A program made the position numbers and the translations under genes. Shown in pieces: positions 1 to 64,000 of a DNA stretch of 64,000 bases; the stretch's first letter is position 1, and each line of letters opens with the position of its first letter. The notes under the pieces were generated by a model. That model was not told where the DNA came from and searched no databases. It saw only the letters and a program-made list of their open reading frames with translations. Origin of the DNA: an uncultured Porphyromonadaceae bacterium (lineage in GTDB: Bacteria; Bacteroidota; Bacteroidia; Bacteroidales; Muribaculaceae); assembly GCA_947175425.1 (NCBI GenBank), contig CAMWMR010000008.1:1-64000 (forward strand), in the 5' to 3' direction.

Positions 1-150
1 GAGGCTCTTATCAACACCGCCTTCGGTATCGCAACCGGTGCTTTCGCTGTAATCTTCTACAACTTCTACACCAACAAAATCGATAACCTCACCTACGCTA
101 TCGACGAAATCGGTTTCTCCATCGTGCAGACTTTTGCAGCAACTCACTAA
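1..150 (+). CDS. exbB: ExbB/TolQ-family proton channel, C-terminal fragment
   Basis: Only the last 49 codons lie in the window; the frame is open from base 1 to a TAA at 148-150. The residues (ending ..SIVQTFAATH) include a hydrophobic stretch rich in Gly and Ala followed by FYNFYTNKID, as in the last transmembrane helix and cytoplasmic tail of MotA/TolQ/ExbB proteins. Two ExbD genes and a TonB gene follow on the same strand, the usual Bacteroidetes order, which makes the ExbB call firm despite the short piece. In the family, ExbB forms the inner-membrane pentamer that couples proton flow to TonB. Confidence 0.8.
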   Translation, partial: EALINTAFGIATGAFAVIFYNFYTNKIDNLTYAIDEIGFSIVQTFAATH

Positions 151-190
151 TCCCTGTTATCCACTTTAAATCCAACAAAGACAGGTTAAT

Positions 191-1003
191 ATGGGAAAAG
201 TAAAAATCAAAAAGAAAAGTACTCTCATCGACATGACGGCGATGAGTGACGTGACTGTTCTTTTGCTTACTTTCTTCATGTTGACGTCTACCTTCCTTCA
301 GAAGGAACCCACTATTGTTTACACTCCTTCATCCGTTTCGGAAGAAAAAGTGCCTATGAACAATCTCGTGACAGTTCTCGTTTCCTCCGCCGACAAATCC
401 GGCAAACTCGAGGACCCCACTCTGGCCGAAGGTAAACTCTTCATCTCGTTCACCGGTGACGCCGACTCCACTCTGTCCAGCGAAAAAATTCGCGGCATGA
501 TGCTTGACGAAGCAATATCGGTTTACAACGACCAGCACAAGAACAACCGCATTACTCTCAACGAGTCGCAGAAGGCTGCTTTCCGTTCCACCAACATGAT
601 TGGCGTGCCGTTTGCAGCTCTTCCCGAGGTTCTTTCAATGTCCGTTACCGAACGCGACAAATTCCTCGGCGACATGACAAACCCCAACGTTGGTATACCT
701 ATCAACGACAACAAAGACCGCGACGGTCGCCTCAACGACTTCCAGATATGGCTCAAAGCTATTTATAATGTAGCCCAGCGTATCAACAACGAACAAGGCG
801 AAGGCAAAAGCGCGGAAGAGAAAGCAATGCTGTCCAACCTCTACACCGCTCTCATGCGTAAAGGACAAGGTATTGCTATCAAGGCTGACAAGGACACTCC
901 CTTCACAACCGTGCAGCTTGTGTTCGACAACCTTCAGACTATGAAGCTTAACAAATTCAGCCTCATGACTGCTCTTAAATCAGAAAATGAACCCACTAAT
1001 TAA
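191..1003 (+). CDS. exbD: ExbD/TolR-family biopolymer transport protein (first copy)
   Basis: A 270-residue protein with a short basic N-terminus, one transmembrane helix at about residues 19-38, and a periplasmic domain. The helix carries the motif MSDVTVLLLTFFML, where the Asp matches the proton-carrying Asp of ExbD/TolR. It is roughly twice the length of E. coli ExbD because the periplasmic part is enlarged, which is common in Bacteroidetes. It starts 40 bp after exbB and ends 12 bp before a second ExbD, so the four genes look like one operon. Its likely role is to work with ExbB to energise TonB-dependent outer-membrane transport. Confidence 0.9.
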   Translation: MGKVKIKKKSTLIDMTAMSDVTVLLLTFFMLTSTFLQKEPTIVYTPSSVSEEKVPMNNLVTVLVSSADKSGKLEDPTLAEGKLFISFTGDADSTLSSEKIRGMMLDEAISVYNDQHKNNRITLNESQKAAFRSTNMIGVPFAALPEVLSMSVTERDKFLGDMTNPNVGIPINDNKDRDGRLNDFQIWLKAIYNVAQRINNEQGEGKSAEEKAMLSNLYTALMRKGQGIAIKADKDTPFTTVQLVFDNLQTMKLNKFSLMTALKSENEPTN

Positions 1004-1015
1004 TGTAAAGTCGAT

Positions 1016-1810
1016 ATGGCACAGATAGATACATCCGGGGGCGGCGGCAAAAAGAAAAAAGGCGCCCAGAAGAAGATGGCCATCCATGTGGACTTTACAC
1101 CCATGGTGGACATGAACATGCTTCTGATTACTTTCTTCATGCTCTGTACTACTATGATTAAATCGCAGACCCTTCAGATTGTTCTCCCAACCAACGAGGA
1201 CGTGAAGAAGGAACAGCAGAGCCAGGCAAAGCAATCCGAAGCCATCACTCTCATTCTTGATACTGAGTACAACGGCGACAAACCCGCCGTGGATGCCAAT
1301 ACAGGTAAAACCGTCCACAATATCTACTACTACGAAGGTATTGCCGACACAACTTTTTCCACTCCCAACTACCTCCGCAAGGAAGAGTTCATTGGCAACC
1401 AGAACCGCGAAGCTCAGGGTATTCGTAAAATTCTCCGTGGCAAAAACATGCAGGTTATGGAGGAATACGAAAAACTCAAAACCCAGTGGAAGAACAAGGA
1501 AATCACCAAGGACGAATTCGACGCAGCTGCTAAAAAGAACGCTGCCGACTCACTCAAAACCCGTCCTGTTGTTGTGATTAAACCCGGTCCCAACACCACT
1601 TACGAGGGTCTTATCAATGCTATTGACGAAATGAACATCAACCAGATTTCACGTTATAGCATCGAGCTTCCCACTCACACCGACACCGTGCTGCTCCGTC
1701 GTTACGAGCAGGATCACGGACAGACAATTATTCGTCCCACCGTTCGCGCCAAGGCTCGCACAACTGCTGCGGCAGCTGCAACCGATGCCGAAGCATCTAC
1801 TAACTCCTAA
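1016..1810 (+). CDS. exbD: ExbD/TolR-family biopolymer transport protein (second copy)
   Basis: A 264-residue ExbD paralogue. The N-terminus is glycine- and lysine-rich (GGGGKKKKG), followed by DFTPMVDMNMLLITFFML at about residues 25-43. This is the ExbD helix with its conserved Asp, and it is closer to the classical TPMVD signature than the copy upstream. The C-terminus is an Ala/Thr-rich tail of about 25 residues. Two ExbD genes in tandem before tonB are common in Bacteroidetes; how the two share the work is not evident from sequence. It lies 12 bp after the first exbD and 11 bp before tonB. Confidence 0.9.
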   Translation: MAQIDTSGGGGKKKKGAQKKMAIHVDFTPMVDMNMLLITFFMLCTTMIKSQTLQIVLPTNEDVKKEQQSQAKQSEAITLILDTEYNGDKPAVDANTGKTVHNIYYYEGIADTTFSTPNYLRKEEFIGNQNREAQGIRKILRGKNMQVMEEYEKLKTQWKNKEITKDEFDAAAKKNAADSLKTRPVVVIKPGPNTTYEGLINAIDEMNINQISRYSIELPTHTDTVLLRRYEQDHGQTIIRPTVRAKARTTAAAAATDAEASTNS

Positions 1811-1821
1811 AAGTAACTACT

Positions 1822-2676
1822 ATGGCAAAAGACGTAGATCTTACCTCACAAGAGTGGCGCGACATTGTCTTCGAAGGCAAAAACAAGGATTTCGGAGCTT
1901 ATACCCTCCGCGCATCCTCTGCCTCGCGCCACACCAAAGCAGTCGTTTGGGTTGTTATCGGTGTTGCTCTTCTGCTCGTTCTTCTCATCCTTTCTATAAA
2001 CGGCGTTTTCTCAAAACCTGAAGAAGAAATGGTATCTACCGCTACTATTCAGGAAATCGCTACAATGGATGCTGAAGAAGAAGAAGAAATCGAAGAACCC
2101 GAAGAACAGTTCCAACTTCCTCCCGAACCCGAAGAAGTTGTAGCTCCCGAAGAAGTTGCCAACCAGCAGCGTGTTACCGACCTTCTTATTGTTGAAGACG
2201 ACAAACTTGAAGACGACAAACAAGTCAAGACTCAGGAAGAAGTTCTCAGCAACGAAGCTCAGACAGGCGCATTGGATATTACCGAAGGTACCAACGACCT
2301 TAATAAAATGACTATTAAGGAAGAAATTATCCAGGAACCCAAGGTAGTGGACGATCAGCCCATGAACATTGCAATGGTTGAACAGAAACCCGAGTTCCCC
2401 GGCGGTGAAGCTGCCATGTACAAATGGCTCGGCGACAACATCGTTTACCCCTCTGCAGCATCCGAAGACGGTATTTCCGGCCGTGTTGTAGTAGAGTTCG
2501 TAGTTGGTAAAGATGGCTCAATCTCCAACGTTCACGTTGTTCGCTCACGCCACCCGGCTCTCGACAAGGAAGCAGTTCGAGTAATTAAGAACATGCCTAA
2601 GTGGATTCCCGGCCGTAACAACGGTCAGGCCGTGAAGGTAACTTACACACTCCCTGTTAACTTCCGTCTCCAGTAG
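1822..2676 (+). CDS. tonB: TonB energy transducer
   Basis: A 284-residue protein. The cytoplasmic N-terminus contains FEGKNKDFGAYTLR, typical of Bacteroidetes TonB. It is followed by a transmembrane helix at about residues 38-60, a long acidic and proline-containing periplasmic linker (EEEEEIEEPEEQ and further EPEE runs), and a C-terminal TonB domain at about 195-284 with FPGGEAAMYKWLGDNIVYP and the closing YTLPVNFRL. The linker is Glu-rich rather than the Pro-Lys type of E. coli. It is the last gene of the exbB-exbD-exbD-tonB cluster and is followed by a strong intrinsic terminator. It would serve the TonB-dependent receptors in this window, including the SusC protein. Confidence 0.93.
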   Translation: MAKDVDLTSQEWRDIVFEGKNKDFGAYTLRASSASRHTKAVVWVVIGVALLLVLLILSINGVFSKPEEEMVSTATIQEIATMDAEEEEEIEEPEEQFQLPPEPEEVVAPEEVANQQRVTDLLIVEDDKLEDDKQVKTQEEVLSNEAQTGALDITEGTNDLNKMTIKEEIIQEPKVVDDQPMNIAMVEQKPEFPGGEAAMYKWLGDNIVYPSAASEDGISGRVVVEFVVGKDGSISNVHVVRSRHPALDKEAVRVIKNMPKWIPGRNNGQAVKVTYTLPVNFRLQ

Positions 2677-2707
2677 AATTCGCTTTTGAATTCCATACCC
2701 TCCCCTG

Positions 2708-2736
2708 CCCGGCGAAACTTTTCGCCGGGTTTTTTT
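2708..2736 (+). terminator. Intrinsic terminator after tonB
   Basis: A perfect stem, CCCGGCGAAA paired with TTTCGCCGGG around a short loop, followed directly by a run of seven T. It sits 31 bp after the tonB stop and closes the exb-ton operon. Confidence 0.9.
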
Positions 2737-2779
2737 ATTTACATTTCCGGATTAAGACCAATACGATACTCATCCCCAT

Positions 2780-2810
2780 TTTGGTATCATGCTAATTTTT
2801 CGTAACTTTG
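2780..2810 (+). promoter_or_regulatory. Bacteroidetes sigma-70-type promoter for the receptor at 2920
   Basis: TTTG (2780-2783), a 19-bp spacer and TAACTTTG (2803-2810) match the Bacteroidetes -33/-7 consensus. It lies about 110 bp upstream of the receptor start, leaving a leader of roughly 100 nt with no recognised riboswitch. Confidence 0.7.
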
Positions 2811-2919
2811 TAGTTCCATATAAAGTAATTTCAAGGTAAATACTGCGTTAGGCTGATTTTACACAACAACAGCCTAATTCCGATTTTGCATAAAATTTAT
2901 TCCCAATCATATCAAATAG

Positions 2920-5226
2920 ATGATAAGACAACTCATTTTCATTCTGATTGCCTTTACCACCTGTTCTGCCACATTGTTTTCCAAAAACACTCACGGAACC
3001 GACGCCAATATCATAGGACACGTAATTGATGCCGAAAACGGCGACCACCTCCCCGGTTGCGCCGTAGCAATCCTCGGAACAAATCTCATAACAGTAACCG
3101 ATGCTTCCGGGCATTATGTTTTCCGCGACCTCAACCCGGGAGCATACACTCTGCAAGTGAGCTGCGTCGGATTTGAGACTACTCAACTCGAAACCGCGCT
3201 CACACAAGGACAAACCGTTGAACTCAACTTCGAAATTCAACCCGATGCATTTATGCTGGACCAGGTTGTTGTAACATCGTCAAAAAGCGAAACCCGACGC
3301 CGCGAAAGCCCCTCGCTTGTAAACGTCATAAACGGCTCGGCTCTACTACGCCTTGGAGCTTGCTCGCTTGCCGACGGTCTTGATTTCCAACCGGGTGTAC
3401 GCGTCGAGAACGACTGCCAGAATTGCGGATTCACCCAAGTACGCATTAACGGACTCGACGGCCATTATTCACAGATATTGTTAAACTCCCGCCCCGTATT
3501 TTCCGCTCTTACAGGAATATACGGCCTTGAGCAAATCCCCGCCAATATGATCGACCGCGTGGAAGTGATGCGTGGCGGAGGCTCCGCTCTTTTCGGCTCT
3601 TCGGCTGTTGGTGGTACAATCAATATCATTACAAAAGACCCCTCCTCCAATTCTGCCAACCTCTCGCATCAGCTCACGTCAATCGGCCCATCAGGTGCAT
3701 TCGACAACAACACAACTCTTAATGCTTCCGTCGTTACCGAAAACGGCAATGCAGGCCTTTTTATTTACGGACAAAGCCGATACCGCGACGGTTACGACCA
3801 TAACGATGACGGATTTACCGAAGTGCCCCAGCTCAAAACACAAACCCTCGGCGCTCGCGGATTCTTCAGAACTTCCGACATAGGTAAATTATCTGTCGAA
3901 TATCATAACACTCACGAGTACCGACGCGGAGGCGACAATCTCAAAGAAACTCCTCATCAGGCAATGATAGCCGAACAAGTCGACCACAACATACATGCCG
4001 GTGAAATAACCTACGACCTGTGGCTTCGCGACCACCGCGATCATGTCTCAGTCTTCGCTGCAAGCCAAAATACACATCGACAAAGCTATTATGGCTCCGA
4101 TATGGATCCCGATGCCTATGGCCGCACTTCCGATGTTGTTATTACGGCCGGCAGCCAGTGGACTCATCCCATGAATCACTTTCTTTTCATGCCCGCAGAA
4201 CTCGTAGCCGGATTGGAATATTCATTCAACAGGCTTCACGATGTAACCCTCGGCTACGACCACGACATAAAGCAATGTGTCCGCATCTACAGCGCTTATT
4301 TACAGAATGAATGGCGTAACGACCGCTGGGGGTTTCTCGCCGGTGCACGCATCGACAAGCACTCCATGATTAACAAGCCCATTGTTTCACCGCGTGCAAA
4401 TATTCGCTACAATCCCACCAAAGACATCAATTTCAGAGCTTCCTACTCCACCGGATTCCGCTCGCCCCAGGCTTACGACGAAGATTTTCATGTTGCCATT
4501 GTAGGCGGTGAACGCGTGGTAACCGTTCTTGCGCCAAATCTCAAACAGGAAAGTTCTCAAAGTGTAAGTCTCTCGGCCGATTTGTACCACCGCTTCGGAA
4601 ACGTACAGACAAATTTACTCATCGAAGGCTTTTTCACCGACTTGCGCGATGTCTTTGTACTGCGCCAGCTCGAGGGAACCGACGCAATGGGCAACGCCAT
4701 ACTGGAACGCTACAACGGCGACGGCGCCAGAGTAATGGGACTGAATATTGAAGCGAAAGCTTTCTTTTCAAGCCGTTTCAACACTCAGGGAGGCATAACA
4801 ATACAGCAAAGCCGCTACAAAACTCCCGAACACTGGAGCGACAATCCCGATGTACCCGCCGTTACCAAAATGTTCCGCACACCCGACGTTTACGGCTATC
4901 TTACTGCAAACTGGAATATAACCGACAAGCTGACTGCTTCTTTTAATGCCACCGGAACCGGTCCCATGACAGTGCAGCATCTCGAAGGCTCGGGAACAGA
5001 TGTCGATATGGCTGTACGCACCTCATCCTTCTTCGATGCCTCTGTGAAATTCACCTATTGCCTGCGCCTTTACAACCGTGTGGACCTTGATTTATCGGCA
5101 GGTGTAAGCAACATATTCAATTCCTACCAAAAAGATTTCGATATAGGTCCGGCTCGCGACTCAGGATACATATACGGTCCCATGCTGCCGCGTTGCATAA
5201 ATATAGGCATTGCATTAAGCATCTAA
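2920..5226 (+). CDS. TonB-dependent outer-membrane receptor
   Basis: A 768-residue outer-membrane receptor. A signal peptide covers about residues 1-21, followed by a carboxypeptidase-regulatory-like beta domain at about 30-105 (IIGHVIDAENGDHLPGCAV), a plug domain (DQVVVTSSKSETRR through GGTINIITKDP), and a 22-strand-type barrel to the C-terminus. It is shorter than SusC proteins and lacks a SusD partner, so it fits the iron, heme or cobalamin class of receptors more than glycan uptake. The plug contains NDCQNCGFTQVRINGL with a CxxC pair, a feature I associate with a Bacteroidetes subgroup of such receptors. The ligand cannot be named from sequence. It is transcribed alone from the promoter at 2780-2810. 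Confidence 0.85.
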   Translation: MIRQLIFILIAFTTCSATLFSKNTHGTDANIIGHVIDAENGDHLPGCAVAILGTNLITVTDASGHYVFRDLNPGAYTLQVSCVGFETTQLETALTQGQTVELNFEIQPDAFMLDQVVVTSSKSETRRRESPSLVNVINGSALLRLGACSLADGLDFQPGVRVENDCQNCGFTQVRINGLDGHYSQILLNSRPVFSALTGIYGLEQIPANMIDRVEVMRGGGSALFGSSAVGGTINIITKDPSSNSANLSHQLTSIGPSGAFDNNTTLNASVVTENGNAGLFIYGQSRYRDGYDHNDDGFTEVPQLKTQTLGARGFFRTSDIGKLSVEYHNTHEYRRGGDNLKETPHQAMIAEQVDHNIHAGEITYDLWLRDHRDHVSVFAASQNTHRQSYYGSDMDPDAYGRTSDVVITAGSQWTHPMNHFLFMPAELVAGLEYSFNRLHDVTLGYDHDIKQCVRIYSAYLQNEWRNDRWGFLAGARIDKHSMINKPIVSPRANIRYNPTKDINFRASYSTGFRSPQAYDEDFHVAIVGGERVVTVLAPNLKQESSQSVSLSADLYHRFGNVQTNLLIEGFFTDLRDVFVLRQLEGTDAMGNAILERYNGDGARVMGLNIEAKAFFSSRFNTQGGITIQQSRYKTPEHWSDNPDVPAVTKMFRTPDVYGYLTANWNITDKLTASFNATGTGPMTVQHLEGSGTDVDMAVRTSSFFDASVKFTYCLRLYNRVDLDLSAGVSNIFNSYQKDFDIGPARDSGYIYGPMLPRCINIGIALSI

Positions 5227-5282
5227 TCATACTTGTTTTTATAAAAATAATTAACGCACAAGTATAAATGAGAAAAATGGAT

Positions 5283-5290
5283 TAACTTTG
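5283..5290 (+). promoter_or_regulatory. -7 box upstream of the SurA-like gene
   Basis: TAACTTTG fits the TAnnTTTG -7 consensus and lies 31 bp before the start codon at 5322. No good TTTG is present at the -33 position, so the promoter may be weak or assisted. Confidence 0.5.
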
Positions 5291-5321
5291 CACTCGTGCA
5301 CTCAGTACATCCTTTTGAAAA

Positions 5322-6683
5322 ATGAAGAAAAAAACTTTACTTAGCGCTTTTGCGCTCTCGGCTTTCGCAGCTCTTTTTGCAGCTTCCGGCGATAATGTTA
5401 TCGAGGAAGTTGCATGGATGATTGGCGATGAACCTATATATAAATCCGAAATAGAACAGGCATATCTCGAACTCCAGAACGACCGCACTCCTATTAGCGG
5501 CGACCCGTACTGCGTTATTCCCGAAGATATTGCTATCGAACGTTTGTTTCTTCATCAGGCCGACCTCGATACCGTCGAAGTTCAGGAATCAATGGTGCAG
5601 ATGCAGGTCGACGCTCAAATGAACTTCCTGCTCAACAACCTCGGTTCGCGCGAAAAGATAGAACAGTACTTCCGCAAGCCCTTCCCCGAAATACGCGAAT
5701 ACTACGCCAACAACATGCGTAACAGAACCCGCGTGCAGCAGGTGAGAAACAACCTCACCAAAAACCTGAAGGTTACTCCCGGCGATGTACGTCGTTATTT
5801 CGACAAATTGCCCAAGGACAGCATTCCTTATGTACCTCTGCAAGTCGAAGTGCAGATTCTCACGCTCAATCCTCTTATTCCCCGCCAGGAAATAGATGCC
5901 GTTAAAGCCCGCTTGCGCGATTATGCCGACCGTGTTACCCGTGGCGAAAGCGACTTCGCCACTTTGGCAATTCTCTACTCCGAAGCTCCCGAAGGCATGC
6001 GCGGCGGTGAAATCGGATTCATGGGACGCGGGCAGCTGGTTCCCGAATACGCTGCCGTGGCTTTCAACCTTAACGACCCCAAAAAAGTTTCCAAAATCGT
6101 GGAAACCGAATACGGATTCCACATCATCCAGCTAATTGAAAAACGTGGCGACCGTATTAACACCCGCCACATCCTGCTTCGTCCAAAAGTATCCGATAAA
6201 GACCTTATTGACGCAACTCACCGCCTTGACTCGGTACGAGCCGATATTGTAGATAATAAAACACTCACTTTCGAAGAAGCCGTCCGACTCGTATCTCAGG
6301 ACAAAGACACCCGCATGAGCAACGGTGTTATGGTTAACAGCCAGACCGGTACTACCCTCTTCGAAATGTCGCAGCTTCCCCAGGAAGTATCCCGTGCCGT
6401 AGCCGCCCTGCAACCGGGCGAAATTTCGCAGCCTTTCATAATGCGCGACCCCAAGCGCGACCGCGAAATAGTTGCTCTCGTACGCCTCACCAACCGCGTA
6501 GACGCTCATCAGGCAAACCTCGCCGATGACTATCAGACTATCAAGGACATGTACGAGCAAGCCCGGCGCGAAGACATTATCAACAAATGGCTCAGCAAAA
6601 AAATTGCCGATACATACGTCCGTATCGAAGAAGGATGGCGCGGTTGTGAATTCCGCCACGACGGATGGCTGAAAAATAAATAA
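5322..6683 (+). CDS. Periplasmic peptidyl-prolyl isomerase, SurA-like (two parvulin domains)
   Basis: A 453-residue exported protein with a signal peptide (MKKKTLLSAFALSAFAALFA) and an N-terminal SurA-type helical segment (EEVAWMIGDEPIYKSEIEQA). Two parvulin-like domains follow. The first is at about 170-275 (ILYSEAPEGMRGGEIGFMGR, then EYGFHIIQL). The second is at about 280-390 and is more divergent (NTRHILLRP, LVSQDKDTRMSNG). In E. coli SurA escorts unfolded porins to the BAM complex, and the neighbouring OstA-like gene also suggests envelope assembly. It is followed after about 36 bp by that gene, probably in one transcript. Confidence 0.85.
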   Translation: MKKKTLLSAFALSAFAALFAASGDNVIEEVAWMIGDEPIYKSEIEQAYLELQNDRTPISGDPYCVIPEDIAIERLFLHQADLDTVEVQESMVQMQVDAQMNFLLNNLGSREKIEQYFRKPFPEIREYYANNMRNRTRVQQVRNNLTKNLKVTPGDVRRYFDKLPKDSIPYVPLQVEVQILTLNPLIPRQEIDAVKARLRDYADRVTRGESDFATLAILYSEAPEGMRGGEIGFMGRGQLVPEYAAVAFNLNDPKKVSKIVETEYGFHIIQLIEKRGDRINTRHILLRPKVSDKDLIDATHRLDSVRADIVDNKTLTFEEAVRLVSQDKDTRMSNGVMVNSQTGTTLFEMSQLPQEVSRAVAALQPGEISQPFIMRDPKRDREIVALVRLTNRVDAHQANLADDYQTIKDMYEQARREDIINKWLSKKIADTYVRIEEGWRGCEFRHDGWLKNK

Positions 6684-6719
6684 AAAGCCTCGTCACATCA
6701 ACCTCCAACGGGCTTGTAT

Positions 6720-8525
6720 ATGCTTGGCCGTCGCTCATTCTTTGTTATCGCCGCCGCAACATTGTTATCTTCAGTGATTGCGCCGGCTGCTTACAGGCGT
6801 ACTGAAGCTCCCGTTATCAAGCCGGCAATTCCAACTGCCGACCGCTCCAATCCCGACAGAGTTTTCCTTGAACAGGCCGATATTTTGCGACAGCAGCCGG
6901 CCGATTCGTTCATGACCCTGGTTGGAAATGTAATTTTCACCAAAGGTCCAATGATTATGCGGTGCGACAGCGCTCATTTCGTCGCCGAAACCGAATCAAT
7001 GGAAGCTTTCGGAAATGTAAGCATGGAACAGGGCGATACCCTCTTTGTTTATGCCGACATCCTGGATTACAACGGACCAGCCGAAATAGCAACACTATAT
7101 GCCGACCCCGGCAAAAAAGTGCGACTGATAAATCGCGATGTCACTCTCAGCACCGATATTTTTGTTTATGATATTGGAATAGACCTCGGCTATTACGAAG
7201 TTGGAGGAGAACTCACCGACCCCAACAACACACTCACCTCACTGAAAGGCGAATACGTACCGGCAACAAAAGAAGCCAATTTTTACACCGACGTGCATCT
7301 GTTCTCACGCAACGAAACAGATACCCTCAACATTTATTCCGATACTCTCTACTACAACACCAATTCACACATTGCCGAACTGCTGTCGCCAAGCCGAGTA
7401 ATAAATGCCCGGGGAACAATATATACCAATCTCGGTGTATATGATACCGACAGCAACCGAGCAACTTTGTTCAGCCGCTCAACCGTAGTCACTCAGCAAG
7501 GGCAGACTCTCACTGCCGATACAATTTTCTACGACCGCAACGCAGGTTTCGGCGAAGCCTGGGGAAACGCCGTCATGACCGACACTGTACACAAAGCACA
7601 GCTCCTTGCCGACTACACTTTCTACAACGAACTGACCGACAGCTGTTTCGCCACCGGCAAAGCATTGGTAAAAGAATACTCTTCGCCCGACACCCTTTAC
7701 GCCCACGGCCGATACATCGAAAGTTTCCGAAAACTCGACTCGGTAAACGTTCAGGCCGACACCATTCGAGGAATCAAAGCTTTTACACGAATCGACACAT
7801 CGCACGTAGCCATCATTTATCCTCGTGTGCGATTCTTCCGAAACGACATGCAGGGTATATGCGACTCTTTGCAATTCACCCAGGCCGATTCCATGCTGCG
7901 AATGTTCATAAACCCTGTCGTATGGAACGAGGATCAGCAGATTTTCGGAAAGCTTATCGAGGTAAAACTCAACGACAGCACCATAGAACGTGTCACCCTC
8001 CCCGACCAAGGCTTCACGGCTCAGCACATCGAAGGCCCTCACTACAATCAGATGAGCGGAAAAAAAATGGAAGCATTCTTTGAAAACGGGGAAATGCGAC
8101 GCCTCGAAATCGACGGAAACGTGGAAATTATAATGTATCCCGAAGAGAACGACTCAACTCTCAACAAAATAATAAACGCCGAGAGCAGTTTCCTCACGGC
8201 CTGGTTCAAAGGTCGAACAACCGAAAAAATTAAAGTCTGGCCGCAGACAACCGGCACGGCAACACCATTGTTTCTCGCAAAGAAAAGCATCTACTTCCTC
8301 CCCAAATTCAACTGGTACGAGGACATGCGCCCTTTAAGCCCCGCCGATGTCTTCATTGTTCCCGCTGCAATGGAAGATTTAATGATTGCCGCAGGCCGTC
8401 AAATTCCAATAATAAACATACGACGGCGAGCCGACGAGCGAATAATGCCAATGCCTCGCGAACAGATTGACAACGAAAAGGATATTCAAGATTTTGACAC
8501 CGATCCTGCCATCAGCCAAAACTAA
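6720..8525 (+). CDS. OstA/LptA-like LPS-transport family protein
   Basis: A 601-residue protein starting at the ATG at 6720; an in-frame TTG two codons upstream is less likely. A signal peptide covers about residues 1-24. The body repeats OstA/LptD-N-like beta strands, for example ADILRQQPADSFMTLVGNV, MRCDSAHFVAETESMEAFGN and TADTIFYDRNAGFGEAWGNA. This is the pattern of beta-jellyroll proteins that carry lipopolysaccharide across the periplasm. Bacteroidetes encode such long OstA-like proteins in addition to LptD. No barrel domain is present. The C-terminal 60 residues are charged and probably disordered. Adjacent to the SurA-like chaperone, it fits an outer-membrane biogenesis pair; the exact partner is not known. 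Confidence 0.75.
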   Translation: MLGRRSFFVIAAATLLSSVIAPAAYRRTEAPVIKPAIPTADRSNPDRVFLEQADILRQQPADSFMTLVGNVIFTKGPMIMRCDSAHFVAETESMEAFGNVSMEQGDTLFVYADILDYNGPAEIATLYADPGKKVRLINRDVTLSTDIFVYDIGIDLGYYEVGGELTDPNNTLTSLKGEYVPATKEANFYTDVHLFSRNETDTLNIYSDTLYYNTNSHIAELLSPSRVINARGTIYTNLGVYDTDSNRATLFSRSTVVTQQGQTLTADTIFYDRNAGFGEAWGNAVMTDTVHKAQLLADYTFYNELTDSCFATGKALVKEYSSPDTLYAHGRYIESFRKLDSVNVQADTIRGIKAFTRIDTSHVAIIYPRVRFFRNDMQGICDSLQFTQADSMLRMFINPVVWNEDQQIFGKLIEVKLNDSTIERVTLPDQGFTAQHIEGPHYNQMSGKKMEAFFENGEMRRLEIDGNVEIIMYPEENDSTLNKIINAESSFLTAWFKGRTTEKIKVWPQTTGTATPLFLAKKSIYFLPKFNWYEDMRPLSPADVFIVPAAMEDLMIAAGRQIPIINIRRRADERIMPMPREQIDNEKDIQDFDTDPAISQN

Positions 8526-8540
8526 TTATAGCCCCTATTG

Positions 8541-8572
8541 TTTGTCTTTTTAGCAATTACTCTGTAACTTTG
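8541..8572 (+). promoter_or_regulatory. Bacteroidetes promoter for the acyltransferase operon
   Basis: TTTG (8541-8544), a 20-bp spacer and TAACTTTG (8565-8572) match the -33/-7 consensus, about 40 bp before the start at 8612. It probably drives the genes from 8612 through 13533, which are closely spaced or overlapping. Confidence 0.75.
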
Positions 8573-8611
8573 CAGAGAATAAATCAAGCTCAAAGCTGAA
8601 AATTCTTTGAC

Positions 8612-9793
8612 ATGACCGACACACATAACAACATACACGACATATTCGACGACATACGCCCATACGACGACCACCAGTTTCATGAAAAAATTTCTGCTCT
8701 TGTTCATGAACCGGGGTTTGAGCATGCTGTGCGATATATAATGCCCGATGTTGACTACGACGACTTTGTAAACAAACTCGTCACCGTCCAGACTCAAATG
8801 GACTTTCAGGTTAAAATCATGGGGCCGTTCCTTGAAATGCTTGTTGCAAAAACAACTCACGGGCTAAGCATGGACGGTTACGAAAACTATAACCCCGAAA
8901 ACTCGCATGTGTTTATCACCAACCACCGCGATATAGTGTTGGACGCCTCGTTCCTTAACCTGTGCTTTATCCGTAAAAAACTGCCTATAACTCAGGTTGC
9001 TATAGGAAACAACCTCCTTATTTTCGACTGGATTACCGACCTTGTCAAGCTTAACCGGAGCTTCATCGTTAAACGCGACACTCGCGTCCGCGAAGCCTTG
9101 GAAGCCGCAAAACACCTCTCGGCATACATCCATCACACTGTTACCGATAAAAACGAATCGGTGTGGATTGCCCAACGCGAAGGACGCGCAAAGGACTCGA
9201 ACGACCTCACCCAGGACGCCGTAATTAAAATGCTTGCCCTGGCAGGCGACGGCGATGCAAAGGAGAATCTCTTGCCCCTCAACATAATGCCGGTGGCAAT
9301 TTCTTACGAATTCGACCCCAACGACTACCTCAAAGTTCGCGAATTCCTCCTCAAACGCCGCGACCCGCAATACAAAAAATCGCAGCGCGACGACCTCTTC
9401 AGCATGGAAACCGGACTCCTCAAACAAAAAGGACGGATTCACTTCCACCTCGGAAAATGCATTAACGACGACCTCAAAAACTCAACTCTCGAAAACCGTG
9501 CCGACGTTATTCGACACGTTTGCGAAACCCTCGACAACTCAATTCACAGTGGCTACCGCATTTTCCCCTGCAACTACATAGCCTACGACAAAGTACACGG
9601 CACTAACAAGTACGCCGACTGCTACACCGAGGCCGACCTCGAAAGTTTCCGTCACTACATAGCCTCACAGCTCGACAAAGTGGATGTAGAAAACATCACA
9701 CCGGAAGAACACGAGTTCATGCACCACATGATGCTCGTAATGTACGCCAATCCTCTCAAAAACCAACTGGCGGCTCTCGAAAACAAAAACTGA
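8612..9793 (+). CDS. Glycerolipid acyltransferase (PlsB/PlsC superfamily)
   Basis: A 393-residue cytosolic-looking protein. Around residues 108-118 it has VFITNHRDIVLDASFL, equivalent to the His/Asp acyltransferase motif I, though spaced HRDIVLD rather than the classical HxxxxD. Further on, WIAQREGRAKDSND resembles the glycine/arginine substrate-binding motif (EGxR) of glycerol-3-phosphate acyltransferases. The architecture, a helical N-terminus with a soluble catalytic domain and no clear membrane helix, is closer to PlsB-like proteins than to small PlsC enzymes. It may acylate glycerol-3-phosphate or a related acceptor in phospholipid synthesis; the acceptor is inferred, not shown. The next gene starts 8 bp after its stop. 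Confidence 0.7.
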   Translation: MTDTHNNIHDIFDDIRPYDDHQFHEKISALVHEPGFEHAVRYIMPDVDYDDFVNKLVTVQTQMDFQVKIMGPFLEMLVAKTTHGLSMDGYENYNPENSHVFITNHRDIVLDASFLNLCFIRKKLPITQVAIGNNLLIFDWITDLVKLNRSFIVKRDTRVREALEAAKHLSAYIHHTVTDKNESVWIAQREGRAKDSNDLTQDAVIKMLALAGDGDAKENLLPLNIMPVAISYEFDPNDYLKVREFLLKRRDPQYKKSQRDDLFSMETGLLKQKGRIHFHLGKCINDDLKNSTLENRADVIRHVCETLDNSIHSGYRIFPCNYIAYDKVHGTNKYADCYTEADLESFRHYIASQLDKVDVENITPEEHEFMHHMMLVMYANPLKNQLAALENKN

Positions 9794-9801
9794 AAACGGA
9801 A

Positions 9802-11007
9802 ATGCGACTCCCTCTCGTCCTCATTCTTCCCGTACTGATCCTCGGACTACTAATGGATTGGTACATATACCGCTCGGTTGCAAAAAACTGCCGCAAACAC
9901 GCCCGAACATGCAAAAAAATTGTTCTTTGGACGAGCGTGTTTTGCGAGCTGGCTCTTATTCTGTTGATTATATGGCCTAAACGCACCGGCTCCGAGAACA
10001 ATCTCACATTCCTAATGTGGGGTCTCTACTCATGGCTGTCCGTCTACGTCTCAAAGTTTATATTCATAATCGCCGACCTGATATCGGCAATTCCGGCCCG
10101 CTTTTCCGTTAAAAACCGCAAGCCGCGAAAGCTCATCGTTCCCACGGCTCTCGCCATAATTTGCTTTCTTACAATGTGGTGGGGCGCACTCATAAACCGC
10201 TTCAACATCGATGTGGTTGAAGTACCGTTTATAGACGAAAGAGTTCCCGACGACTTCAACGGCTTCAAAATAGCCCAGATAAGCGACATTCACACCGGCA
10301 CTTACGGCGACGACACTTCATTCCTCGAGAAACTTGTCGAACGAGTGAACGAGCTCAATCCCGATGTCATACTATTCACAGGCGACATCGTTAACCGACG
10401 CACCGACGAGCTTCTGCCATTTGTCGAAACTCTCGCCAAACTCAATGCGCCCTACGGAGTATATTCCGTTCTCGGAAACCACGATTACGGCGACTATTAT
10501 TCCTGGGAATCACCCGAAGCAAAGCAAGCCGACCATGAGCAACTCCTCGAACTTCAACAAAAAATGGGCTGGAAATTGCTCAACAATACCCACGAATTCA
10601 TTCACCGGGGAAACGATTCTATAGCAATCATTGGAGTCGAGAACATCGGCGACCCTCCATTCAACACCTACGGCGACCTCGACCTGGCATATCCGGCCGA
10701 CCTTGCTGACGACAACTTCAAAATCCTCATGAGCCACAATCCCGCGCATTGGGTTAACGATATTAAGGACAGTCCCGACAAGAACATACCTCTCACGCTC
10801 TCGGGGCACACGCACGCAATGCAGATTGAACTCTTTGGAATATCCCCCGCAGCTCTTCGCTACAGCACCTGGGGAGGAATGTACGACGACGGCGTAAACA
10901 AACACCGCCTCTACGTAAACATCGGGACAGGCGAAGTGGGAATCCCCGCACGAATCGGAGCCACCCCGGAAATAACACTTTTCACACTCTCCGGCCCGAA
11001 GCAATGA
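9802..11007 (+). CDS. Membrane-anchored metallophosphoesterase (YkuE/YaeI-like)
   Basis: A 401-residue protein with about four N-terminal transmembrane helices (up to residue 135) and then a calcineurin-type phosphoesterase domain. All metal-ligand motifs are present: ISDIHTG, FTGDIVN, LGNHDYG, MSHNPAH and SGHTHAMQ, plus NIGTG near the end. This is the YkuE/YaeI-like set. YaeI acts as a UDP-diacylglucosamine hydrolase in some bacteria, so a lipid or nucleotide substrate at the membrane is plausible but unproven. It shares an ATGA stop/start overlap with tex, indicating translational coupling. Confidence 0.8.
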   Translation: MRLPLVLILPVLILGLLMDWYIYRSVAKNCRKHARTCKKIVLWTSVFCELALILLIIWPKRTGSENNLTFLMWGLYSWLSVYVSKFIFIIADLISAIPARFSVKNRKPRKLIVPTALAIICFLTMWWGALINRFNIDVVEVPFIDERVPDDFNGFKIAQISDIHTGTYGDDTSFLEKLVERVNELNPDVILFTGDIVNRRTDELLPFVETLAKLNAPYGVYSVLGNHDYGDYYSWESPEAKQADHEQLLELQQKMGWKLLNNTHEFIHRGNDSIAIIGVENIGDPPFNTYGDLDLAYPADLADDNFKILMSHNPAHWVNDIKDSPDKNIPLTLSGHTHAMQIELFGISPAALRYSTWGGMYDDGVNKHRLYVNIGTGEVGIPARIGATPEITLFTLSGPKQ

Positions 11008-13145
11008 ATTCCATCGCCTCATCAATAGCGGCAAACCTGCAGCTACCTGTCAAAGGAGTGCAAGCCGTAATAGACCTGTTGGAAGAAGGTGCAACAGTGC
11101 CGTTCATAAGCCGATACCGCAAAGAACGTACAGGCTCTCTCGATGAACTGGCAGTCCGCAACATAGAAACCGAGCTAAGCGCTCAACGGCAGCTTCTGGC
11201 CAGGCGCGACTTCGTTCGAAACGCAATATGCGAAGCCGGAGCAATGACTCCGGCATTGGAAACACGCCTCACACAGGCCGGCACAATGACCGAACTGGAG
11301 GACATATACCTCCCGTTCAAGCCAAAACGAAACACACGTGCGGCAGTAGCTCGCGAAAAGGGTCTCGAACCCCTCGCAAAAATGATTATGGCAGGGAATT
11401 TTATACCTGCTGCCGATAACTGCCGCAACTTCATAGGAAAAGGAAAAGCCAACGACATTGACGATGCCATTTCCGGAGCCGCCGACATTATTGCCGAATG
11501 GGCCTCCGAAAACACACGTTTGCGAAACAACACACGACGCGTCTTGCGACGCGACGGAATTTACGCAAGCAATGTCGCAAAAGGCAAGGAGCAGGAAATC
11601 GAAACCTCCAAAGCCGCAATGTACGCCGACTTTCAAAAATCCGTGGCACGATGCTCGTCACATCAATACCTTGCAATGCGCCGTGCCGAGCGCGAGGGTC
11701 TTGTTAAGATAAAACTCCTCGCCGACGACAATACCATATCCCGCGATTTATGCCGCATTTTCACGCCGCAGCACGCAAACGGAACTTGCCGGCAAATCAT
11801 TGAAAACGCCGTGACCGATGCTTACAAACGGCTAATCCGGCCTTCGATAGAAAACGAAATAGCAGCCGAAAAGAAAAACGAAGCCGATAGTGTAGCTATT
11901 AATCTCTTCGCCGACAATCTCAGGCAGCTTCTCATGGCAGCTCCTTTGCACGGAAAAACCGTACTGGCTCTCGACCCCGGATTCCGCACAGGATGCAAAG
12001 TTGCCTGCCTTGATTGCGCAGGAACACTTCTGGCACACACTACAATATACCCCGCCGCTCCTAAAAACGACATTGACGGCAGCAGGCGAACAATCCAAGA
12101 CCTTTGCCTACGGTTCAAACCCCAAGCCGTGGCTATAGGAAACGGAACAGCATCGAGAGAAACCGAAGCATTCATCCGCAACTCGCGGCTATTCGAACCC
12201 GACGACATTTACATTGTCGACGAAAGCGGAGCATCCGTATACTCGGCGTCCGACATAGCACGCCACGAATTTCCCGACTATGACATCACCGTTCGCGGAA
12301 CCGTATCAATAGGCCGGAGGCTCATCGACCCCCTCGCCGAGCTTGTCAAAATCGACCCGCAATCAATAGGTGTGGGACAATACCAGCACGATGTAGACAA
12401 AGCAAAACTAAAAGACGCTCTCGACTACACCGTCATGAGTTGCGTAAACACCGTTGGAGTTAACGTCAACACGGCCTCGGAACAACTGCTCGGATACATT
12501 TCAGGCATCGGTCCGAAACTCGCCGAAAACATCGTGAAATATCGCGCCGAAAACGGCTTGTTCTCATCTCGCGCCGAATTGCGTAAAGTTCCCCGCCTTG
12601 GCGATAAAGCCTATGAACTCGCTGCCGGATTCATGAGAGTTCCCAATGGCGACAATCCACTCGACAACACCGGAATACATCCCGAAAGTTACAAAACAGT
12701 ATCGGCTCTTGCCAAAGAATGCCGGCTCTCGACCCGCGAGCTCGTTTCAAACACAACATTGCTCGCTCAAATTGATATCGACGACATGGCGGCAAGCCTC
12801 GCATGCGGAAAAGAAACACTGCGCGACATCATTGCCGAACTTGCCAAACCCGGACGTGACCCGCGTACCGACAACGACGATTCCCGCTTCAAACCCTCTG
12901 TAGCACACATTAATGAACTCCTCCCGGGAATGATTGTGAACGGGCGAGTATGTAACATAACGGCTTTCGGTGCTTTCATCGACCTCGGTATTCACGAAAA
13001 CGGACTCGTTCACATTTCGCAAATTTCCAAACAACGAATAAACTCGGTTTCCGAAGTCATCAAAATTGGCCAACTCGTCAAAGCAAGAGTTCTCGAAATC
13101 GACAATACACGCGGACGCATCAGCTTAACTCTTAAAGATGTGTGA
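11004..13145 (+). CDS. tex: Tex-family RNA-binding transcription accessory protein
   Basis: A 713-residue protein with standard Tex layout: a helical N-terminal domain at about 1-190, a YqgF/RNase H-like domain at about 320-450 (VLALDPGFRTGCKVACLD), helix-hairpin-helix segments at about 490-560 (VNVNTASEQLLGYISGIGP) and a C-terminal S1 RNA-binding domain at about 640-713 (PGMIVNGRVCNITAFGAFID). In the family it binds nucleic acid and influences transcription and ribosome-associated processes; it is often essential or virulence-related. The start overlaps the preceding stop by 4 bp, and its own end overlaps the next gene by 8 bp. Confidence 0.95.
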   Translation: MNSIASSIAANLQLPVKGVQAVIDLLEEGATVPFISRYRKERTGSLDELAVRNIETELSAQRQLLARRDFVRNAICEAGAMTPALETRLTQAGTMTELEDIYLPFKPKRNTRAAVAREKGLEPLAKMIMAGNFIPAADNCRNFIGKGKANDIDDAISGAADIIAEWASENTRLRNNTRRVLRRDGIYASNVAKGKEQEIETSKAAMYADFQKSVARCSSHQYLAMRRAEREGLVKIKLLADDNTISRDLCRIFTPQHANGTCRQIIENAVTDAYKRLIRPSIENEIAAEKKNEADSVAINLFADNLRQLLMAAPLHGKTVLALDPGFRTGCKVACLDCAGTLLAHTTIYPAAPKNDIDGSRRTIQDLCLRFKPQAVAIGNGTASRETEAFIRNSRLFEPDDIYIVDESGASVYSASDIARHEFPDYDITVRGTVSIGRRLIDPLAELVKIDPQSIGVGQYQHDVDKAKLKDALDYTVMSCVNTVGVNVNTASEQLLGYISGIGPKLAENIVKYRAENGLFSSRAELRKVPRLGDKAYELAAGFMRVPNGDNPLDNTGIHPESYKTVSALAKECRLSTRELVSNTTLLAQIDIDDMAASLACGKETLRDIIAELAKPGRDPRTDNDDSRFKPSVAHINELLPGMIVNGRVCNITAFGAFIDLGIHENGLVHISQISKQRINSVSEVIKIGQLVKARVLEIDNTRGRISLTLKDV

Positions 13146-13533
13146 TAAATATCATAGTTCAATAATTTGTCTTGGCGGTAATGCGCTTGCCACTCGCGGC
13201 GAGATAGAACTCGCCACCGAACTGCTCGCGCAACTGGGCATTATAACGGCACAAACCGAATCGTACCCTACTCCGCCGGAATACGAAGGGGAAATATTCC
13301 CGTATCTCAACCGGGTGGTAATGCTGAACACAAGCCTCTCGCTGCAAGAACTGGAAAAACACACCAAAAACTACGAACATTCAAAACGAGCAGGCAATAA
13401 AGAAGAAAACCGCGTAAACATTGATATTGACATTGTAACCTTCGACAACCAAACCATACGCCCGGCCGATGCTTCAGCCTCCTATTTCCGCATAGGTATT
13501 TCAAAACTCCAGAAACAGAGCCTTACAGTTTAA
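13138..13533 (+). CDS. folK: Divergent HPPK (folate pathway pyrophosphokinase)
   Basis: A 131-residue protein resembling 6-hydroxymethyl-7,8-dihydropterin pyrophosphokinase. It has an N-terminal SIICLGGNA (usually LGSN), then EIFPYLNRVV (family FxNxV) and NIDIDIVTFDNQTI (family DxDIL with metal-binding Asp residues). The arginine-rich loop between them (family RxxRWGPRxxDxD) is shortened to RAGNKEENRVNIDID and lacks the usual RWGPR. It is also shorter than most FolK proteins (about 155-160 residues). It could be a functional minimal HPPK or a relative with altered activity. It overlaps tex by 8 bp and converges with comEC, overlapping it tail to tail by 33 bp. Confidence 0.6.
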   Translation: MCDKYHSSIICLGGNALATRGEIELATELLAQLGIITAQTESYPTPPEYEGEIFPYLNRVVMLNTSLSLQELEKHTKNYEHSKRAGNKEENRVNIDIDIVTFDNQTIRPADASASYFRIGISKLQKQSLTV

Positions 13534-15468
13534 AGGATGCAAAGGAATACCGCTACGCTCGCAAATATCCTTCAACGCCTTTGCCCGTTCAGCCTCAATA
13601 TTGCAGCCCGAAACAACAGCTTTAGGCTTGACCAATAGCAATAACGAAGCATAACTTCCGCGAAATCCGTGATCTATAATCAAGAAATCAGCCCCCGGGA
13701 CAAGTTCCTTCGGTAATTCCTTACCGGCAAATACAACCCGTATTCCTCCGGCCTCAAATTCCCTTGCCGAGGTCTTTTCCACCTCCGCAACATCAAAACC
13801 GCACCCGTGGACATATTCCATAACAGCACTGTTCGCACGCAAAGGCATGTGCTCGAATGTCAAAATCTTACCCCTGTCAATCAGCACAGTCTCCGTAGAA
13901 AATCGCGAACCGTCAACCAAAAACTGCGAGACTTCTTTCCTTGGCGCACTGCAGCCCGCTGCGCTGAGGAACACAAGCATCACACACACGGCAATCACGC
14001 GGTGCGTCCGTCCTTTCCCGTGTATTACAAATGCAAAAGCAACAATGGCTAACGCAAATAAACAAATTGCGCCTTCCTGCAAATACAAGCGTAATGCCGC
14101 AGGGCCGCAGTCAATTGCCGTATCACACATCTTTTCCATGCCCCGATACATAAAATCCATGCACCCCGACAAAAACGACACGCCGTAGCCTGCCGCATGA
14201 AGCACCGAAGTAATGATCCCCGATACCATAAACACAGGGAATAACAGAACTGCAAGCGCGTTTGCGGGAACCGACAGCAAGGGCAGTTCATGAAACCACG
14301 CGAGCAATACCGGCGCTGTGCCAAGCATAGCCGCAAAAGGCGAGATTATTAAACCCGCAAGGCTATGAAATCCCCTGATTCTCCCGGGAACAGGATTCAT
14401 TGCCCCCGAAAATGTTATAAGACCTGCGACCGCTCCGACCGACAGCTGAAAACCCGGCGATATAATACTCGCCGGATTACACATAACAATAACCGCAACC
14501 GAGAGCAACAAGCCGTTCCATGCAGGGCGATCACTCTCCATAAGCACGCATATGTAATATGCCGTAATCATAACCGACGCTCGTTGAACCGAGGGCGACA
14601 ATCCGCAAAGAATGGCATAAAGCCACACACCGGCTACAATTATCAAATATCGCACTCTGCCATACTTCGACCACACTCCAAGCGGATAACACAGTATTCC
14701 TAAAAACAAGGCCAAAAGCCCTACGTGAAAGCCGCTTACGCACAACAGATGCGCAATGCCAAGCGAACGGAAGCGATCCTTTACCCCCGCCCCGGCATGA
14801 CCGCCGAAACACGACGATACAAGCAAAGCCGACGTTTTTGTATCCATTGGCGTTGAGTAAATACTCTCGGCTATGGAACGACGCACACGGCTCGCCATGG
14901 CTTGAAAAGAATCTTCAAATCCTACAATACTCACATCGGCCGGAGTAACTGTCATTCGCCCACAGCTTCCGCTGCCCCGCGTCCCAAGCTCACGCATATT
15001 GAGAAACGGTACTCCCGCATATTTGTCGGCCGGTTCAAAAACGCCGTACACCGTCAATTTCATGCCCTCCTCAAGCTGCAGAACAACATCGCTCAATATT
15101 ATGTCGCAGGGAAATGACGTTACCGAATTCCCCTCTACGGCCTTGACGTCGGCAGTGACAAGCACCGATGCGTTCAATTCGCTCACACGCTTTACACACA
15201 CCGAGTAATGGCGCGGAACGCCGTCATACATCTCAGCAGGGGGACTATGCCGAGCGCTTTCCCATGCAACTATCAAAGTAACAGCCGCTGTTAGCAACAT
15301 CCCTGCACGAGAAGCGCCTTTGCCGTATATAAAAACGGCAAAGGCGCAAATCAATGATATTATGCTTAAAATGTAAGCGACCGCAGAATCGGCCGATACA
15401 GCAATTGCAGCCGTCACGGCTCCCGCAGCAAGCGGTAGAGCCGGTGCCGACTGCATCAGTTTTTTCAT
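13501..15468 (-). CDS. comEC: ComEC/Rec2-family DNA-uptake channel protein
   Basis: A 655-residue polytopic membrane protein. I place the start at the ATG at 15466-15468 (MKKLMQSAPALPL), which overlaps the preceding stop by 4 bp; a longer reading of 53 residues is not hydrophobic and lies inside the neighbour. The competence domain is at about residues 210-480, with LGIAHLLCVSGFHVGLLALF and GLSPSVQRASVM, both hallmark segments. The C-terminal part after about residue 530 follows the metallo-beta-lactamase-like region of ComEC but shows no HxHxDH metal motif, so nuclease activity looks unlikely. In the family, ComEC moves single-stranded DNA across the inner membrane. Confidence 0.88.
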   Translation of the reverse strand: MKKLMQSAPALPLAAGAVTAAIAVSADSAVAYILSIISLICAFAVFIYGKGASRAGMLLTAAVTLIVAWESARHSPPAEMYDGVPRHYSVCVKRVSELNASVLVTADVKAVEGNSVTSFPCDIILSDVVLQLEEGMKLTVYGVFEPADKYAGVPFLNMRELGTRGSGSCGRMTVTPADVSIVGFEDSFQAMASRVRRSIAESIYSTPMDTKTSALLVSSCFGGHAGAGVKDRFRSLGIAHLLCVSGFHVGLLALFLGILCYPLGVWSKYGRVRYLIIVAGVWLYAILCGLSPSVQRASVMITAYYICVLMESDRPAWNGLLLSVAVIVMCNPASIISPGFQLSVGAVAGLITFSGAMNPVPGRIRGFHSLAGLIISPFAAMLGTAPVLLAWFHELPLLSVPANALAVLLFPVFMVSGIITSVLHAAGYGVSFLSGCMDFMYRGMEKMCDTAIDCGPAALRLYLQEGAICLFALAIVAFAFVIHGKGRTHRVIAVCVMLVFLSAAGCSAPRKEVSQFLVDGSRFSTETVLIDRGKILTFEHMPLRANSAVMEYVHGCGFDVAEVEKTSAREFEAGGIRVVFAGKELPKELVPGADFLIIDHGFRGSYASLLLLVKPKAVVSGCNIEAERAKALKDICERSGIPLHPLNCKALFLEF

Positions 15469-16409
15469 ACGGTTTCCAAAACCACGAACAGAGAGGATAC
15501 GCTGATTACAATCCAAAGCAGAACAGCCTGCAACAGCGGTTTGATACCCACGGCTCGTATGGATTTCAACGAAAGCGACGCACCAATCATAAACAGGGTA
15601 AGAACCATACCACGCTTGGCAATCCAAACCATAACATCCACAAACATAGCGGGTAGATTGGCATAGGTGTTTACAACCATTGCAAGCACAAATATGAATA
15701 TGAACCAGGGTATGGAGATTCGGGCTGTTTTATCGCGGAAAATCACCATAGTTACCAGGGCAAGCGGAATTATCCACAAAGCACGTGTAAGCTTTATAAG
15801 AGTCGCTATCTGCAATGCCTCTTCACCAAAGCTTTCGCCGGCGCCTACAACCGAGGAGGTATCATGAATTGCAATCGCTGCCCATGTTCCGAACTGCTGC
15901 TGAGTCATGTCGAGCAAATGTCCTAAGGGCGGGAAAATAAACAGGGCTATCGAATTGAGGATAAAGATTACACCGAGCGATACGGCCATCTCATTCTCGT
16001 CGGCCTTGAGCACGGGACCAACAGCAGCAATGGCACTGCCGCCGCATATAGCTGTGCCCGACGAAATAAGGTACGACGTCTTGCGGTTGATGTGGAACCA
16101 CATTCCCAGCAGAACGCCCAAAACCATAACACCCACTACCGATACCACAGTAAACAACATTCCTTCCGAACCACTCTTAAGCGATTCCTGAAGATTCATG
16201 TTAAAGCCAAGACACACTACGGCTACCTGTAGCAGATACTTTGATGTCTTTTTGTTGAATTTCGGACAAGGAGCGGGGAATGTGAACGCAAACACAAGAC
16301 CCAGCAAAAGAGCTATAGGAGCAGTAATGGACCACAGCCCTACCATGTCGAACGGGAACAGTATAAGTACTATGAGCAATACATATACAATCTTGGAAAA
16401 CTGTTTCAT
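15465..16409 (-). CDS. YeiH-family (UPF0324) putative anion/sulfate exporter
   Basis: A 314-residue membrane protein with about ten hydrophobic segments. It contains LVAVVCLGFNMNL-like and YLISSGTAICGGSAIAAV stretches, the latter the signature of the YeiH/UPF0324 family, and later AIAIHDTSSVVGAGESFG, also diagnostic. The family is annotated as sulfate or small-anion exporters on thin evidence. It sits 9 bp downstream of aroE, with its stop overlapping the comEC start, so it belongs to the PASTA-rluD-aroE-comEC transcription unit without an evident functional link. Confidence 0.85.
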   Translation of the reverse strand: MKQFSKIVYVLLIVLILFPFDMVGLWSITAPIALLLGLVFAFTFPAPCPKFNKKTSKYLLQVAVVCLGFNMNLQESLKSGSEGMLFTVVSVVGVMVLGVLLGMWFHINRKTSYLISSGTAICGGSAIAAVGPVLKADENEMAVSLGVIFILNSIALFIFPPLGHLLDMTQQQFGTWAAIAIHDTSSVVGAGESFGEEALQIATLIKLTRALWIIPLALVTMVIFRDKTARISIPWFIFIFVLAMVVNTYANLPAMFVDVMVWIAKRGMVLTLFMIGASLSLKSIRAVGIKPLLQAVLLWIVISVSSLFVVLETV

Positions 16410-16418
16410 ATATTTTTA

Positions 16419-17204
16419 TTAATCGTTTGACCAAATTTTCAACGACTCAAGAGCCTGGATGTGCAACATCTCCTCACCACTCTTGGCCGGGGCGCCTTGC
16501 GCTATTGCTCGTTTCATAAACAGCGTCACCGCCGGATTATAAACGAGGTCATACACCCGGTTATTGTGTCCGAGCAATTCAAATGGAAACGGTGCACAAG
16601 TATCTTCTGCGGGGAATGTGCCTGCAGGCGTGGCGTTTACAATGAACGGATACTTCTGCAAAAGCTCGGAATTTATATCTTCATAAGCTATAATTCCCTC
16701 TCCTTTTTGCTCGCGCGACACACGCAGAACCGCATGCCCCATGCTTTCGAGCGCATACTTCACGGCAAGCGATGCACCGCCGGTTCCCAGCACAAGCGCT
16801 CCGCAGTCCGCGGGCATATCTGCTATAAACGGGGCTGCGCTTTCCGCAAAACCCTTTACATCGGTATTATAACCTTCGAGCGATGTCACGCGTCCTGTCG
16901 CATCCCGGTTAATCTTAACGGTATTCACCGCGCCAAGCTCTGCGGCTGCCGGCTCTATATAATCCAGAAACTCCTGTATGCTGCGCTTATACGGGGCTGT
17001 AACATTAAACCCTTTAAGCTTGGGAGCAAACAGTACAAGGGAATAGAGAGAAGCGGCATCAAGCTTGCGCATCTCAAAATTCTCATACGAACGGTTCGTG
17101 CCGTCTGCCTTAAATAATTCGGTAAAAAATGCTTTGGAAAAACTGTGGCCAAGCGGATAACCTATCAGTCCGTAATCCGCCTGCGAAAATTGCTGCTGAT
17201 TCAT
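16419..17204 (-). CDS. aroE: Shikimate dehydrogenase
   Basis: A 261-residue AroE. The start chosen is the ATG at 17202-17204 (MNQQQFSQADYGLIGYPLGH), which makes an ATGA overlap with the rluD stop; an upstream ATG would extend it by nine residues into rluD. Substrate-binding residues are visible in GYPLGHSFSKAFF and GFNVTAPYKRSI (catalytic Lys), AVNTVKI and GYNTDVKGF. The dinucleotide loop is VLGTGGASLAVKYAL. It reduces 3-dehydroshikimate to shikimate with NADPH in aromatic amino acid synthesis. Confidence 0.93.
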   Translation of the reverse strand: MNQQQFSQADYGLIGYPLGHSFSKAFFTELFKADGTNRSYENFEMRKLDAASLYSLVLFAPKLKGFNVTAPYKRSIQEFLDYIEPAAAELGAVNTVKINRDATGRVTSLEGYNTDVKGFAESAAPFIADMPADCGALVLGTGGASLAVKYALESMGHAVLRVSREQKGEGIIAYEDINSELLQKYPFIVNATPAGTFPAEDTCAPFPFELLGHNNRVYDLVYNPAVTLFMKRAIAQGAPAKSGEEMLHIQALESLKIWSND

Positions 17205-18274
17205 TTCAAACCTGCTGTATATGTTCGCCACCTGTCAATCAGCAATTCCATATCGCTCGGCAGTGGCGCTGTAAAAAACATTTCTTCGCCTGTCTCGGGA
17301 TGTTTGAACCCTAATGTTCGCGCATGAAGTGCCTGTCGCGGACAAAGCTCAAAGCAATTCTTAACAAACGCTTGGTACGACGAGGAGTTTACTCCACGCA
17401 AAGCCTTATCGCCGCCGTAACGCGCATCATTGAACAGCGGATGTCCCAAGTGCTTCATATGCACGCGAATCTGATGCGTACGCCCTGTCTCGAGAACGCA
17501 CTTCACAACCGATACATGTGCAAACTGCTCCATAACTTTATAATGTGTGACAGCACGCTTGCCCTCGGGGCCGTCCAAAGGAAAAGTTGTCATCTGTAAA
17601 CGATCCTTGGGAGAACGGCCTATATTGGTCGATACAGTACCCTCCGGCGGCTCGGGTGTTCCCCACAACACGGCAACATACTCGCGTTTGGTAGTCTTGT
17701 TAAAAAACTGCCGGCCCAGATTGGTCTTCGCATCCGGGGTTTTGGCAACAACAAGCAAACCCGATGTATCCTTGTCAATTCTATGCACAAGACCAAGACG
17801 CGGATCGTTTACATCGTAATCCGGTGTATCCCTGAAATGCCATGCAAGCGCATTGACAAGCGTACCATCATAATTTCCGTGACCCGGATGTACCACAAGT
17901 CCGGCAGGCTTGTTCACAACAAGCACATAACGGTCCTCGTAAACTATATCAAGCGGAATGTCCTGGGCAATAACCTCGAACTCATACCGCGGCCTATCCA
18001 TTACAACCTGAATAACGTCATTAGGCTTTACTCGGTAGTTGCTCTTTACCGGCTTTCCGTTGGCAAGTATACATCCGGCCTCGGCAGCCTGCTGCACACG
18101 GTTTCGCGACGATTTCTGTAATCGCGCTACAAGAAATTTGTCAACTCGAAGAAGCTCCTGGCCTTTGTCGGCTACAAAACGGAAATGTTCATAGAGTTCG
18201 TTTCCGTTAATCTCTATAACCGGCGACGATGCTTCCTCATCAAGTTCTTCCTGAGATGTATAATCCTCGTTCAC
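17201..18274 (-). CDS. rluD: RluD-type 23S rRNA pseudouridine synthase
   Basis: A 357-residue protein with an N-terminal S4 RNA-binding domain at about 40-100 (LLRVDKFLVARLQKSSRNRVQ) and a pseudouridine synthase domain with the catalytic motif GLVHRIDKDTSGLLVVAKT, followed by EYVAVLWG and TGRTHQIRVHMKHLGHPL. This is the RluA/RluD family that modifies helix 69 of 23S rRNA. The gene begins 3 bp after the PASTA-protein stop and overlaps aroE. The PASTA plus rluD pairing is common in Bacteroidetes. Confidence 0.92.
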   Translation of the reverse strand: MNEDYTSQEELDEEASSPVIEINGNELYEHFRFVADKGQELLRVDKFLVARLQKSSRNRVQQAAEAGCILANGKPVKSNYRVKPNDVIQVVMDRPRYEFEVIAQDIPLDIVYEDRYVLVVNKPAGLVVHPGHGNYDGTLVNALAWHFRDTPDYDVNDPRLGLVHRIDKDTSGLLVVAKTPDAKTNLGRQFFNKTTKREYVAVLWGTPEPPEGTVSTNIGRSPKDRLQMTTFPLDGPEGKRAVTHYKVMEQFAHVSVVKCVLETGRTHQIRVHMKHLGHPLFNDARYGGDKALRGVNSSSYQAFVKNCFELCPRQALHARTLGFKHPETGEEMFFTAPLPSDMELLIDRWRTYTAGLK

Positions 18275-18277
18275 AGC

Positions 18278-18925
18278 CTATTCTTCGTCAAAATCCAACA
18301 TTCCCGACATCATAGTGCTGTCTTCATCAAAACCATAAATGGAATCGACTGCCTGAACAGGTCCACTGCCAACCGACAAGGTTACAGTAGAAGTAACAGG
18401 AATTACACTTCCCACTGTCAGCGGTGTATCACCGTAACGTGCCGCTACCACAAGATCCGCAAAATCGGACGGAACATTCTCAACCCGTATATCGGTAATA
18501 CCTATTCCTCGGAGATAGCTCATTGCCTGTCGCGACGATACATTACCCGACAAAGGCATTGATATTGTAACTTGCTTGGGCGAAAATGCGGTTACGGTTA
18601 CATAAACCTGACGGCCTTCCTTCACAACGGCTCCGGCCTTTGGCCATGATTCTACAACTGTGCCGGGAGGCATGCTGCGGTCATAAATCGAGTCGGATAT
18701 TTCTATCGACAGCTTGTTGGCTTTCAACACAGCCTCGGCCTGAGCATAAGTGCTGTGTTTAATCTGAGGTACAACAGCTGTCGCACCGTGCATAGTCCAG
18801 AAATCCAGAAATACCATTACGCCCCACACAAGCAGGAAACCGGTAAGGATTATCAACACAATATTGCTGATTAACGGATGCTTTCGGATAAAGTTTACTA
18901 TCTGATTATTCTTGTTATTTGCCAT
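18278..18925 (-). CDS. PASTA-domain membrane protein
   Basis: A 215-residue protein starting at the ATG at 18923-18925. After a short polar N-terminus there is one transmembrane helix at about 18-42 (NIVLIILTGFLLVWGVMVFL) and then about two and a half extracytoplasmic PASTA repeats, for example VVPQIKHSTYAQAEAVLKAN, PPGTVVESWPKAGAVVKEG and VTISMPLSGNVSSRQAMSYL. PASTA domains bind peptidoglycan stem peptides or penicillins in Ser/Thr kinases and PBPs. Here no kinase domain is attached. The C-terminus is acidic. Its role is unknown; a cell-wall or division function is a reasonable inference. It is the first gene of the operon running to comEC. Confidence 0.85.
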   Translation of the reverse strand: MANNKNNQIVNFIRKHPLISNIVLIILTGFLLVWGVMVFLDFWTMHGATAVVPQIKHSTYAQAEAVLKANKLSIEISDSIYDRSMPPGTVVESWPKAGAVVKEGRQVYVTVTAFSPKQVTISMPLSGNVSSRQAMSYLRGIGITDIRVENVPSDFADLVVAARYGDTPLTVGSVIPVTSTVTLSVGSGPVQAVDSIYGFDEDSTMMSGMLDFDEE

Positions 18926-18954
18926 ACTAAACCACACTTGCGTGCATTAATATG

Positions 18955-18962
18955 CAAAATTA
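18955..18962 (-). promoter_or_regulatory. -7 box for the PASTA-rluD-aroE-yeiH-comEC operon
   Basis: On the minus strand TAATTTTG matches TAnnTTTG, 30 bp upstream of the PASTA start. No clear TTTG is seen at the -33 position. Confidence 0.45.
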
Positions 18963-19053
18963 CAAAAAAATCAACAGCCGAGCACTCATATCGCCCGATT
19001 TTTATCCCGCAAACTATTGATGACGTAAATCTACCTTAAATTCAGACACACCA

Positions 19054-19707
19054 TTAACGGAAAAATGCCCTTAGCCCTCGCTTTCGCTCGTAGATACTTA
19101 GCTCAAACAATATATCCTCAAGATACGGGTCTTCATACCCGTTGACTTCCCAATAAGCCTCCAAAAACTCCGGTGGCAAAGGCGGAGGAGAACTCATGGC
19201 ACGCTTGCGCACCTTGGGCAAATAATCCTCCAACGATCGGTAATAATCCGGCACCTGGTGACACGGACGGATAAGCTGAATAATAATCACAGCATTCTCC
19301 AAATGAATAGCCTCGCAGGCCACACGTAGCCAATAGAAATTCCACTCCGTGGTACGGATCCAGATAACATTGAACGTACCGCCACGACAGCCGTACAGGC
19401 TGCGAAGAGTCGAATATCGACACCGAAACCTTCTGCGGCAATACTGCATCGCAGGATCCTTTAAATTGTCCGCAATCACGCACAAGTCAGCCCCGTTATA
19501 TTGATTTATAACGCTCGGATACACATGTTTATACACATAGTTCAGATACTCGAGAATCGTTCGCGTATAATCCACCCCCTTTTTGGACGCAATAACAATT
19601 CTCCCTCCTCCCGGACTCTTTCGCGCACGTTCGGCAGCGGTTATAAACTTGAGCTCCTGCTCGTTAAGTTGGCGCCCCGGAATAAAATCAGCATATTTTC
19701 TATTCAT
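19054..19707 (-). CDS. Hypothetical protein, 217 aa, unrecognised
   Basis: I do not recognise this 217-residue protein. It has no signal peptide or clear membrane helix. It is rich in Arg, Tyr and Trp, with a Cys-containing central stretch (MQYCRRRFRCRYSTLRSLYG) and a Pro-rich segment (SSPPPLPPEFLEAYWEVNGY) near the C-terminus. It has its own -7 box (19760-19767), and the frame is long and uninterrupted with codon use like its neighbours, so I consider it a real gene. There is no operon partner: the next gene upstream ends at a terminator, and the PASTA operon starts about 130 bp downstream. Confidence 0.65.
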   Translation of the reverse strand: MNRKYADFIPGRQLNEQELKFITAAERARKSPGGGRIVIASKKGVDYTRTILEYLNYVYKHVYPSVINQYNGADLCVIADNLKDPAMQYCRRRFRCRYSTLRSLYGCRGGTFNVIWIRTTEWNFYWLRVACEAIHLENAVIIIQLIRPCHQVPDYYRSLEDYLPKVRKRAMSSPPPLPPEFLEAYWEVNGYEDPYLEDILFELSIYERKRGLRAFFR

Positions 19708-19759
19708 AACAATTGAAATTTGAAATTTGTGAATAATGGATTTGATTTGTTTTCTGCTG

Positions 19760-19767
19760 CAAAGTTA
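19760..19767 (-). promoter_or_regulatory. -7 box for the hypothetical gene at 19054-19707
   Basis: TAACTTTG on the minus strand, an exact match to the -7 consensus, 53 bp upstream of the ATG. No -33 TTTG at the usual distance. Confidence 0.55.
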
Positions 19768-19911
19768 ATACACCGCGAACCCGATTTTACACCGGATTTC
19801 CGACTTACGGATTTCCGTACTTTTCAAAAATCATCAAAACAGCATCTAATCGCAACAACCACCGCCTCTTACAAAAATCCGAAAGTCTGCCACGACCTCA
19901 AAACTTTTTTC

Positions 19912-19948
19912 AAAAAAAATTCATATCTGCCATTTTGGCAGATATGAA
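19912..19948 (-). terminator. Intrinsic terminator after the DUF695-like gene
   Basis: A perfect 13-bp stem (19920-19932 with 19936-19948) around a 3-nt loop, followed on the minus strand by eight T. It lies 26 bp after the stop of the gene at 19975-20430 and ends the transcript that also carries RNase P RNA. Confidence 0.92.
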
Positions 19949-19974
19949 CCAATCATGAATATTTTTAGCGGATG

Positions 19975-20430
19975 TCAGTCGTCCAAATCATCAGCCGACG
20001 GATTACCGCATTCGGCAATCATCTCGTCGTACGCTGCCCATTCAGGGTCGTTCTCGGCATAAATCTCCAATGGCAGCAAGGGCAGCGCCGCAAGTGCGCG
20101 GTTCAAAAAACTGCCAAAGACATCGGTACTAAAGGTATAGAACACCCATTCGCGCTTTCCCGCACCGGTGAAAATACCCGTAAGCAATGCCGCATTTTTT
20201 CCCTTTAAAGCCTTGTGAAATGCCTCGGTAGCTTCATCCATTAACTGTGATGTAGCCTCGTCGGGAAAACCCAAGCGGCCTTCGGGGGTATATGGCATTG
20301 TAACTTCCACTCGTATATTATTACGCTCGCGGGAGCGATACGCCTCTACATCAAGGCGTCCCGTAACAATTATTGTGTTTCCGTCATCGTCCACCGCCGG
20401 CATGGTGAACCATTCATTCTTTGCTGCCAT
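19975..20430 (-). CDS. DUF695-like protein of unknown function
   Basis: A 151-residue soluble protein. The layout resembles DUF695 proteins: an N-terminal strand pair with VEVTMPYTPEGRLGFPDEAT, a central LTGIFTGAGKREWVFYTFST and a C-terminal EIYAENDPEWAAYDEM. The acidic tail is ADDLDD. No catalytic motif is visible. It starts 22 bp after the RNase P RNA 3' end on the same strand and has a strong terminator behind it. The family assignment is from memory of its pattern and is tentative; function is unknown. Confidence 0.55.
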   Translation of the reverse strand: MAAKNEWFTMPAVDDDGNTIIVTGRLDVEAYRSRERNNIRVEVTMPYTPEGRLGFPDEATSQLMDEATEAFHKALKGKNAALLTGIFTGAGKREWVFYTFSTDVFGSFLNRALAALPLLPLEIYAENDPEWAAYDEMIAECGNPSADDLDD

Positions 20431-20451
20431 ATATTAAAAATTTTATAAAAA

Positions 20452-20835
20452 GAGCATGGTCGGAGTATAAGCCGGGTTATGTGGCGGTGAACTTTCCGTG
20501 AAGGAGTTTCAGCCGGCCGTCTGTCATTTATCTGGCTCATTACGAGCCGTTAGCAGTCTACCCCCCGGCAATGGACGAGCAGCCCTTGAATGCCGGTATA
20601 CTTGACCTTGCAACCCATAAGATGTGCGGCGTGAAATGTTGCCATCCCACCCGGTGAGCTCTTACCTCACCTTTTCACCCTTACCGTTATCCTTGCGGAC
20701 ACCGGCGGTTATTTTCTGTCACATTACTCTACCGTTACCGATAGCTTCCCGTTAGAAAATATGGTGCTCTGCGTTGCCCGGACTTTCCTCTCGCCGTTCA
20801 TTCGCCGACGAGCGACAGACCCTCCGGCCATGCCC
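20452..20835 (-). ncRNA. rnpB: RNase P RNA (bacterial class A type)
   Basis: On the minus strand the conserved 5' segment GAGGAAAGTCCGGGCAACGC, then CAGAGCACC, and near the 3' end AACCCGGCTTAT are hallmarks of bacterial RNase P RNA. The ends were set by the P1 helix: 5' GGGCATGGCCGGAG (20835 downward) pairs with 3' CTCCGACCATGCTC (ending at 20452) with one mismatch and one G-U pair. Length is about 384 nt, normal for the class. It processes tRNA 5' ends with RnpA. The 5' end is only 6 nt from the lpxA stop, and a T-rich tract follows the 3' end. I see no convincing promoter within the end of lpxA. Confidence 0.95.
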
Positions 20836-20841
20836 TGTATG

Positions 20842-21615
20842 TCAATATCCTTTTAAAATGCCTCGCGTTGAAGCATTTACAAAATCGAGTATCATCTTTT
20901 TATTCGCGCTTTCGGGAATATCGCGGTTAATAACTTCAACCGCTTCCGAAACTCCCATTCCGCTGTTAAAAAGCAAACGGTAGATTTCGCGAATAGTTTC
21001 TATTGCTTCTGCATCAAAACCGCGACGTCGTAAACCAATTACATTAACACCAGCATAGCTTATCGGCTCACGCGCTGCAAGAATAAACGGAGGTATGTCC
21101 TTGTTTACAAGCGCTCCGCCCTGAAGCATTACATAACTGCCTATGTGACAGAACTGGTGGATAAGACTTCCGCCGCCTATCACAGCACAGTCGTCAACTT
21201 CCACCTCGCCTGCAAGCTGGCTGGCATTACTTATTATAACACCGTTGCCGACACGGCAGTCATGAGCAATGTGCGAGTAAGCCATTATCAAACAGTTACT
21301 TCCCACAATTGTACTGCCCTTTGCAGCAGTACCACGGTTCACTGTAACGCACTCGCGAAGTGTGGTTCCATCGCCGATAACTGCTGTGGTTTCCTCGCCT
21401 CGGAACTTAAGGTCCTGAGGAATAGCACCCACAACAGCGCCGGGAAATATGGTACAGCCGCTACCGATGCGGGCACCCGACAAAATAGTCACATTGCTGC
21501 CTATCTTAGTGCCCGCGCCAATCTCAACGTTATCGTCAATCGTCGTGAAAGGACCCACGACAACATCGTCGGCTATACGCGCATTGGGATGAATGACAGA
21601 GAATTGATGACGCAT
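20842..21615 (-). CDS. lpxA: UDP-N-acetylglucosamine acyltransferase (lipid A)
   Basis: A 257-residue LpxA. The first 180 residues are left-handed beta-helix hexapeptide repeats (IGSNVTILSGARIGSGCTIF), with the catalytic His region in MAYSHIAHDCRVGNGVI and the substrate loop GAIPQDLKFRGEET. The helical C-terminus (NVIGLRRRGFDAEAIETIR) is typical. It transfers a hydroxyacyl chain to UDP-GlcNAc as the first step of lipid A synthesis. It starts 6 bp after lpxC-fabZ, so the order lpxD, lpxC-fabZ, lpxA forms one operon. Confidence 0.96.
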   Translation of the reverse strand: MRHQFSVIHPNARIADDVVVGPFTTIDDNVEIGAGTKIGSNVTILSGARIGSGCTIFPGAVVGAIPQDLKFRGEETTAVIGDGTTLRECVTVNRGTAAKGSTIVGSNCLIMAYSHIAHDCRVGNGVIISNASQLAGEVEVDDCAVIGGGSLIHQFCHIGSYVMLQGGALVNKDIPPFILAAREPISYAGVNVIGLRRRGFDAEAIETIREIYRLLFNSGMGVSEAVEVINRDIPESANKKMILDFVNASTRGILKGY

Positions 21616-21621
21616 AAAATC

Positions 21622-23004
21622 TTATTTATTCTTGATAATCTGAGCCATGAACTCGCACTCGCACACTACTTTTTCGCCTACGAATGCACGACCCTTCATA
21701 ACTGCCATTCCGCGACGCATAGGTGTCATGAACGATACATGGAAAAGAAGCGTATCGCCCGGCACTACTTTCTGGCGGAACTTGACATTGTCAATCTTCA
21801 TGAAGTATGTCGAGTAACGTTCGGGGTCTTCTACTGTGCTGAGTACCAGCAGACCGCCGGTTTGTGCCATTGCCTCTACAAGCAGAACGCCCGGCATTAC
21901 GGGTTCCTGGGGGAAATGACCCTGGAAGAAAGGCTCGTTGGTTGTTACATTCTTTACACCTACTATAAAATTCTCGCTTTTGTCTATTACCTTGTCAACA
22001 AGCAGGAAAGGATAGCGGTGAGGGAGCGCGCGACGGATTGCGTTATTGTCCATCAGAGGCTCTGCGTTAGGATTATAGCACGGAGCCTGAACTTCCTGAC
22101 GCTTGATCTCACTGCGTAATGTCTTGGCAAGCTGAGTGTTAATGGTGTGTCCCGGACGAGTTGCTATAATACGGCCTTTCAGAGGACGTCCAATCAACGC
22201 AATATCGCCTATAAGGTCCATAAGCTTGTGACGGGCAGGCTCGTTTGCAGCATGAAGGGGTATAGTATTGATAAATCCGAAGTCGTTTGCATCGTGATGA
22301 GGAACTCCCATCATATCGGCCAATGCGTCAAGTTCCTGCTGCGTCTTAGCGTTTTCGTATATAACTATGGCATTCTCAAGGTCGCCGCCTTTGATGAGAC
22401 CGGCCTTCAGAAGCGGCTCAATCTCACGTACAAAAACAAATGTGCGGGCCCACGAAATTTCCTTGCCGAAATCGCCTACATGGTCGAGGGTGGCATACTG
22501 GTTCGCGAGTACTGTTGAATCGAAATTAACCTTTACGTCAACACTGAACTCGTCGTCGGGAAGAAGCATCAGTTTGGAACCGGTCTCGGCATCAGTTACT
22601 TCAACCTTGTGCTTTACATAGAAAAAGTCTTTGTCTGCATTCTGTTCGCATATGCCAACTTTCTCAATTTCTTCAACAAAAGGCTTGGCGCTGCCGTCGA
22701 GAATGGGAATTTCGGGTCCGTCAACCTTGATAAGACAGTTGTCTATTCCGTTGGCGTACAAGGCAGCCATTGCATGTTCTATCGTACTTACGGTAACATC
22801 ACCCTTGCCTACTACCGTTCCGCGGCAAGTGGATACCACATTTTCGGCTACGGCTTCGATAACCGGTTCGCCTTCAATATCAGTACGTTGTATTTTATAT
22901 CCGTGATGTTCGGGTGCAGGACAGAATGTGGCTACTATGTGCGCGCCTGTGTGAAGACCTTTGCCTTCAACCGTAAATTCGCCCTGTAGAGTTAATTGCT
23001 TCAT
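21622..23004 (-). CDS. lpxC/fabZ: Bifunctional LpxC deacetylase / FabZ dehydratase
   Basis: A 460-residue fusion starting at the ATG at 23002-23004 (MKQLTLQGEFTVEGKGLHTG); earlier in-frame starts lie in spacer DNA. Residues 1 to about 300 are LpxC, the zinc deacetylase committing step of lipid A, with STIEHAMAALYANGID and HKLMDLIGDIAL carrying zinc ligands. Residues about 315-460 are FabZ, the 3-hydroxyacyl-ACP dehydratase, with ALPHRYPFLLVDKV and GHFPQEPVMPGVLLVEAMAQ. Fusion of the two is a known Bacteroidetes arrangement that places lipid A and fatty acid synthesis, which compete for hydroxyacyl-ACP, on one polypeptide. Confidence 0.96.
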   Translation of the reverse strand: MKQLTLQGEFTVEGKGLHTGAHIVATFCPAPEHHGYKIQRTDIEGEPVIEAVAENVVSTCRGTVVGKGDVTVSTIEHAMAALYANGIDNCLIKVDGPEIPILDGSAKPFVEEIEKVGICEQNADKDFFYVKHKVEVTDAETGSKLMLLPDDEFSVDVKVNFDSTVLANQYATLDHVGDFGKEISWARTFVFVREIEPLLKAGLIKGGDLENAIVIYENAKTQQELDALADMMGVPHHDANDFGFINTIPLHAANEPARHKLMDLIGDIALIGRPLKGRIIATRPGHTINTQLAKTLRSEIKRQEVQAPCYNPNAEPLMDNNAIRRALPHRYPFLLVDKVIDKSENFIVGVKNVTTNEPFFQGHFPQEPVMPGVLLVEAMAQTGGLLVLSTVEDPERYSTYFMKIDNVKFRQKVVPGDTLLFHVSFMTPMRRGMAVMKGRAFVGEKVVCECEFMAQIIKNK

Positions 23005-23041
23005 TACAAGAGATTGAATGATATGTATTGAGGATATTTCG

Positions 23042-24064
23042 TTATTTTTCTTTTTCAAGTTTTGCCAGCAGTCGCAGCGCATCAGGGAGCTTCTTCCATG
23101 CGGCCACTGTACGGGCATACTCGCTCCAGGGTACAGCGGGAGAACCCATCATCTTGGCCCCCTCGGGAATACTTTTCGATATACCCGACTGTGCTCCTAT
23201 GCTGGTGCCGTCGGCCACTTGGATATGGCCTGCAAAGCCTACCTGACCGCCGACCATACAGTGAGCGCCTATCGAAGTGCTGCCTGCAACACCAACCTGC
23301 GACGCCATTACGGTATCATGCCCTACGGTAACATTGTGCGCTATCTGAATAAGATTATCGAGCTTAACACCGCGTTCGATGTGGGTCGCGCCCATGGTGG
23401 AACGGTCGATGGTGGTATTGGCGCCGATTTCAACATCATCGTCTATGCGCACAATGCCAACCTGCTCTATCTTATGGAAAACGCCGTTGGCATCGGGAGC
23501 AAACCCGAAGCCGTCCGAGCCGATGACAACGCCCGAGTGCAGCACGCAACGCTGACCTATCTGACAGTTATAGTAAATCTTCACTCCGGGATAAACAACT
23601 GTATCATCGCCAATTACAACCCCGGGTCCTATATAGCACTGCGGATAGATAAGCACATTCTTGCCTATGCGGGCTCCCTGCGCAATATAAGAAAACGCAC
23701 CTACATAACAGCCCTCTGGAATTTCTACATCCGGGGCCACATAGCTCTGAGGTTCAATACCTTGAGGACGTGGAGGCTGTATATGACGCGCATGAAGTTC
23801 AAGTAAGGATGCAAGAGCGCTGTACGGGTCGTCAACGCGGATTAAGGTTGCCGAAACAGGATGTTCAGGCACAAAATCGCGACGCACAAGAACAGCCGAT
23901 GCCTGTGTTGTGTAAATATACGGGGTATACTTCGGATTAGCTAAAAAAGTTATATCACCCTGCCGGGCTACTTCAATTTTGGCAAATGTGCTCACTTCGA
24001 CATCGGAGCGTCCATCAATGTCTCCGCCAAGGTGGCGGGCAATTATATCGGCGGTAAGTTGCAT
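23042..24064 (-). CDS. lpxD: UDP-3-O-(3-hydroxyacyl)glucosamine N-acyltransferase
   Basis: A 340-residue LpxD: an N-terminal uridine-binding domain at about 1-100 ([20 protein letters not shown]), then a long hexapeptide-repeat helix ([20 protein letters not shown]) with the catalytic His in [19 protein letters not shown], and a C-terminal helix ([20 protein letters not shown]). It adds the second hydroxyacyl chain in lipid A synthesis. It is the first gene of the lpx operon, 37 bp before lpxC-fabZ. The region upstream (24065-24190) has only an imperfect -7-like sequence. Confidence 0.95.
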
Positions 24065-24190
24065 TTGTTTTTGTTACGAGCGGCTGCTGCCGCATAATTT
24101 TTGCAAAATTCGTAAAAATTTTCCGAATAGACGCTATACCTCTTCACAAATTTTCTTAAGAAACCTTCGTGAAACAAGGTAAATCTAACA

Positions 24191-24231
24191 AACGCTGCAA
24201 AACAATATCATAAATATTGATTTACAGCGTT
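24191..24231 (-). terminator. Long hairpin behind tRNA-Gly, probable terminator
   Basis: On the minus strand, beginning 9 nt after the tRNA, AACGCTG pairs with CAGCGTT. An inner CAATAT/ATATTG stem continues nearly unbroken to a loop TTATG, giving about 18 base pairs in all. It is followed by TGTTAGATTT, a weak T tract, so it could end the tRNA transcript or help define its 3' end before processing. Confidence 0.55.
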
Positions 24232-24239
24232 GCGTTTTG

Positions 24240-24312
24240 AGCGGCAAACGGGGCTCGAACCCGCGACCCTCAGCTTGGGAAGCTGATGCTCTACCAACTG
24301 AGCTACTGCCGC
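24240..24312 (-). tRNA. tRNA-Gly (anticodon CCC)
   Basis: A 73-nt cloverleaf on the minus strand. The acceptor stem pairs GCGGCAG with TTGCCGC, the D arm is AGCTCAGTTGGTAGAGC, the anticodon stem is TCAGC/GCTGA with loop TTCCCAA (anticodon CCC, reading GGG), and the T arm is GCGGGTTCGAGCCCCGT. The CCA end is not encoded. It stands alone between lpxD and the CPBP protease gene. Confidence 0.96.
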
Positions 24313-24393
24313 ATATTCGGTTGGTTTTCAACTGTTACACAACTCGCATGTGCACTATTTCGCTCTTAGCCGTGCAACACTTCCATTGCGCTG

Positions 24394-24401
24394 CAAAGAT
24401 A
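24394..24401 (-). promoter_or_regulatory. -7 box upstream of tRNA-Gly
   Basis: TATCTTTG on the minus strand is an exact TAnnTTTG match about 80 nt upstream of the mature tRNA 5' end. This implies a 5' leader for RNase P to remove. Confidence 0.55.
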
Positions 24402-24439
24402 CGAATTTTTTGGATTATCGTACCTCTTAATCTCTTGAA

Positions 24440-25321
24440 TTAACAAATATTTACCGTACGCTTCGCACTCGTTTTCCATATTATAAACAATGTCGCTGCC
24501 GCGAGCGCCACACTGGCTGCCGTGTAGGGTGCGCTCCACATTTCCGGGGCTGCGGTGAGTTGCGACATATCGCCTTGACGCGCTCCATACCAGGCAGTTA
24601 CAACATAAAGCGTATTATTTAATATATGGGCTGTGACAGGAACCCATATTGAACCTGTCCACAACAAAAGATAACCGAAGTAAGCACCTAATAGCATGCG
24701 GGGTACAAAACCGAACAGCTGGAAGTGCATGGCACTGAAAACTATGGCGACGGTCCACACTGCCACATGCCGGTTCATTCCGCCTGTAGTGAGAAGCCTC
24801 TGGAAACACCCTCTGAAAAGGAATTCCTCGGCAAAGCCTGCAGCGACGCCAACAACCAGTATATTCGCAACCAGTGCAGCTACGGAAGTATTGCCCATAA
24901 GCATTATAATTGTCTCGTTGGCAGCATTCTCCAATTGCCGCGCAAACTGTTCCAATGGAGCTAAAGCCTCGGGGAACGACCAATTGTAATTCCAATATAT
25001 CAAAGCCTCCATTGCAGGAACGGAAACTATGAGCATGGCAACAATAAGGACAAATACGAGCGGTTTCGACGGTTTCCTAATCGCCAACAGCTGCGCGGGT
25101 TTTCGCGTGCACATCGCGGCAGTGGCTACTGCAGGAACTATAAATGCTACCACATCCTGAACAACGGCACATATGCGCATAGCCGCTTCGGGGCGCTGTG
25201 CCAATACCTTTACAAGCAATTGCGACACTATGAGTGTTACAATATAACACACTACGTAAAAACAAAGTAACAGCAACAGTCGCTGCGACATTGGAAGGAC
25301 AAAGTCGGTTTTCTTCATCAT
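24440..25321 (-). CDS. CPBP-family intramembrane metalloprotease
   Basis: A 293-residue membrane protein. The start at 25319-25321 gives an ATGA overlap with the preceding methyltransferase stop. It has about eight hydrophobic helices. The CPBP/Rce1 motifs are in order: GFAEEFLFRGCFQRLL (catalytic Glu pair and Arg), FSAMHFQLFGFVPRMLLG (His) and VPVTAHILNNTLYV (second His and Asn). The family includes prenyl-protein CAAX proteases and bacteriocin-immunity-type proteins. Substrates in Bacteroidetes are unknown. It is the last gene of the folD-capA-trmN6 operon. Confidence 0.88.
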   Translation of the reverse strand: MMKKTDFVLPMSQRLLLLLCFYVVCYIVTLIVSQLLVKVLAQRPEAAMRICAVVQDVVAFIVPAVATAAMCTRKPAQLLAIRKPSKPLVFVLIVAMLIVSVPAMEALIYWNYNWSFPEALAPLEQFARQLENAANETIIMLMGNTSVAALVANILVVGVAAGFAEEFLFRGCFQRLLTTGGMNRHVAVWTVAIVFSAMHFQLFGFVPRMLLGAYFGYLLLWTGSIWVPVTAHILNNTLYVVTAWYGARQGDMSQLTAAPEMWSAPYTAASVALAAATLFIIWKTSAKRTVNIC

Positions 25322-26022
25322 ATTTTTGTATAGAAAGGCGTTACGAGGGCGAGGTAATCCTTCGACCACACCCCTGCTTCATCACGCAGATTGATTTGTG
25401 TTGCCGCTTGAGGGCAATCGATTCGCGAAAAATCCCATAGCAACCTTTTGGGAGGCATGCCCGGACGATTCGACACACGGCACAGCCGGCATAGCTTAAG
25501 TCCCAGAATTTCGGCACGGAAAATTATTTCGGATTCGAATTCTGCGGGCGAAATAAATCCGAGTCTGCCGTCGGGCGAAAGCATATCGGCAGCATATCCG
25601 ATAAGAGTATCGTAGGACAGTTCTTGCTGATGTCTGGCCGTTGCACGCGCCTGCGACGGAGCTTTGAGCCCGTTGTTGAAATATGGCGGATTGGATATTA
25701 TAAAATCCTGTGGCATCGCACGATAGTCGGCAAAATTTCCTTGCACAAGCCGCAAGCGCTTTGCCCACGGCGATGCCTCGAAATTAGCCTTGGCAGCCTT
25801 TGCGGCATCTTGATCCAGCTCCAGGCCTGTTACAACCGCATCGGGGCACATCTGAGCGGCCATAAGCGACAACACTCCCGAGCCGGCACCAACATCGGTA
25901 ATATTTTGGGCGTGAGGATATGGAGCAAAAAACCATGCGCCAAGCAAAACGCTGTCCGAGCATATTTTCATGCCGCAACCGCTGTCATCGACCTTGAACT
26001 GACGGAAATTAAAAACACCCAT
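25318..26022 (-). CDS. tRNA1(Val) A37 N6-methyltransferase-like protein
   Basis: A 234-residue class I SAM-dependent methyltransferase related to E. coli YfiC/TrmN6. I start it at 26020-26022 (MGVFNFRQFKVDDSGCGMKI); the longer reading adds residues without family character. The SAM-binding motif is DVGAGSGVLSLMAAQ, and the adenine-methylating motif is IISNPPYFNNG (NPPY). The N-terminal FKVDDSGCGMKICSDSVLLG is the family signature. It would methylate A37 of tRNA-Val. It begins 2 bp after the CapA-like stop. Confidence 0.85.
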   Translation of the reverse strand: MGVFNFRQFKVDDSGCGMKICSDSVLLGAWFFAPYPHAQNITDVGAGSGVLSLMAAQMCPDAVVTGLELDQDAAKAAKANFEASPWAKRLRLVQGNFADYRAMPQDFIISNPPYFNNGLKAPSQARATARHQQELSYDTLIGYAADMLSPDGRLGFISPAEFESEIIFRAEILGLKLCRLCRVSNRPGMPPKRLLWDFSRIDCPQAATQINLRDEAGVWSKDYLALVTPFYTKI

Positions 26023-26024
26023 TG

Positions 26025-27104
26025 TTATTCCTGCATATGCTCCTTGGTCTCGGGAACATTGATATTGTACTTGTTGAAAATTTCGCGTGCCCGGCGCGAA
26101 AACTCGGCGGCACGCCCGGTCCATGACGGTGCCGAAACACTGTCGGCGGTGGTGACGTGGAAATTCTTCGCCGGAGAAGTGCCGGGAACAGTAAACAGCA
26201 GCCTGTAATCGGCGCTTTTAAGCACCGGTTTGCCGTCCTCGCCACGGAACAGCTTCACATGCGCCATAGCTCCGCCTCGGGTATCGGGCGTCTTCATATT
26301 TGATACAAAATTGCCCAACGAATACACAAGAAAAAGCTGTTTCTCAGGATAATACTTGTTTGCACGGAACTCCATGGGCTGAATAACATGAGGATGTGCG
26401 CCTATAATCATATCCACACCCAAAGCCTCAAGGAAATCGGCTGTATTTTTTTGTGCCGCATCGGGCAGTAGCTTGTATTCCGTACCCCAATGGATGCAAA
26501 CACATACAAGTTCCGCTCCGGCACTCCGAGCGTTTTCAACGTCATTTTTTATAAGCGGGCGGTTTATATAGTCCACTACCACACCGTCGCGAGGCTCTAT
26601 GCCGTTTGTACCGTAGGTATAGTTTAGAAATGCAATTTTAAAGCCTTTTACATCCACAATCCGTGGCAAAGCCTGCGAGCGAGCGTCGGAATCGGAGTAA
26701 GTTCCCAGGTGAGCAAGCCCTCGTTCATCGAGGACAGTGATTGTCGAGCGCAAACCCTTGTGGGAACGATCCAAAGTGTGATTGTTCGCTGTAAGGAACA
26801 AGTCGAAACCGGTATCGGCAAGCGCATCCACAAACTCGGGCGGCGCATTAAAACACGGATAACCGGTGTGAGGAGGCGGCCCTACAGGGGTTTCGAGATT
26901 TACCACCGCATAGTCGGCCGTCTCCACAATGGTCTTTATACCGTCGAAATATCCTTTATAGCTGTAGGTTTTATCAGGCATGCGGGCGGCATCAAGCTGA
27001 GCCTGATGCTGCATTGCATCGCCAACAAAAACGAGGTCTGCCTCCTCGTAACCCAATACGAGTGACAAAAAGGATATAAAGAGCGATATAAATACCGTTA
27101 TCAT
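26025..27104 (-). CDS. CapA-family (PGA_cap) metallophosphatase-like protein
   Basis: A 359-residue protein with an N-terminal signal or anchor ([17 protein letters not shown]) and a CapA fold. Metal-ligand motifs are [37 protein letters not shown] and GAHPHVIQP, followed by YSLGNFVSN. CapA is known from poly-gamma-glutamate capsule operons, but free-standing homologues are widespread and their substrate is uncertain. No capB or capC lies nearby. The start overlaps the folD stop (ATGA). Confidence 0.85.
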
Positions 27105-27991
27105 GATTTACGGCGTGCGGCCTCCAGGGTGTTAAGCATGAGCGACACAATTGTCATGGGGCCTACACCGCCGGGTACCGGGGTTATAGCCGAACACTTG
27201 GGTGCTACATTTTCGTAGTCAACATCGCCGCTCAACCGGAATCCCGATTTGCGTGTTGCATCGGGTACACGGGTAGTGCCTACGTCAATAACTACAGCTC
27301 CGGGTGCAACCATATCCTCGGTAATGAAGCCGGGGCGTCCCAAAGCAGCGACAAGAATATCGGCCGAGCGGGTTATGGAGGCCAAATCGGGAGTAGCACT
27401 ATGACAAACGGTTACAGTGGCATCGCCTTTCGTGCCTTTCTGCATAAGCATGGCCGCAAGCGGCTTGCCCACTATATTGCTGCGGCCTACAATCACCACT
27501 TTTTTCCCTGCTGGCGATATGCCGTAGCGGGAGAGCAACTCTACAATTCCGGCAGGAGTGGCCGAGTGGAAGCAAGGCAGGCCTACCGACTGCTTGCCGA
27601 CATTGACGGGATGAAATCCGTCCACATCCTTTTCCGGGTCAATTGCTTCGATAACAGCCTGTTCATCGATATGTCGCGGCAGGGGGAGCTGCACAATAAA
27701 ACCGTCAACCTCGGGGTCGTTGTTGAGTTTCCTCACTTCTTCAAGCAGGGTTTCCTGGGCAAGAGGAGCCTCGGGAGTGCTTTCAAGACGGATTAGCGAC
27801 GACTTGAAACCGCACTCGGCGCAAGCCTTTATTTTGTTTGCCACATAAGTCTCGCTGCCGCCGTCGTGCCCTACAAGAATTGCGGCAAGATGCGGCGCAC
27901 GCATTCCTGCGGCAGTCATTTCAGCCACTTTTTCAGCAATTTCGGCTTTGATTGCCGCTGAGGTTGCTTTTCCGTCGATGATAGTTGTCAT
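27101..27991 (-). CDS. folD: Methylene-THF dehydrogenase / cyclohydrolase
   Basis: A 296-residue FolD. Key segments are [18 protein letters not shown] (catalytic Tyr and Lys), [29 protein letters not shown] (dinucleotide loop) and [13 protein letters not shown]. It interconverts 5,10-methylene-, methenyl- and 10-formyl-tetrahydrofolate in the cytosol, feeding purine and formyl-Met synthesis. It is the first gene of a four-gene unit and is separated from ffh upstream by a terminator hairpin. Confidence 0.95.
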
Positions 27992-28021
27992 AGTGTTGTA
28001 TTTTGTAATGGTTTTTCAAAA

Positions 28022-28071
28022 GAAAACACCCGAATGCGGGCATGCCGTAGACTGGCACTTCGCATTCGGGT
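28022..28071 (-). terminator. Intrinsic terminator after ffh
   Basis: A perfect 11-bp outer stem (28028-28038 with 28061-28071, ACCCGAATGCG type) encloses a second small stem (TGCC/GGCA). It is followed on the minus strand by G and TTTT. It lies about 100 bp after the ffh stop and 30 bp before the folD start. Confidence 0.8.
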
Positions 28072-28171
28072 TTGATATTTGTCCGTTGCAAGCCGCGCTA
28101 TTCGGACAGTGCCACGCTGTATGCGGCACCGACATACACAAAAAGCCGACCTGCATCTTAGCCATATTCCG

Positions 28172-29512
28172 CTATCGGCGACGCTGCTGACGCATCTGAC
28201 GCATCATTGCGGCGGGATTCGAGCCCATGTTGCTCACCTGATGCATCATTTTGCGAATGTCCTCAAACTGTTTCAGCAGGCGTGTAACATCCTGTACCTT
28301 GGAGCCGGAACCTTTGGCAATACGCTGCACGCGTGTGCCTTTTATAACTTCGGGATGTTCGCGTTCGTAGGGAGTCATCGACATGATAATTGCCTCGATT
28401 CCCTTGAATGCGTTGTTGTCTATGTCGATATCCTTAATGGCCTTGCCTACACCGGGAATCATTGCGGCAAGATCCTTGAGATTACCCATTTTCTTAATCT
28501 GGTTAATCTGCTTGAGGAAGTCGGTGAAAGTGAACTGGTTCTTGCGAAGTTTGCGGGCAATTTCTTCGGCTTCCTTCTCGTCGTACTGCTGCTGGGCGCG
28601 TTCTACGAGCGAAACAATGTCACCCATGCCGAGAATACGGTCGGCCATACGCGCGGGGTAGAAAACATCTATGCCGTCCAGTGTTTCGCCTGTACCGATA
28701 AATTTAATGGGCTTGTCGACAACACTGCGGATAGAAAGAGCCGCACCGCCGCGGGTATCACCGTCGAGTTTGGTAAGAACCACGCCGCCGAAGTCAAGAC
28801 GTTCGTTGAATGTCTTGGCAGTGTTAACGGCATCCTGGCCGGTCATTGCATCTACTACAAACAGGATTTCACCGGGGGAAACCGCATTCTTAATGGCCTC
28901 GATTTCGTTCATCATGTCCTCGTCGACGGCAAGACGGCCGGCGGTGTCGATGATTACGAGATCGTTATGATTCGTTTTGGCATATTCAACGGCACGTTTG
29001 GCAATACCTACGGGGTCTTTTACGCCATCTTCGGTATAAACCTCCACAGCTATTGATTCGGCAAGTACCTTAAGCTGGTCGATAGCTGCGGGACGATAAA
29101 CGTCGCAGGCAACAAGCAGCGGACGCATGGCACGCTCGCTTTTAAGCTTTTTGGCGAGTTTGCCGGTGAAAGTGGTTTTACCGGAACCCTGCAGACCCGA
29201 CATAAGAATAATGGCGGGCTTGCCGGAAATTGTGAGCGGAGTAGCCTCGCCGCCCATGAGGGAGGCAAGCTCGTCGTGCACAATCTTCACCATAAGCTCG
29301 CCCGGCTTGATAGCGTTGATAACGTTCTGTCCCAGCGCTTTCTGCTTAACGGTATCGGTAAAAGTTTTTGCAACTTTATAGTTTACGTCGGCATCGATAA
29401 GAGCTCGGCGGACATCCTTGAGCGTTTCGGCAACGTTGATTTCGGTGATTCGGCCTTGGCCTTTCAGGAGCTTGAAACTGCGTTCAAGTCTATCGCTTAG
29501 TTTTTCAAACAT
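28172..29512 (-). CDS. ffh: Signal recognition particle protein Ffh (SRP54)
   Basis: A 446-residue Ffh with N domain, GTPase G domain and methionine-rich M domain. GTPase motifs are GLQGSGKTTFTGKLA (P loop), DTAGR and TKLDGDTRGG. The M domain from about residue 300 carries RVQRIAKGSGSKVQDV, the RNA-binding part, and ends MMRQMRQQRRR. It binds the 4.5S RNA and signal sequences emerging from ribosomes. It lies 21 bp downstream of panD on the same strand, so it may be cotranscribed with panC and panD. Confidence 0.97.
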   Translation of the reverse strand: MFEKLSDRLERSFKLLKGQGRITEINVAETLKDVRRALIDADVNYKVAKTFTDTVKQKALGQNVINAIKPGELMVKIVHDELASLMGGEATPLTISGKPAIILMSGLQGSGKTTFTGKLAKKLKSERAMRPLLVACDVYRPAAIDQLKVLAESIAVEVYTEDGVKDPVGIAKRAVEYAKTNHNDLVIIDTAGRLAVDEDMMNEIEAIKNAVSPGEILFVVDAMTGQDAVNTAKTFNERLDFGGVVLTKLDGDTRGGAALSIRSVVDKPIKFIGTGETLDGIDVFYPARMADRILGMGDIVSLVERAQQQYDEKEAEEIARKLRKNQFTFTDFLKQINQIKKMGNLKDLAAMIPGVGKAIKDIDIDNNAFKGIEAIIMSMTPYEREHPEVIKGTRVQRIAKGSGSKVQDVTRLLKQFEDIRKMMHQVSNMGSNPAAMMRQMRQQRRR

Positions 29513-29533
29513 ATGTCGGGGAAAGGTTGGAAA

Positions 29534-29887
29534 CTAATTAAGGAGACGGTTTGTTTCGGTTTCGGGGAAAATAACTTTGGGAGTGAACTCGGCGGCTTCC
29601 TCGGGAGTCATTGTGGCATATGCCATAATAATCACAATATCGCCTTTCTGCACCATTCGGGCAGCGGCGCCGTTGAGGCAAATCACGCCCGAGCCGCGTT
29701 CGCCCGGAATTGTATACGTATCCAGACGGGCTCCGTTGTTGTTGTTTACAATGTACACTCTCTCGCCGGGAAGTATTCCGGCAGCGTCGAGGAGGTCGCG
29801 GTCAATTGTAATGCTTCCAATATAATCCAGGCGCGCCTCGGTAACGGTAACGCGATGAATCTTGGATTTAAGAACTTGTATAAACAT
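29534..29887 (-). CDS. panD: Aspartate 1-decarboxylase
   Basis: A 117-residue PanD starting at the ATG at 29885-29887 ([20 protein letters not shown]); the longer open frame upstream lies within panC. The autocatalytic cleavage site is in [10 protein letters not shown], where the Ser becomes the pyruvoyl group. Other conserved parts are [13 protein letters not shown] and [13 protein letters not shown]. It makes beta-alanine from aspartate for pantothenate and coenzyme A. It starts 4 bp after panC. Confidence 0.95.
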
Positions 29888-29891
29888 TCTG

Positions 29892-30740
29892 TCAGTATCT
29901 GATATTGTCGATGAGGCGCACGTCGCCGCAATAAACAGTGACACATCCCACTGCTCCGTTTTCGGCTGCTTGTGCCCATGTTTCCACAGGCTGCATTGTG
30001 AGCGCATCAACAATAAGGAAATATTCTGTTTCAAGGCCGGCGACAGCGTTAATGCGCCGGGTTGTTTCTTCGGCAACCTGCACGGGTGTCATGCCGTCGC
30101 GCTTCAGCGAAAGCGAAGCCTCAAGTGCCTTGCGGATTTCGGGGGCTATGGCTCGGCCTTCGGGAGTGAGACGCACATTACGCGAGCTGAGTGCAAGGCC
30201 GTCGTTTTCGCGTACTATAGGACAAGGAACAATTTCCAGTTTAAAGCCCTCCAGCTCCACCATACGGCGTATAACGGCAATCTGCTGGAAATCTTTTTCG
30301 CCGAAATAGGCGCGGTCGGGCATTGTGTAGCCGAAAAGTTTGCTCACAATCTGCGCCACGCCGTTGAAATGGCCGGGACGCATTGCTCCTTCCATTACTT
30401 CGGCAACGGGACCGAGGTCGAAAACTCGGGTATCCGGTTCGGGATAAATCTCTTCAACCGAAGGAACAAAAGCAAAATCCACGCCGCACTCGGCAAGCAT
30501 GGCGCAATCGGCCTCCTCGGTACGCGGATAGGTACTGAGGTCGGTGGGGTTGTTGAACTGAGTGGGATTTACAAACACACTCACCACAACAACATCGTTT
30601 TCCTTGCGGGCTCGCTCCACAAGCGAGCGGTGACCTGCATGCAAGGCACCCATTGTAGGCACAAGGCCTATGCTCTTACCCTGAGAGCGGACAGCGTCCA
30701 GAGAGGAGACCAAAGAGTCTATGGTACGGATAATTTCCAT
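29892..30740 (-). CDS. panC: Pantothenate synthetase
   Basis: A 282-residue PanC, started at the ATG at 30738-30740 ([20 protein letters not shown]). Nucleotidyl-transferase motifs include [16 protein letters not shown] (HIGH-like), [34 protein letters not shown] and [11 protein letters not shown]. It condenses pantoate with beta-alanine, the product of the adjacent panD. A good promoter lies 43 bp upstream. Confidence 0.96.
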
Positions 30741-30782
30741 TCTTATTCTATTGTGGGGCAAAAGCCCGCGAATTCCGAGCTG

Positions 30783-30813
30783 CAAAATTACAATTTTCCC
30801 TCCAACTCACAAA
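30783..30813 (-). promoter_or_regulatory. Promoter for panC-panD-ffh
   Basis: On the minus strand TTTG (30810-30813), 19-bp spacer and TAATTTTG (30783-30790) match the Bacteroidetes -33/-7 consensus. Confidence 0.75.
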
Positions 30814-30875
30814 ATGTAATACGCGTGAAGTTTAATTTCAGGTGCGAAAGTGCACAATTTTAGCCTTATTGTTGT

Positions 30876-30883
30876 TATTTTTG
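30876..30883 (+). promoter_or_regulatory. -7 box for the ZIP transporter gene
   Basis: TATTTTTG on the plus strand, 18 bp before the start codon at 30902, fits TAnnTTTG. No clear -33 TTTG. It is divergent from the panC promoter. Confidence 0.45.
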
Positions 30884-30901
30884 TGAAGAAATACGCAACA
30901 T

Positions 30902-31657
30902 ATGTTCACACAGGTATTGATATGCGCTGCCGGCCTTGGCATTGCCTCTCTTGCAGGTTCGGGAATAGGAGCGCTCATGAAGAGAATTCCTCACAACTGG
31001 AACGATATTTTCCTTGGTTATTGCGCCGGAATGATGCTGGCGGCATCGCTGGTATGCCTCATCATGCCGGGAATCGAAATGGTTTCGACAAGCAGGTTCT
31101 GGGAGCCTCTACTCGGGGTTTGCGCAGGCGCATTGCTCATTGCCGCTCTCGATTATGTTACCCCGCATCTGCACAGGCTCAGCGGAATCGATACCGAACA
31201 TCATCCGCACAACACTTCGGTGGACAAAGTGCTCCTGTTCGTCCTTGCCATTGCTCTGCACAAGTTTCCCGAGGGTTTGGCCACGGGCGTAAGTTTCGAC
31301 GGCGCCGACATTAACAACGCCTACACACTGTCGCTTGTAATAGCGCTTCAGAATATTCCCGAGGGCATGGTTGTGGTTACCCCGCTTATTATGGTAGGCG
31401 TTGGTGCATGGCGCGTTTTAGGAGTATCGCTTGCTGTGGCTATGCTCGAAATGGCCGGCGTGTGTGTCGGTTACTGGCTCGGAGATATTTCCACGACATT
31501 GCTGCCCGGATTTTTGGGTTTTGCCGGTGGCGCCATGTTATATGTGATAAGCGATGAAATGATTCCCGAAACACATGCTCACGGCTTTGAAAAATACGCA
31601 AGCTACGCCCTTATAGCCGGCGTAATGACAATGCTGTTCATCGATCGCCTTGCTTGA
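30902..31657 (+). CDS. ZIP-family metal transporter
   Basis: A 251-residue membrane protein with about eight helices. The ZIP signature helices are present: LAIALHKFPEGLATGVSF (helix IV, HxxPEG) and LVIALQNIPEGMVVVTPL (helix V, NxPEG), with a His-rich loop (DTEHHPHN) between helices III and IV. This pattern matches ZupT-like importers of zinc, iron or manganese into the cytosol. It is a single gene converging on the esterase gene 14 bp away. Confidence 0.9.
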   Translation: MFTQVLICAAGLGIASLAGSGIGALMKRIPHNWNDIFLGYCAGMMLAASLVCLIMPGIEMVSTSRFWEPLLGVCAGALLIAALDYVTPHLHRLSGIDTEHHPHNTSVDKVLLFVLAIALHKFPEGLATGVSFDGADINNAYTLSLVIALQNIPEGMVVVTPLIMVGVGAWRVLGVSLAVAMLEMAGVCVGYWLGDISTTLLPGFLGFAGGAMLYVISDEMIPETHAHGFEKYASYALIAGVMTMLFIDRLA

Positions 31658-31671
31658 CGCAGCCTCGCTTT

Positions 31672-32514
31672 TCACACCGAAGCGGAGAAAAAAACAAGAA
31701 CGGGAGTAAGCCCCGTAATCCAATAGAACCAGCTGTGAACGCCTCCGCGCATGCGGAAATCCATGGGAATGCCCTTGTCGCGCATGGCAAGGAAAAAATC
31801 CACATTTCCCTGATAAAAGAAATCGTTGTCGCCGCAATCGGCATACCAACGCACGGTTTTCAACGTCTCCACAATATCGGGCGATGCGTTCTGCACAAAC
31901 AAAGCCGGATTGTTTGCAATGAGGGCTTTACCGTATTCCGGGTCGGAATTTGATATACGGCTTTGCTCGGGGCGTCCGAGAATACCGCTTATTGCAGCAG
32001 CCGTTCCATAAAAGGATGAATATTTTTGAGCATATGCAACGGCAGCCTCACCGCCCATGGATGGACCCGCAACAGCACGGTGTGTTTTATCGGCCACTGT
32101 CCGGAAAGTACTGTCAACCAACGGAATGAGTTCCTCATGAAAATATTTTTCGTAATCGTATCCAGGCAAAGAGAAGAACCCGAGATTTTTACCAAGATTG
32201 TACTCCCCTTCCCCGGCTCCGTCGGGCATAACTATTATAAGCGGCTTCACCATTCCGGAACGTATGGCTTCATCGGCAATTTCTTTTATACGGCCTGTCT
32301 CGCGCCAGGTCTCACACGAGCCTCCGGCCTGATGAAACAGATAAAGTACGGGGTAAGAATCGGTGCCGCTTTCGTAGTCCTGAGGCAGATAAACCATAAA
32401 GTTTTTATCTTTTCCAAGAATATCGCTGTGCATTGTACAACGGCACATCTTACCGCCTCCAATCAGCTTCCCGAAAAAAGAATCGAGTATATGCTTTGAA
32501 ATCAATGTGTACAT
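31672..32514 (-). CDS. Alpha/beta-hydrolase esterase (esterase D/EstA-like)
   Basis: A 280-residue cytosolic-looking hydrolase. The core begins [20 protein letters not shown]; the nucleophile elbow is [15 protein letters not shown] (Ser in GPSMGG). A probable Asp lies in [13 protein letters not shown] and a His in GGVHSWFYW, completing a triad. This is the esterase D / antigen-85-like family acting on short acyl esters, sometimes carbohydrate acetyl or feruloyl esters. No signal peptide is evident with the chosen start; an internal Met at 32448 is also possible. The region before it is shared with the divergent catalase gene. Confidence 0.75.
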
Positions 32515-32634
32515 TATAATTTTTCATTTACTTCCGCAAAAAACGGAATATTATATAACTAAAACATACGCCGGCTTTTTTGGTTTGAGAAAACATTTGC
32601 GGAGCCTCGGGCGTTTTCAATCCGTAAACACTAC

Positions 32635-32642
32635 TAATTTTG
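32635..32642 (+). promoter_or_regulatory. -7 box directly before the catalase start
   Basis: TAATTTTG fits the -7 consensus but lies only 11 bp before the ATG at 32654, implying a very short or nearly absent leader. The -33 TTTG is poor (TTTT at 17-bp spacing), as may be expected if an activator such as OxyR assists; no OxyR site was identified. Confidence 0.4.
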
Positions 32643-32653
32643 AAATTATAATT

Positions 32654-34159
32654 ATGGCTAAAAAACGACTTACCGCCGAAAACGGGCGACAAATCGCCGA
32701 TAACCAAAATGTTCAGACAGCCGGACAACCCGGCCCCGCCACACTACAGAATGTGTGGTATCTCGAAAAACTTGCTCATTTCGATCGCGAAGTGATTCCC
32801 GAACGGCGCATGCACGCCAAAGGTTCGGGCGCTTTCGGAACTTTTACCGTTACCAACGACCTCAGCGAATTTACCCGCGCGTCCATTTTTTCACAAGTAG
32901 GAAAGCAAACTCCCTGTCTTGTGCGTTTTTCCACTGTTGCCGGTGAACGCGGCGCAGCCGATGCCGAGCGCGACATTCGCGGCTTTGCCATGAAATTCTA
33001 TACCGACGAAGGCAACTGGGACCTTGTAGGTAACAATACTCCGGTGTTTTTTCTGCGCGACCCGCTTAAATTCCCCGACCTCAACCATGCCATCAAACGC
33101 GACCCTCGCACAGGCATGCGTAACCCCGCGAGCAACTGGGACTTCTGGACTCTCCTGCCCGAGGCACTGCACCAGATTACCATAACAATGTCGCCGCGAG
33201 GTATTCCGGCCTCGTTCCGCCACATGCACGGCTTCGGCAGTCATACCTACAGCTTTATAAACAAGGATAACAAACGCACGTGGGTGAAATTCCATTTCCG
33301 CACTCTGCAGGGTATAAAGAATCTTACCGATGAGGAAGCCGAGGCAATTATAGCCACCGACCGTGAATCGCATCAGCGCGATTTATTCGAGGCCATAGAA
33401 CGCGGCGATTTCCCCCGCTGGAAACTCCAGGTACAGCTAATGACCGAGGACGAAGCCCGCGAATACCACATAAATCCCTTCGACCTCACAAAAGTATGGT
33501 ATCACAAAGATTTTCCCTTGCGCGATGTGGGCATACTTGAGCTCAACCGCAATCCCGAAAACTTTTTTGCCGAAATAGAACAGGCGGCTTTCAATCCCGC
33601 CAATATTGTGGACGGCATAGGCTACTCGCCCGACAAAATGCTTCAGGGCCGTCTTTTCTCCTATGGCGACGCTCAGCGCTACCGTCTTGGAGTGAATCAC
33701 AATCTCATACCGGTGAATCAGCCCAAATGCCCGGTTCACTCTTACCACCGCGACGGACAAATGCGAACCGACGGCAATTACGGTGCCGAGTTAAGCTACG
33801 AGCCGAACAGCTACGGCGACTGGGCCGACAATCCAGCTCTTAAAGAGCCTCCCATGGCTGTAAACGGTGATATTTACGACTACGACGAACGTGAATACGA
33901 TGACGACTATTATACCCAGCCCGGCAAATTATGGCGCCTGATGAGCGCGGAAGACAAAGAAGCCACATGCAAGAATACCGCCGCGCAGATGAAGGATGTG
34001 CCTCTGTTTATCAAGCAGCGACATATACGCGCGTGCCACAATGCCGACGAGGAATACGGGCGGATGCTTGCCGAGGCGCTGAAAGTCGACCTTGACGAAG
34101 CTCTGACAGCCGAAGACCCTGCTCATCCTGCATGGGATAAACGAAAACTCACCAAATAA
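32654..34159 (+). CDS. katA: Heme catalase (clade 3, monofunctional)
   Basis: A 501-residue small-subunit catalase. The start at 32654 ([18 protein letters not shown]) fits family N-termini; a longer reading is leader. Active-site His lies in [16 protein letters not shown], the distal Asn in [14 protein letters not shown], and the proximal heme Tyr in [14 protein letters not shown]. It breaks hydrogen peroxide into water and oxygen in the cytosol, giving this anaerobe tolerance to oxygen exposure. A strong terminator follows. Confidence 0.97.
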
Positions 34160-34165
34160 ATAACA

Positions 34166-34198
34166 GGAGGCGGTTCTTTCGAGCCGCCTCCCTTTTTT
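34166..34198 (+). terminator. Intrinsic terminator after katA
   Basis: GGAGGCGG (34166-34173) pairs with CCGCCTCC (34184-34191), followed by a C and six T. It lies directly after the catalase stop and may act in both directions, also closing the convergent GH32 gene at 34201. Confidence 0.85.
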
Positions 34199-34200
34199 GT

Positions 34201-36567
34201 TCAGATAATTACCTTTTTGTTTCCTACAATATATAAACCTTTGGGCAAATGCTCGGTTGCCATGTCAACCGGGACTTTTGAACGTATTTTTACCCCCTGA
34301 ATGTTATATACATCAACGAGTCCGTTATTATCGCCTGTATTTCCCGGAATGATTTCGACAACACCGGAACTTCCGGCATCAAGTTTCCATGCTTTCAGGT
34401 CGGTTACCTTTACCGATGTTTCGGCGAATACCTCAATACCATCGGCATCCGATTCGGTGGGGAACACTCGTATTGATGTGGCCCATTTGTCGTTGACAAA
34501 TATGTCCAGTATGGAATGATCGATAAAAATATTGATTTTCAGCGTGCTGCCCGCTGCAGGCTTCTCTCCGAGCGGACAGGTATAAACGCCGTCGTACACA
34601 CCGCCATCGTTTATAAGGCGCGGAAGAGAGGTGAAATCGGCTGTCAAGGTTCCTGCCGACGGACTGTAATATATTTTAGCCGAAGATTTTCCCGACTTGA
34701 ATATATTGAAGCCGAACTCGGAAGTACCGACTTCGAATGTGGCGCAGATTTCCACCGCGCGGCCATCCACCGGCGAAAGTTCCTGAGAACCGGCAAGTTC
34801 AAAATCGCTTTTTGCGAAAGCTGTTGATGTGCGCAGTCCTGCAAGACCTTCGAAAGGCTTCTGCAGCAAAGTGCCGTCATCGGCCAAAGACCATTCCCTT
34901 GGCAAGGAATAACAATGCGCCCACCCGAGTTTCCAATTTGTTACCGACGGTAATTTGTCGGGAACGATTCCAAGTACTATTGTTTTGTTGTTGTATTGAT
35001 AAATTGTCGGCGACAGCAGTCCGAAACCTTCGCGGGAATTCATTTCTACCGTGCGCGGCTTTGATGAAGCGGCATCGGGGACGAATTTACCATCGGCGCC
35101 AATGGAGCCTGTCCAGTATATTGTGCGTACACCTTGCGATGTTCCGAGAGGTGTTGCAGTGAACAGCCATTTTCCGTCGGGCATTTTTGTAATGTTGGGC
35201 ATTTCCCAGAAAGTTCCTTCGGAAGCAGCCGATGTGGCCGAGAAAAAAGTATCGCCATTATTGCTCCACATACCCGAAAGCGGAGTATAACGGTGCAGGG
35301 TTGTTGTTCCAAGTCCGTTTTTGGATGAGCCTACAATTATATAGGCATTATCACCGCTACGGAAAAAATAGGGATCACGGAAGTCATCGGACAAACCCGA
35401 GGGACGACCGTTTATAATTGGATTGCCGGCAAACTTTGTCCAGTTGTCGAGTTCATCCGATTCAGGGATTGCCTGAGCGATACTTGCTTTGGCATAATCC
35501 ACTGCAGTGTACAGAATGTTCGGTTTTCCCCCTGTAATGACTTCATCGGAAAACACACAACCGCTCCAACAACCTTTTATATCGTACGGGGCTCCCGGAG
35601 CAAGGGCAATTTTTTCCTCACGCCAGTTGTAGAGATTCTCGCTTGAAATATGTCCCCAGTTGAGACGAGCCATATAAGGGCCGTCGGCATTCTTCTGAAA
35701 GAAGAGATGATAGCGACCGTCGGAGTAGTACATTCCATGACATTCGTTCGTCCATCCTGCTGCGGGCATTCCGTGGAAACGCGGGCGCAGCAAATCATCG
35801 GCAAAACGTGACGCAGGAATATCCAGATCGGGAGTTTTATCAGTTACCCAACTTTGAATTTCGGCCGGAGTCTTAGCCTCGTCCCAAATAGAAATATCAT
35901 CGATAAGACCATTGAACGACATGAGTTCAAACGGTCCGTTCATGCGCGATTCGGTTCCCTGCCCCATATATAGCGGTCCCTCAGCAAAACTTATACTTCC
36001 GTTAGCTTTTCCGGAACCTACCTGAATTCCGTTATTATAAAGAACTACCGAGCGATTATCGCAATCGACAACCGCCACAAGGTTATTCCACTGATATGTG
36101 GGGAGCGGCGTATCTACCTGAACCGACACAGGCCAACCTCCCACATAAGTTTCAAACGAATACTTGCCGTTGAAACCGATATAGAAACCGAATCCGCATT
36201 TTTTATCTTTATCAAGACTTGTTATTATGGGAGTTTTTTCCGATGTATCGGTATCAATCTGAATAATAGGATAGCAGGGAACTGCCACCCAAAGCGATAC
36301 TGTGAGTTTCTTTGCATTTTCAGGGAGTATATTCCCTAATGCGGCATTCACGCGGGAGGTGTAGCCGTCGAAGCGCAGAGCAGTACCAACAGCCCCCGGC
36401 AAATTTTCGGGCGTAAAATTGCCCTCAACCGGAAATTGGAGACCTCCGACAGTTTCGGTTATGGTTCCCGAGCGAACCTGCATGTCGAAATGAGCCACCA
36501 TTTTTGCTTGCGAGCCGAGCACCGAGCAAGCCGCGAGACATGTTAGAAGCGGTTTAATGAATTTCAT
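34201..36567 (-). CDS. GH32 family fructan hydrolase with LamG domain
   Basis: A 788-residue secreted enzyme. A signal peptide covers about residues 1-21, followed by a LamG-like domain at about 22-245 (WNNLVAVVDCDNRSVVLYNN), a GH32 five-blade propeller from about 260, a C-terminal beta-sandwich (INIFIDHSILDIFVN), and a final tail VDVYNIQGVKIR..LPKGLYIV that resembles a T9SS-type sorting domain. In GH32 the nucleophile sits in WMNDPNG; here it reads WTNECHG, with Glu275 in place of Asp. The stabilising Asp is present in DDFRDPYFF, and the acid/base region is EGTFWEMPNI instead of WECPD. It is the last gene of the susC-susD cluster, so it probably cuts levan or inulin at the surface or in the periplasm. 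Confidence 0.85.
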   Translation of the reverse strand: MKFIKPLLTCLAACSVLGSQAKMVAHFDMQVRSGTITETVGGLQFPVEGNFTPENLPGAVGTALRFDGYTSRVNAALGNILPENAKKLTVSLWVAVPCYPIIQIDTDTSEKTPIITSLDKDKKCGFGFYIGFNGKYSFETYVGGWPVSVQVDTPLPTYQWNNLVAVVDCDNRSVVLYNNGIQVGSGKANGSISFAEGPLYMGQGTESRMNGPFELMSFNGLIDDISIWDEAKTPAEIQSWVTDKTPDLDIPASRFADDLLRPRFHGMPAAGWTNECHGMYYSDGRYHLFFQKNADGPYMARLNWGHISSENLYNWREEKIALAPGAPYDIKGCWSGCVFSDEVITGGKPNILYTAVDYAKASIAQAIPESDELDNWTKFAGNPIINGRPSGLSDDFRDPYFFRSGDNAYIIVGSSKNGLGTTTLHRYTPLSGMWSNNGDTFFSATSAASEGTFWEMPNITKMPDGKWLFTATPLGTSQGVRTIYWTGSIGADGKFVPDAASSKPRTVEMNSREGFGLLSPTIYQYNNKTIVLGIVPDKLPSVTNWKLGWAHCYSLPREWSLADDGTLLQKPFEGLAGLRTSTAFAKSDFELAGSQELSPVDGRAVEICATFEVGTSEFGFNIFKSGKSSAKIYYSPSAGTLTADFTSLPRLINDGGVYDGVYTCPLGEKPAAGSTLKINIFIDHSILDIFVNDKWATSIRVFPTESDADGIEVFAETSVKVTDLKAWKLDAGSSGVVEIIPGNTGDNNGLVDVYNIQGVKIRSKVPVDMATEHLPKGLYIVGNKKVII

Positions 36568-36586
36568 AAGCTATTTATAAGATATA

Positions 36587-36628
36587 TTTCGGACTTGGCG
36601 CTTTTTTGAGGAAGCGTCAAGTCCGAAA
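36587..36628 (-). terminator. Strong intergenic hairpin inside the fructan operon
   Basis: Between the DUF4960 gene and the GH32 gene, 36587-36603 and 36612-36628 form a stem of about 17 bp with one G-U pair and an 8-nt loop (TTTTGAGG on the plus strand). On the minus (coding) strand it is followed by TATATC rather than a T run. It is therefore more likely a stabilising or attenuating structure than a full terminator. Confidence 0.6.
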
Positions 36629-36645
36629 AAACAAGTAGTTATTTA

Positions 36646-38115
36646 TTACTTGAGATAATCAAGAATATTTTTTGTTAACTGTTCAATGTTATGCTGGTAA
36701 GGATTGGGACCGGAGTTCTGATTCCACTCGTAAGCTGCGAGTCCGTTTGCAATACAACGGCCGTGTTCGGCATTGGCGTTAAACTCTACAAGGCCGGCCA
36801 CACAGTGGTCGCGTACATGTCCCCATGTTGCCAGAACAAGAGAGTTGGTTGTCATTTCAAAATTCTTGATTACATCGGGATAATTGCCTTTTCCGTAGAT
36901 GTTGCAATCCCACAGGCAGTTATGGTCTTCGCGTTGTCCCGGGCCGATAAGAGGCAAGTTTTCGTAGCCATAATTATTGGGGTCTTCGAGAGTGATACCT
37001 TTGAAAATTGCATGCGCGGTGCGATCGTAGAAACCCTGGTCGCTACCATTGCGGAAGTCCCATCCGAGGTAGGGGTTTATTACCCACACATCATCACCGC
37101 TTCCTCCGTCACCGTTACCATATACAGTAGGAGCCATATTTGCGGTGACAAAACCGAGCGGAACAGTCAGCTGAGTAGCCATATTGGCAAGGTAGAGGCT
37201 GCCGCCGTTGGCAGAGTATTGGCGCAGAGCCTCGATAACCGCATTGTCGGTAATTTCAGAGGGGAGATTTTCCCATCCCATTGGCAGACCTACGCGGTCG
37301 ATTTCAATCCAGATAACAGGATAGATATCGGCATCAAGTTCGGCAATCTGCGAAGGCTGAATCAGCTCGGCATTTTCCTGAGCCACAAACCATGTTGCAG
37401 CGGCGCGTTCATCGTCGTCGGGAAGCTGCTGAATTGTCGGCGCAGTCATAAGGTATGCCATTTTAGGCTCGATATATGGAATAAGAGCGCTAATCGAAGT
37501 GCCTTTGGATGCATAATATCCATCGTATACCACTGCAACGGTATAGGTAATTTCCTTGTCCATTGGCTGTCCCTTGAGTTCGCAGGAGGTAGGACGGCCT
37601 TCTATTACAGTTGCGGCATCAACATCTCCGTCGCGAATAACCTTAACGGCAGTTATTCCTTCTTCATCGGGAAGTGTCCAGTTCAAAGTTACTGTACGAC
37701 CGTTTACATCGGCTTTAAGGCCTGTTACATTTGCCAGTTCCACGTAAGGAATTGTTGCGGTTACCGAAACGCCTTCCGATACATATCCGCCTTCGTACAC
37801 CACTTTAACTGTATACAAGTACTCCTCTTCCATGGGCTGACCCATAATTTTATGCGAAGTAACACGACCGTCGAATCTCTGCGGCGATGAGTTTCTTCCG
37901 TTGGTAATGAGTAACACACCCTCAATGTCCTGCTCTGCGGGAAGATTCCACGAGAGGTCTACTACATAACCGTTGATATCCGCTTTAAGGTCGCTCACTT
38001 TCTGCAATGCAGGGACTTCGGGATAACCGGTAGGTTCAAAGTCGGAGCAGGCACCGAGCATGCCGCAAATAATTGCGAGCAGCATGAAGATGCTGTATGA
38101 TGATATTTTTTTCAT
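36646..38115 (-). CDS. DUF4960-type surface lipoprotein (fructan-binding candidate)
   Basis: A 489-residue lipoprotein started at the ATG at 38113-38115. The signal ends in a lipobox, IICGMLGACSDFEP, with the Cys at about 23. Two immunoglobulin/Fn3-like repeats follow (LKADINGYVVDLSWNLP and LKADVNGRTVTLNWTLP), then a DUF4960-like C-terminal domain from about 215 (MAYLMTAPTIQQLPDDDERA). The position directly after susD, in the place of B. thetaiotaomicron BT1761, suggests a surface glycan-binding protein that feeds fructan to the SusC/D pair. The gene starts 19 bp after susD. Confidence 0.75.
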   Translation of the reverse strand: MKKISSYSIFMLLAIICGMLGACSDFEPTGYPEVPALQKVSDLKADINGYVVDLSWNLPAEQDIEGVLLITNGRNSSPQRFDGRVTSHKIMGQPMEEEYLYTVKVVYEGGYVSEGVSVTATIPYVELANVTGLKADVNGRTVTLNWTLPDEEGITAVKVIRDGDVDAATVIEGRPTSCELKGQPMDKEITYTVAVVYDGYYASKGTSISALIPYIEPKMAYLMTAPTIQQLPDDDERAAATWFVAQENAELIQPSQIAELDADIYPVIWIEIDRVGLPMGWENLPSEITDNAVIEALRQYSANGGSLYLANMATQLTVPLGFVTANMAPTVYGNGDGGSGDDVWVINPYLGWDFRNGSDQGFYDRTAHAIFKGITLEDPNNYGYENLPLIGPGQREDHNCLWDCNIYGKGNYPDVIKNFEMTTNSLVLATWGHVRDHCVAGLVEFNANAEHGRCIANGLAAYEWNQNSGPNPYQHNIEQLTKNILDYLK

Positions 38116-38134
38116 TTTGCTTGGATTTTGATGT

Positions 38135-39808
38135 TTATTTATACAAGTCGCCGGCGTTATCCACCTGGTTGACAGGAATGGGGAAATAAATCTCATCGGC
38201 AGTGAGGTTTGCGCCCTGATAGTAGGATCTTATTTTGCTTTCAGAGGCGTAGTAGTTGTTCACAACTTCCACCACGTTGCCCCAGCGGACGAGGTCGAAC
38301 CAACGCAGACCCTCCATGGCAAATTCCAGACGGCGCTCCATGCGTACGGCTTTACGAGCGTAGTTCTGATTCCAGCCTGTCGCAGGATATTCGCTTACGC
38401 TATAGTTTGCGACCATCGGGTTGCAGTCGATGGGTTCATAAGCGGGATCAACCGAACGCGCGGCTTTGCGACGGACATCGTTTATGAGTGTGCGAGCTTC
38501 CTCCAGATCCTTGTTCTGTTCGATGAGAGCTTCGGCTTTCATAAGCATTACATCGGCATATCGGATGAGAATGCAATTAAGTGAAGAAGCGCCCCAGGGT
38601 ACGATGCCGGGTTTCACGTAGGGCGATTCGGGGGCGGGATACGGTTTTTTACCGGAATACTGGCCGTACAGTTCGAAATTACGGCACCATTTTTCGTTAT
38701 ACTGATGTGAACGCCATGGCATTCCTATTCGCCCCAGGGTAAAATCGAGACGGGGGTCTACGTTACCTTCAAAGTCGGCTTTATCGACATTCATATCGTC
38801 GGGAGCGCCGTCGAGATATGGCAAGCCGTTTTCATCGGTACGGAAAGCGTTCACAAGGTTCTGCGATGCAAGATAGAAGTCATCGCCGTTGCCATAGAGA
38901 TTGCCTTCCGACCATGTGCAATTCAAACAGTTGTTGAAGTTATACTGGTCGGGAGAGTTTGCAGAAGAGAATTGAATTGCCAGCACCGATTCGTACATGT
39001 TGTTGAATTCGGGTTTGGACATATCAAGGAAGTTGGGATAGAGATCGTACAGTTTGCTTCCAATAACATAGCCGGCATATTTTTCGGCTTCGGCCCAGTC
39101 GGAAGTAAAGAGGTCGACACGAGCAAGCAATGCAGCCGCAACAAACCGGTTGAAACGTCCCGGTTTTTCCTGAGTTTCAGGCAGGACTTCATAACTGTCG
39201 CGCAGGTCTTGTTTTATAAATCCTGCTATCTCCTCACGTGTATATTGGTCGGCGCGACATTCGCTGGGATTGGCCACGGTTTCGTCGAAATAAGGGAATT
39301 TGGCGAAGATACGCAGCATATCGAAATAATAGTACGCACGGAGCGTCTTCATTTCGGCTATAAACGATTCCTTGTCGCTGTCGGAAATGGAGCTCGAAGC
39401 CATAATGCCTTTTATAGCTGTATTGCAGCGGCTTACGGAGAAATAGTTGTTACGCCATTTGAAGTTTGCCACATCGTTGTCGCTCTGCACGTTGCCGATT
39501 TCGAGCTGATGCATATATCCCTCCATAGTCACACCGTCGCCACCTTTGAGGGCATCGTCGGAACGGACATCGAACACCCAGTTGTTTATAGGACCTGCAA
39601 ACGATTCGTTATTTCCGAAATAGTGATTAAGCAGGGTTGCATAGGCAGCTGTCATGAGGTCGATAGCCTCTTCGTCGCCAATCTGTTCTTCTGTGAAAAC
39701 GCCTTGAGGCTTTGTGTCGAGCAAGTCATTGCACGAGCAAGTCCCGAAACCCAAGCAAAGGGCAACAGCGGCGTATAATGTATGTTTAGCAATATTATTG
39801 AGTTTCAT
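38135..39808 (-). CDS. susD: SusD-family glycan-binding lipoprotein
   Basis: A 557-residue lipoprotein with a type II signal (LCLGFGTCSCNDLLDTKPQG; lipid-carrying Cys in the CSCN segment). The N-terminal SusD-like TPR region (NTAIKGIMASSSISDSDKES) and the C-terminal SusD/RagB part (VRMERRLEFAMEGLRWFDLV) are clear. SusD forms the lid of the SusC channel and binds oligosaccharide. It lies 18 bp downstream of susC, the invariant pairing. Substrate is inferred to be fructan from the GH32 enzymes. Confidence 0.95.
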   Translation of the reverse strand: MKLNNIAKHTLYAAVALCLGFGTCSCNDLLDTKPQGVFTEEQIGDEEAIDLMTAAYATLLNHYFGNNESFAGPINNWVFDVRSDDALKGGDGVTMEGYMHQLEIGNVQSDNDVANFKWRNNYFSVSRCNTAIKGIMASSSISDSDKESFIAEMKTLRAYYYFDMLRIFAKFPYFDETVANPSECRADQYTREEIAGFIKQDLRDSYEVLPETQEKPGRFNRFVAAALLARVDLFTSDWAEAEKYAGYVIGSKLYDLYPNFLDMSKPEFNNMYESVLAIQFSSANSPDQYNFNNCLNCTWSEGNLYGNGDDFYLASQNLVNAFRTDENGLPYLDGAPDDMNVDKADFEGNVDPRLDFTLGRIGMPWRSHQYNEKWCRNFELYGQYSGKKPYPAPESPYVKPGIVPWGASSLNCILIRYADVMLMKAEALIEQNKDLEEARTLINDVRRKAARSVDPAYEPIDCNPMVANYSVSEYPATGWNQNYARKAVRMERRLEFAMEGLRWFDLVRWGNVVEVVNNYYASESKIRSYYQGANLTADEIYFPIPVNQVDNAGDLYK

Positions 39809-39826
39809 TTTGGTAGGATATTAGAT

Positions 39827-42800
39827 TTAGAATTGAATGTTCAAACCTACAGTGAAAGTACGGGGACGCGGATATGCGCCGTTATCGATGCGGGCACCGT
39901 ATTCTCCGGGCAGAAGTTCGGGGTCGAGACCTGTGTATTTGGTGATAGTGAAAACATTTTCGGCCTGGCCGTACACATCGAGTGCCGAAGCTCCAATCTT
40001 CTTTATAATTTTGGAGGGAAGAGTGTAGGACAGCTTGAGGTACTTCATTTTCATGTATGAACCGTTTTCCACATAGTAGGTCGAGAAACGGCTTTCGTTG
40101 TTGTCATCGGTAAGAGACAATGCCGGGATGTCGGTGTTGGTGTTGGAAGGAGTCCATGCGTTGAGAATGTCGGCACCACGGTTTGTTGCAAGGTTTCCGT
40201 AGTTCATGGAAAGGAGCTGACGTTTCATGTGATTCTGAATGTCGAAACCGAAATCGCCTGAGAAGAACATGTCAAGAGTAAAGGCTTTGTATTTGAATGC
40301 GAGATTCAGACCCATTGACAAGTCGGGGTTGGGGTCACCGATGATACAGCGGTCGTTGTCATCGATTACACCGTTACCGTCCAGATCGCGATACATTAGT
40401 CGGCCGGGAGCGGCACCTGTCTGGGTTGCGTGGTTTGCAACTTCGGCAGCGTTCTGGAAAATTCCGTCGCACACATATCCGTAGTAAATACCCATAGGCT
40501 GTCCGGGCATGAGACGCTGGTCGCCGCCGATGAATTTCTGGCGTGAGTTGAGAGCGACAAGTTTGTTTTTATACTGCGAAATGTTGAGCGAGCCGTTCCA
40601 GGAGAAATCGCCGTAGGATGGGCTGACATAAGCGAGAGTTACTTCCCAACCGGTGTTTTTCATGTCGCCGGTATTAAGCCACATGGCTGCGTTTTCGCCG
40701 GCAACGTCAAGAGCCGGAGGGATGGTGAGCATATCCTTGGTTTTCTTGATGTAATAGTCGGCGCTGAGGTTGAGAGCTCCGCTGAAGAACATGAAGTCCA
40801 CGCCTATGTTGTTCTGATAGGTAGTTTCCCATTTCAGTTCGGGATTGCCTGTGCCGGACAGAGTTATACCCGAAGTTGTAGAGGAGTTGGTACCGCTGAT
40901 ATCATAGGCACCGTTGCCGGTATTGAAGATGTATGTTGAGTAGGCGGGATATAGCGAAGGGATATTTGCATTACCGTTCTGTCCCCACGAATAACGAATC
41001 TTCATGTCGGTAAGCACGTTGTTGCGAGGGAAGAAATCTTCCTGAGTGGGACGCCATGCCACAGAGAATGCCGGGAATATACCTGCGCGGAAACCTTTGG
41101 CAAAGCGGGAGTTTTCGTCACGACGGATTGTGAACGATGCGAGATAGCGGTCGGCATAGTTATAGTCGGCTTTTCCGAAAAGCGAGAACACCGTCCATTG
41201 TGTTTTACCTCCGCCGTTGTTTCGTGTTCCTGTACCGGCTCCAATCTGCATGTAATCGGAATCTTCGAAAGCATAACCTTCGCGTGAGGCCGATACATCG
41301 CGGAAAGTATAGCCAATGGCTTCGGTGCCGAGGAGAACGGTAAGATGATGTTTTTCGGCAAAAGTTTTGTTGTAGTTTGCGGTATTTGTCCAAGTCCATG
41401 TGTCTCCTTGACCGTAAACGCTGGAAACACTGTTCACATCGCCGGGATTAACCGTGCGGCCGAGAGTGTTGTTGAAATACTGGCTGTGCTCTATACCTAT
41501 GTTTGTTTTGAGCGACAGTCCTTCTATCGGCTTGACTTCCAAATATGCGTTGCCGAGTATGCGCCACGAAGCGAGGTCGTTGTCCCGGGCATTGTTTATG
41601 AGCTGAACAGGGTTGGCGAGGTCGGAAGCAATAAGTTCCAGAGGACGTGTCCATGCTCCGTCGAGACCGCGGACCGGAAGAGCGGGATGTTGGCTCATTG
41701 CGGTGAATGGAATACCACGGTCGCCTGCTACATCCATACCACGATTTTTCCAACGTGCAATCACGAGGTTTTCACCCACGCTGATATATTTGTTGAAATC
41801 ATATCTTGAATTTACACGTGCTGAATAACGTTCGTAGAAGGTTTCCTTAATATTACCGTTTTGGTTGATATAGTTAAGCGACAGCATTACCGAACCTTTT
41901 TCGGTGTTGTTTGCTATAGATGCAGTGAGGTTATTGGTCCAGGCTGTTTGATAAACCTGATCCTGCCAGTCGGTATTAGTTGTGGGATAATTTGTATTGC
42001 CCGCCACGTACTGTTGCAGCACGGGAACTTCGCCATTGCCGTACAGCACATGCGAGGGTGCGATATTAGAGTTTTTAGACGCAGCCCAGTATGCCACGCC
42101 CCACTGGTTTGCATCGAGCATATTGTAGCGTTTGGCAATTGTCTGAGCACTTGCGGCATAATTCACATTGATAGTCATGCGGTCGCCTTTACCTTGCTTT
42201 GTAGTTATAACCACAACGCCGTTTGCGGCTCGTGAACCGTATATTGAAGCGGAAGCAGCATCTTTGAGCACCTGCATTGTTTCAATATCGCTTGGGTTGA
42301 TGCAGTTAATGTTATCGGTGGGGACACCATCAATTATGTAGAGAGGGTCGTTGCTTGAATTGGCGGTAGACATACCACGCACACGTATTGAACCGGTACC
42401 GCCGGGAGCTGCATCGGGTACAACATTAACGCCGGGGAGCTTGCCTGCCATAGAGTTCATAATATTACCTGAGTTTTCGCTCAAAGGTTCCTTCATATTC
42501 ATTACAGCGACAGCTCCGGTGAGATCGGCTTTGCGGACAGTCTGATAACCCACTACAACCACTTCGTCAAGCAACTCGGAGTTTTCATCAAGCGCAATAG
42601 TCATGTGGTGCTTTGCGGGAGCTTCCGCGGGCACGTATCCGATATATGAAAATTTAAGAATAGCACCGTCGGGCACCGAAATTGAAAAGTTGCCATCGAT
42701 GTCGGTAGTTGCTCCAATGTTTGTGGACGGACACAGGACCGATGCTCCTATGAGAGGTTCTCCATCTGACTTTGAAACCACCGTCCCGTGCACAGTGATG

Positions 42801-42865
42801 TTCTGTGCTTGCGAAATTATTGCCATAATCAACAGCAATATCGCACTGAGAAATGTTCTTTTCAT
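39827..42865 (-). CDS. susC: SusC/RagA-family TonB-linked outer-membrane transporter
   Basis: A 1012-residue SusC. A signal peptide is at about 1-20, then a carboxypeptidase-D regulatory-like domain (VHGTVVSKSDGEPLIGASV), the TonB box region DEVVVVGYQTVRKADLTGAV, a plug domain (IRVRGMSTANSSNDPLYIID and SIYGSRAANGVVVITTKQG) and a barrel ending RPRTFTVGLNIQF. It imports oligosaccharide with TonB energy, here presumably fructo-oligosaccharide. It is the first gene of the minus-strand half of the locus, with a -7 box 33 bp upstream and the regulator gene behind it. Confidence 0.96.
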   Translation of the reverse strand: MKRTFLSAILLLIMAIISQAQNITVHGTVVSKSDGEPLIGASVLCPSTNIGATTDIDGNFSISVPDGAILKFSYIGYVPAEAPAKHHMTIALDENSELLDEVVVVGYQTVRKADLTGAVAVMNMKEPLSENSGNIMNSMAGKLPGVNVVPDAAPGGTGSIRVRGMSTANSSNDPLYIIDGVPTDNINCINPSDIETMQVLKDAASASIYGSRAANGVVVITTKQGKGDRMTINVNYAASAQTIAKRYNMLDANQWGVAYWAASKNSNIAPSHVLYGNGEVPVLQQYVAGNTNYPTTNTDWQDQVYQTAWTNNLTASIANNTEKGSVMLSLNYINQNGNIKETFYERYSARVNSRYDFNKYISVGENLVIARWKNRGMDVAGDRGIPFTAMSQHPALPVRGLDGAWTRPLELIASDLANPVQLINNARDNDLASWRILGNAYLEVKPIEGLSLKTNIGIEHSQYFNNTLGRTVNPGDVNSVSSVYGQGDTWTWTNTANYNKTFAEKHHLTVLLGTEAIGYTFRDVSASREGYAFEDSDYMQIGAGTGTRNNGGGKTQWTVFSLFGKADYNYADRYLASFTIRRDENSRFAKGFRAGIFPAFSVAWRPTQEDFFPRNNVLTDMKIRYSWGQNGNANIPSLYPAYSTYIFNTGNGAYDISGTNSSTTSGITLSGTGNPELKWETTYQNNIGVDFMFFSGALNLSADYYIKKTKDMLTIPPALDVAGENAAMWLNTGDMKNTGWEVTLAYVSPSYGDFSWNGSLNISQYKNKLVALNSRQKFIGGDQRLMPGQPMGIYYGYVCDGIFQNAAEVANHATQTGAAPGRLMYRDLDGNGVIDDNDRCIIGDPNPDLSMGLNLAFKYKAFTLDMFFSGDFGFDIQNHMKRQLLSMNYGNLATNRGADILNAWTPSNTNTDIPALSLTDDNNESRFSTYYVENGSYMKMKYLKLSYTLPSKIIKKIGASALDVYGQAENVFTITKYTGLDPELLPGEYGARIDNGAYPRPRTFTVGLNIQF

Positions 42866-42898
42866 CGTGTTTAGATTTAAGTGAATTTTATTCTACCG

Positions 42899-42906
42899 CA
42901 AAAATA
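42899..42906 (-). promoter_or_regulatory. -7 box for the susC-susD-DUF4960-GH32 operon
   Basis: TATTTTTG on the minus strand, 33 bp before the susC start. No -33 TTTG at normal spacing, consistent with dependence on the AraC-type output of the regulator encoded next to it. Confidence 0.5.
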
Positions 42907-43012
42907 GCCTGTATATTTCAAGTCTATATATAAAGAATGTTGCGCAAGCTATCAAAAATTGGTCACTCCACATTTTTTATGCATTAATACACCATTTTTA
43001 TAATATTAAGCC

Positions 43013-43049
43013 AATAAAAAGCGTTGTCCACGAACCATGAAGACAACGC
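43013..43049 (-). terminator. Intrinsic terminator after the hybrid regulator gene
   Basis: GCGTTGTC (43021-43028) pairs with GACAACGC (43042-43049), and the minus strand continues TTTTTATT. It separates the constitutively expressed regulator from the susC promoter. Confidence 0.85.
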
Positions 43050-43072
43050 CGAATATGATTATAGCCAAATTT

Positions 43073-45808
43073 CTACTTTGACATGCTGTTGCGGAGCTGG
43101 GTTGGTGTTTCTCCATAGGCATCTCTGTAACATTTGGTAAAATACGCGGGTGTTGAGAAACCTGTTTCGTAAGCTATTTCTCCTATTGTTTTATCGGTTG
43201 TAAGGAGCAGTTCTCTTCCGCGCTGCAATCGGAGCCGCCTTATAAGCTCTACAGGAGCATAATTTGTAAGTGATTTGATTTTGCGATAGAACTGGGAACG
43301 TTCAAGCCCCATTTTGGAAGCAATTGCATCCACATTGAGATCGGGATTGGAAATACCTTCTTTGAAAACTTTCAAGAAGCGAAGATAGAACTCGTTGTCA
43401 ATGTCGCCTGCGGGCATTTCGGGATGCTGTGATGTTTTTTCTTTTTCTGTTGATGAAACAGCAGCCGAGTGCGACAGCCAAAGGTTCTTTATACGCTTGC
43501 GGTTAAGAATAAGACTCGCACAACGAGACTTAAGGACACTGTTGTTAAACGGTTTTGACAGATAACCGTCGGCGCCGCTGTCGTATCCCTCGACACGCTG
43601 CTCATCCATGGAACAAGCAGTAAGCATGAGTACGGGTATGTGGGAAGTAGACACCTCCTTTTTTATATTACGGCAACATTCCAGGCCGTCCATTACCGGC
43701 ATCATAACATCGCAAATAATAAGGTCGGGAACGTATTTGGCGGCCATTCTCACACCTTCCTTGCCATTGGATGCCGTTATTATATTATAATCGGAGCTCA
43801 GTAACTCTCCTATAAGTTTTTGAATATCCTTGTTATCGTCAATTACAAGTACAATGGGTTTATTTTCATCAAATGTCACGTCAGCATCAATGCTGTCGAG
43901 TTCTGCATCCACATCGCGTTGCCCGATATTCTTTTCGGTTTCAGCCGGAGTGTCGGCTATATGCCTGAGAGGTATGGTCACTGTAAATTCCGTGCCGACG
44001 TTTTCGGTGCTTCGCACGCTTATATTCCCATCGTGCAGCTCAATAAAGGCTTTTGCAAGCGACAGCCCGATGCCTGAACCTTTGGAATGGATATTGTCGA
44101 CCTGATAAAAGCGGTCGAAAATATTGCCTATCTCTCTTTCGGAAATACCCTCCCCTGTATCTGCAATTTTGAATACGAGATTATTGCCGGATATATTATA
44201 CGACACGGTTATCGAACCGTTATCAGGCGTATATTTGAATGCGTTGGAAATAAGATTAAAGAAGACCCGCTCAATTTTTTCCGCATCGACAGCAATCGAC
44301 AAGGGTTGATTGGCTAACGGAGAGTCAATGGATAATTTTATATCCCGTTTACGGGCAACTGAATAAAATGATTCCAACCAATCCTTTACGGCTTTGGAGA
44401 AATCGATTTCCGACAATTTGAGGTCCAGTTTGCCATTCTCATATTTTCGAAAATCAAGAATTTGATTTATAAGACGTTGCAGTATCTTTACATTCTTGTT
44501 GGCTATTTTTATGAGTGTATTTTGTTGCGCAGTGAGATTATCGGCCTCGGCAAGCTGCGCAACCGGTTCGGCAATAAGAGTGAGCGGTGTGCGCAGGTCG
44601 TGCGATACGTTTGTGAAAAATACAAGCTTTGAATGTGTAGCTGCACGCAGTTGCTCGTTAAGCATTGTCTGCTTGTCGCGTTCTTCCTCAAGCAACTTAT
44701 TCTGCGCCATAAGCTCCTTTTGATGACGGCTTCTTTGCCAGTATGCCCTCAGCAACAGAAAGCCTACTCCGAAAAGAAGAATTATAATGGCTATACTTGC
44801 ATAGAAGAGTGATGTCTGCGATGAGTGTTGTGCCCAATAATCATCGATTTTTGCTTTGAGAAACCTCATCTTGCGAGTTTCTTCTTTCAAAGTTTCGTTC
44901 TGCAAGAGGAGAATATCGGCATTTGAGAGGTCTACGGCCGATGAAACCGGCAAAATAGTCTCTTTCTCGAATGGTTCATTATTCAGAATTGCAAGGGCAG
45001 TTCTTATTATCCTGCTGCCCTCGGTAGGATATAGAAAAGTCGCGTCGATAATGCTGTCGGCAACAGCCTGTATACCGATTTCGGGAGCGGCGTCTATACC
45101 TATTATACGTATGTTATCAAGTCCATGGCTTTTGGCGACTTCCGATGCTCCTATTGCCATGCGGTCGTTATGAGCATAAATCAAATCGACATCAGGATAA
45201 ATGTTTAAAAGCGAGTCGACAACTCTCACGGCATCCTCTCTGTTCCAGTTCCCGAAAGCGCCGGCTATCAGTATTCCTCCGTTTTCCGTAAACTCGGTGA
45301 TAAATCCATTGTGCCTGCCATTGGCCGGTGTAGAGCCTTTAAGACCGTAAATTTCTATTGCTTTAGCGCCGCTGCCAAGCAGATGCAAGGCATAATGCGC
45401 CGCCGATCGTCCCAGTCCTTCGTTATCAACGCCTATTCTGGCGGTATAGGTATCGCCGTTGATGTTTCTGTCAAAAATAACAACCGGCATACCTTTTTCA
45501 TACACCTCTTTTATTGCGGGAGTCAAGGCATTTGCTTCGTTGGGAGCCACAATAATTATATCGAAACCGTTCTCGACAAAATAGTTTATATCTTCAATCT
45601 GTTTGGCACTGTTGTCATCGGCCGACCGAATCTCAACAACTGCGTTCTCATGAAGCATAATCTCGCGGTTGATTTCATCGTTCTGTTTCATTCGCCAGTC
45701 ATCTTGACTGCACTGGGAAACTCCTATTTTATAAACTTTGTTATCGGAGCAACCGAAAAGAACGAGCATAATAACCGGTATAATACAATATGATAAAAAT
45801 CTTTTCAT
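43073..45808 (-). CDS. Hybrid two-component system regulator (fructan sensor)
   Basis: A 911-residue HTCS protein starting at the ATG at 45806-45808 (MKRFLSYCIIPVIMLVLFGC). Domains in order are: a periplasmic-binding-protein-like sensor (about 25-310; IIIVAPNEANALTPAIKE, VIFDRNINGDTYTARIGVDN); a transmembrane helix (about 345-365); a histidine kinase with FFTNVSHDLRTPLTLI (phospho-His) and ATPase boxes FFNLISNAFKYTPDNG and GSGIGLSLAKAF; a receiver with VLVIDDNKD and ICDVMMPVMDG (phospho-Asp); and an AraC-type DNA-binding domain at the C-terminus (IGEIAYETGFSTPAYFTKCY). This arrangement is that of B. thetaiotaomicron BT1754, which senses fructose directly in the periplasm, so fructose is the likely ligand. 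It sits between the two halves of the locus and probably activates both. Confidence 0.93.
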   Translation of the reverse strand: MKRFLSYCIIPVIMLVLFGCSDNKVYKIGVSQCSQDDWRMKQNDEINREIMLHENAVVEIRSADDNSAKQIEDINYFVENGFDIIIVAPNEANALTPAIKEVYEKGMPVVIFDRNINGDTYTARIGVDNEGLGRSAAHYALHLLGSGAKAIEIYGLKGSTPANGRHNGFITEFTENGGILIAGAFGNWNREDAVRVVDSLLNIYPDVDLIYAHNDRMAIGASEVAKSHGLDNIRIIGIDAAPEIGIQAVADSIIDATFLYPTEGSRIIRTALAILNNEPFEKETILPVSSAVDLSNADILLLQNETLKEETRKMRFLKAKIDDYWAQHSSQTSLFYASIAIIILLFGVGFLLLRAYWQRSRHQKELMAQNKLLEEERDKQTMLNEQLRAATHSKLVFFTNVSHDLRTPLTLIAEPVAQLAEADNLTAQQNTLIKIANKNVKILQRLINQILDFRKYENGKLDLKLSEIDFSKAVKDWLESFYSVARKRDIKLSIDSPLANQPLSIAVDAEKIERVFFNLISNAFKYTPDNGSITVSYNISGNNLVFKIADTGEGISEREIGNIFDRFYQVDNIHSKGSGIGLSLAKAFIELHDGNISVRSTENVGTEFTVTIPLRHIADTPAETEKNIGQRDVDAELDSIDADVTFDENKPIVLVIDDNKDIQKLIGELLSSDYNIITASNGKEGVRMAAKYVPDLIICDVMMPVMDGLECCRNIKKEVSTSHIPVLMLTACSMDEQRVEGYDSGADGYLSKPFNNSVLKSRCASLILNRKRIKNLWLSHSAAVSSTEKEKTSQHPEMPAGDIDNEFYLRFLKVFKEGISNPDLNVDAIASKMGLERSQFYRKIKSLTNYAPVELIRRLRLQRGRELLLTTDKTIGEIAYETGFSTPAYFTKCYRDAYGETPTQLRNSMSK

Positions 45809-45834
45809 TTTTCCGGTAATTGTTTTAGGGCTTG

Positions 45835-45842
45835 CAAATATA
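45835..45842 (-). promoter_or_regulatory. -7 box for the hybrid regulator gene
   Basis: TATATTTG on the minus strand, an exact TAnnTTTG match 27 bp upstream of the regulator start. No good -33. Confidence 0.5.
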
Positions 45843-45948
45843 ACGATAATTCCATGAAAAAGAGTGCTTAAGATATTAAAAAACGAGCTTTGCAACATAT
45901 TTGATATACTATGCACTATTTTTTATATCCATTCTTCTGTTATTATAG

Positions 45949-45956
45949 TATTTTTG
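45949..45956 (+). promoter_or_regulatory. -7 box for the GH32-importer-fructokinase operon
   Basis: TATTTTTG on the plus strand, 79 bp upstream of the GH32 start at 46035; identical to the octamer before susC. Again no -33 match, fitting shared activation by the regulator. Confidence 0.5.
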
Positions 45957-46034
45957 CGATGTTGAACGATAGTCCTTACATGCACCTGAACAGCAGAGGA
46001 TTGTCACAAACCTTTAAAATAAAAATAATACCAT

Positions 46035-47870
46035 ATGAAACTGAAATTTCTCCCCCCTGCCATGATGTTACTCGGGGCTCAGCTGCTACCTTTAAATATA
46101 GCGGCTGCCGACGGCATTGAGGTAAATCATCTCGGTGTAAACAATACCATTGTACGAATTACCGGCGATGGCAAATACCTGTTACTCCCCGTTCAGGAAT
46201 CGATTGACGATGCACGAATAGCTGTTTTAGTTGACGGAAAGCCGGCAAAGAATTTGAATGTGCGCCTGGCCAAGACCAAAGTCGACTATATGGTGCCATT
46301 CGACCTCACTCCATATAAAGGGCACGACATACTCATGAATATTGTAACCACACAGAGCCGCTCCAATGTACGTGAAATTAAAGAGGACGCCTGTTGGAAA
46401 AATATAGCATTAGCCGATACTTTCGATACAACTAATACCGAACAGTATCGTCCTGTGTACCACCACACACCTTTATACGGCTGGATGAACGACCCTAACG
46501 GCATGGTTTACAAGGACGGAGTGTGGCATTTGTGCTATCAGTGGAATCCTTACGGCTCGAAGTGGCAGAATCTCTCGTGGGGACAGTCCACAAGCCGCGA
46601 TTTGATTCATTGGGATCGCAGTAGCAAAGCCGTTCTTGAGCCTGACGGACTTGGAATGATTTTCAGCGGCAGCGCGGCCATTGACAAAACCGGAAGTGCC
46701 GGATTCGGCAAGGATGCCGTTGTTGCAATGTATACTTCGGCCGACGTAAGCCAAATACAAAGCCTGGCGTCAAGCAAAGACGGAGGCTATAGCTACGATG
46801 TGTATGCCGGCAATCCTGTTTTGACTCTTGACAGCGAAGCCCGCGACCCGAATATGTTTTGGGACGACAATGCCGGTCATTGGGTGCTTACCCTTGCTCA
46901 CGCGCTTGAACATGAAATGCTTATTTTCACTTCGCCGGATATGAAAGAATGGACTTTGCAGAGCAGTTTCGGCAAGGGTTTAGGCGCTCAGGACGGCGTT
47001 TGGGAATGCCCCGACTTGTTCGAGCTTACTGTTGACGGCACCGGCGAAAAGAAATGGGTACTGATTTGCAACATCAACCCCGGCGGCCCCTTCGGAGGCA
47101 GCGCCACACAATATTTCACGGGCAAATTCGACGGCAAAGTTTTCACACCCGATACCGATGCCAACGGCAATGTGCCTACAAAGTGGATGGATTTCGGCAA
47201 GGATCATTATGCTACAGTAAGTTTCAGCGATGCTCCCGATAATCGCCGCACAGTAATAGGCTGGATGAGCAACTGGCAGTATGCCGCCGAAGTTCCCACC
47301 ATGCAGTATCGCAGCGCGAATACGCTTCCCCGTGATGTTAGTCTGTTCAAGGGCGAAGACGGCCTGACATATATGTCGTCGGCACCTTCTCCCGAGCTTT
47401 CGGCTCTGCGCGACAAACGCACGGTTAATGTTAAAAATGTGTCGACAGGCAATAAAGGCCGCGAGTATATGCTCCCCGCGACAAACGACGGTGTGTGTGA
47501 AATACTTATAGATATTGACAGCAAAAAAGCCGATTCCGTTGAGATTAAGCTTTCCAACAATGCCAATGAATATGTTTCCATGATATATAACGCCTCTGCC
47601 GGAACTCTGTCGTTCGACCGTCGCGAGAGCGGAATTGTTGATTTCAGTCAGGATTTCCCCGCCGTGACAACAGCACCCACTTTCGAAAAAAGCGGAAAAG
47701 TATCGTTACGTATATTTGTTGACAAATCAAGCATTGAAGTTTTCGGGAACGGCGGGAAATTTGTAATGACCAACCTTGTGTTCCCCACTGCTCCGTACTC
47801 ACAACTTTCTGTAAAAGCAGTCGGAGGCAATGCCAGAATTGATAACCTTGAAATATTCTCCATAAAATAA
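46035..47870 (+). CDS. GH32 exo-fructosidase (levanase/inulinase type)
   Basis: A 611-residue protein with a signal peptide (residues 1 to about 24, cleaving after IAAADG), no lipobox Cys, so probably periplasmic. A DUF4980-like N-terminal domain (about 25-130) precedes the GH32 propeller. All catalytic motifs are intact: GWMNDPNGMVY (nucleophile Asp), EARDPNMFWD (stabilising Asp) and VWECPDLF (acid/base Glu). The C-terminal sandwich has LRIFVDKSSIEVFGNGGKF. It likely releases fructose from imported oligosaccharide. It begins the plus-strand operon with importer and kinase, 30 bp before the importer gene. Confidence 0.95.
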   Translation: MKLKFLPPAMMLLGAQLLPLNIAAADGIEVNHLGVNNTIVRITGDGKYLLLPVQESIDDARIAVLVDGKPAKNLNVRLAKTKVDYMVPFDLTPYKGHDILMNIVTTQSRSNVREIKEDACWKNIALADTFDTTNTEQYRPVYHHTPLYGWMNDPNGMVYKDGVWHLCYQWNPYGSKWQNLSWGQSTSRDLIHWDRSSKAVLEPDGLGMIFSGSAAIDKTGSAGFGKDAVVAMYTSADVSQIQSLASSKDGGYSYDVYAGNPVLTLDSEARDPNMFWDDNAGHWVLTLAHALEHEMLIFTSPDMKEWTLQSSFGKGLGAQDGVWECPDLFELTVDGTGEKKWVLICNINPGGPFGGSATQYFTGKFDGKVFTPDTDANGNVPTKWMDFGKDHYATVSFSDAPDNRRTVIGWMSNWQYAAEVPTMQYRSANTLPRDVSLFKGEDGLTYMSSAPSPELSALRDKRTVNVKNVSTGNKGREYMLPATNDGVCEILIDIDSKKADSVEIKLSNNANEYVSMIYNASAGTLSFDRRESGIVDFSQDFPAVTTAPTFEKSGKVSLRIFVDKSSIEVFGNGGKFVMTNLVFPTAPYSQLSVKAVGGNARIDNLEIFSIK

Positions 47871-47900
47871 CAGTCAGCAAACATCTAAATCCAATATATT

Positions 47901-49082
47901 ATGGCACAAACGCTTGTCACAAATCGGAAATCGTTCCTGCTCCAGATAATACCCGTTATGTTATGTTTCTTTGTAATGGGATTTGTGGATCTCGTCGGAA
48001 CGGCATCAAACTATGTTCAGAAAGATTTGAGCCTCTCGGACTCTCAGGCAAATCTTTTCCCTTCGCTGGTATTTTTCTGGTTCCTCATTTTCTCAGTTCC
48101 CACGGGAATGCTTATGAACAAAATAGGACGTAAAAAGACTGTTCTTATAAGTATAATAGTAACCGCAGCCTCACTTTTCATTCCCGTATTCGGCGACAAC
48201 TACTATGTTATGCTCGTATCGTTTTCGCTGCTGGGAATAGGCAACGCTATTATGCAGACATCGCTTAATCCGCTTGTAACCAATCTTATCAGCGGCGACA
48301 AACTTGCCTCGACTCTCACCTTCGGGCAGTTTGTGAAAGCAATTGCATCGTTCCTCGCTCCTGTTATCGCTGCCTGGGGAGCAACAACTTTATTTCCCAC
48401 ATTCGGACTGGGATGGAGGGCTTTGTTCGTTATATATGCAGTAATAAGCCTGCTTTCAATATCATTGCTGGCCGCCACTCCTATCAAAGAGGAAAAACCT
48501 GACAAGGCTTCGGGAGTGGGCGAATGTCTTAAATTGCTCGGGCGTCCTTTCATCTTCCTCTGTTTCCTTGGCATTATGTGCCATGTTGGAATTGATGTGG
48601 GCACAAATACAACCGCTCCCAAAATTATTATGGAACGTCTCGGGCTTCCATTGGAAGAGGCCGGCTTTGCAACGGGAATTTACTTTATTTTCCGTACTGC
48701 AGGATGCTTTTTAGGCGCTTTTCTGCTCAGAGCTATGTCGGCACGCATATTCTTTGCAATCAGCGTTGTGATGATACTTGCCGGCATGGGGCTGCTGTAC
48801 TTCTGCAATACGCTTACGCCTCTTTATATTGGTATTGCTCTTATCGGATTCGGCAACTCCAACATATTCCCGGTAATATTCTCGCAGGCGCTTATGTACA
48901 CTCCCAACGAACGCAATGAAGTATCGGGACTTATGATTATGGGACTGTTCGGCGGTACCGTTTTCCCCTTGGCCATGGGCTATGCAGCAGATGCTGTCGG
49001 ACAAGCAGGCGCAGTTGCCGTTATGACTGTCGGCGTGATATATCTAATGTACTATACATTAAAAATTAGAAAAATTCAATAG
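47901..49082 (+). CDS. MFS sugar importer (FucP/GluP-like), probably fructose
   Basis: A 393-residue membrane protein with 12 predicted helices. Family features include LCFFVMGFVDLVGTASNYVQ in helix 1, GMLMNKIGRKKTVLIS in the loop 2-3 motif (DRxGRR-like) and LLGIGNAIMQTSLNPLVTNL. This is the fucose/glucose/galactose:H+ symporter group. Between a fructosidase and a fructokinase gene it most likely brings fructose across the inner membrane, as BT1758 does in the equivalent B. thetaiotaomicron locus. The fructokinase starts 24 bp downstream. Confidence 0.88.
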   Translation: MAQTLVTNRKSFLLQIIPVMLCFFVMGFVDLVGTASNYVQKDLSLSDSQANLFPSLVFFWFLIFSVPTGMLMNKIGRKKTVLISIIVTAASLFIPVFGDNYYVMLVSFSLLGIGNAIMQTSLNPLVTNLISGDKLASTLTFGQFVKAIASFLAPVIAAWGATTLFPTFGLGWRALFVIYAVISLLSISLLAATPIKEEKPDKASGVGECLKLLGRPFIFLCFLGIMCHVGIDVGTNTTAPKIIMERLGLPLEEAGFATGIYFIFRTAGCFLGAFLLRAMSARIFFAISVVMILAGMGLLYFCNTLTPLYIGIALIGFGNSNIFPVIFSQALMYTPNERNEVSGLMIMGLFGGTVFPLAMGYAADAVGQAGAVAVMTVGVIYLMYYTLKIRKIQ

Positions 49083-49106
49083 AACAATCAATAATACCTT
49101 AACGAC

Positions 49107-49985
49107 ATGAATAACATAATCGTAGGAATGGGCGAAGCTCTTTGGGATGTACTTCCCGAAGGTAAAAAAATAGGAGGCGCTCCCGCCAATTTCGCCTACC
49201 ATGTTTCGCAATTCGGTTTGCCAAGCTGCGTTGTAAGCGCTATCGGCGAAGACGCCCTTGGCAAGGAAATAATAGAAAACTTCACATCCAAGGGTCTTAA
49301 CCAGCTCATTGCCGAAGTGCCCTACCCCACAGGTACGGTACAGGTTGAAATAGAGCCCGCAGGTGTGCCCCAATATGAAATCAAGGAAAATGTAGCATGG
49401 GACAACATTCCCTATACCGCACATCTTGAGGCTCTTGCCGAAAAAACCAAGGCGGTGTGTTTCGGCTCGCTGGCTCAGCGCAATATTGTTTCGCGCAATA
49501 CTATAAACCGTTTTCTTGATGCAATGCCTCAAAAAGACGACAACCTCATTGTTTTTGATGTGAATCTACGCCAGGGATTCTATAACAAAGAGATTCTATG
49601 CAACTCCATGAGCCGTTGCAACATACTCAAAATCAACGACGAGGAACTTGTTACAGTAAGCCGTATGTTCGGCTATCCCGGCATTGACCTCCAGGACAAA
49701 TGCTGGATATTGCTGGGCAAATACAACCTGAAGATGCTTATCCTTACCTGCGGTATCAACGGAAGTTACGTGTTCACTCCGGGTAATGTATCGTTCCAGC
49801 CGACTCCTAAAGTGGAAGTTGCCGATACCGTCGGCGCCGGCGACAGCTTTACAGCCGCTTTTATAGCCTCCATACTCAAAGGCAAAAGTGTGGCCGAAGC
49901 TCATTCGCTTGCCGTGCAGACCTCGGCATTTGTTTGCACAAAGAAAGGTGCAATGCCTATTCTTCCTCCCGAACTTACTGCATAA
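49107..49985 (+). CDS. PfkB-family fructokinase
   Basis: A 292-residue ribokinase-fold sugar kinase. The N-terminal substrate signature is KKIGGAPANFAYHVSQFG, and the ATP/anion-hole motif is VADTVGAGDSFTAAFIASIL with the catalytic Asp. It phosphorylates fructose with ATP to enter glycolysis, completing the pathway of this locus. Last gene of the plus-strand operon, followed by a strong terminator. Confidence 0.93.
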   Translation: MNNIIVGMGEALWDVLPEGKKIGGAPANFAYHVSQFGLPSCVVSAIGEDALGKEIIENFTSKGLNQLIAEVPYPTGTVQVEIEPAGVPQYEIKENVAWDNIPYTAHLEALAEKTKAVCFGSLAQRNIVSRNTINRFLDAMPQKDDNLIVFDVNLRQGFYNKEILCNSMSRCNILKINDEELVTVSRMFGYPGIDLQDKCWILLGKYNLKMLILTCGINGSYVFTPGNVSFQPTPKVEVADTVGAGDSFTAAFIASILKGKSVAEAHSLAVQTSAFVCTKKGAMPILPPELTA

Positions 49986-50014
49986 ACAAGGTTCAAGGTT
50001 ATACAGATATGTAA

Positions 50015-50046
50015 CGAGGGCGGTGAAAATCACCGCCCTCGCTTTT
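50015..50046 (+). terminator. Intrinsic terminator after fructokinase
   Basis: A perfect 12-bp stem (50015-50026 with 50030-50041, CGAGGGCGGTGA type) with a 3-nt loop, followed by C and TTTT. It also lies just beyond the 3' end of the convergent polysaccharide locus. Confidence 0.92.
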
Positions 50047-50070
50047 ATTGTTTACAAGCAAACGCCTGCG

Positions 50071-51330
50071 TTACTGAATGCTCTCTTTGATTTTATCCAC
50101 AATGTAGCGGACGTGGTCGTCGGTAACCCAGGGGCCGGCGGGGAGGCATATGCCTGTGGCGAAGAGTTCTTCGCTCACGCCGTTTACATAGGCGGGGGCG
50201 TTGCGGTAGACGGGCTGTTTGTGCATGGGTTTCCACAAGGGGCGCGATTCAATGTTGGCGGCGTCGAGTGCCATGCGCAAGGCTTCTACATTGTCGTTGG
50301 GCTGGCAGTCGGTTACTGCGGTGCAGGCCGCATGAGTTACTCCTGCGGCGCCGCCCACGGCTCCGGTAATTACCTGTTTATAGGCGTTTTCCTGGCCTTT
50401 GATGCGGAGCGAAGGGTCGAGTGTGGCGGTACAGAGCCAGAAGTTGGAATCGTATTCGGCTCCGGGATTGCAGTGCATTTCTATGCCTTCCACGTCCTTG
50501 AGCAGTTCTTCGTAAAGAGCCTGTACGTGACGGTGGTGGGCGATGTGCTCGTCAACAATTGTCATTTGTCCGCGGCCAATACCGGCGCAGATGTTGCTCA
50601 TGCGGTAGTTGTAGCCTATTGCTTCGTGCTGATAGTAGGGATAGCTTTCGCGTGCCTGGGTGGCATACCACAGGATCTCGCGGGCTTTGTCGGTGTCGGG
50701 ACAGATGAGTGCGCCGCCGCCCGAAGTGGTTATCATTTTGTTGCCGTTGAACGAGAGAACGCCGTACTCGCCGAATGTGCCGAGCGCCTGTCCGTTGAAG
50801 TTTGAGCCGAAACCTTCGGCGCCGTCCTCGATTACGGGGATTTCATAGCGGCGGGCAATCTCCATTATTTTGTCAATCTGATAGGGCATGCCGTAGAGAG
50901 CAACGGGAATAATGGCTTTGGGCTTGCGTCCGGTCTTGGCAATGCGGTCCTTGATTGCTTCTTCGAGCAGTTCGGGATCCATGTTCCATGAGTCTTTTTC
51001 GGAATCGATGAACACGGGTGTTGCGCCAAGGTAGGTGATAGGATGACTGGAGGCGCAGAATGTGAACGACTGCACCAGCACTTCGTCGCCGGCACCAACG
51101 CCACAAGCAATAAGCGCAAGATGCACAGCGGCAGTCCCGGCCGACAGACAAACCACTTTTTTGTCGAGGGCTTCCTTGCCCTCGCGGCGGTTAACAAACT
51201 CTTCCAGGTCGTGCTCGAAACCGGTCACATTCGGCCCCATGGGCACAACCCAGTTGGTATCGAAGGCCTCTTTGATAAAGTCCTGTTCCTTTCCGCTCAT
51301 ATGAGCCAAGCAAAGTAATATCCGTTCCAT
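50071..51330 (-). CDS. DegT/DnrJ/EryC1/StrS-family sugar aminotransferase
   Basis: A 419-residue PLP-dependent aminotransferase. The PLP lysine is in LSFNGNKMITTSGGGALI; other conserved parts are VVCLSAGTAAVHLALIACGV, FIDSEKDSWNMDP and PVIEDGAEGFGSNFNGQALG (PLP-ring Asp). It has the look of PglE/UDP-4-amino-sugar transaminases, which act on UDP-4-keto-6-deoxy-GlcNAc. It starts 5 bp after the phosphoglycosyl transferase gene, a pairing often seen at the 3' end of Bacteroidales capsule loci. The product is probably a 4-amino sugar used as the first residue of the repeat unit. Confidence 0.9.
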   Translation of the reverse strand: MERILLCLAHMSGKEQDFIKEAFDTNWVVPMGPNVTGFEHDLEEFVNRREGKEALDKKVVCLSAGTAAVHLALIACGVGAGDEVLVQSFTFCASSHPITYLGATPVFIDSEKDSWNMDPELLEEAIKDRIAKTGRKPKAIIPVALYGMPYQIDKIMEIARRYEIPVIEDGAEGFGSNFNGQALGTFGEYGVLSFNGNKMITTSGGGALICPDTDKAREILWYATQARESYPYYQHEAIGYNYRMSNICAGIGRGQMTIVDEHIAHHRHVQALYEELLKDVEGIEMHCNPGAEYDSNFWLCTATLDPSLRIKGQENAYKQVITGAVGGAAGVTHAACTAVTDCQPNDNVEALRMALDAANIESRPLWKPMHKQPVYRNAPAYVNGVSEELFATGICLPAGPWVTDDHVRYIVDKIKESIQ

Positions 51331-51335
51331 AGCTT

Positions 51336-51947
51336 TTAAATTATTTCGTTGTTATATTTCATTCTTCGGCCGAGTACGGTGCAGAAAATCATCTGAATAT
51401 CTTTTACAAATGAGTAATTATCAAGATAATAAAGATTTATCCGCACTTTGTCGGGGAAAATTACCGTGTCGTTGTATTTCTGCGGGTCGGGCTGTCGGGC
51501 GAGCAAGTCCTCCTCGTCCCTGTATTTGAGCGATGCCGGGCCTGTTATGCCGGGACGCAGCTCCAGCACCTTCCTGTCGTTTCCTGTGAGACTGTCGGCA
51601 TAGCCCGGCACATCGGGACGAGGGCCTACAAAACTCATATCGCCAATAAGCACATTCCAAAGTTCGGGCAGTTCATCGAGTTTGTAATGACGCAGTTTGG
51701 CGCCGAGGGGCGTTATGCGACTCTCGCCGGCCACGGAAACCGACGAGCCTCCATGCCCTACCGTCATCGAGCGGAATTTGTACATTGTGAACAGACGTCC
51801 GTTGCGCCCGACACGCTTTTGTGTAAAAATCACCGGCCCTCCCGGCATTTTAATACGTATCAGCACGGCCACCACCAAGAGCACCGGCCACAAAACCAAC
51901 AAGCCTATAAGCGCCATAAGCCTGTCGAAGATAAATTTAAGTGTCAT
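51336..51947 (-). CDS. Initiating phosphoglycosyl transferase (PglC/WbaP-like)
   Basis: A 203-residue monotopic phosphoglycosyl transferase. It has one N-terminal hydrophobic re-entrant segment (about 10-30; ALIGLLVLWPVLLVVAVLIR) followed by TMYKFRSMTVGHGG, the catalytic Asp-Glu in YKLDELPELWNVLIGDMSFV and the GPRPDVPGYAD loop. It transfers a sugar phosphate to undecaprenyl phosphate and so starts repeat-unit assembly. It begins immediately after the licD stop. Confidence 0.93.
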   Translation of the reverse strand: MTLKFIFDRLMALIGLLVLWPVLLVVAVLIRIKMPGGPVIFTQKRVGRNGRLFTMYKFRSMTVGHGGSSVSVAGESRITPLGAKLRHYKLDELPELWNVLIGDMSFVGPRPDVPGYADSLTGNDRKVLELRPGITGPASLKYRDEEDLLARQPDPQKYNDTVIFPDKVRINLYYLDNYSFVKDIQMIFCTVLGRRMKYNNEII

Positions 51948-52814
51948 TTAAAACAAATATTTTTCGTCAGATCGGTCCGAATACTCCTGTTGTTCGAGAT
52001 TCCAACATGAAGCATGCTGTTCATACTTGATTCTTTCGGGAGACGGCGGTTTCATATAATCGCCAAATCGCGCAGCGAGGAATCGCTCCAATCCTGCCGC
52101 TACATTAAGTTCTATTGTTTCAAACGGCACTCGTTTTGAATGCACAAAATCCTCATAACGATATTTGCCGTTTTTAAAAAGTGCTTTACCAAGGAAATTA
52201 CAGAAATACGCGGTTTTTGTATCGCGCCAACGATATACCTGTTTTAATCCGAAATCCAACAAGAATCGTTTTGGCAGTATTTTGGCAGCTTTGACAATCA
52301 AGCCTGCCATTCCTCCGCGACGATTATACGGCTTATTGGCAAGCCCCTTGACAATTAAATACTTTGCCCAAATGTATTGCCAACGTTGAGCAAGTGCATT
52401 ATCGGGGCATGTATGCAGTATAAATATATCCACATATACCCCGTGATGAATTTTCCAGCCTTTTATAATTTCTTCTTCGTAGTAAGAGTTATTCAACCGC
52501 AGTTTGGCTGTAATAACACGACCGTTTGAGGCTCCAAGTTCCTGTAACGTATAATTGTTCTTGTCGCCATACTTGTTAAACGCGTCCCGGAACGCTTCGT
52601 ATTCCGACGGAGTCATGAACACATCAAGGTCATCATCCCAAGGAATAAAACCACCATGGCGTTTGGCTCCTAAAGCCGAGCCTCCCATCAAACGGTAATT
52701 GATATCGTGTTCAAAACATAGCCGGTCGATGTACTGTGCAATGTTAAGAATTACATTCTGAAGATCCTTAAGGCCATAGGTATCTTCTGTTTCTGCACGC
52801 ATGAGTTTATTCAT
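51948..52814 (-). CDS. LicD-family phosphotransferase-like protein
   Basis: A 288-residue LicD protein. The N-terminal nucleotidyltransferase-like core has LMGGSALGAKRHGGFIPWDD and WDDDLDVFM with the metal-binding Asp cluster, then KLRLNNSYYEEEII and HHGVYVDIFILHTCPDN. LicD proteins transfer phosphocholine or related phospho-alcohols from CDP-linked donors to surface glycans. The cytidylyltransferase two genes upstream could supply such a donor. It overlaps the preceding gene by 8 bp. Confidence 0.9.
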   Translation of the reverse strand: MNKLMRAETEDTYGLKDLQNVILNIAQYIDRLCFEHDINYRLMGGSALGAKRHGGFIPWDDDLDVFMTPSEYEAFRDAFNKYGDKNNYTLQELGASNGRVITAKLRLNNSYYEEEIIKGWKIHHGVYVDIFILHTCPDNALAQRWQYIWAKYLIVKGLANKPYNRRGGMAGLIVKAAKILPKRFLLDFGLKQVYRWRDTKTAYFCNFLGKALFKNGKYRYEDFVHSKRVPFETIELNVAAGLERFLAARFGDYMKPPSPERIKYEQHASCWNLEQQEYSDRSDEKYLF

Positions 52815-54021
52815 ACTTCATTCTTTTATCCATTACTTTTCTTATTATCTTCCTTAAAAAACCGGGCATACCGTAGTATAGGTCGAATATCCATTGTCGT
52901 TTGGATACAAAATGCGCCTTCACAATATCGTCAAACGACATTGTTTGCAAATCCCGGAATAATTCGGCTCGTTCCGGTTTCATTTTTGTAGGGCCGTGAA
53001 GACATCCATTCTCTCCGGCAACTTGATTAAACGTGAATTCTTTTGTCCATACCTTTTCGACATCAATTATATCGCGCATCAATTCATGACCTTTTTGCGT
53101 GTTTACAAGCACCTCCGAGAGCCCTTGTTTTGGATCCAATGAAGGCTCCAGCTTATCAATACCCCAAAAGTCGCCCAAAGTAATATCGCCGCTTCTTTCA
53201 GAACGCGCCCATTTACATGTATAGCATGACGGGCGCAAAGTAATGTATTTTTGGAACCCGAAATAGAAAGGAAATTGATAATGCAATCCGTTTACGTTCT
53301 TTTGCTTTCCGTTAACGGAACATTGGCATGTAAATGCTTGCGGATGCAGAGCTCCTTTATATTTTGAACGGAATATGAAACGGTTAACCTTGCACTTGTT
53401 CTTTTTTTCAAACCAAGCAATTGATTTATCGAACAAATCCTGCGACGGCACTCCGTGGCATATTAAATCTATTAAATACAGATTTCGGTTTTCACCTACA
53501 TAATTTCGCAAAGCATTACACTGACACGGCGTGCCGCAAAAAAGCGTCAAAGTACCGTTTTTCAAATCCTTTGCAATTTGCTTGAAACAGCCACTTGTAT
53601 CGCTTTGAAGATATTTCGACCGCAACAACGGTTCCAAACCGACTATTGTTGTAGCACATATATGCCTGAGCTGCAGATTATCATCGAATGCCGCACCCCA
53701 TACCTTGCCACCTTTATTTATAACCGATTCTGCAATAAGGCCAAACAGCCCTCCTGACGAGCCAGCTTGCCTTGCTGTGTTCGACAAGGCAAAAGCGGCC
53801 ATAACATTATCCGGAACATTGTTGAAATCCTGTTTCAGCTCGGGGCAAGTTTTTGTACATTTACCACAATGAATACAGGTATCATTATTGACGCATGGAT
53901 AAAGGAATCCCTCGTTATCTTTATTGAAACTAATGCAGGAAACGGGACATACATCACCGCAGGCACGGCAACCGCAGCAATCGTTATGTGGCAGAATACT
54001 GATATTCGGATTATTTGCCAT
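52807..54021 (-). CDS. 4Fe-4S protein, F420 hydrogenase/dehydrogenase beta-like
   Basis: A 404-residue protein. The N-terminus has two 4Fe-4S ferredoxin motifs, CCGCRACGDVCPVSC and CIHCGKCTKTCPEL. The remainder matches the coenzyme F420 hydrogenase/dehydrogenase beta-subunit N and C domains, with AGSSGGLFGLIAESVINKGG, TLFCGTPCQCNALRN and PSCYTCKWARSERSGDITLG (further Cys ligands). Such proteins are recurrent in polysaccharide clusters, usually beside a pyruvyl transferase; none is present here. The reaction is unknown; a reductive sugar modification is one possibility. It overlaps both neighbours (11 bp and 8 bp). Confidence 0.85.
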   Translation of the reverse strand: MANNPNISILPHNDCCGCRACGDVCPVSCISFNKDNEGFLYPCVNNDTCIHCGKCTKTCPELKQDFNNVPDNVMAAFALSNTARQAGSSGGLFGLIAESVINKGGKVWGAAFDDNLQLRHICATTIVGLEPLLRSKYLQSDTSGCFKQIAKDLKNGTLTLFCGTPCQCNALRNYVGENRNLYLIDLICHGVPSQDLFDKSIAWFEKKNKCKVNRFIFRSKYKGALHPQAFTCQCSVNGKQKNVNGLHYQFPFYFGFQKYITLRPSCYTCKWARSERSGDITLGDFWGIDKLEPSLDPKQGLSEVLVNTQKGHELMRDIIDVEKVWTKEFTFNQVAGENGCLHGPTKMKPERAELFRDLQTMSFDDIVKAHFVSKRQWIFDLYYGMPGFLRKIIRKVMDKRMKYE

Positions 54022-54427
54022 TTCGCTCTCTAAGCATTGTAGAGCTTATGCCATCGGTATGAGGCAGAAAAACAACATCTACACCAACGGTTGTGAATTT
54101 TTCCACGTATCCGTTATATAAGTCGGAACCTTTCCATTCACTTCCGTGAAACATAACATCGAAGTTCAAATTTTTCCATGCTTCGAATTTATCCATTGAT
54201 TCCTGGGCAACCACTTCATCGACATAGCATATCGCCTCAACAATTGCAGCCCTGTCGGCAAACGGAATAACCGGTTTATGATGTTTATACGATTCAACAA
54301 CTTCATCGGTACTAACACCAACTATCAGATGTTCACATTGTTCCTTGGCACGACGGAGGATGTTGAGATGACCGATATGGAACATGTCGAACACACCGGT
54401 CGTGTAACCGATTTTATACTTTTTCAT
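54011..54427 (-). CDS. Cytidylyltransferase-family protein (TagD-like)
   Basis: A 138-residue nucleotidyltransferase with the HIGH motif in GVFDMFHIGHLNILRRAKEQ and the KMSKS-equivalent DGISSTMLRER near the C-terminus, as in glycerol-3-phosphate cytidylyltransferase TagD and phosphocholine cytidylyltransferases. It would make a CDP-alcohol such as CDP-glycerol. With LicD two genes downstream it forms a plausible donor-plus-transferase module for a phospho-substituent on the polysaccharide. It overlaps the 4Fe-4S gene by 11 bp. The 120 bp upstream hold no gene. Confidence 0.85.
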   Translation of the reverse strand: MKKYKIGYTTGVFDMFHIGHLNILRRAKEQCEHLIVGVSTDEVVESYKHHKPVIPFADRAAIVEAICYVDEVVAQESMDKFEAWKNLNFDVMFHGSEWKGSDLYNGYVEKFTTVGVDVVFLPHTDGISSTMLRERNGK

Positions 54428-54547
54428 ATTTGATGATTGATTGGTGAGAATAATGTTTCAGGTTATTTCCTGAATTTTCAAGTCGGAGAAATTACATCTG
54501 TTTCTATTATTCTTTTCTCCGGCCTGTTATAAGTTAATGGCAGTAAT

Positions 54548-55378
54548 TTACTTTCGGAACAGCTTTTGAAAGATGAATCCTCGAAGTTTGTTGGGCATGG
54601 CAACCTGTACGGCAAAGCGACCCATTGTGTTATAGGCATAGCGTGGAATAGAAATTATGCCGTTACGGAGCATATACCATTGCAGACGAGCCTCGCTTTT
54701 AAAATATCGCCAGCCGCCGCGACGTTGGTACATTTCTTTCCCAACCCTAACGTTAACGAGGTTCTCCTGAATGTTATGGAATTTATATCCCGCCTGAGCC
54801 AAACGTATCCACAGGTAATAGTCCTCCTCGCAGTACCAGTCGATAAATCCGCCCACGGCCTCTACATCGTTTTTACGGTACATAACCGTAACCAGATTCA
54901 TGGGGCAGCGGCTTTTAAGATATTGCCTGATTTCGTTTTCATTTTCGGGGACTACACGCTCGCCAACTACATTCAAAGGCGTATCTATAAACTCTTTTAT
55001 AAGCCCTCCTATTACCGATACTTCGGGATGCTCCTCGAACGCTTTAAGCTGTACTTCAAAACGTTGAGGCACCGAAATATCATCGGCATCCATAACTGCC
55101 ACAAGATTGTGTGATGCAGCTTCAAGGCCTGCTTGCCGAACTGCCGCATGGCCTTGGTTTTTGCTGAAACGGACGAATTTTATTACTTCAATTTCGTCTT
55201 TTAAAACTCTCAGCGTGGTTTCAAGCTCGTCGGGAATGGGACCGTCAACGACAATTATTATTTCGGAAGGCTTTACACTCTGGTTTGTATATATGCTATG
55301 GACAGCTTCGGCAAAGTCGGGCGCCTTATCGTTGCGATAGACCGCCATACATACCGAGAATTGTTTACAGTCGCTCAT
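54548..55378 (-). CDS. Glycosyltransferase family 2
   Basis: A 276-residue GT-A fold transferase. The N-terminal VCMAVYRNDKAPDFAEAVHS is followed by IIVVDGPIPDELE and the metal-binding LVAVMDADDISVPQRFE (DxD). The C-terminal part carries EEDYYLWIRLAQAGYKFHN, a GT2 ED motif region. It transfers a sugar to the lipid-linked repeat unit at the cytosolic face; sugar and linkage are unknown. Its start overlaps the preceding gene by 4 bp (ATGA). Confidence 0.9.
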   Translation of the reverse strand: MSDCKQFSVCMAVYRNDKAPDFAEAVHSIYTNQSVKPSEIIIVVDGPIPDELETTLRVLKDEIEVIKFVRFSKNQGHAAVRQAGLEAASHNLVAVMDADDISVPQRFEVQLKAFEEHPEVSVIGGLIKEFIDTPLNVVGERVVPENENEIRQYLKSRCPMNLVTVMYRKNDVEAVGGFIDWYCEEDYYLWIRLAQAGYKFHNIQENLVNVRVGKEMYQRRGGWRYFKSEARLQWYMLRNGIISIPRYAYNTMGRFAVQVAMPNKLRGFIFQKLFRK

Positions 55379-56178
55379 CGTTTGCTGAAATATCCTTTAA
55401 TAATATTGATATATGCTTTCAAAGGAGTGATATCGGATTTATAGAAACTGCCATGAGTGAACACCCAATAATTTATATATGCGAATCCGGTTACAGCTCC
55501 CATGGCACGTCGCGATGCCCACCCGATATTTTGAAGATGCGCCGGGGTGTAGCCTTTGAACCATTGGCTTTCGCCGGGATTGACAGTGGCTATGCACTCG
55601 GGCGAATAGTACATAGAGGCACCTGCTCTGCGGAAATCGAGCATGAATTTATTCTCCTCTCCGCCGCCATTACCGGTGCCGCTGCCCATTTTTTCATCGA
55701 AAAGAATTCCGAACTTTTTAAGGCTCGACAGCTTAAATGCAAGCTGAAGCGATGAGGTGTTTAATATTTGCTTGAATTTCAGCGTTTTTTGCTCGGCAGG
55801 GTATATTTTTTTGTTTTTAAGGTCGTTGCGAATCAACGAAAACGCAATAATATCGGCTGTGGGAATACGTGAAAAAGCTCCGGAAATTATTGATTCAATA
55901 TTATCGTGAAAGGTTTCATCGTCATCGGCGAGCAAGCAAATGCTGTTTTCAGGCGCATTCCTCAAAGCCATGTTGCGGCTTCTCGACAGCCCCCGCTCGG
56001 TAGTTGAAATAAACCGACACCACTTTTTTTGCCCGAATTTGTTTGTAAACGTAAAGTCTTCGGTTTTATCAACATCACACTGGTTAACCACAATAATGTT
56101 AGATTGAACGTTACTTCGTTCCAGAATCGAGTGGTCGTGCTGAAACATGCACGACATTAGAATTACAATATCTGCCAT
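55375..56178 (-). CDS. Glycosyltransferase (GT2/GT-A-like)
   Basis: A 267-residue putative glycosyltransferase. The first part reads IIVVNQCDVDKTED and later TERGLSRSRNMALRNAPENS, then CLLADDDETFHDN as the metal-binding acidic motif. GSGTGNGGGEENKFMLDFRR near residue 175 matches the region holding the catalytic base. The N-terminus is less canonical than in the other two GT2 genes. It begins 5 bp after the remnant acyltransferase frame. Confidence 0.8.
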   Translation of the reverse strand: MADIVILMSCMFQHDHSILERSNVQSNIIVVNQCDVDKTEDFTFTNKFGQKKWCRFISTTERGLSRSRNMALRNAPENSICLLADDDETFHDNIESIISGAFSRIPTADIIAFSLIRNDLKNKKIYPAEQKTLKFKQILNTSSLQLAFKLSSLKKFGILFDEKMGSGTGNGGGEENKFMLDFRRAGASMYYSPECIATVNPGESQWFKGYTPAHLQNIGWASRRAMGAVTGFAYINYWVFTHGSFYKSDITPLKAYINIIKGYFSKR

Positions 56179-56183
56179 CGATT

Positions 56184-56348
56184 TTATATATGTAATGCTT
56201 TAGAAGCTGCCGTACGCAGCTGCATAAAAAGGTATGCGAGCAGTAATGACGCGGGAATTGAAAGTACAAGGAAAAGCCACAGAGGAATTTGCCAAAGCTC
56301 CGAAGCTACCGTAAAAAATTTGAAATGGATTAGATAACAGTAAAAGGC
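56184..56348 (-). pseudogene. Remnant of an acyltransferase-3 (OatA-like) gene, C-terminal end
   Basis: In the 218 bp between two glycosyltransferase genes, the minus strand has a 54-codon open frame without its own start, bounded upstream by a TAA at 56349-56351. It reads AFYCYLIHFKFFTVASELWQ, then IPLWLFLVLSIPASLLLAYL and a basic end. This resembles the last two helices of acyltransferase family 3 proteins (YLIH motif, then IPLWLFL..LLLAYLF). The rest of the gene is missing and sequence upstream is AT-rich. I infer deletion of a sugar O-acetyltransferase gene during reshuffling of the locus. Confidence 0.55.
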
Positions 56349-56396
56349 TTATTTACCAATTTTATGTTTGATATTATATGATAAATCTATTATCAA

Positions 56397-57284
56397 TCAA
56401 TTTGTATGTATATGTGATATTAAGCTATTAGCCAAAGGGGTGAAGAACATTTTAGGGGATAACGGCACATAATTAACCAAAATTCTCAGAGCGTCTGTAA
56501 TGTCTTTGTTTTTTAAATAAGACATAAAAACAGACCCATAATGGAATGCGTAACATTTTTTGGCAAATCCCGGTTCTGATAATTCAATTGATTTTATTGC
56601 TTTGTCAAATTTTGACAAGAAATAATTTTTTAGTTCTTCGTAGCGTTTTCCGGATATAATGTTTTCGCCATCATTCACTCCAATTTCAAAAAGCGGTTTT
56701 AGAACAGGAGCAATTAATCCTCCATTTGCAAAATATCGTAACAGCAGTTCGTAGTCCTGATGCCTTTTAAAATTTTCGTCGAATCCACCAATTTTAAGGA
56801 GCGCATTTCGTCGAAACATCAGAGATGGAGTGAACATATAGCTTTTCCCCATGAGTATTTCTCGCGAAAGCGAACCTGCAGGAATATCTGAAGAAATTAA
56901 TAATCCTTTACGAAATCCTTGACAATATACTGCTTCATATTCCGGATGGGACAAAAGAAAATTCCGCTGCAACTCGCATTTTTCGGGGTAAAACCAATCA
57001 TCATCATCAAGAAAAGCAATAAATTCAGCGGATGAAGCAAAAATTCCTGTATTTCTTGCTGCAGCGCCGTTGCGGTTTTCCTGGTGGATAATATATTTAA
57101 CGCGCTTATCGTCTGAGAATTCCTCAATAATTTCAGCAGTTGCTATTTGAGCAGGAGACCCGGCTCCATTATCGTCAACTACAATAATTTCAACATCGCT
57201 GAATGTTTGAGATAGTACGGATTTTATAGCTCTTGCAAGAGCTCCGCGATTTTTATACGTCGGTATTATAACAGAAATTTCCAA
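56397..57284 (-). CDS. Glycosyltransferase family 2
   Basis: A 295-residue GT2 enzyme with a classical N-terminus, MEISVIIPTYKNRGALARAI, then VEIIVVDDNGAGSP, NRNGAAARNTGIFASSAEFI and AFLDDDDWFYPEK (metal-binding). Later GGFDENFKRHQDYELLLRYF carries the catalytic-base region. It probably adds one sugar of the repeat unit. Its start lies inside the last 32 bp of the polymerase gene, an unusually long overlap that keeps both family-typical ends. Confidence 0.93.
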   Translation of the reverse strand: MEISVIIPTYKNRGALARAIKSVLSQTFSDVEIIVVDDNGAGSPAQIATAEIIEEFSDDKRVKYIIHQENRNGAAARNTGIFASSAEFIAFLDDDDWFYPEKCELQRNFLLSHPEYEAVYCQGFRKGLLISSDIPAGSLSREILMGKSYMFTPSLMFRRNALLKIGGFDENFKRHQDYELLLRYFANGGLIAPVLKPLFEIGVNDGENIISGKRYEELKNYFLSKFDKAIKSIELSEPGFAKKCYAFHYGSVFMSYLKNKDITDALRILVNYVPLSPKMFFTPLANSLISHIHTN

Positions 57285-58497
57285 GAGCGCAATATCGATT
57301 AATTGTAAGATACATAAATAACCACAATGGAGCTAATGATATAATCGTTATAGACAAGCATCCAAAGATAAAGTATTGTAAATATAGTATAGGGATTATT
57401 GCAAATGACGGTTGTCTCCTCATTACTATCCACCCCATACGGAAAGTTATAGCATTAATAATCAAGAAAATTATTCCTCCGAATATCCCTAATGCCATAA
57501 ATTGCTCAACAATTATATTATGAACATAAATTTTTCCCGGAATTAGATAGGAACTGCCAAATATCGGATTCCTCAGAAACAGCTCCCAACCTTCATCCAC
57601 AAGAGTATCGCGACCCGAGGTATGATTTTGAAGACCGTCTTCGGCAAATATGGTATTAACAATTCGTTTAAATGGCGTGACACCTATTGAATCAAGATAA
57701 TCACTCAACCAAAAGAACAAGTCCTTTATGAGATCACTAAACAAGCATAGAACAATCAATAAAGCACCCACCCAAATATAACGTGGATTTTGAGCTAACA
57801 AATATATCGCAAGACAAACAAAGAAAGCGACAAACGGGCCGCGAGAGCCGGAAAATCCGATGCATACTCCACTTAAAACAATCCAGCCTATCAAGATAGC
57901 TTTCTGCAACAGATTCGTTTCTTTTAGCAGATATACAGAAATCAGAGCCAATGAACAAGCATATTGTCCAAATGATATAGAAAACACGCCAAAACCGCTA
58001 TCAAACCTGCCATCTCTGGACATATCAACTTCGCCAGCCAAGATTTTTAATACTGACGCAGACATGCAAATAAATAGAATAACCGCACTATACCAAAATA
58101 TTCTTTTGATACTAAAATATGCTACGATGTTTCTAAAATATATAGCCGGCAAAAGCAAACCAAAGAAATAAAAGAAGACTATTGTACTTGGCGATTTATA
58201 TAAGAAAAATCCTTTACCCGGTTCTATAAAATCGACATACAACCGAGCAAAAAGCATTAGCTGATAAACGAATATAAATATCCATATAATGGATTGCTTA
58301 TGCGAAATATTTTTCTTTCTAAATAAAGTAACCACCATCAGACATAGCCCGATAATATATACGGCAATTCTTACAATTGTTTGATCTACAAAACTTCCTG
58401 TATAAGGTACTAATTCCTGACAGAAAAGGATCAAAACGATGTACCCTATTAACCTCCCTGTCCAAGAATTGAACGGAGTTACTTTATGATTTATCAT
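57253..58497 (-). CDS. wzy: O-antigen polymerase/ligase-type membrane protein (Wzy)
   Basis: A 414-residue protein with about ten to twelve transmembrane helices. The Wzy_C/O-antigen-ligase segment is SGSRGPFVAFFVCLAIYLL, and a large extracytoplasmic loop contains GRDTLVDEGWELFLRNPIFG and YVHNIIVEQFMALGIFGGII, the most conserved part of the family. It polymerises repeat units at the periplasmic face. The gene is markedly AT-rich compared with flanking core genes. It overlaps wzx by 4 bp. Confidence 0.85.
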   Translation of the reverse strand: MINHKVTPFNSWTGRLIGYIVLILFCQELVPYTGSFVDQTIVRIAVYIIGLCLMVVTLFRKKNISHKQSIIWIFIFVYQLMLFARLYVDFIEPGKGFFLYKSPSTIVFFYFFGLLLPAIYFRNIVAYFSIKRIFWYSAVILFICMSASVLKILAGEVDMSRDGRFDSGFGVFSISFGQYACSLALISVYLLKETNLLQKAILIGWIVLSGVCIGFSGSRGPFVAFFVCLAIYLLAQNPRYIWVGALLIVLCLFSDLIKDLFFWLSDYLDSIGVTPFKRIVNTIFAEDGLQNHTSGRDTLVDEGWELFLRNPIFGSSYLIPGKIYVHNIIVEQFMALGIFGGIIFLIINAITFRMGWIVMRRQPSFAIIPILYLQYFIFGCLSITIISLAPLWLFMYLTINRYCALGNFCYNTDV

Positions 58498-60014
58498 TTT
58501 AGAAACGGAATGGATGATCTGAGTTTTGATAACTGCTTCTTCTCAAAATCATCTGTTGCAAAAGCAAAAACAAGGAAAATAAAAACAGATGTAAAGAAAA
58601 TGATTTCAATTACAAATATACCCCAAGAGAAGTATAGTCTGTAGACCGACAAATAAAGTATAAACAGGATACATGTAGGCCAAACAACAGGCCAAATGAC
58701 ATTTTTAAACCATTTAAAAATATCGACCCCTATTAGCTTATGCATTATGATTATTCTCATAATCGCCGATATCAGCTCCAATATAGCAAATACCCAAAAC
58801 GCATAAAAAAGTGAAATACGACAATATAAGAGTATCGCAAGAATTGGCAAGACCGCCAACTTAAATGAATCTACCGACAATGAATATCGTTGGAGCTTTC
58901 CATAGGCTTTATTAGCTACGGAAAGTCCGACAGATAAAGAGTCGAAAAAACTGCTTGCCAAAACCACAGTAGTAAATAGCGTTGCTCTTTCAGGAAGCTC
59001 GCCGAGCCACAAAGTTAAAACTTCTTGTAGACGAAAAATTAAAGGTATAGTAACGGCAGCCATCAAAAAAGAGCAAAATTTACTTACAGTACAAGCGAGT
59101 TGAATGGCTAATTCACGATTTCCATTACCTTCAGCTCGAGTCAGCGGAGGCGCAATAGCATTTAAGAGTGCTGCCGAAATATAATTTACACCGCCGCTTA
59201 CTTGTGCGGCTATACCATATGAAGCATTTAATACTGTACCGAAAAACTTATTTATAACTATTGCAACCCCTTGATTCCTACCGATAATGCAAAATGTGGA
59301 ATATAATGCCCACCCGGTGAATGATGTCATTGATCTAATAAAATCCTTGGATAGAACACCTCTGAAGCGTATTGTAAATTCCTCGAATCTAATTCCCGAA
59401 TAAAGAGCAAATGCAATTAAAGTAAATACATTTATTCCAATCATCAGAGTTGCATATAGTATAAGCCTATCACCACTATAATCCAATACAAAAAATGCAA
59501 TCAGAACTTTTAAAACCGCATCTATAATATCGATAAATGAAGTATAAACCAAATTTTCATGAGCTACAAGCAAAGCTCGAAATGGCGTTGTTATTAATGT
59601 TAAAAATACCATTGTAACCGCACAGTGGTAAACTATACGTGCTGAAAACAGTCTGTCTTCAGCAATGTTGAGCCATCCATCCAGCAGAAAAAAACCTACA
59701 CATTCTAAAACAAACAAAGAGATCAAGGCAAACATTAAATGTAAAAACAGACTGTTCGCAAAGGTTTTTTTTATATAATCCAAAGATCTTGAAGCTTGAT
59801 TATAAGAAAGAAAGCGCTGGGTAGTAGCGGAAAGAGCATTATTTAAGAATGACAGCAGCCCGACAATACCCGCCAAGAGCATATAAATTCCATAATCTTC
59901 TTCTCCAAGGCCTTGCAAGATTATTCTTGTGGAATAAAACCCAAGAATAATACCTGCAAAAGTCTTGAGAACCTGCGCTAATGTATTGAGGACTATACGC
60001 GATGACGCTTGCAT
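58494..60014 (-). CDS. wzx: Polysaccharide flippase (Wzx)
   Basis: A 506-residue protein with 12-14 hydrophobic helices, of the MATE/MOP-like polysaccharide export family. The start QASSRIVLNTLAQVLKTFAG, then STRIILQGLGEEDYGIYMLL, is typical of Bacteroidales Wzx. It flips undecaprenyl-linked repeat units across the inner membrane. Strongly AT-rich. It lies 2 bp after the dehydrogenase stop. Confidence 0.93.
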   Translation of the reverse strand: MQASSRIVLNTLAQVLKTFAGIILGFYSTRIILQGLGEEDYGIYMLLAGIVGLLSFLNNALSATTQRFLSYNQASRSLDYIKKTFANSLFLHLMFALISLFVLECVGFFLLDGWLNIAEDRLFSARIVYHCAVTMVFLTLITTPFRALLVAHENLVYTSFIDIIDAVLKVLIAFFVLDYSGDRLILYATLMIGINVFTLIAFALYSGIRFEEFTIRFRGVLSKDFIRSMTSFTGWALYSTFCIIGRNQGVAIVINKFFGTVLNASYGIAAQVSGGVNYISAALLNAIAPPLTRAEGNGNRELAIQLACTVSKFCSFLMAAVTIPLIFRLQEVLTLWLGELPERATLFTTVVLASSFFDSLSVGLSVANKAYGKLQRYSLSVDSFKLAVLPILAILLYCRISLFYAFWVFAILELISAIMRIIIMHKLIGVDIFKWFKNVIWPVVWPTCILFILYLSVYRLYFSWGIFVIEIIFFTSVFIFLVFAFATDDFEKKQLSKLRSSIPFLK

Positions 60015-60016
60015 GA

Positions 60017-61303
60017 TTACAGTCTGCCATCAATAAGTTCACGCGGAAGTACACCTTTCACATCGTAAACCACGCCATCGTCAGAAGATGCAAGGAGAGA
60101 ACGTACATCAAGGGCTTTGAACTCATTATGAGCCACACCAAGAATCACTGTATCAAATTGTCCTTTGAGTTCTTCAAGAGACTTGTCGGTAAGTTCGATT
60201 CCGTACTCGTGCTTAACAGATTCGGGACTTGCCCATGCATCATATACGGTTATGTTATGAGTGTACTCCTCAAGAGTGTGATATATGTCCACAATCTTGG
60301 TGTTTCGTATATCGGGACAGTTTTCTTTAAATGTGATACCAAGCAAAAGGATCTTTGCATCCTTTACTTTCACTCCTTTAAGGTTCATAGCTTTGACTAC
60401 CTGATTGGCTACATATGCGCCCATTCCGTCATTAAGACGACGAGCAGAGAACATAACGCGCGGAAGGACTCCATACACCTGAGCTTTCTGAATCAAGTAA
60501 TATGGGTCAACCGAAATGCAATGTCCGCCTACAAGCCCGGGCGAAAGTTTAATGAAGTTCCATTTTGAGGAGGCGGCTTCTATTACATCGTGAGTATCAA
60601 TACCCATTGCATTAAAAATCTTTGCAAGCTCGTTCATGAATGCTATATTAACATCTCGTTGTGAGTTTTCGATGATTTTAGACGCTTCCGCAACTTTTAT
60701 TGATGGAGCTTTGTGAGTACCGTTGACCAAAACTGAATTATAAACTTCGTCAATGATATCGGCAATTTCCGGAGTTGACCCGGACGTAACTTTTTGAATT
60801 GTTTCCACCGTGTGTAGTTTATCGCCCGGGTTGATACGTTCCGGAGAATATCCTGCATAGAAGTCTTTGTTGAACTTCAATCCGCTTACTCGTTCAACTA
60901 CAGGAAGGCATTCCTCCTCTGTAACCCCTGGATAAACCGTTGACTCATAAACAACGATATCTCCTTTAGAAATGACTTTGCCAACTGTCTCCGATGCACC
61001 CCAAAGCGGCTTAAGATCCGGCCGGTTGTTGTCATCTACAGGAGTTGGAACTGCAACTACATAGAAGTTACAATCACGAATATCATTCAAATTCGTTGTA
61101 CATTTGAACCCATGTTCCTTAATCGCATTTTGAAGAAGTTCATCACTAACTTCTAATGTTGAATCATGGCCGTTGTTTAATGCATCGACACGTTTTTTAT
61201 TCATGTCAAATCCGATTGTTTCGTATTTTGTTGAAAACAATCTTGCCAAAGGCAAGCCGACATAGCCTAAACCAATGACGCAAATTTTTATTGATTTTTC
61301 CAT
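60017..61303 (-). CDS. Nucleotide-sugar 6-dehydrogenase (WbpO/TviB-like)
   Basis: A 428-residue UDP-sugar dehydrogenase, started at the ATG at 61301-61303. The NAD-binding loop is ICVIGLGYVGLPLARLF; the catalytic Cys is in GLVGGHCISVDPYYLIQK; other conserved parts are VAVPTPVDDNNRPDL, YESTVYPGVTEEECLP and LLGITFKENCPDIRNTKIVD. TviB/WbpO oxidise UDP-GlcNAc or UDP-GalNAc to the uronic acid, so the surface polymer probably contains an acidic sugar. No epimerase partner is present in the window. A 76-bp leader with a T-rich palindrome at 61313-61335 precedes it. Confidence 0.9.
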   Translation of the reverse strand: MEKSIKICVIGLGYVGLPLARLFSTKYETIGFDMNKKRVDALNNGHDSTLEVSDELLQNAIKEHGFKCTTNLNDIRDCNFYVVAVPTPVDDNNRPDLKPLWGASETVGKVISKGDIVVYESTVYPGVTEEECLPVVERVSGLKFNKDFYAGYSPERINPGDKLHTVETIQKVTSGSTPEIADIIDEVYNSVLVNGTHKAPSIKVAEASKIIENSQRDVNIAFMNELAKIFNAMGIDTHDVIEAASSKWNFIKLSPGLVGGHCISVDPYYLIQKAQVYGVLPRVMFSARRLNDGMGAYVANQVVKAMNLKGVKVKDAKILLLGITFKENCPDIRNTKIVDIYHTLEEYTHNITVYDAWASPESVKHEYGIELTDKSLEELKGQFDTVILGVAHNEFKALDVRSLLASSDDGVVYDVKGVLPRELIDGRL

Positions 61304-61379
61304 TAAAATATGTTTTTTTGTCGTATACAAAAAAATGAACTAATGTATTCGTATTAAATTTTTGAGGGATTAGAGTTAT

Positions 61380-62201
61380 TCAGCGTTGGGTAAGGTGCTC
61401 GTTGTTGAAGCGGAGGGCGAGGGCGAAGGCCTGACGTTCGCAGGGATGAAGTTCGGGGCGCGATGACAGTTCAAGGAGTATGTGATTATCAACTGCAAGC
61501 TGTTCGTCGAACTCCATTAAACCGGGATACAGGGAACTGATAAAGCTGCGATAGCTGCGAAGAATATTTGTTCCTATGCCGGAAAAGTCGGACAGTTGAT
61601 TGCAGTCGCACCACCGGCGTTTATCTGCTTCAGAAACCGCCTCGGTATCCTTATATAAATCCAGCCGCATTATTATTGCAAGTCGGCGATAGTTTTCGGC
61701 TTTTGTTGCATCGGGGAAGTAATAATGGAGCTGAAGTGTGGTTAACCATTTATTTTTAAGCGAGTTGTAAGCTTCCGAATACTCTCCGGGAGCTTTTTCG
61801 GGCATATATTCTACAAGAGGATATACAATATCGAAAATTACGCTTTCATCTATTTCCCGATTTCCGTTTTTCCATGCCTTGAACACTTGCGCGGAGCAAC
61901 GGTCGATAAAATTTAAATCGGGAAGGCGTTTATATCCAATGCGATATATGATGTTATAGCATTCGAGCAACTCGGGGATGTCGTTTTCTCTACACACCGA
62001 TAATTGCTTGTATATTCTGCTGCTTAGAGTTCGGCACTCCTCTGCTATTTCCGACTCTTGCTGTGTGGCAATATGTCCGTCCTCGATAAGGCATCCGGCC
62101 AATTGCCCTTTCATAATAATATAATGTGAATATGCTTTAAGCTCATTCACACTTTCTGTTTTTATTTTTAGGAGAGACATCGATTCTACAGCCACGCGCA
62201 T
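61380..62201 (-). CDS. Unrecognised protein in the UpxZ position
   Basis: A 273-residue soluble protein; I start it at 62199-62201 (MRVAVESMSLLKIKTESVNE), 25 bp after upxY, because the longer reading overlaps upxY by 50 bp. It is largely helical, with Cys, Trp and Leu-rich segments such as LLECYNIIYRIGYKRLPDLN and GIGTNILRSYRSFISSLYPG. In Bacteroides, upxY is followed by upxZ, whose product inhibits UpxY proteins of other capsule loci. UpxZ is about 160 residues, so this longer protein may be a distant relative, an extended form, or something else. I see no enzyme motif. Confidence 0.6.
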   Translation of the reverse strand: MRVAVESMSLLKIKTESVNELKAYSHYIIMKGQLAGCLIEDGHIATQQESEIAEECRTLSSRIYKQLSVCRENDIPELLECYNIIYRIGYKRLPDLNFIDRCSAQVFKAWKNGNREIDESVIFDIVYPLVEYMPEKAPGEYSEAYNSLKNKWLTTLQLHYYFPDATKAENYRRLAIIMRLDLYKDTEAVSEADKRRWCDCNQLSDFSGIGTNILRSYRSFISSLYPGLMEFDEQLAVDNHILLELSSRPELHPCERQAFALALRFNNEHLTQR

Positions 62202-62226
62202 TTTATCGACGGAGCTATAAATTAGT

Positions 62227-62859
62227 TTAGGAGAGTATTTTTTCGACGTCAGCGGGGTCGATGAATACAGTGGCACCGCCTAACACCGAGAGACTTACTA
62301 CAAGGCAGTGTGTGCCGTCGGAGTTTTTTCGTATAATGCCTTCGAGTCCGCGGAAGCTTCCTCGAATAACCCTCACAGTATCTTTTTCTTTAAAAGAAGC
62401 CGGGATAAAGTCGACCGGATAGTCCGACTGCCCGAGCATAAATCTTAATTTGCTAATTTCGGCATTGCCAATCACCGCAACCGGTTTGTTGAGCGAACCT
62501 GTTTCGGCAGTTCTATTTACCATAAAACGGTTAATATACGGCAATGTAACAATTCTGCGACGCTCTTTTTCGGTACACCTTACGAAAACCATTGCCGGAA
62601 TAACAACGCGTTCAACCATTTTACGGCGTCCGTTATTCCACACACGCATTTCCTGCTGTGTGGCAACATAAGTTTCTATATTAATATCCTTGAGTTTCTC
62701 GGCGACTTTTTTCTCGTGGCGGGCGTTAACGATTGCCACAAACCACTTGATTTCGGGCACGCCTACGGCGTCGTCAACGCCCGAGGGCACTGTCGCAAGA
62801 GAAGGTTTTGAAGGTTTATCTTCTGACGCAGTTAACATTTCAGCTAATGTCGCCTTCAT
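62227..62859 (-). CDS. upxY: UpxY-family NusG-like antiterminator
   Basis: A 210-residue protein. After a variable N-terminus of about 36 residues comes an NGN domain (IKWFVAIVNARHEKKVAEKL, then RRKMVERVVIPAMVFVRCTE) and a C-terminal KOW motif (FKEKDTVRVIRGSFRGLEGI). UpxY proteins travel with RNA polymerase and prevent premature termination in their own capsule operon. It is the first gene of the polysaccharide locus, and its ATG is 1 bp from the left inverted repeat of the putative invertible promoter. Confidence 0.92.
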   Translation of the reverse strand: MKATLAEMLTASEDKPSKPSLATVPSGVDDAVGVPEIKWFVAIVNARHEKKVAEKLKDINIETYVATQQEMRVWNNGRRKMVERVVIPAMVFVRCTEKERRRIVTLPYINRFMVNRTAETGSLNKPVAVIGNAEISKLRFMLGQSDYPVDFIPASFKEKDTVRVIRGSFRGLEGIIRKNSDGTHCLVVSLSVLGGATVFIDPADVEKILS

Positions 62860-62860
62860 G

Positions 62861-62877
62861 ATCTCTTTTTAAGAGAT
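62861..62877 (+). repeat. Left inverted repeat of the putative invertible promoter
   Basis: ATCTCTTTTTAAGAGAT, 17 bp. It is the exact reverse complement of the copy at 63044-63060. Each copy has 7-bp palindromic half-sites (ATCTCTT/AAGAGAT) around a 3-bp core, TTT here and AAA in the other copy, so the core alone defines direction. Confidence 0.85.
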
Positions 62878-63043
62878 TGTGATTGATAAAAGGAATTTGA
62901 TTGACAATGGTTTAAACATTACTTTTTGAGCATTTGCAAAACAATGTCATATCTAAGTAGTTGTCCTCCAGTATTCTGACAATATTTTATTTGGGGAAAG
63001 CTGTCATTCCAAATATTTTGTGTAACTTTGCAAAAAATTAAGT
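62878..63043. promoter_or_regulatory. Putative invertible promoter segment (phase switch) of the polysaccharide locus
   Basis: A 166-bp AT-rich segment without genes, bounded by two 17-bp inverted repeats and directly upstream of upxY. It contains one clear -7 box, TAACTTTG at 63023-63030 on the plus strand, and none on the minus strand. This is the arrangement of the Mpi-controlled invertible promoters of Bacteroides fragilis capsule loci. If the whole 62861-63060 unit flipped, the box would fall at 62891-62898 pointing at upxY, giving a start site about 25 nt before the upxY ATG. In the orientation seen here it points away, so upxY would be OFF. No recombinase gene is in the window. Inversion itself is inferred. 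Confidence 0.75.
63023..63030 (+). promoter_or_regulatory. -7 box of the invertible promoter (OFF direction)
   Basis: TAACTTTG within GTGTAACTTTGCA, the common Bacteroidetes -7 context. A TTTG at the usual -33 distance is lacking (GCTG at 19-bp spacing). It lies 13 bp inside the right inverted repeat. Confidence 0.6.
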
Positions 63044-63060
63044 ATCTCTTAAAAAGAGAT
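63044..63060 (+). repeat. Right inverted repeat of the putative invertible promoter
   Basis: ATCTCTTAAAAAGAGAT, the exact reverse complement of 62861-62877. Homology stops at the 17-bp boundary on both sides, which argues for a defined recombination site and not a degraded duplication. Confidence 0.85.
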
Positions 63061-63469
63061 TATTAAAAAAATTATAACGACTGCAGGGCTTCTATACAGA
63101 ACAGCTAAACGGCTGCTTTCCATTATAATATCACGACAAACGCTTGGGTCCAATGTAATAGCATCATTGGAGATGTACTGCTTATCCTAATCGGAGTGTC
63201 GTTCCCGTAATCATGGTATACTAAAGAGCAATATTGGTTATTACCTGTAGAATTACGGTATTAATTTTGCAACGGTCAGGAAATAAGTGAAATTTTTACC
63301 GTAAAAAATGATGCAATTTATCCTGTCTGACTTGATATATTTGCAGGATATTGCACACGCATTATCCTGCATATTATGTGTTTTAATAGATTTTAATACT
63401 TTTAGCAACAAATAAACCCAGAAAGATTCATAAATTCGCAAACTAATCATAATAAGCCAAATCATACCA
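63061..63469. other. Gene-free region with two dyads before the 4Fe-4S gene
   Basis: About 410 bp without a convincing gene. It contains a second plus-strand -7-like box, TAATTTTG (63262-63269), an inverted repeat TTACGGTA/TACCGTAA (63253-63260 and 63297-63304) around that box, and a tighter dyad TGCAGGATA/TATCCTGCA (63342-63350 and 63363-63371). TTATCCTG occurs at 63318-63325 and again at 63362-63369. A further weak box, TACTTTTA, lies at 63397-63404. Confidence 0.5.
63342..63371 (+). promoter_or_regulatory. Dyad, possible operator of the 4Fe-4S gene
   Basis: A perfect 9-bp inverted repeat (TGCAGGATA and TATCCTGCA) separated by 12 bp. It lacks a T run, so it is not a terminator. It lies about 100 bp upstream of the start at 63470 and just ahead of the weak -7 box at 63397. 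The regulator is unknown. Confidence 0.4.
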
Positions 63470-64000
63470 TGTTACAACGACTACGACGATCGCTCGCAGT
63501 GATTTTCTTCGTATTAATTACCCTGCTCTTCCTTGATTTTACGGGTACAATACACCGCTGGTTCGGTTGGATGGCTAAAATCCAGTTCCTTCCGGCACTT
63601 CTGGCACTCAATGCAGGGGTAATCCTGTTTCTCGTGGGAATAACTCTTGTATTTGGACGTGTATATTGCTCTGTAATATGCCCCTTGGGAGTTATGCAGG
63701 ACGGTTTCGGGCTGCTAGGAAAAAAAGTGAAGAAGAATCGCTACAGCTATTCCAAACCCAAAACAATCCTGAGGTATACGCTGCTCGCACTAATGGCAGC
63801 AGCAATTATTTTGGGAGTTAATTCATTTGTAGCACTGCTGGCACCCTACAGCGCATACGGACGCATAGCACAAAGCTTTTTGGCTCCTGTATGGCAATGG
63901 GGCAACAACATGCTTGCCGTATGGGCGGAGGCTCACGAGAGTTATGCGTTCTATACCGTGGACATATGGCTCAAGGGAGGTATCACTCTCGGTGTGGCGG
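63470..64000 (+). CDS. Membrane 4Fe-4S protein (NapH/NosR/CcoG-like), N-terminal part
   Basis: The frame runs from the ATG at 63470 to the window end (177 residues seen, incomplete). There are at least three hydrophobic helices (about 9-27, 41-62 and 100-125). The motif FGRVYCSVICPLGVMQDG (CxxxCP) matches the transmembrane polyferredoxin family of NapH, NosR and RdxA/CcoG, in which this Cys pair precedes ferredoxin-type clusters farther on. It may pass electrons from the quinone pool to a periplasmic or membrane partner. The ferredoxin domain expected downstream is outside the window, so the subfamily cannot be set. Confidence 0.75.

Follow-up and report, generated by a model that had tools for sequence, protein, structure and literature searches.

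Promoter inversion at capsule loci has been described for Bacteroides intestinalis and B. fragilis, and in B. intestinalis the approximate transcription start was placed inside the proximal repeat (PMC8375218). UpxY acts in general as the antiterminator of its own polysaccharide locus, and in Phocaeicola vulgatus CL10 the promoter of a PS locus was detected in both orientations by PCR, while quantitatively almost all of it was ON; the local recombinase is defective, and the authors infer that another one acts (PMC13114119). In B. fragilis, a single tyrosine recombinase, BF2766/Tsr19, inverts two promoters, that of a polysaccharide locus close by and that of a surface protein at a distance (PMC4747536). 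The plasmid pMMCAT has been termed conjugative and is included in a published invertase tree (PMC8748976), so that the enzyme family discussed below is known in outline; pMMCAT was typed as non-mobilizable by MOB-suite. Inverton group 137 of the hCom2 community is linked to UpxY, fimbrillin and site-specific integrase genes, comes mostly from Bacteroidota, and has a repeat motif that was called novel (PMC11892184).

The window analysed here is a stretch of 64,000 nucleotides (C8:1-64000) from the genome of an uncultured Muribaculaceae bacterium, assembled as 2.50 Mb in 64 contigs. A preliminary description of this DNA had claimed exact 17-bp inverted repeats around a 166-bp gene-free gap, with a single -7 box that a flip would bring close to the upxY ATG, and this layout was reproduced (Table 1). 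The repeats ATCTCTTTTTAAGAGAT and ATCTCTTAAAAAGAGAT are exact reverse complements and the sole exact 17-bp inverted pair with 100-400 bp spacing in the 64-kb window; 60 Markov-1 simulations of 64 kb produced 0 such pairs. A looser scan (arms of at least 16 bp, up to 600 bp) added two pairs in the window, the arms overlapping in both. Both 17-mers are near-palindromic (6-5-6), so that direction is set by the centre alone. None of the ORFs of at least 80 aa listed for 52000-64000 lies within the segment. The single outward box is of the TAnnTTTG type and is predicted to lie at 62891-62898 after inversion, 32-39 bp upstream of the upxY start codon (ATG 62859-62857, minus strand), from which the proximal arm is one base off. 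Because the box points away from upxY as assembled, the assembled state is read as OFF, a point absent from the preliminary description. Judged by eye, the segment holds no convincing -33 element; no strong structure was predicted when 63030-63200 was folded as RNA (z -1.62), and a stretch from inside the segment had 0 matches in viral_contigs. In its OFF orientation the promoter faces the 4Fe-4S gene, 408 bp past the distal site, whose ORF spans 3470-4945 on the fetched locus L007.

The position directly before upxY and the polysaccharide locus behind it, both claimed earlier, were borne out by family models. The upxY gene passes the NCBIfam UpxY model NF033644 with 113.8 bits (cut-off 100), and a Pfam scan of ten downstream minus-strand genes placed 10/10 in families typical of polysaccharide loci. 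The locus encodes a nucleotide-sugar dehydrogenase, a 506-aa protein that had no family match, a Wzy_C protein, glycosyltransferases and a cytidylyltransferase-like protein, together with FrhB/FdhB-like, LicD, sugar transferase and DegT aminotransferase proteins. The 298-aa second gene had no Pfam or NCBIfam match; phmmer found related ORFs in 7 loci, the window counted, and it is possibly the counterpart of UpxZ. The parts of an upxY-type capsule promoter that are present include exact inverted repeats around a short non-coding segment, a TAnnTTTG box placed to serve upxY after inversion and a downstream polysaccharide locus; the opposite orientation was found at related loci.

Table 1 Features of the putative promoter switch, its neighbourhood in the window, and related elements elsewhere in the same genome. 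Positions without a contig name refer to the window.
Feature	Position	Strand	Remarks
upxY-proximal putative recombination site, ATCTCT-TTTTA-AGAGAT	62861..62877	+	exact inverted copy of 63044-63060
upxY-distal putative recombination site, ATCTCT-TAAAA-AGAGAT	63044..63060	+	exact inverted copy of 62861-62877
Proximal 5-bp core, putative strand-exchange region	62867..62871	.	matches mate at positions 7-11
Distal 5-bp core	63050..63054	.	reverse complement of proximal core
Inner 166 bp of putative invertible segment	62878..63043	.	ORFs of at least 80 aa: 0
-7 box TAACTTTG	63023..63030	+	30 bp inside segment end, outward, away from upxY
upxY, NusG-like antiterminator, first gene of polysaccharide locus	62227..62859	-	PF02357; NF033644
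Second gene, 298 aa	61380..62276	-	overlaps upxY end
Polysaccharide locus	50071..61330	-	Pfam
4Fe-4S (Fer4_5) gene	63469..64000	+	PF12801; runs past window edge
Second switch of same site class	C16:3316-3518 (L005)		before DUF3575-DUF3868-Fimbrillin_C-Mfa2 (type V pilus) operon; OFF
Lone site	C47:16366-16382 (L006 6367-6383)		next to recombinase cut by contig end
Full-length family recombinase, 401 aa	C1:25271-26473		after Wzz/tyrosine-kinase-like gene
Second family recombinase, C-terminal piece	end of C47		reads toward lone C47 site

We consider, with a probability of roughly 90%, that the segment at 62861-63060 is a site-specific invertible promoter, OFF as assembled, that is flipped in trans by a tyrosine recombinase. 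The mechanism in this strain, as read from the DNA, would be as follows. In each ATCTCT-N5-AGAGAT site, the 6-bp arms would be bound by a tyrosine recombinase and the central 5 bp would be where it exchanges strands, which requires the two cores to match. Inversion would turn the -7 box toward upxY; transcription in this ON orientation should begin near the proximal repeat, and UpxY would then antiterminate its own polysaccharide locus. As assembled, with the promoter directed away from upxY, the locus should be OFF. The enzyme would be supplied in trans, with the full-length family member on contig C1 or the truncated one on contig C47 as candidates.

The window repeats are members of a site class, ATCTCT-N5-AGAGAT, made of these arms and a matched inverted 5-bp core, and the class is spread across Bacteroidales. 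In the window's own genome, the 17-mer (free 3-bp centre, at most 2 mismatches) was found at 8 places, compared with 1 for the reversed control pattern. Five of the sites are the two window arms, the two ends of a second switch (C16:3316-3332 and C16:3502-3518) and a lone site (C47:16366); the remaining 3/8 carry 1-2 mismatches and have no mate in that list. The pair pattern with a free centre gave segments in 45/397 genomes of the family Muribaculaceae, and the control pattern 0 among the matches listed. The named genome collection contributed 105 stretches, whose titles are mostly Bacteroidales, with one Bacillus record; five metagenome-assembled records with pairs are titled Clostridia, Clostridium, Roseburia or Pseudoflavonifractor. 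Among the literature matches listed, the 17-bp motif appeared in none of the passages covered.

Duplicate removal among the fetched loci left 115 unique segments. The search pattern had left the 3-bp centre free, and the centres proved to be inverted copies of each other in 114/115 pairs (chance 1/64 each if independent; the 114 are partly non-independent, many Phocaeicola pairs being paralogues of one centre type). With reverse complements pooled, 22 centre types occur among the 114. The sole mismatch, in Bacillus australimaris (L144), belongs to a segment from which the -7 box is absent. Under a looser 6-5-6 arm pattern that also demanded a -7 box, the central 5 bp (positions 7-11) matched in 124/128 pairs; of the four misfits, L186, L188 and L190 pair sites of two adjacent segments, and L132 is an internal chance match. 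Deviations from the consensus at the core edges were mostly shared by both mates (position 7, 7/11, the other 4 being the misfits; position 11, 4/4; pooled 11/15), whereas those at the outer positions were mostly not (position 1, 0/7; position 2, 1/6; position 16, 1/3; position 17, 1/3; pooled 3/19). This difference is the pattern expected from strand exchange within the central bases, and from it we infer the width of the exchange region at sites of the class.

We do not claim that cores serve as general barcodes, as the segments of P. massiliensis and P. faecalis are largely of one centre type (AGT/ACT); two genomes, G407 and G112, are each listed with two same-centre segments. At the P. massiliensis and P. 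faecalis loci (L043, L071, L103 and others), many segments per genome share this centre, and most Muribaculaceae genomes with several segments have no such common centre. Given the common centre, recombination across loci might occur in these two species. Separately, L186, L188, L190, L212 and L213 hold two tandem segments, or sites of two, near one recombinase, and their cores differ.

Opposite orientations were observed at related loci. In two Muribaculaceae metagenome-assembled genomes (L057 and L142), the segments are identical at 205/215 positions only if one of them is inverted, while the left flanks match in the same orientation (233/295) and the right flanks agree at 166/238 positions where they align. 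A comparison of loci listed 12 locus pairs as flipped, which correspond to 8 loci, 3 of them second copies of the same contigs, and hence to 5 distinct places. On pMMCAT, copies from B. cellulosilyticus and B. uniformis CL06T06C18 (L212 and L214) share a segment that reaches 216/216 identity only after one copy is inverted; the segment next to it is unflipped (214/214), and one other mismatch was found in 1301 bp. Among the 20 plasmid records that matched the pMMCAT query, 18 cover at least 80%, of which 17 align in one piece and 1 in two; the letter-by-letter comparison was made for the two-piece record. The arms of the flipped plasmid segment are TTTCTC-N5-GAGAAA, unlike ATCTCT-N5-AGAGAT.

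Same-genus loci were collected by searching 49 genomes with the window DNA, and 29 other loci plus the window were examined. A upxY match was present in 12 of these 30, and 7/12 have a site pair, with 6 OFF (L007, which is the window, L157, L169, L171, L172 and L179) and 1 ON (L168 in genome G017, whose UpxY is 48% identical to that of the window). The ON locus contradicts a single orientation throughout the relatives, a possibility that the preliminary description had raised against its own reading. In L168, L171 and L179 the arms are off the consensus by at least one base, and G017 was site-negative by the strict pattern yet bears the ON switch. Two further loci are arranged ON with a near site only: a contig end truncates L167, and in L153 the near site has one mismatch and was read by eye. 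A second such possibility, that relatives keep the promoter but lack the repeats, is seen at 2/12 upxY loci: L158 and L165 have the TAACTTTG box before upxY and no inverted sites within 290 bp, and their promoters are apparently fixed at the equivalent place. The twelfth upxY locus, L156, is cut.

Placement of the promoter box is likewise conserved across the class. In 108/114 segments, one end has an outward TAnnTTTG box 25-45 bp inside it, compared with 3.9 expected from mononucleotide shuffles, and the commonest distance from the segment end is 30-32 bp. The ON/OFF states could be assigned for 47/114 segments, those with a placed -7 box, one neighbour gene reading away and the other toward the segment. 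In 11 of these the promoter is directed at the gene that reads away, in 36 it is directed the other way, so both states occur and OFF is the commoner in assemblies. Matched cores, opposite orientations at related loci and conserved box placement together support the invertible promoter that had been proposed.

The genes served by these switches were surveyed with a longest-ORF approximation of gene calling. Among 131 outward-reading neighbour genes, 105 were run through Pfam, the 26 outside the census being in many cases long or cut by locus ends; the 105 comprise 23 with an AraC-type HTH, 17 with NusG and 4 with DUF3575. In Phocaeicola, the switch is followed by an AraC-like gene of about 165 aa and then by a large lipoprotein with the near-constant N-terminus MNKKFLSAILFGALM (L043, L046, L050, L066, L071, L086, L103 and L125); in L133 the lipoprotein is present and the small regulator was not called. 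Two such lipoproteins were scanned, and one gave a weak DUF4988 match below the cut-off, the other no match. These lipoproteins may resemble the BT1927 S-layer family.

The likely enzyme for the window segment, judged by gene neighbourhood, belongs to the tyrosine recombinase family that is seen beside sites of the class. Near the segments, 17 ORFs of one such family score above 100 bits. Of these, 16/17 read toward the segment, 15 ending within 526 bp of it and one at 1310 bp, and the remaining ORF, a fragment of 130 aa, lies where its locus ends. An enzyme is in view beside 16/114 segments, a count bounded by the limited length of the fetched flanks, and among inward-reading neighbours of 250 aa or more, 14/45 match PF13102. 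On the contig of the window, the search for PF13102 recombinases found none, which means that the recombinase would act in trans. In a tree, the C1 and C47 members of the same genome group with the site-linked enzymes and two others, on C4 and C43, fall outside (support 96/99, with a long-branch warning). The C1 recombinase is an open 401-aa frame with ARHSW and GH...Y boxes; the 4.2-kb locus around it contains no sites at up to 2 mismatches. The N-terminal part of the C47 recombinase was not found elsewhere in the assembly. We compared 56 chosen genomes, in which recombinase presence tracks site presence weakly: at E <= 1e-40, the family occurs in 27/28 genomes with strict site pairs and in 21/28 without, the 28 site-negatives having been picked by hand. 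No family recombinase was seen in the site-positive genome G193, and 4/10 inspected site-negative recombinase loci bear near-matching pairs that the strict pattern missed.

The same genome holds a second switch of the class in front of a type V pilus operon. Its layout is that of the window, TAACTTTGCAAAAAATTTTAAGC and then the site, pointing away from the pilus operon, so that the genome carries this class of switch at two loci, one capsule-type and one encoding a type V pilus. One enzyme may drive both. The cores are TTTTA at upxY, TAGTA at the pilus operon and TATCA at the lone C47 site. At the lone site the palindrome continues into TTTGGAT on either side, and its flank GTTTAGCAATCATCCAAATCTCTT is common to the outer flank of the C16 switch. 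The lone site could conceivably be a scar left by excision of a segment, a weak reading because other segments too have the TTTGGAT arm, on their inner side. As a tentative scheme, to which we give somewhat less than even odds, a single remote tyrosine invertase would switch capsule and pilus, the locus-specific cores would confine recombination within pairs, and the C47 site would be an excision scar.

The same recombinase data bear on whether the promoter, once invertible, is now locked OFF with its cognate recombinase damaged or lost. The truncated C47 member, cut by a contig end, its N-terminal part absent elsewhere in the assembly, fits this, as does the lack of a site beside the C1 recombinase; the CL10 upxY switch, almost all ON with its defective local recombinase, would be a precedent (PMC13114119). 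However, the C1 frame is open with its ARHSW and GH...Y boxes, the window sites and cores are still perfect, and CL10 still showed both orientations by PCR (PMC13114119), so we regard a locked promoter as unlikely. An Mpi-type promoter, which a serine recombinase would invert as it does at the capsule loci of B. fragilis, would share the place before upxY, a similar segment size and the inversion reported in B. intestinalis and B. fragilis (PMC8375218). It is nevertheless very improbable: the window site does not resemble ARACGTTCGTN, the Mpi repeat (PMC8375218), a PF00239 search of the assembly (2.50 Mb, completeness listed as 99.99%) found 0 serine recombinases while 10/14 control genomes were positive, and the class segments have PF13102 tyrosine recombinases among their inward-reading neighbours (14/45). 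A recombinase other than Mpi had been suspected from the repeat, and these data agree with it. Least probable of all is that the palindromes are operators of a dimeric regulator beside a fixed promoter reading away from upxY toward the 4Fe-4S gene, which would suit near-palindromic 17-mers and a promoter that as assembled aims at 63469, 408 bp past the distal site, but operators require no mated inverted cores that vary by locus, and flipped segments are known at related loci. The invertible promoter, flipped in trans by a tyrosine recombinase, is therefore the reading that we retain.

This reading yields ATCTCT-N5-AGAGAT with mated cores as a code for site searches, and the code occurs before upxY, pilus and Phocaeicola AraC-like regulator and lipoprotein genes. 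The core rule predicts which switches can recombine together, and expression of this capsule locus may escape detection in a population that is mostly OFF.

Among described systems, the hCom2 group 137 can be compared with the window by its gene links rather than by its motif, and we would guess that it is the same class as the window site (PMC11892184). The CL10 promoter is like that of the window in having inverted repeats and a -7 box before upxY, a likeness of layout, its repeat letters standing outside the comparison (PMC13114119). The Mpi-controlled PS promoters of B. fragilis are also inverted in front of upxY-headed capsule loci; they differ in their serine recombinase and in their repeat ARACGTTCGTN (PMC8375218), and neither this repeat in the window nor a genomic serine recombinase in its genome was found. 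The two BF2766/Tsr19 switches, IVp-I and IVp-II, are like the two switches of this genome in concept, a comparison that does not extend to the site letters (PMC4747536); here, in contrast, the second switch lies before a type V pilus operon and no family member was found beside either switch. On pMMCAT (NZ_CP072253.1 and NZ_CP072238.1), the recombinase reads toward the segments, belongs to the same family and is identical to the C1 member at 202/407 positions (50%). The plasmid's matched-core sites and its segments before upxY and polysaccharide genes are also like those of the window, whereas its arms (TTTCTC/GAGAAA), its two tandem segments, its adjacent recombinase gene and its plasmid location are not. 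The finding thus extends the known promoter-inversion switches of surface polysaccharides to a Muribaculaceae genome, with a site class that is not of Mpi type and, most probably, an enzyme class that is not either.
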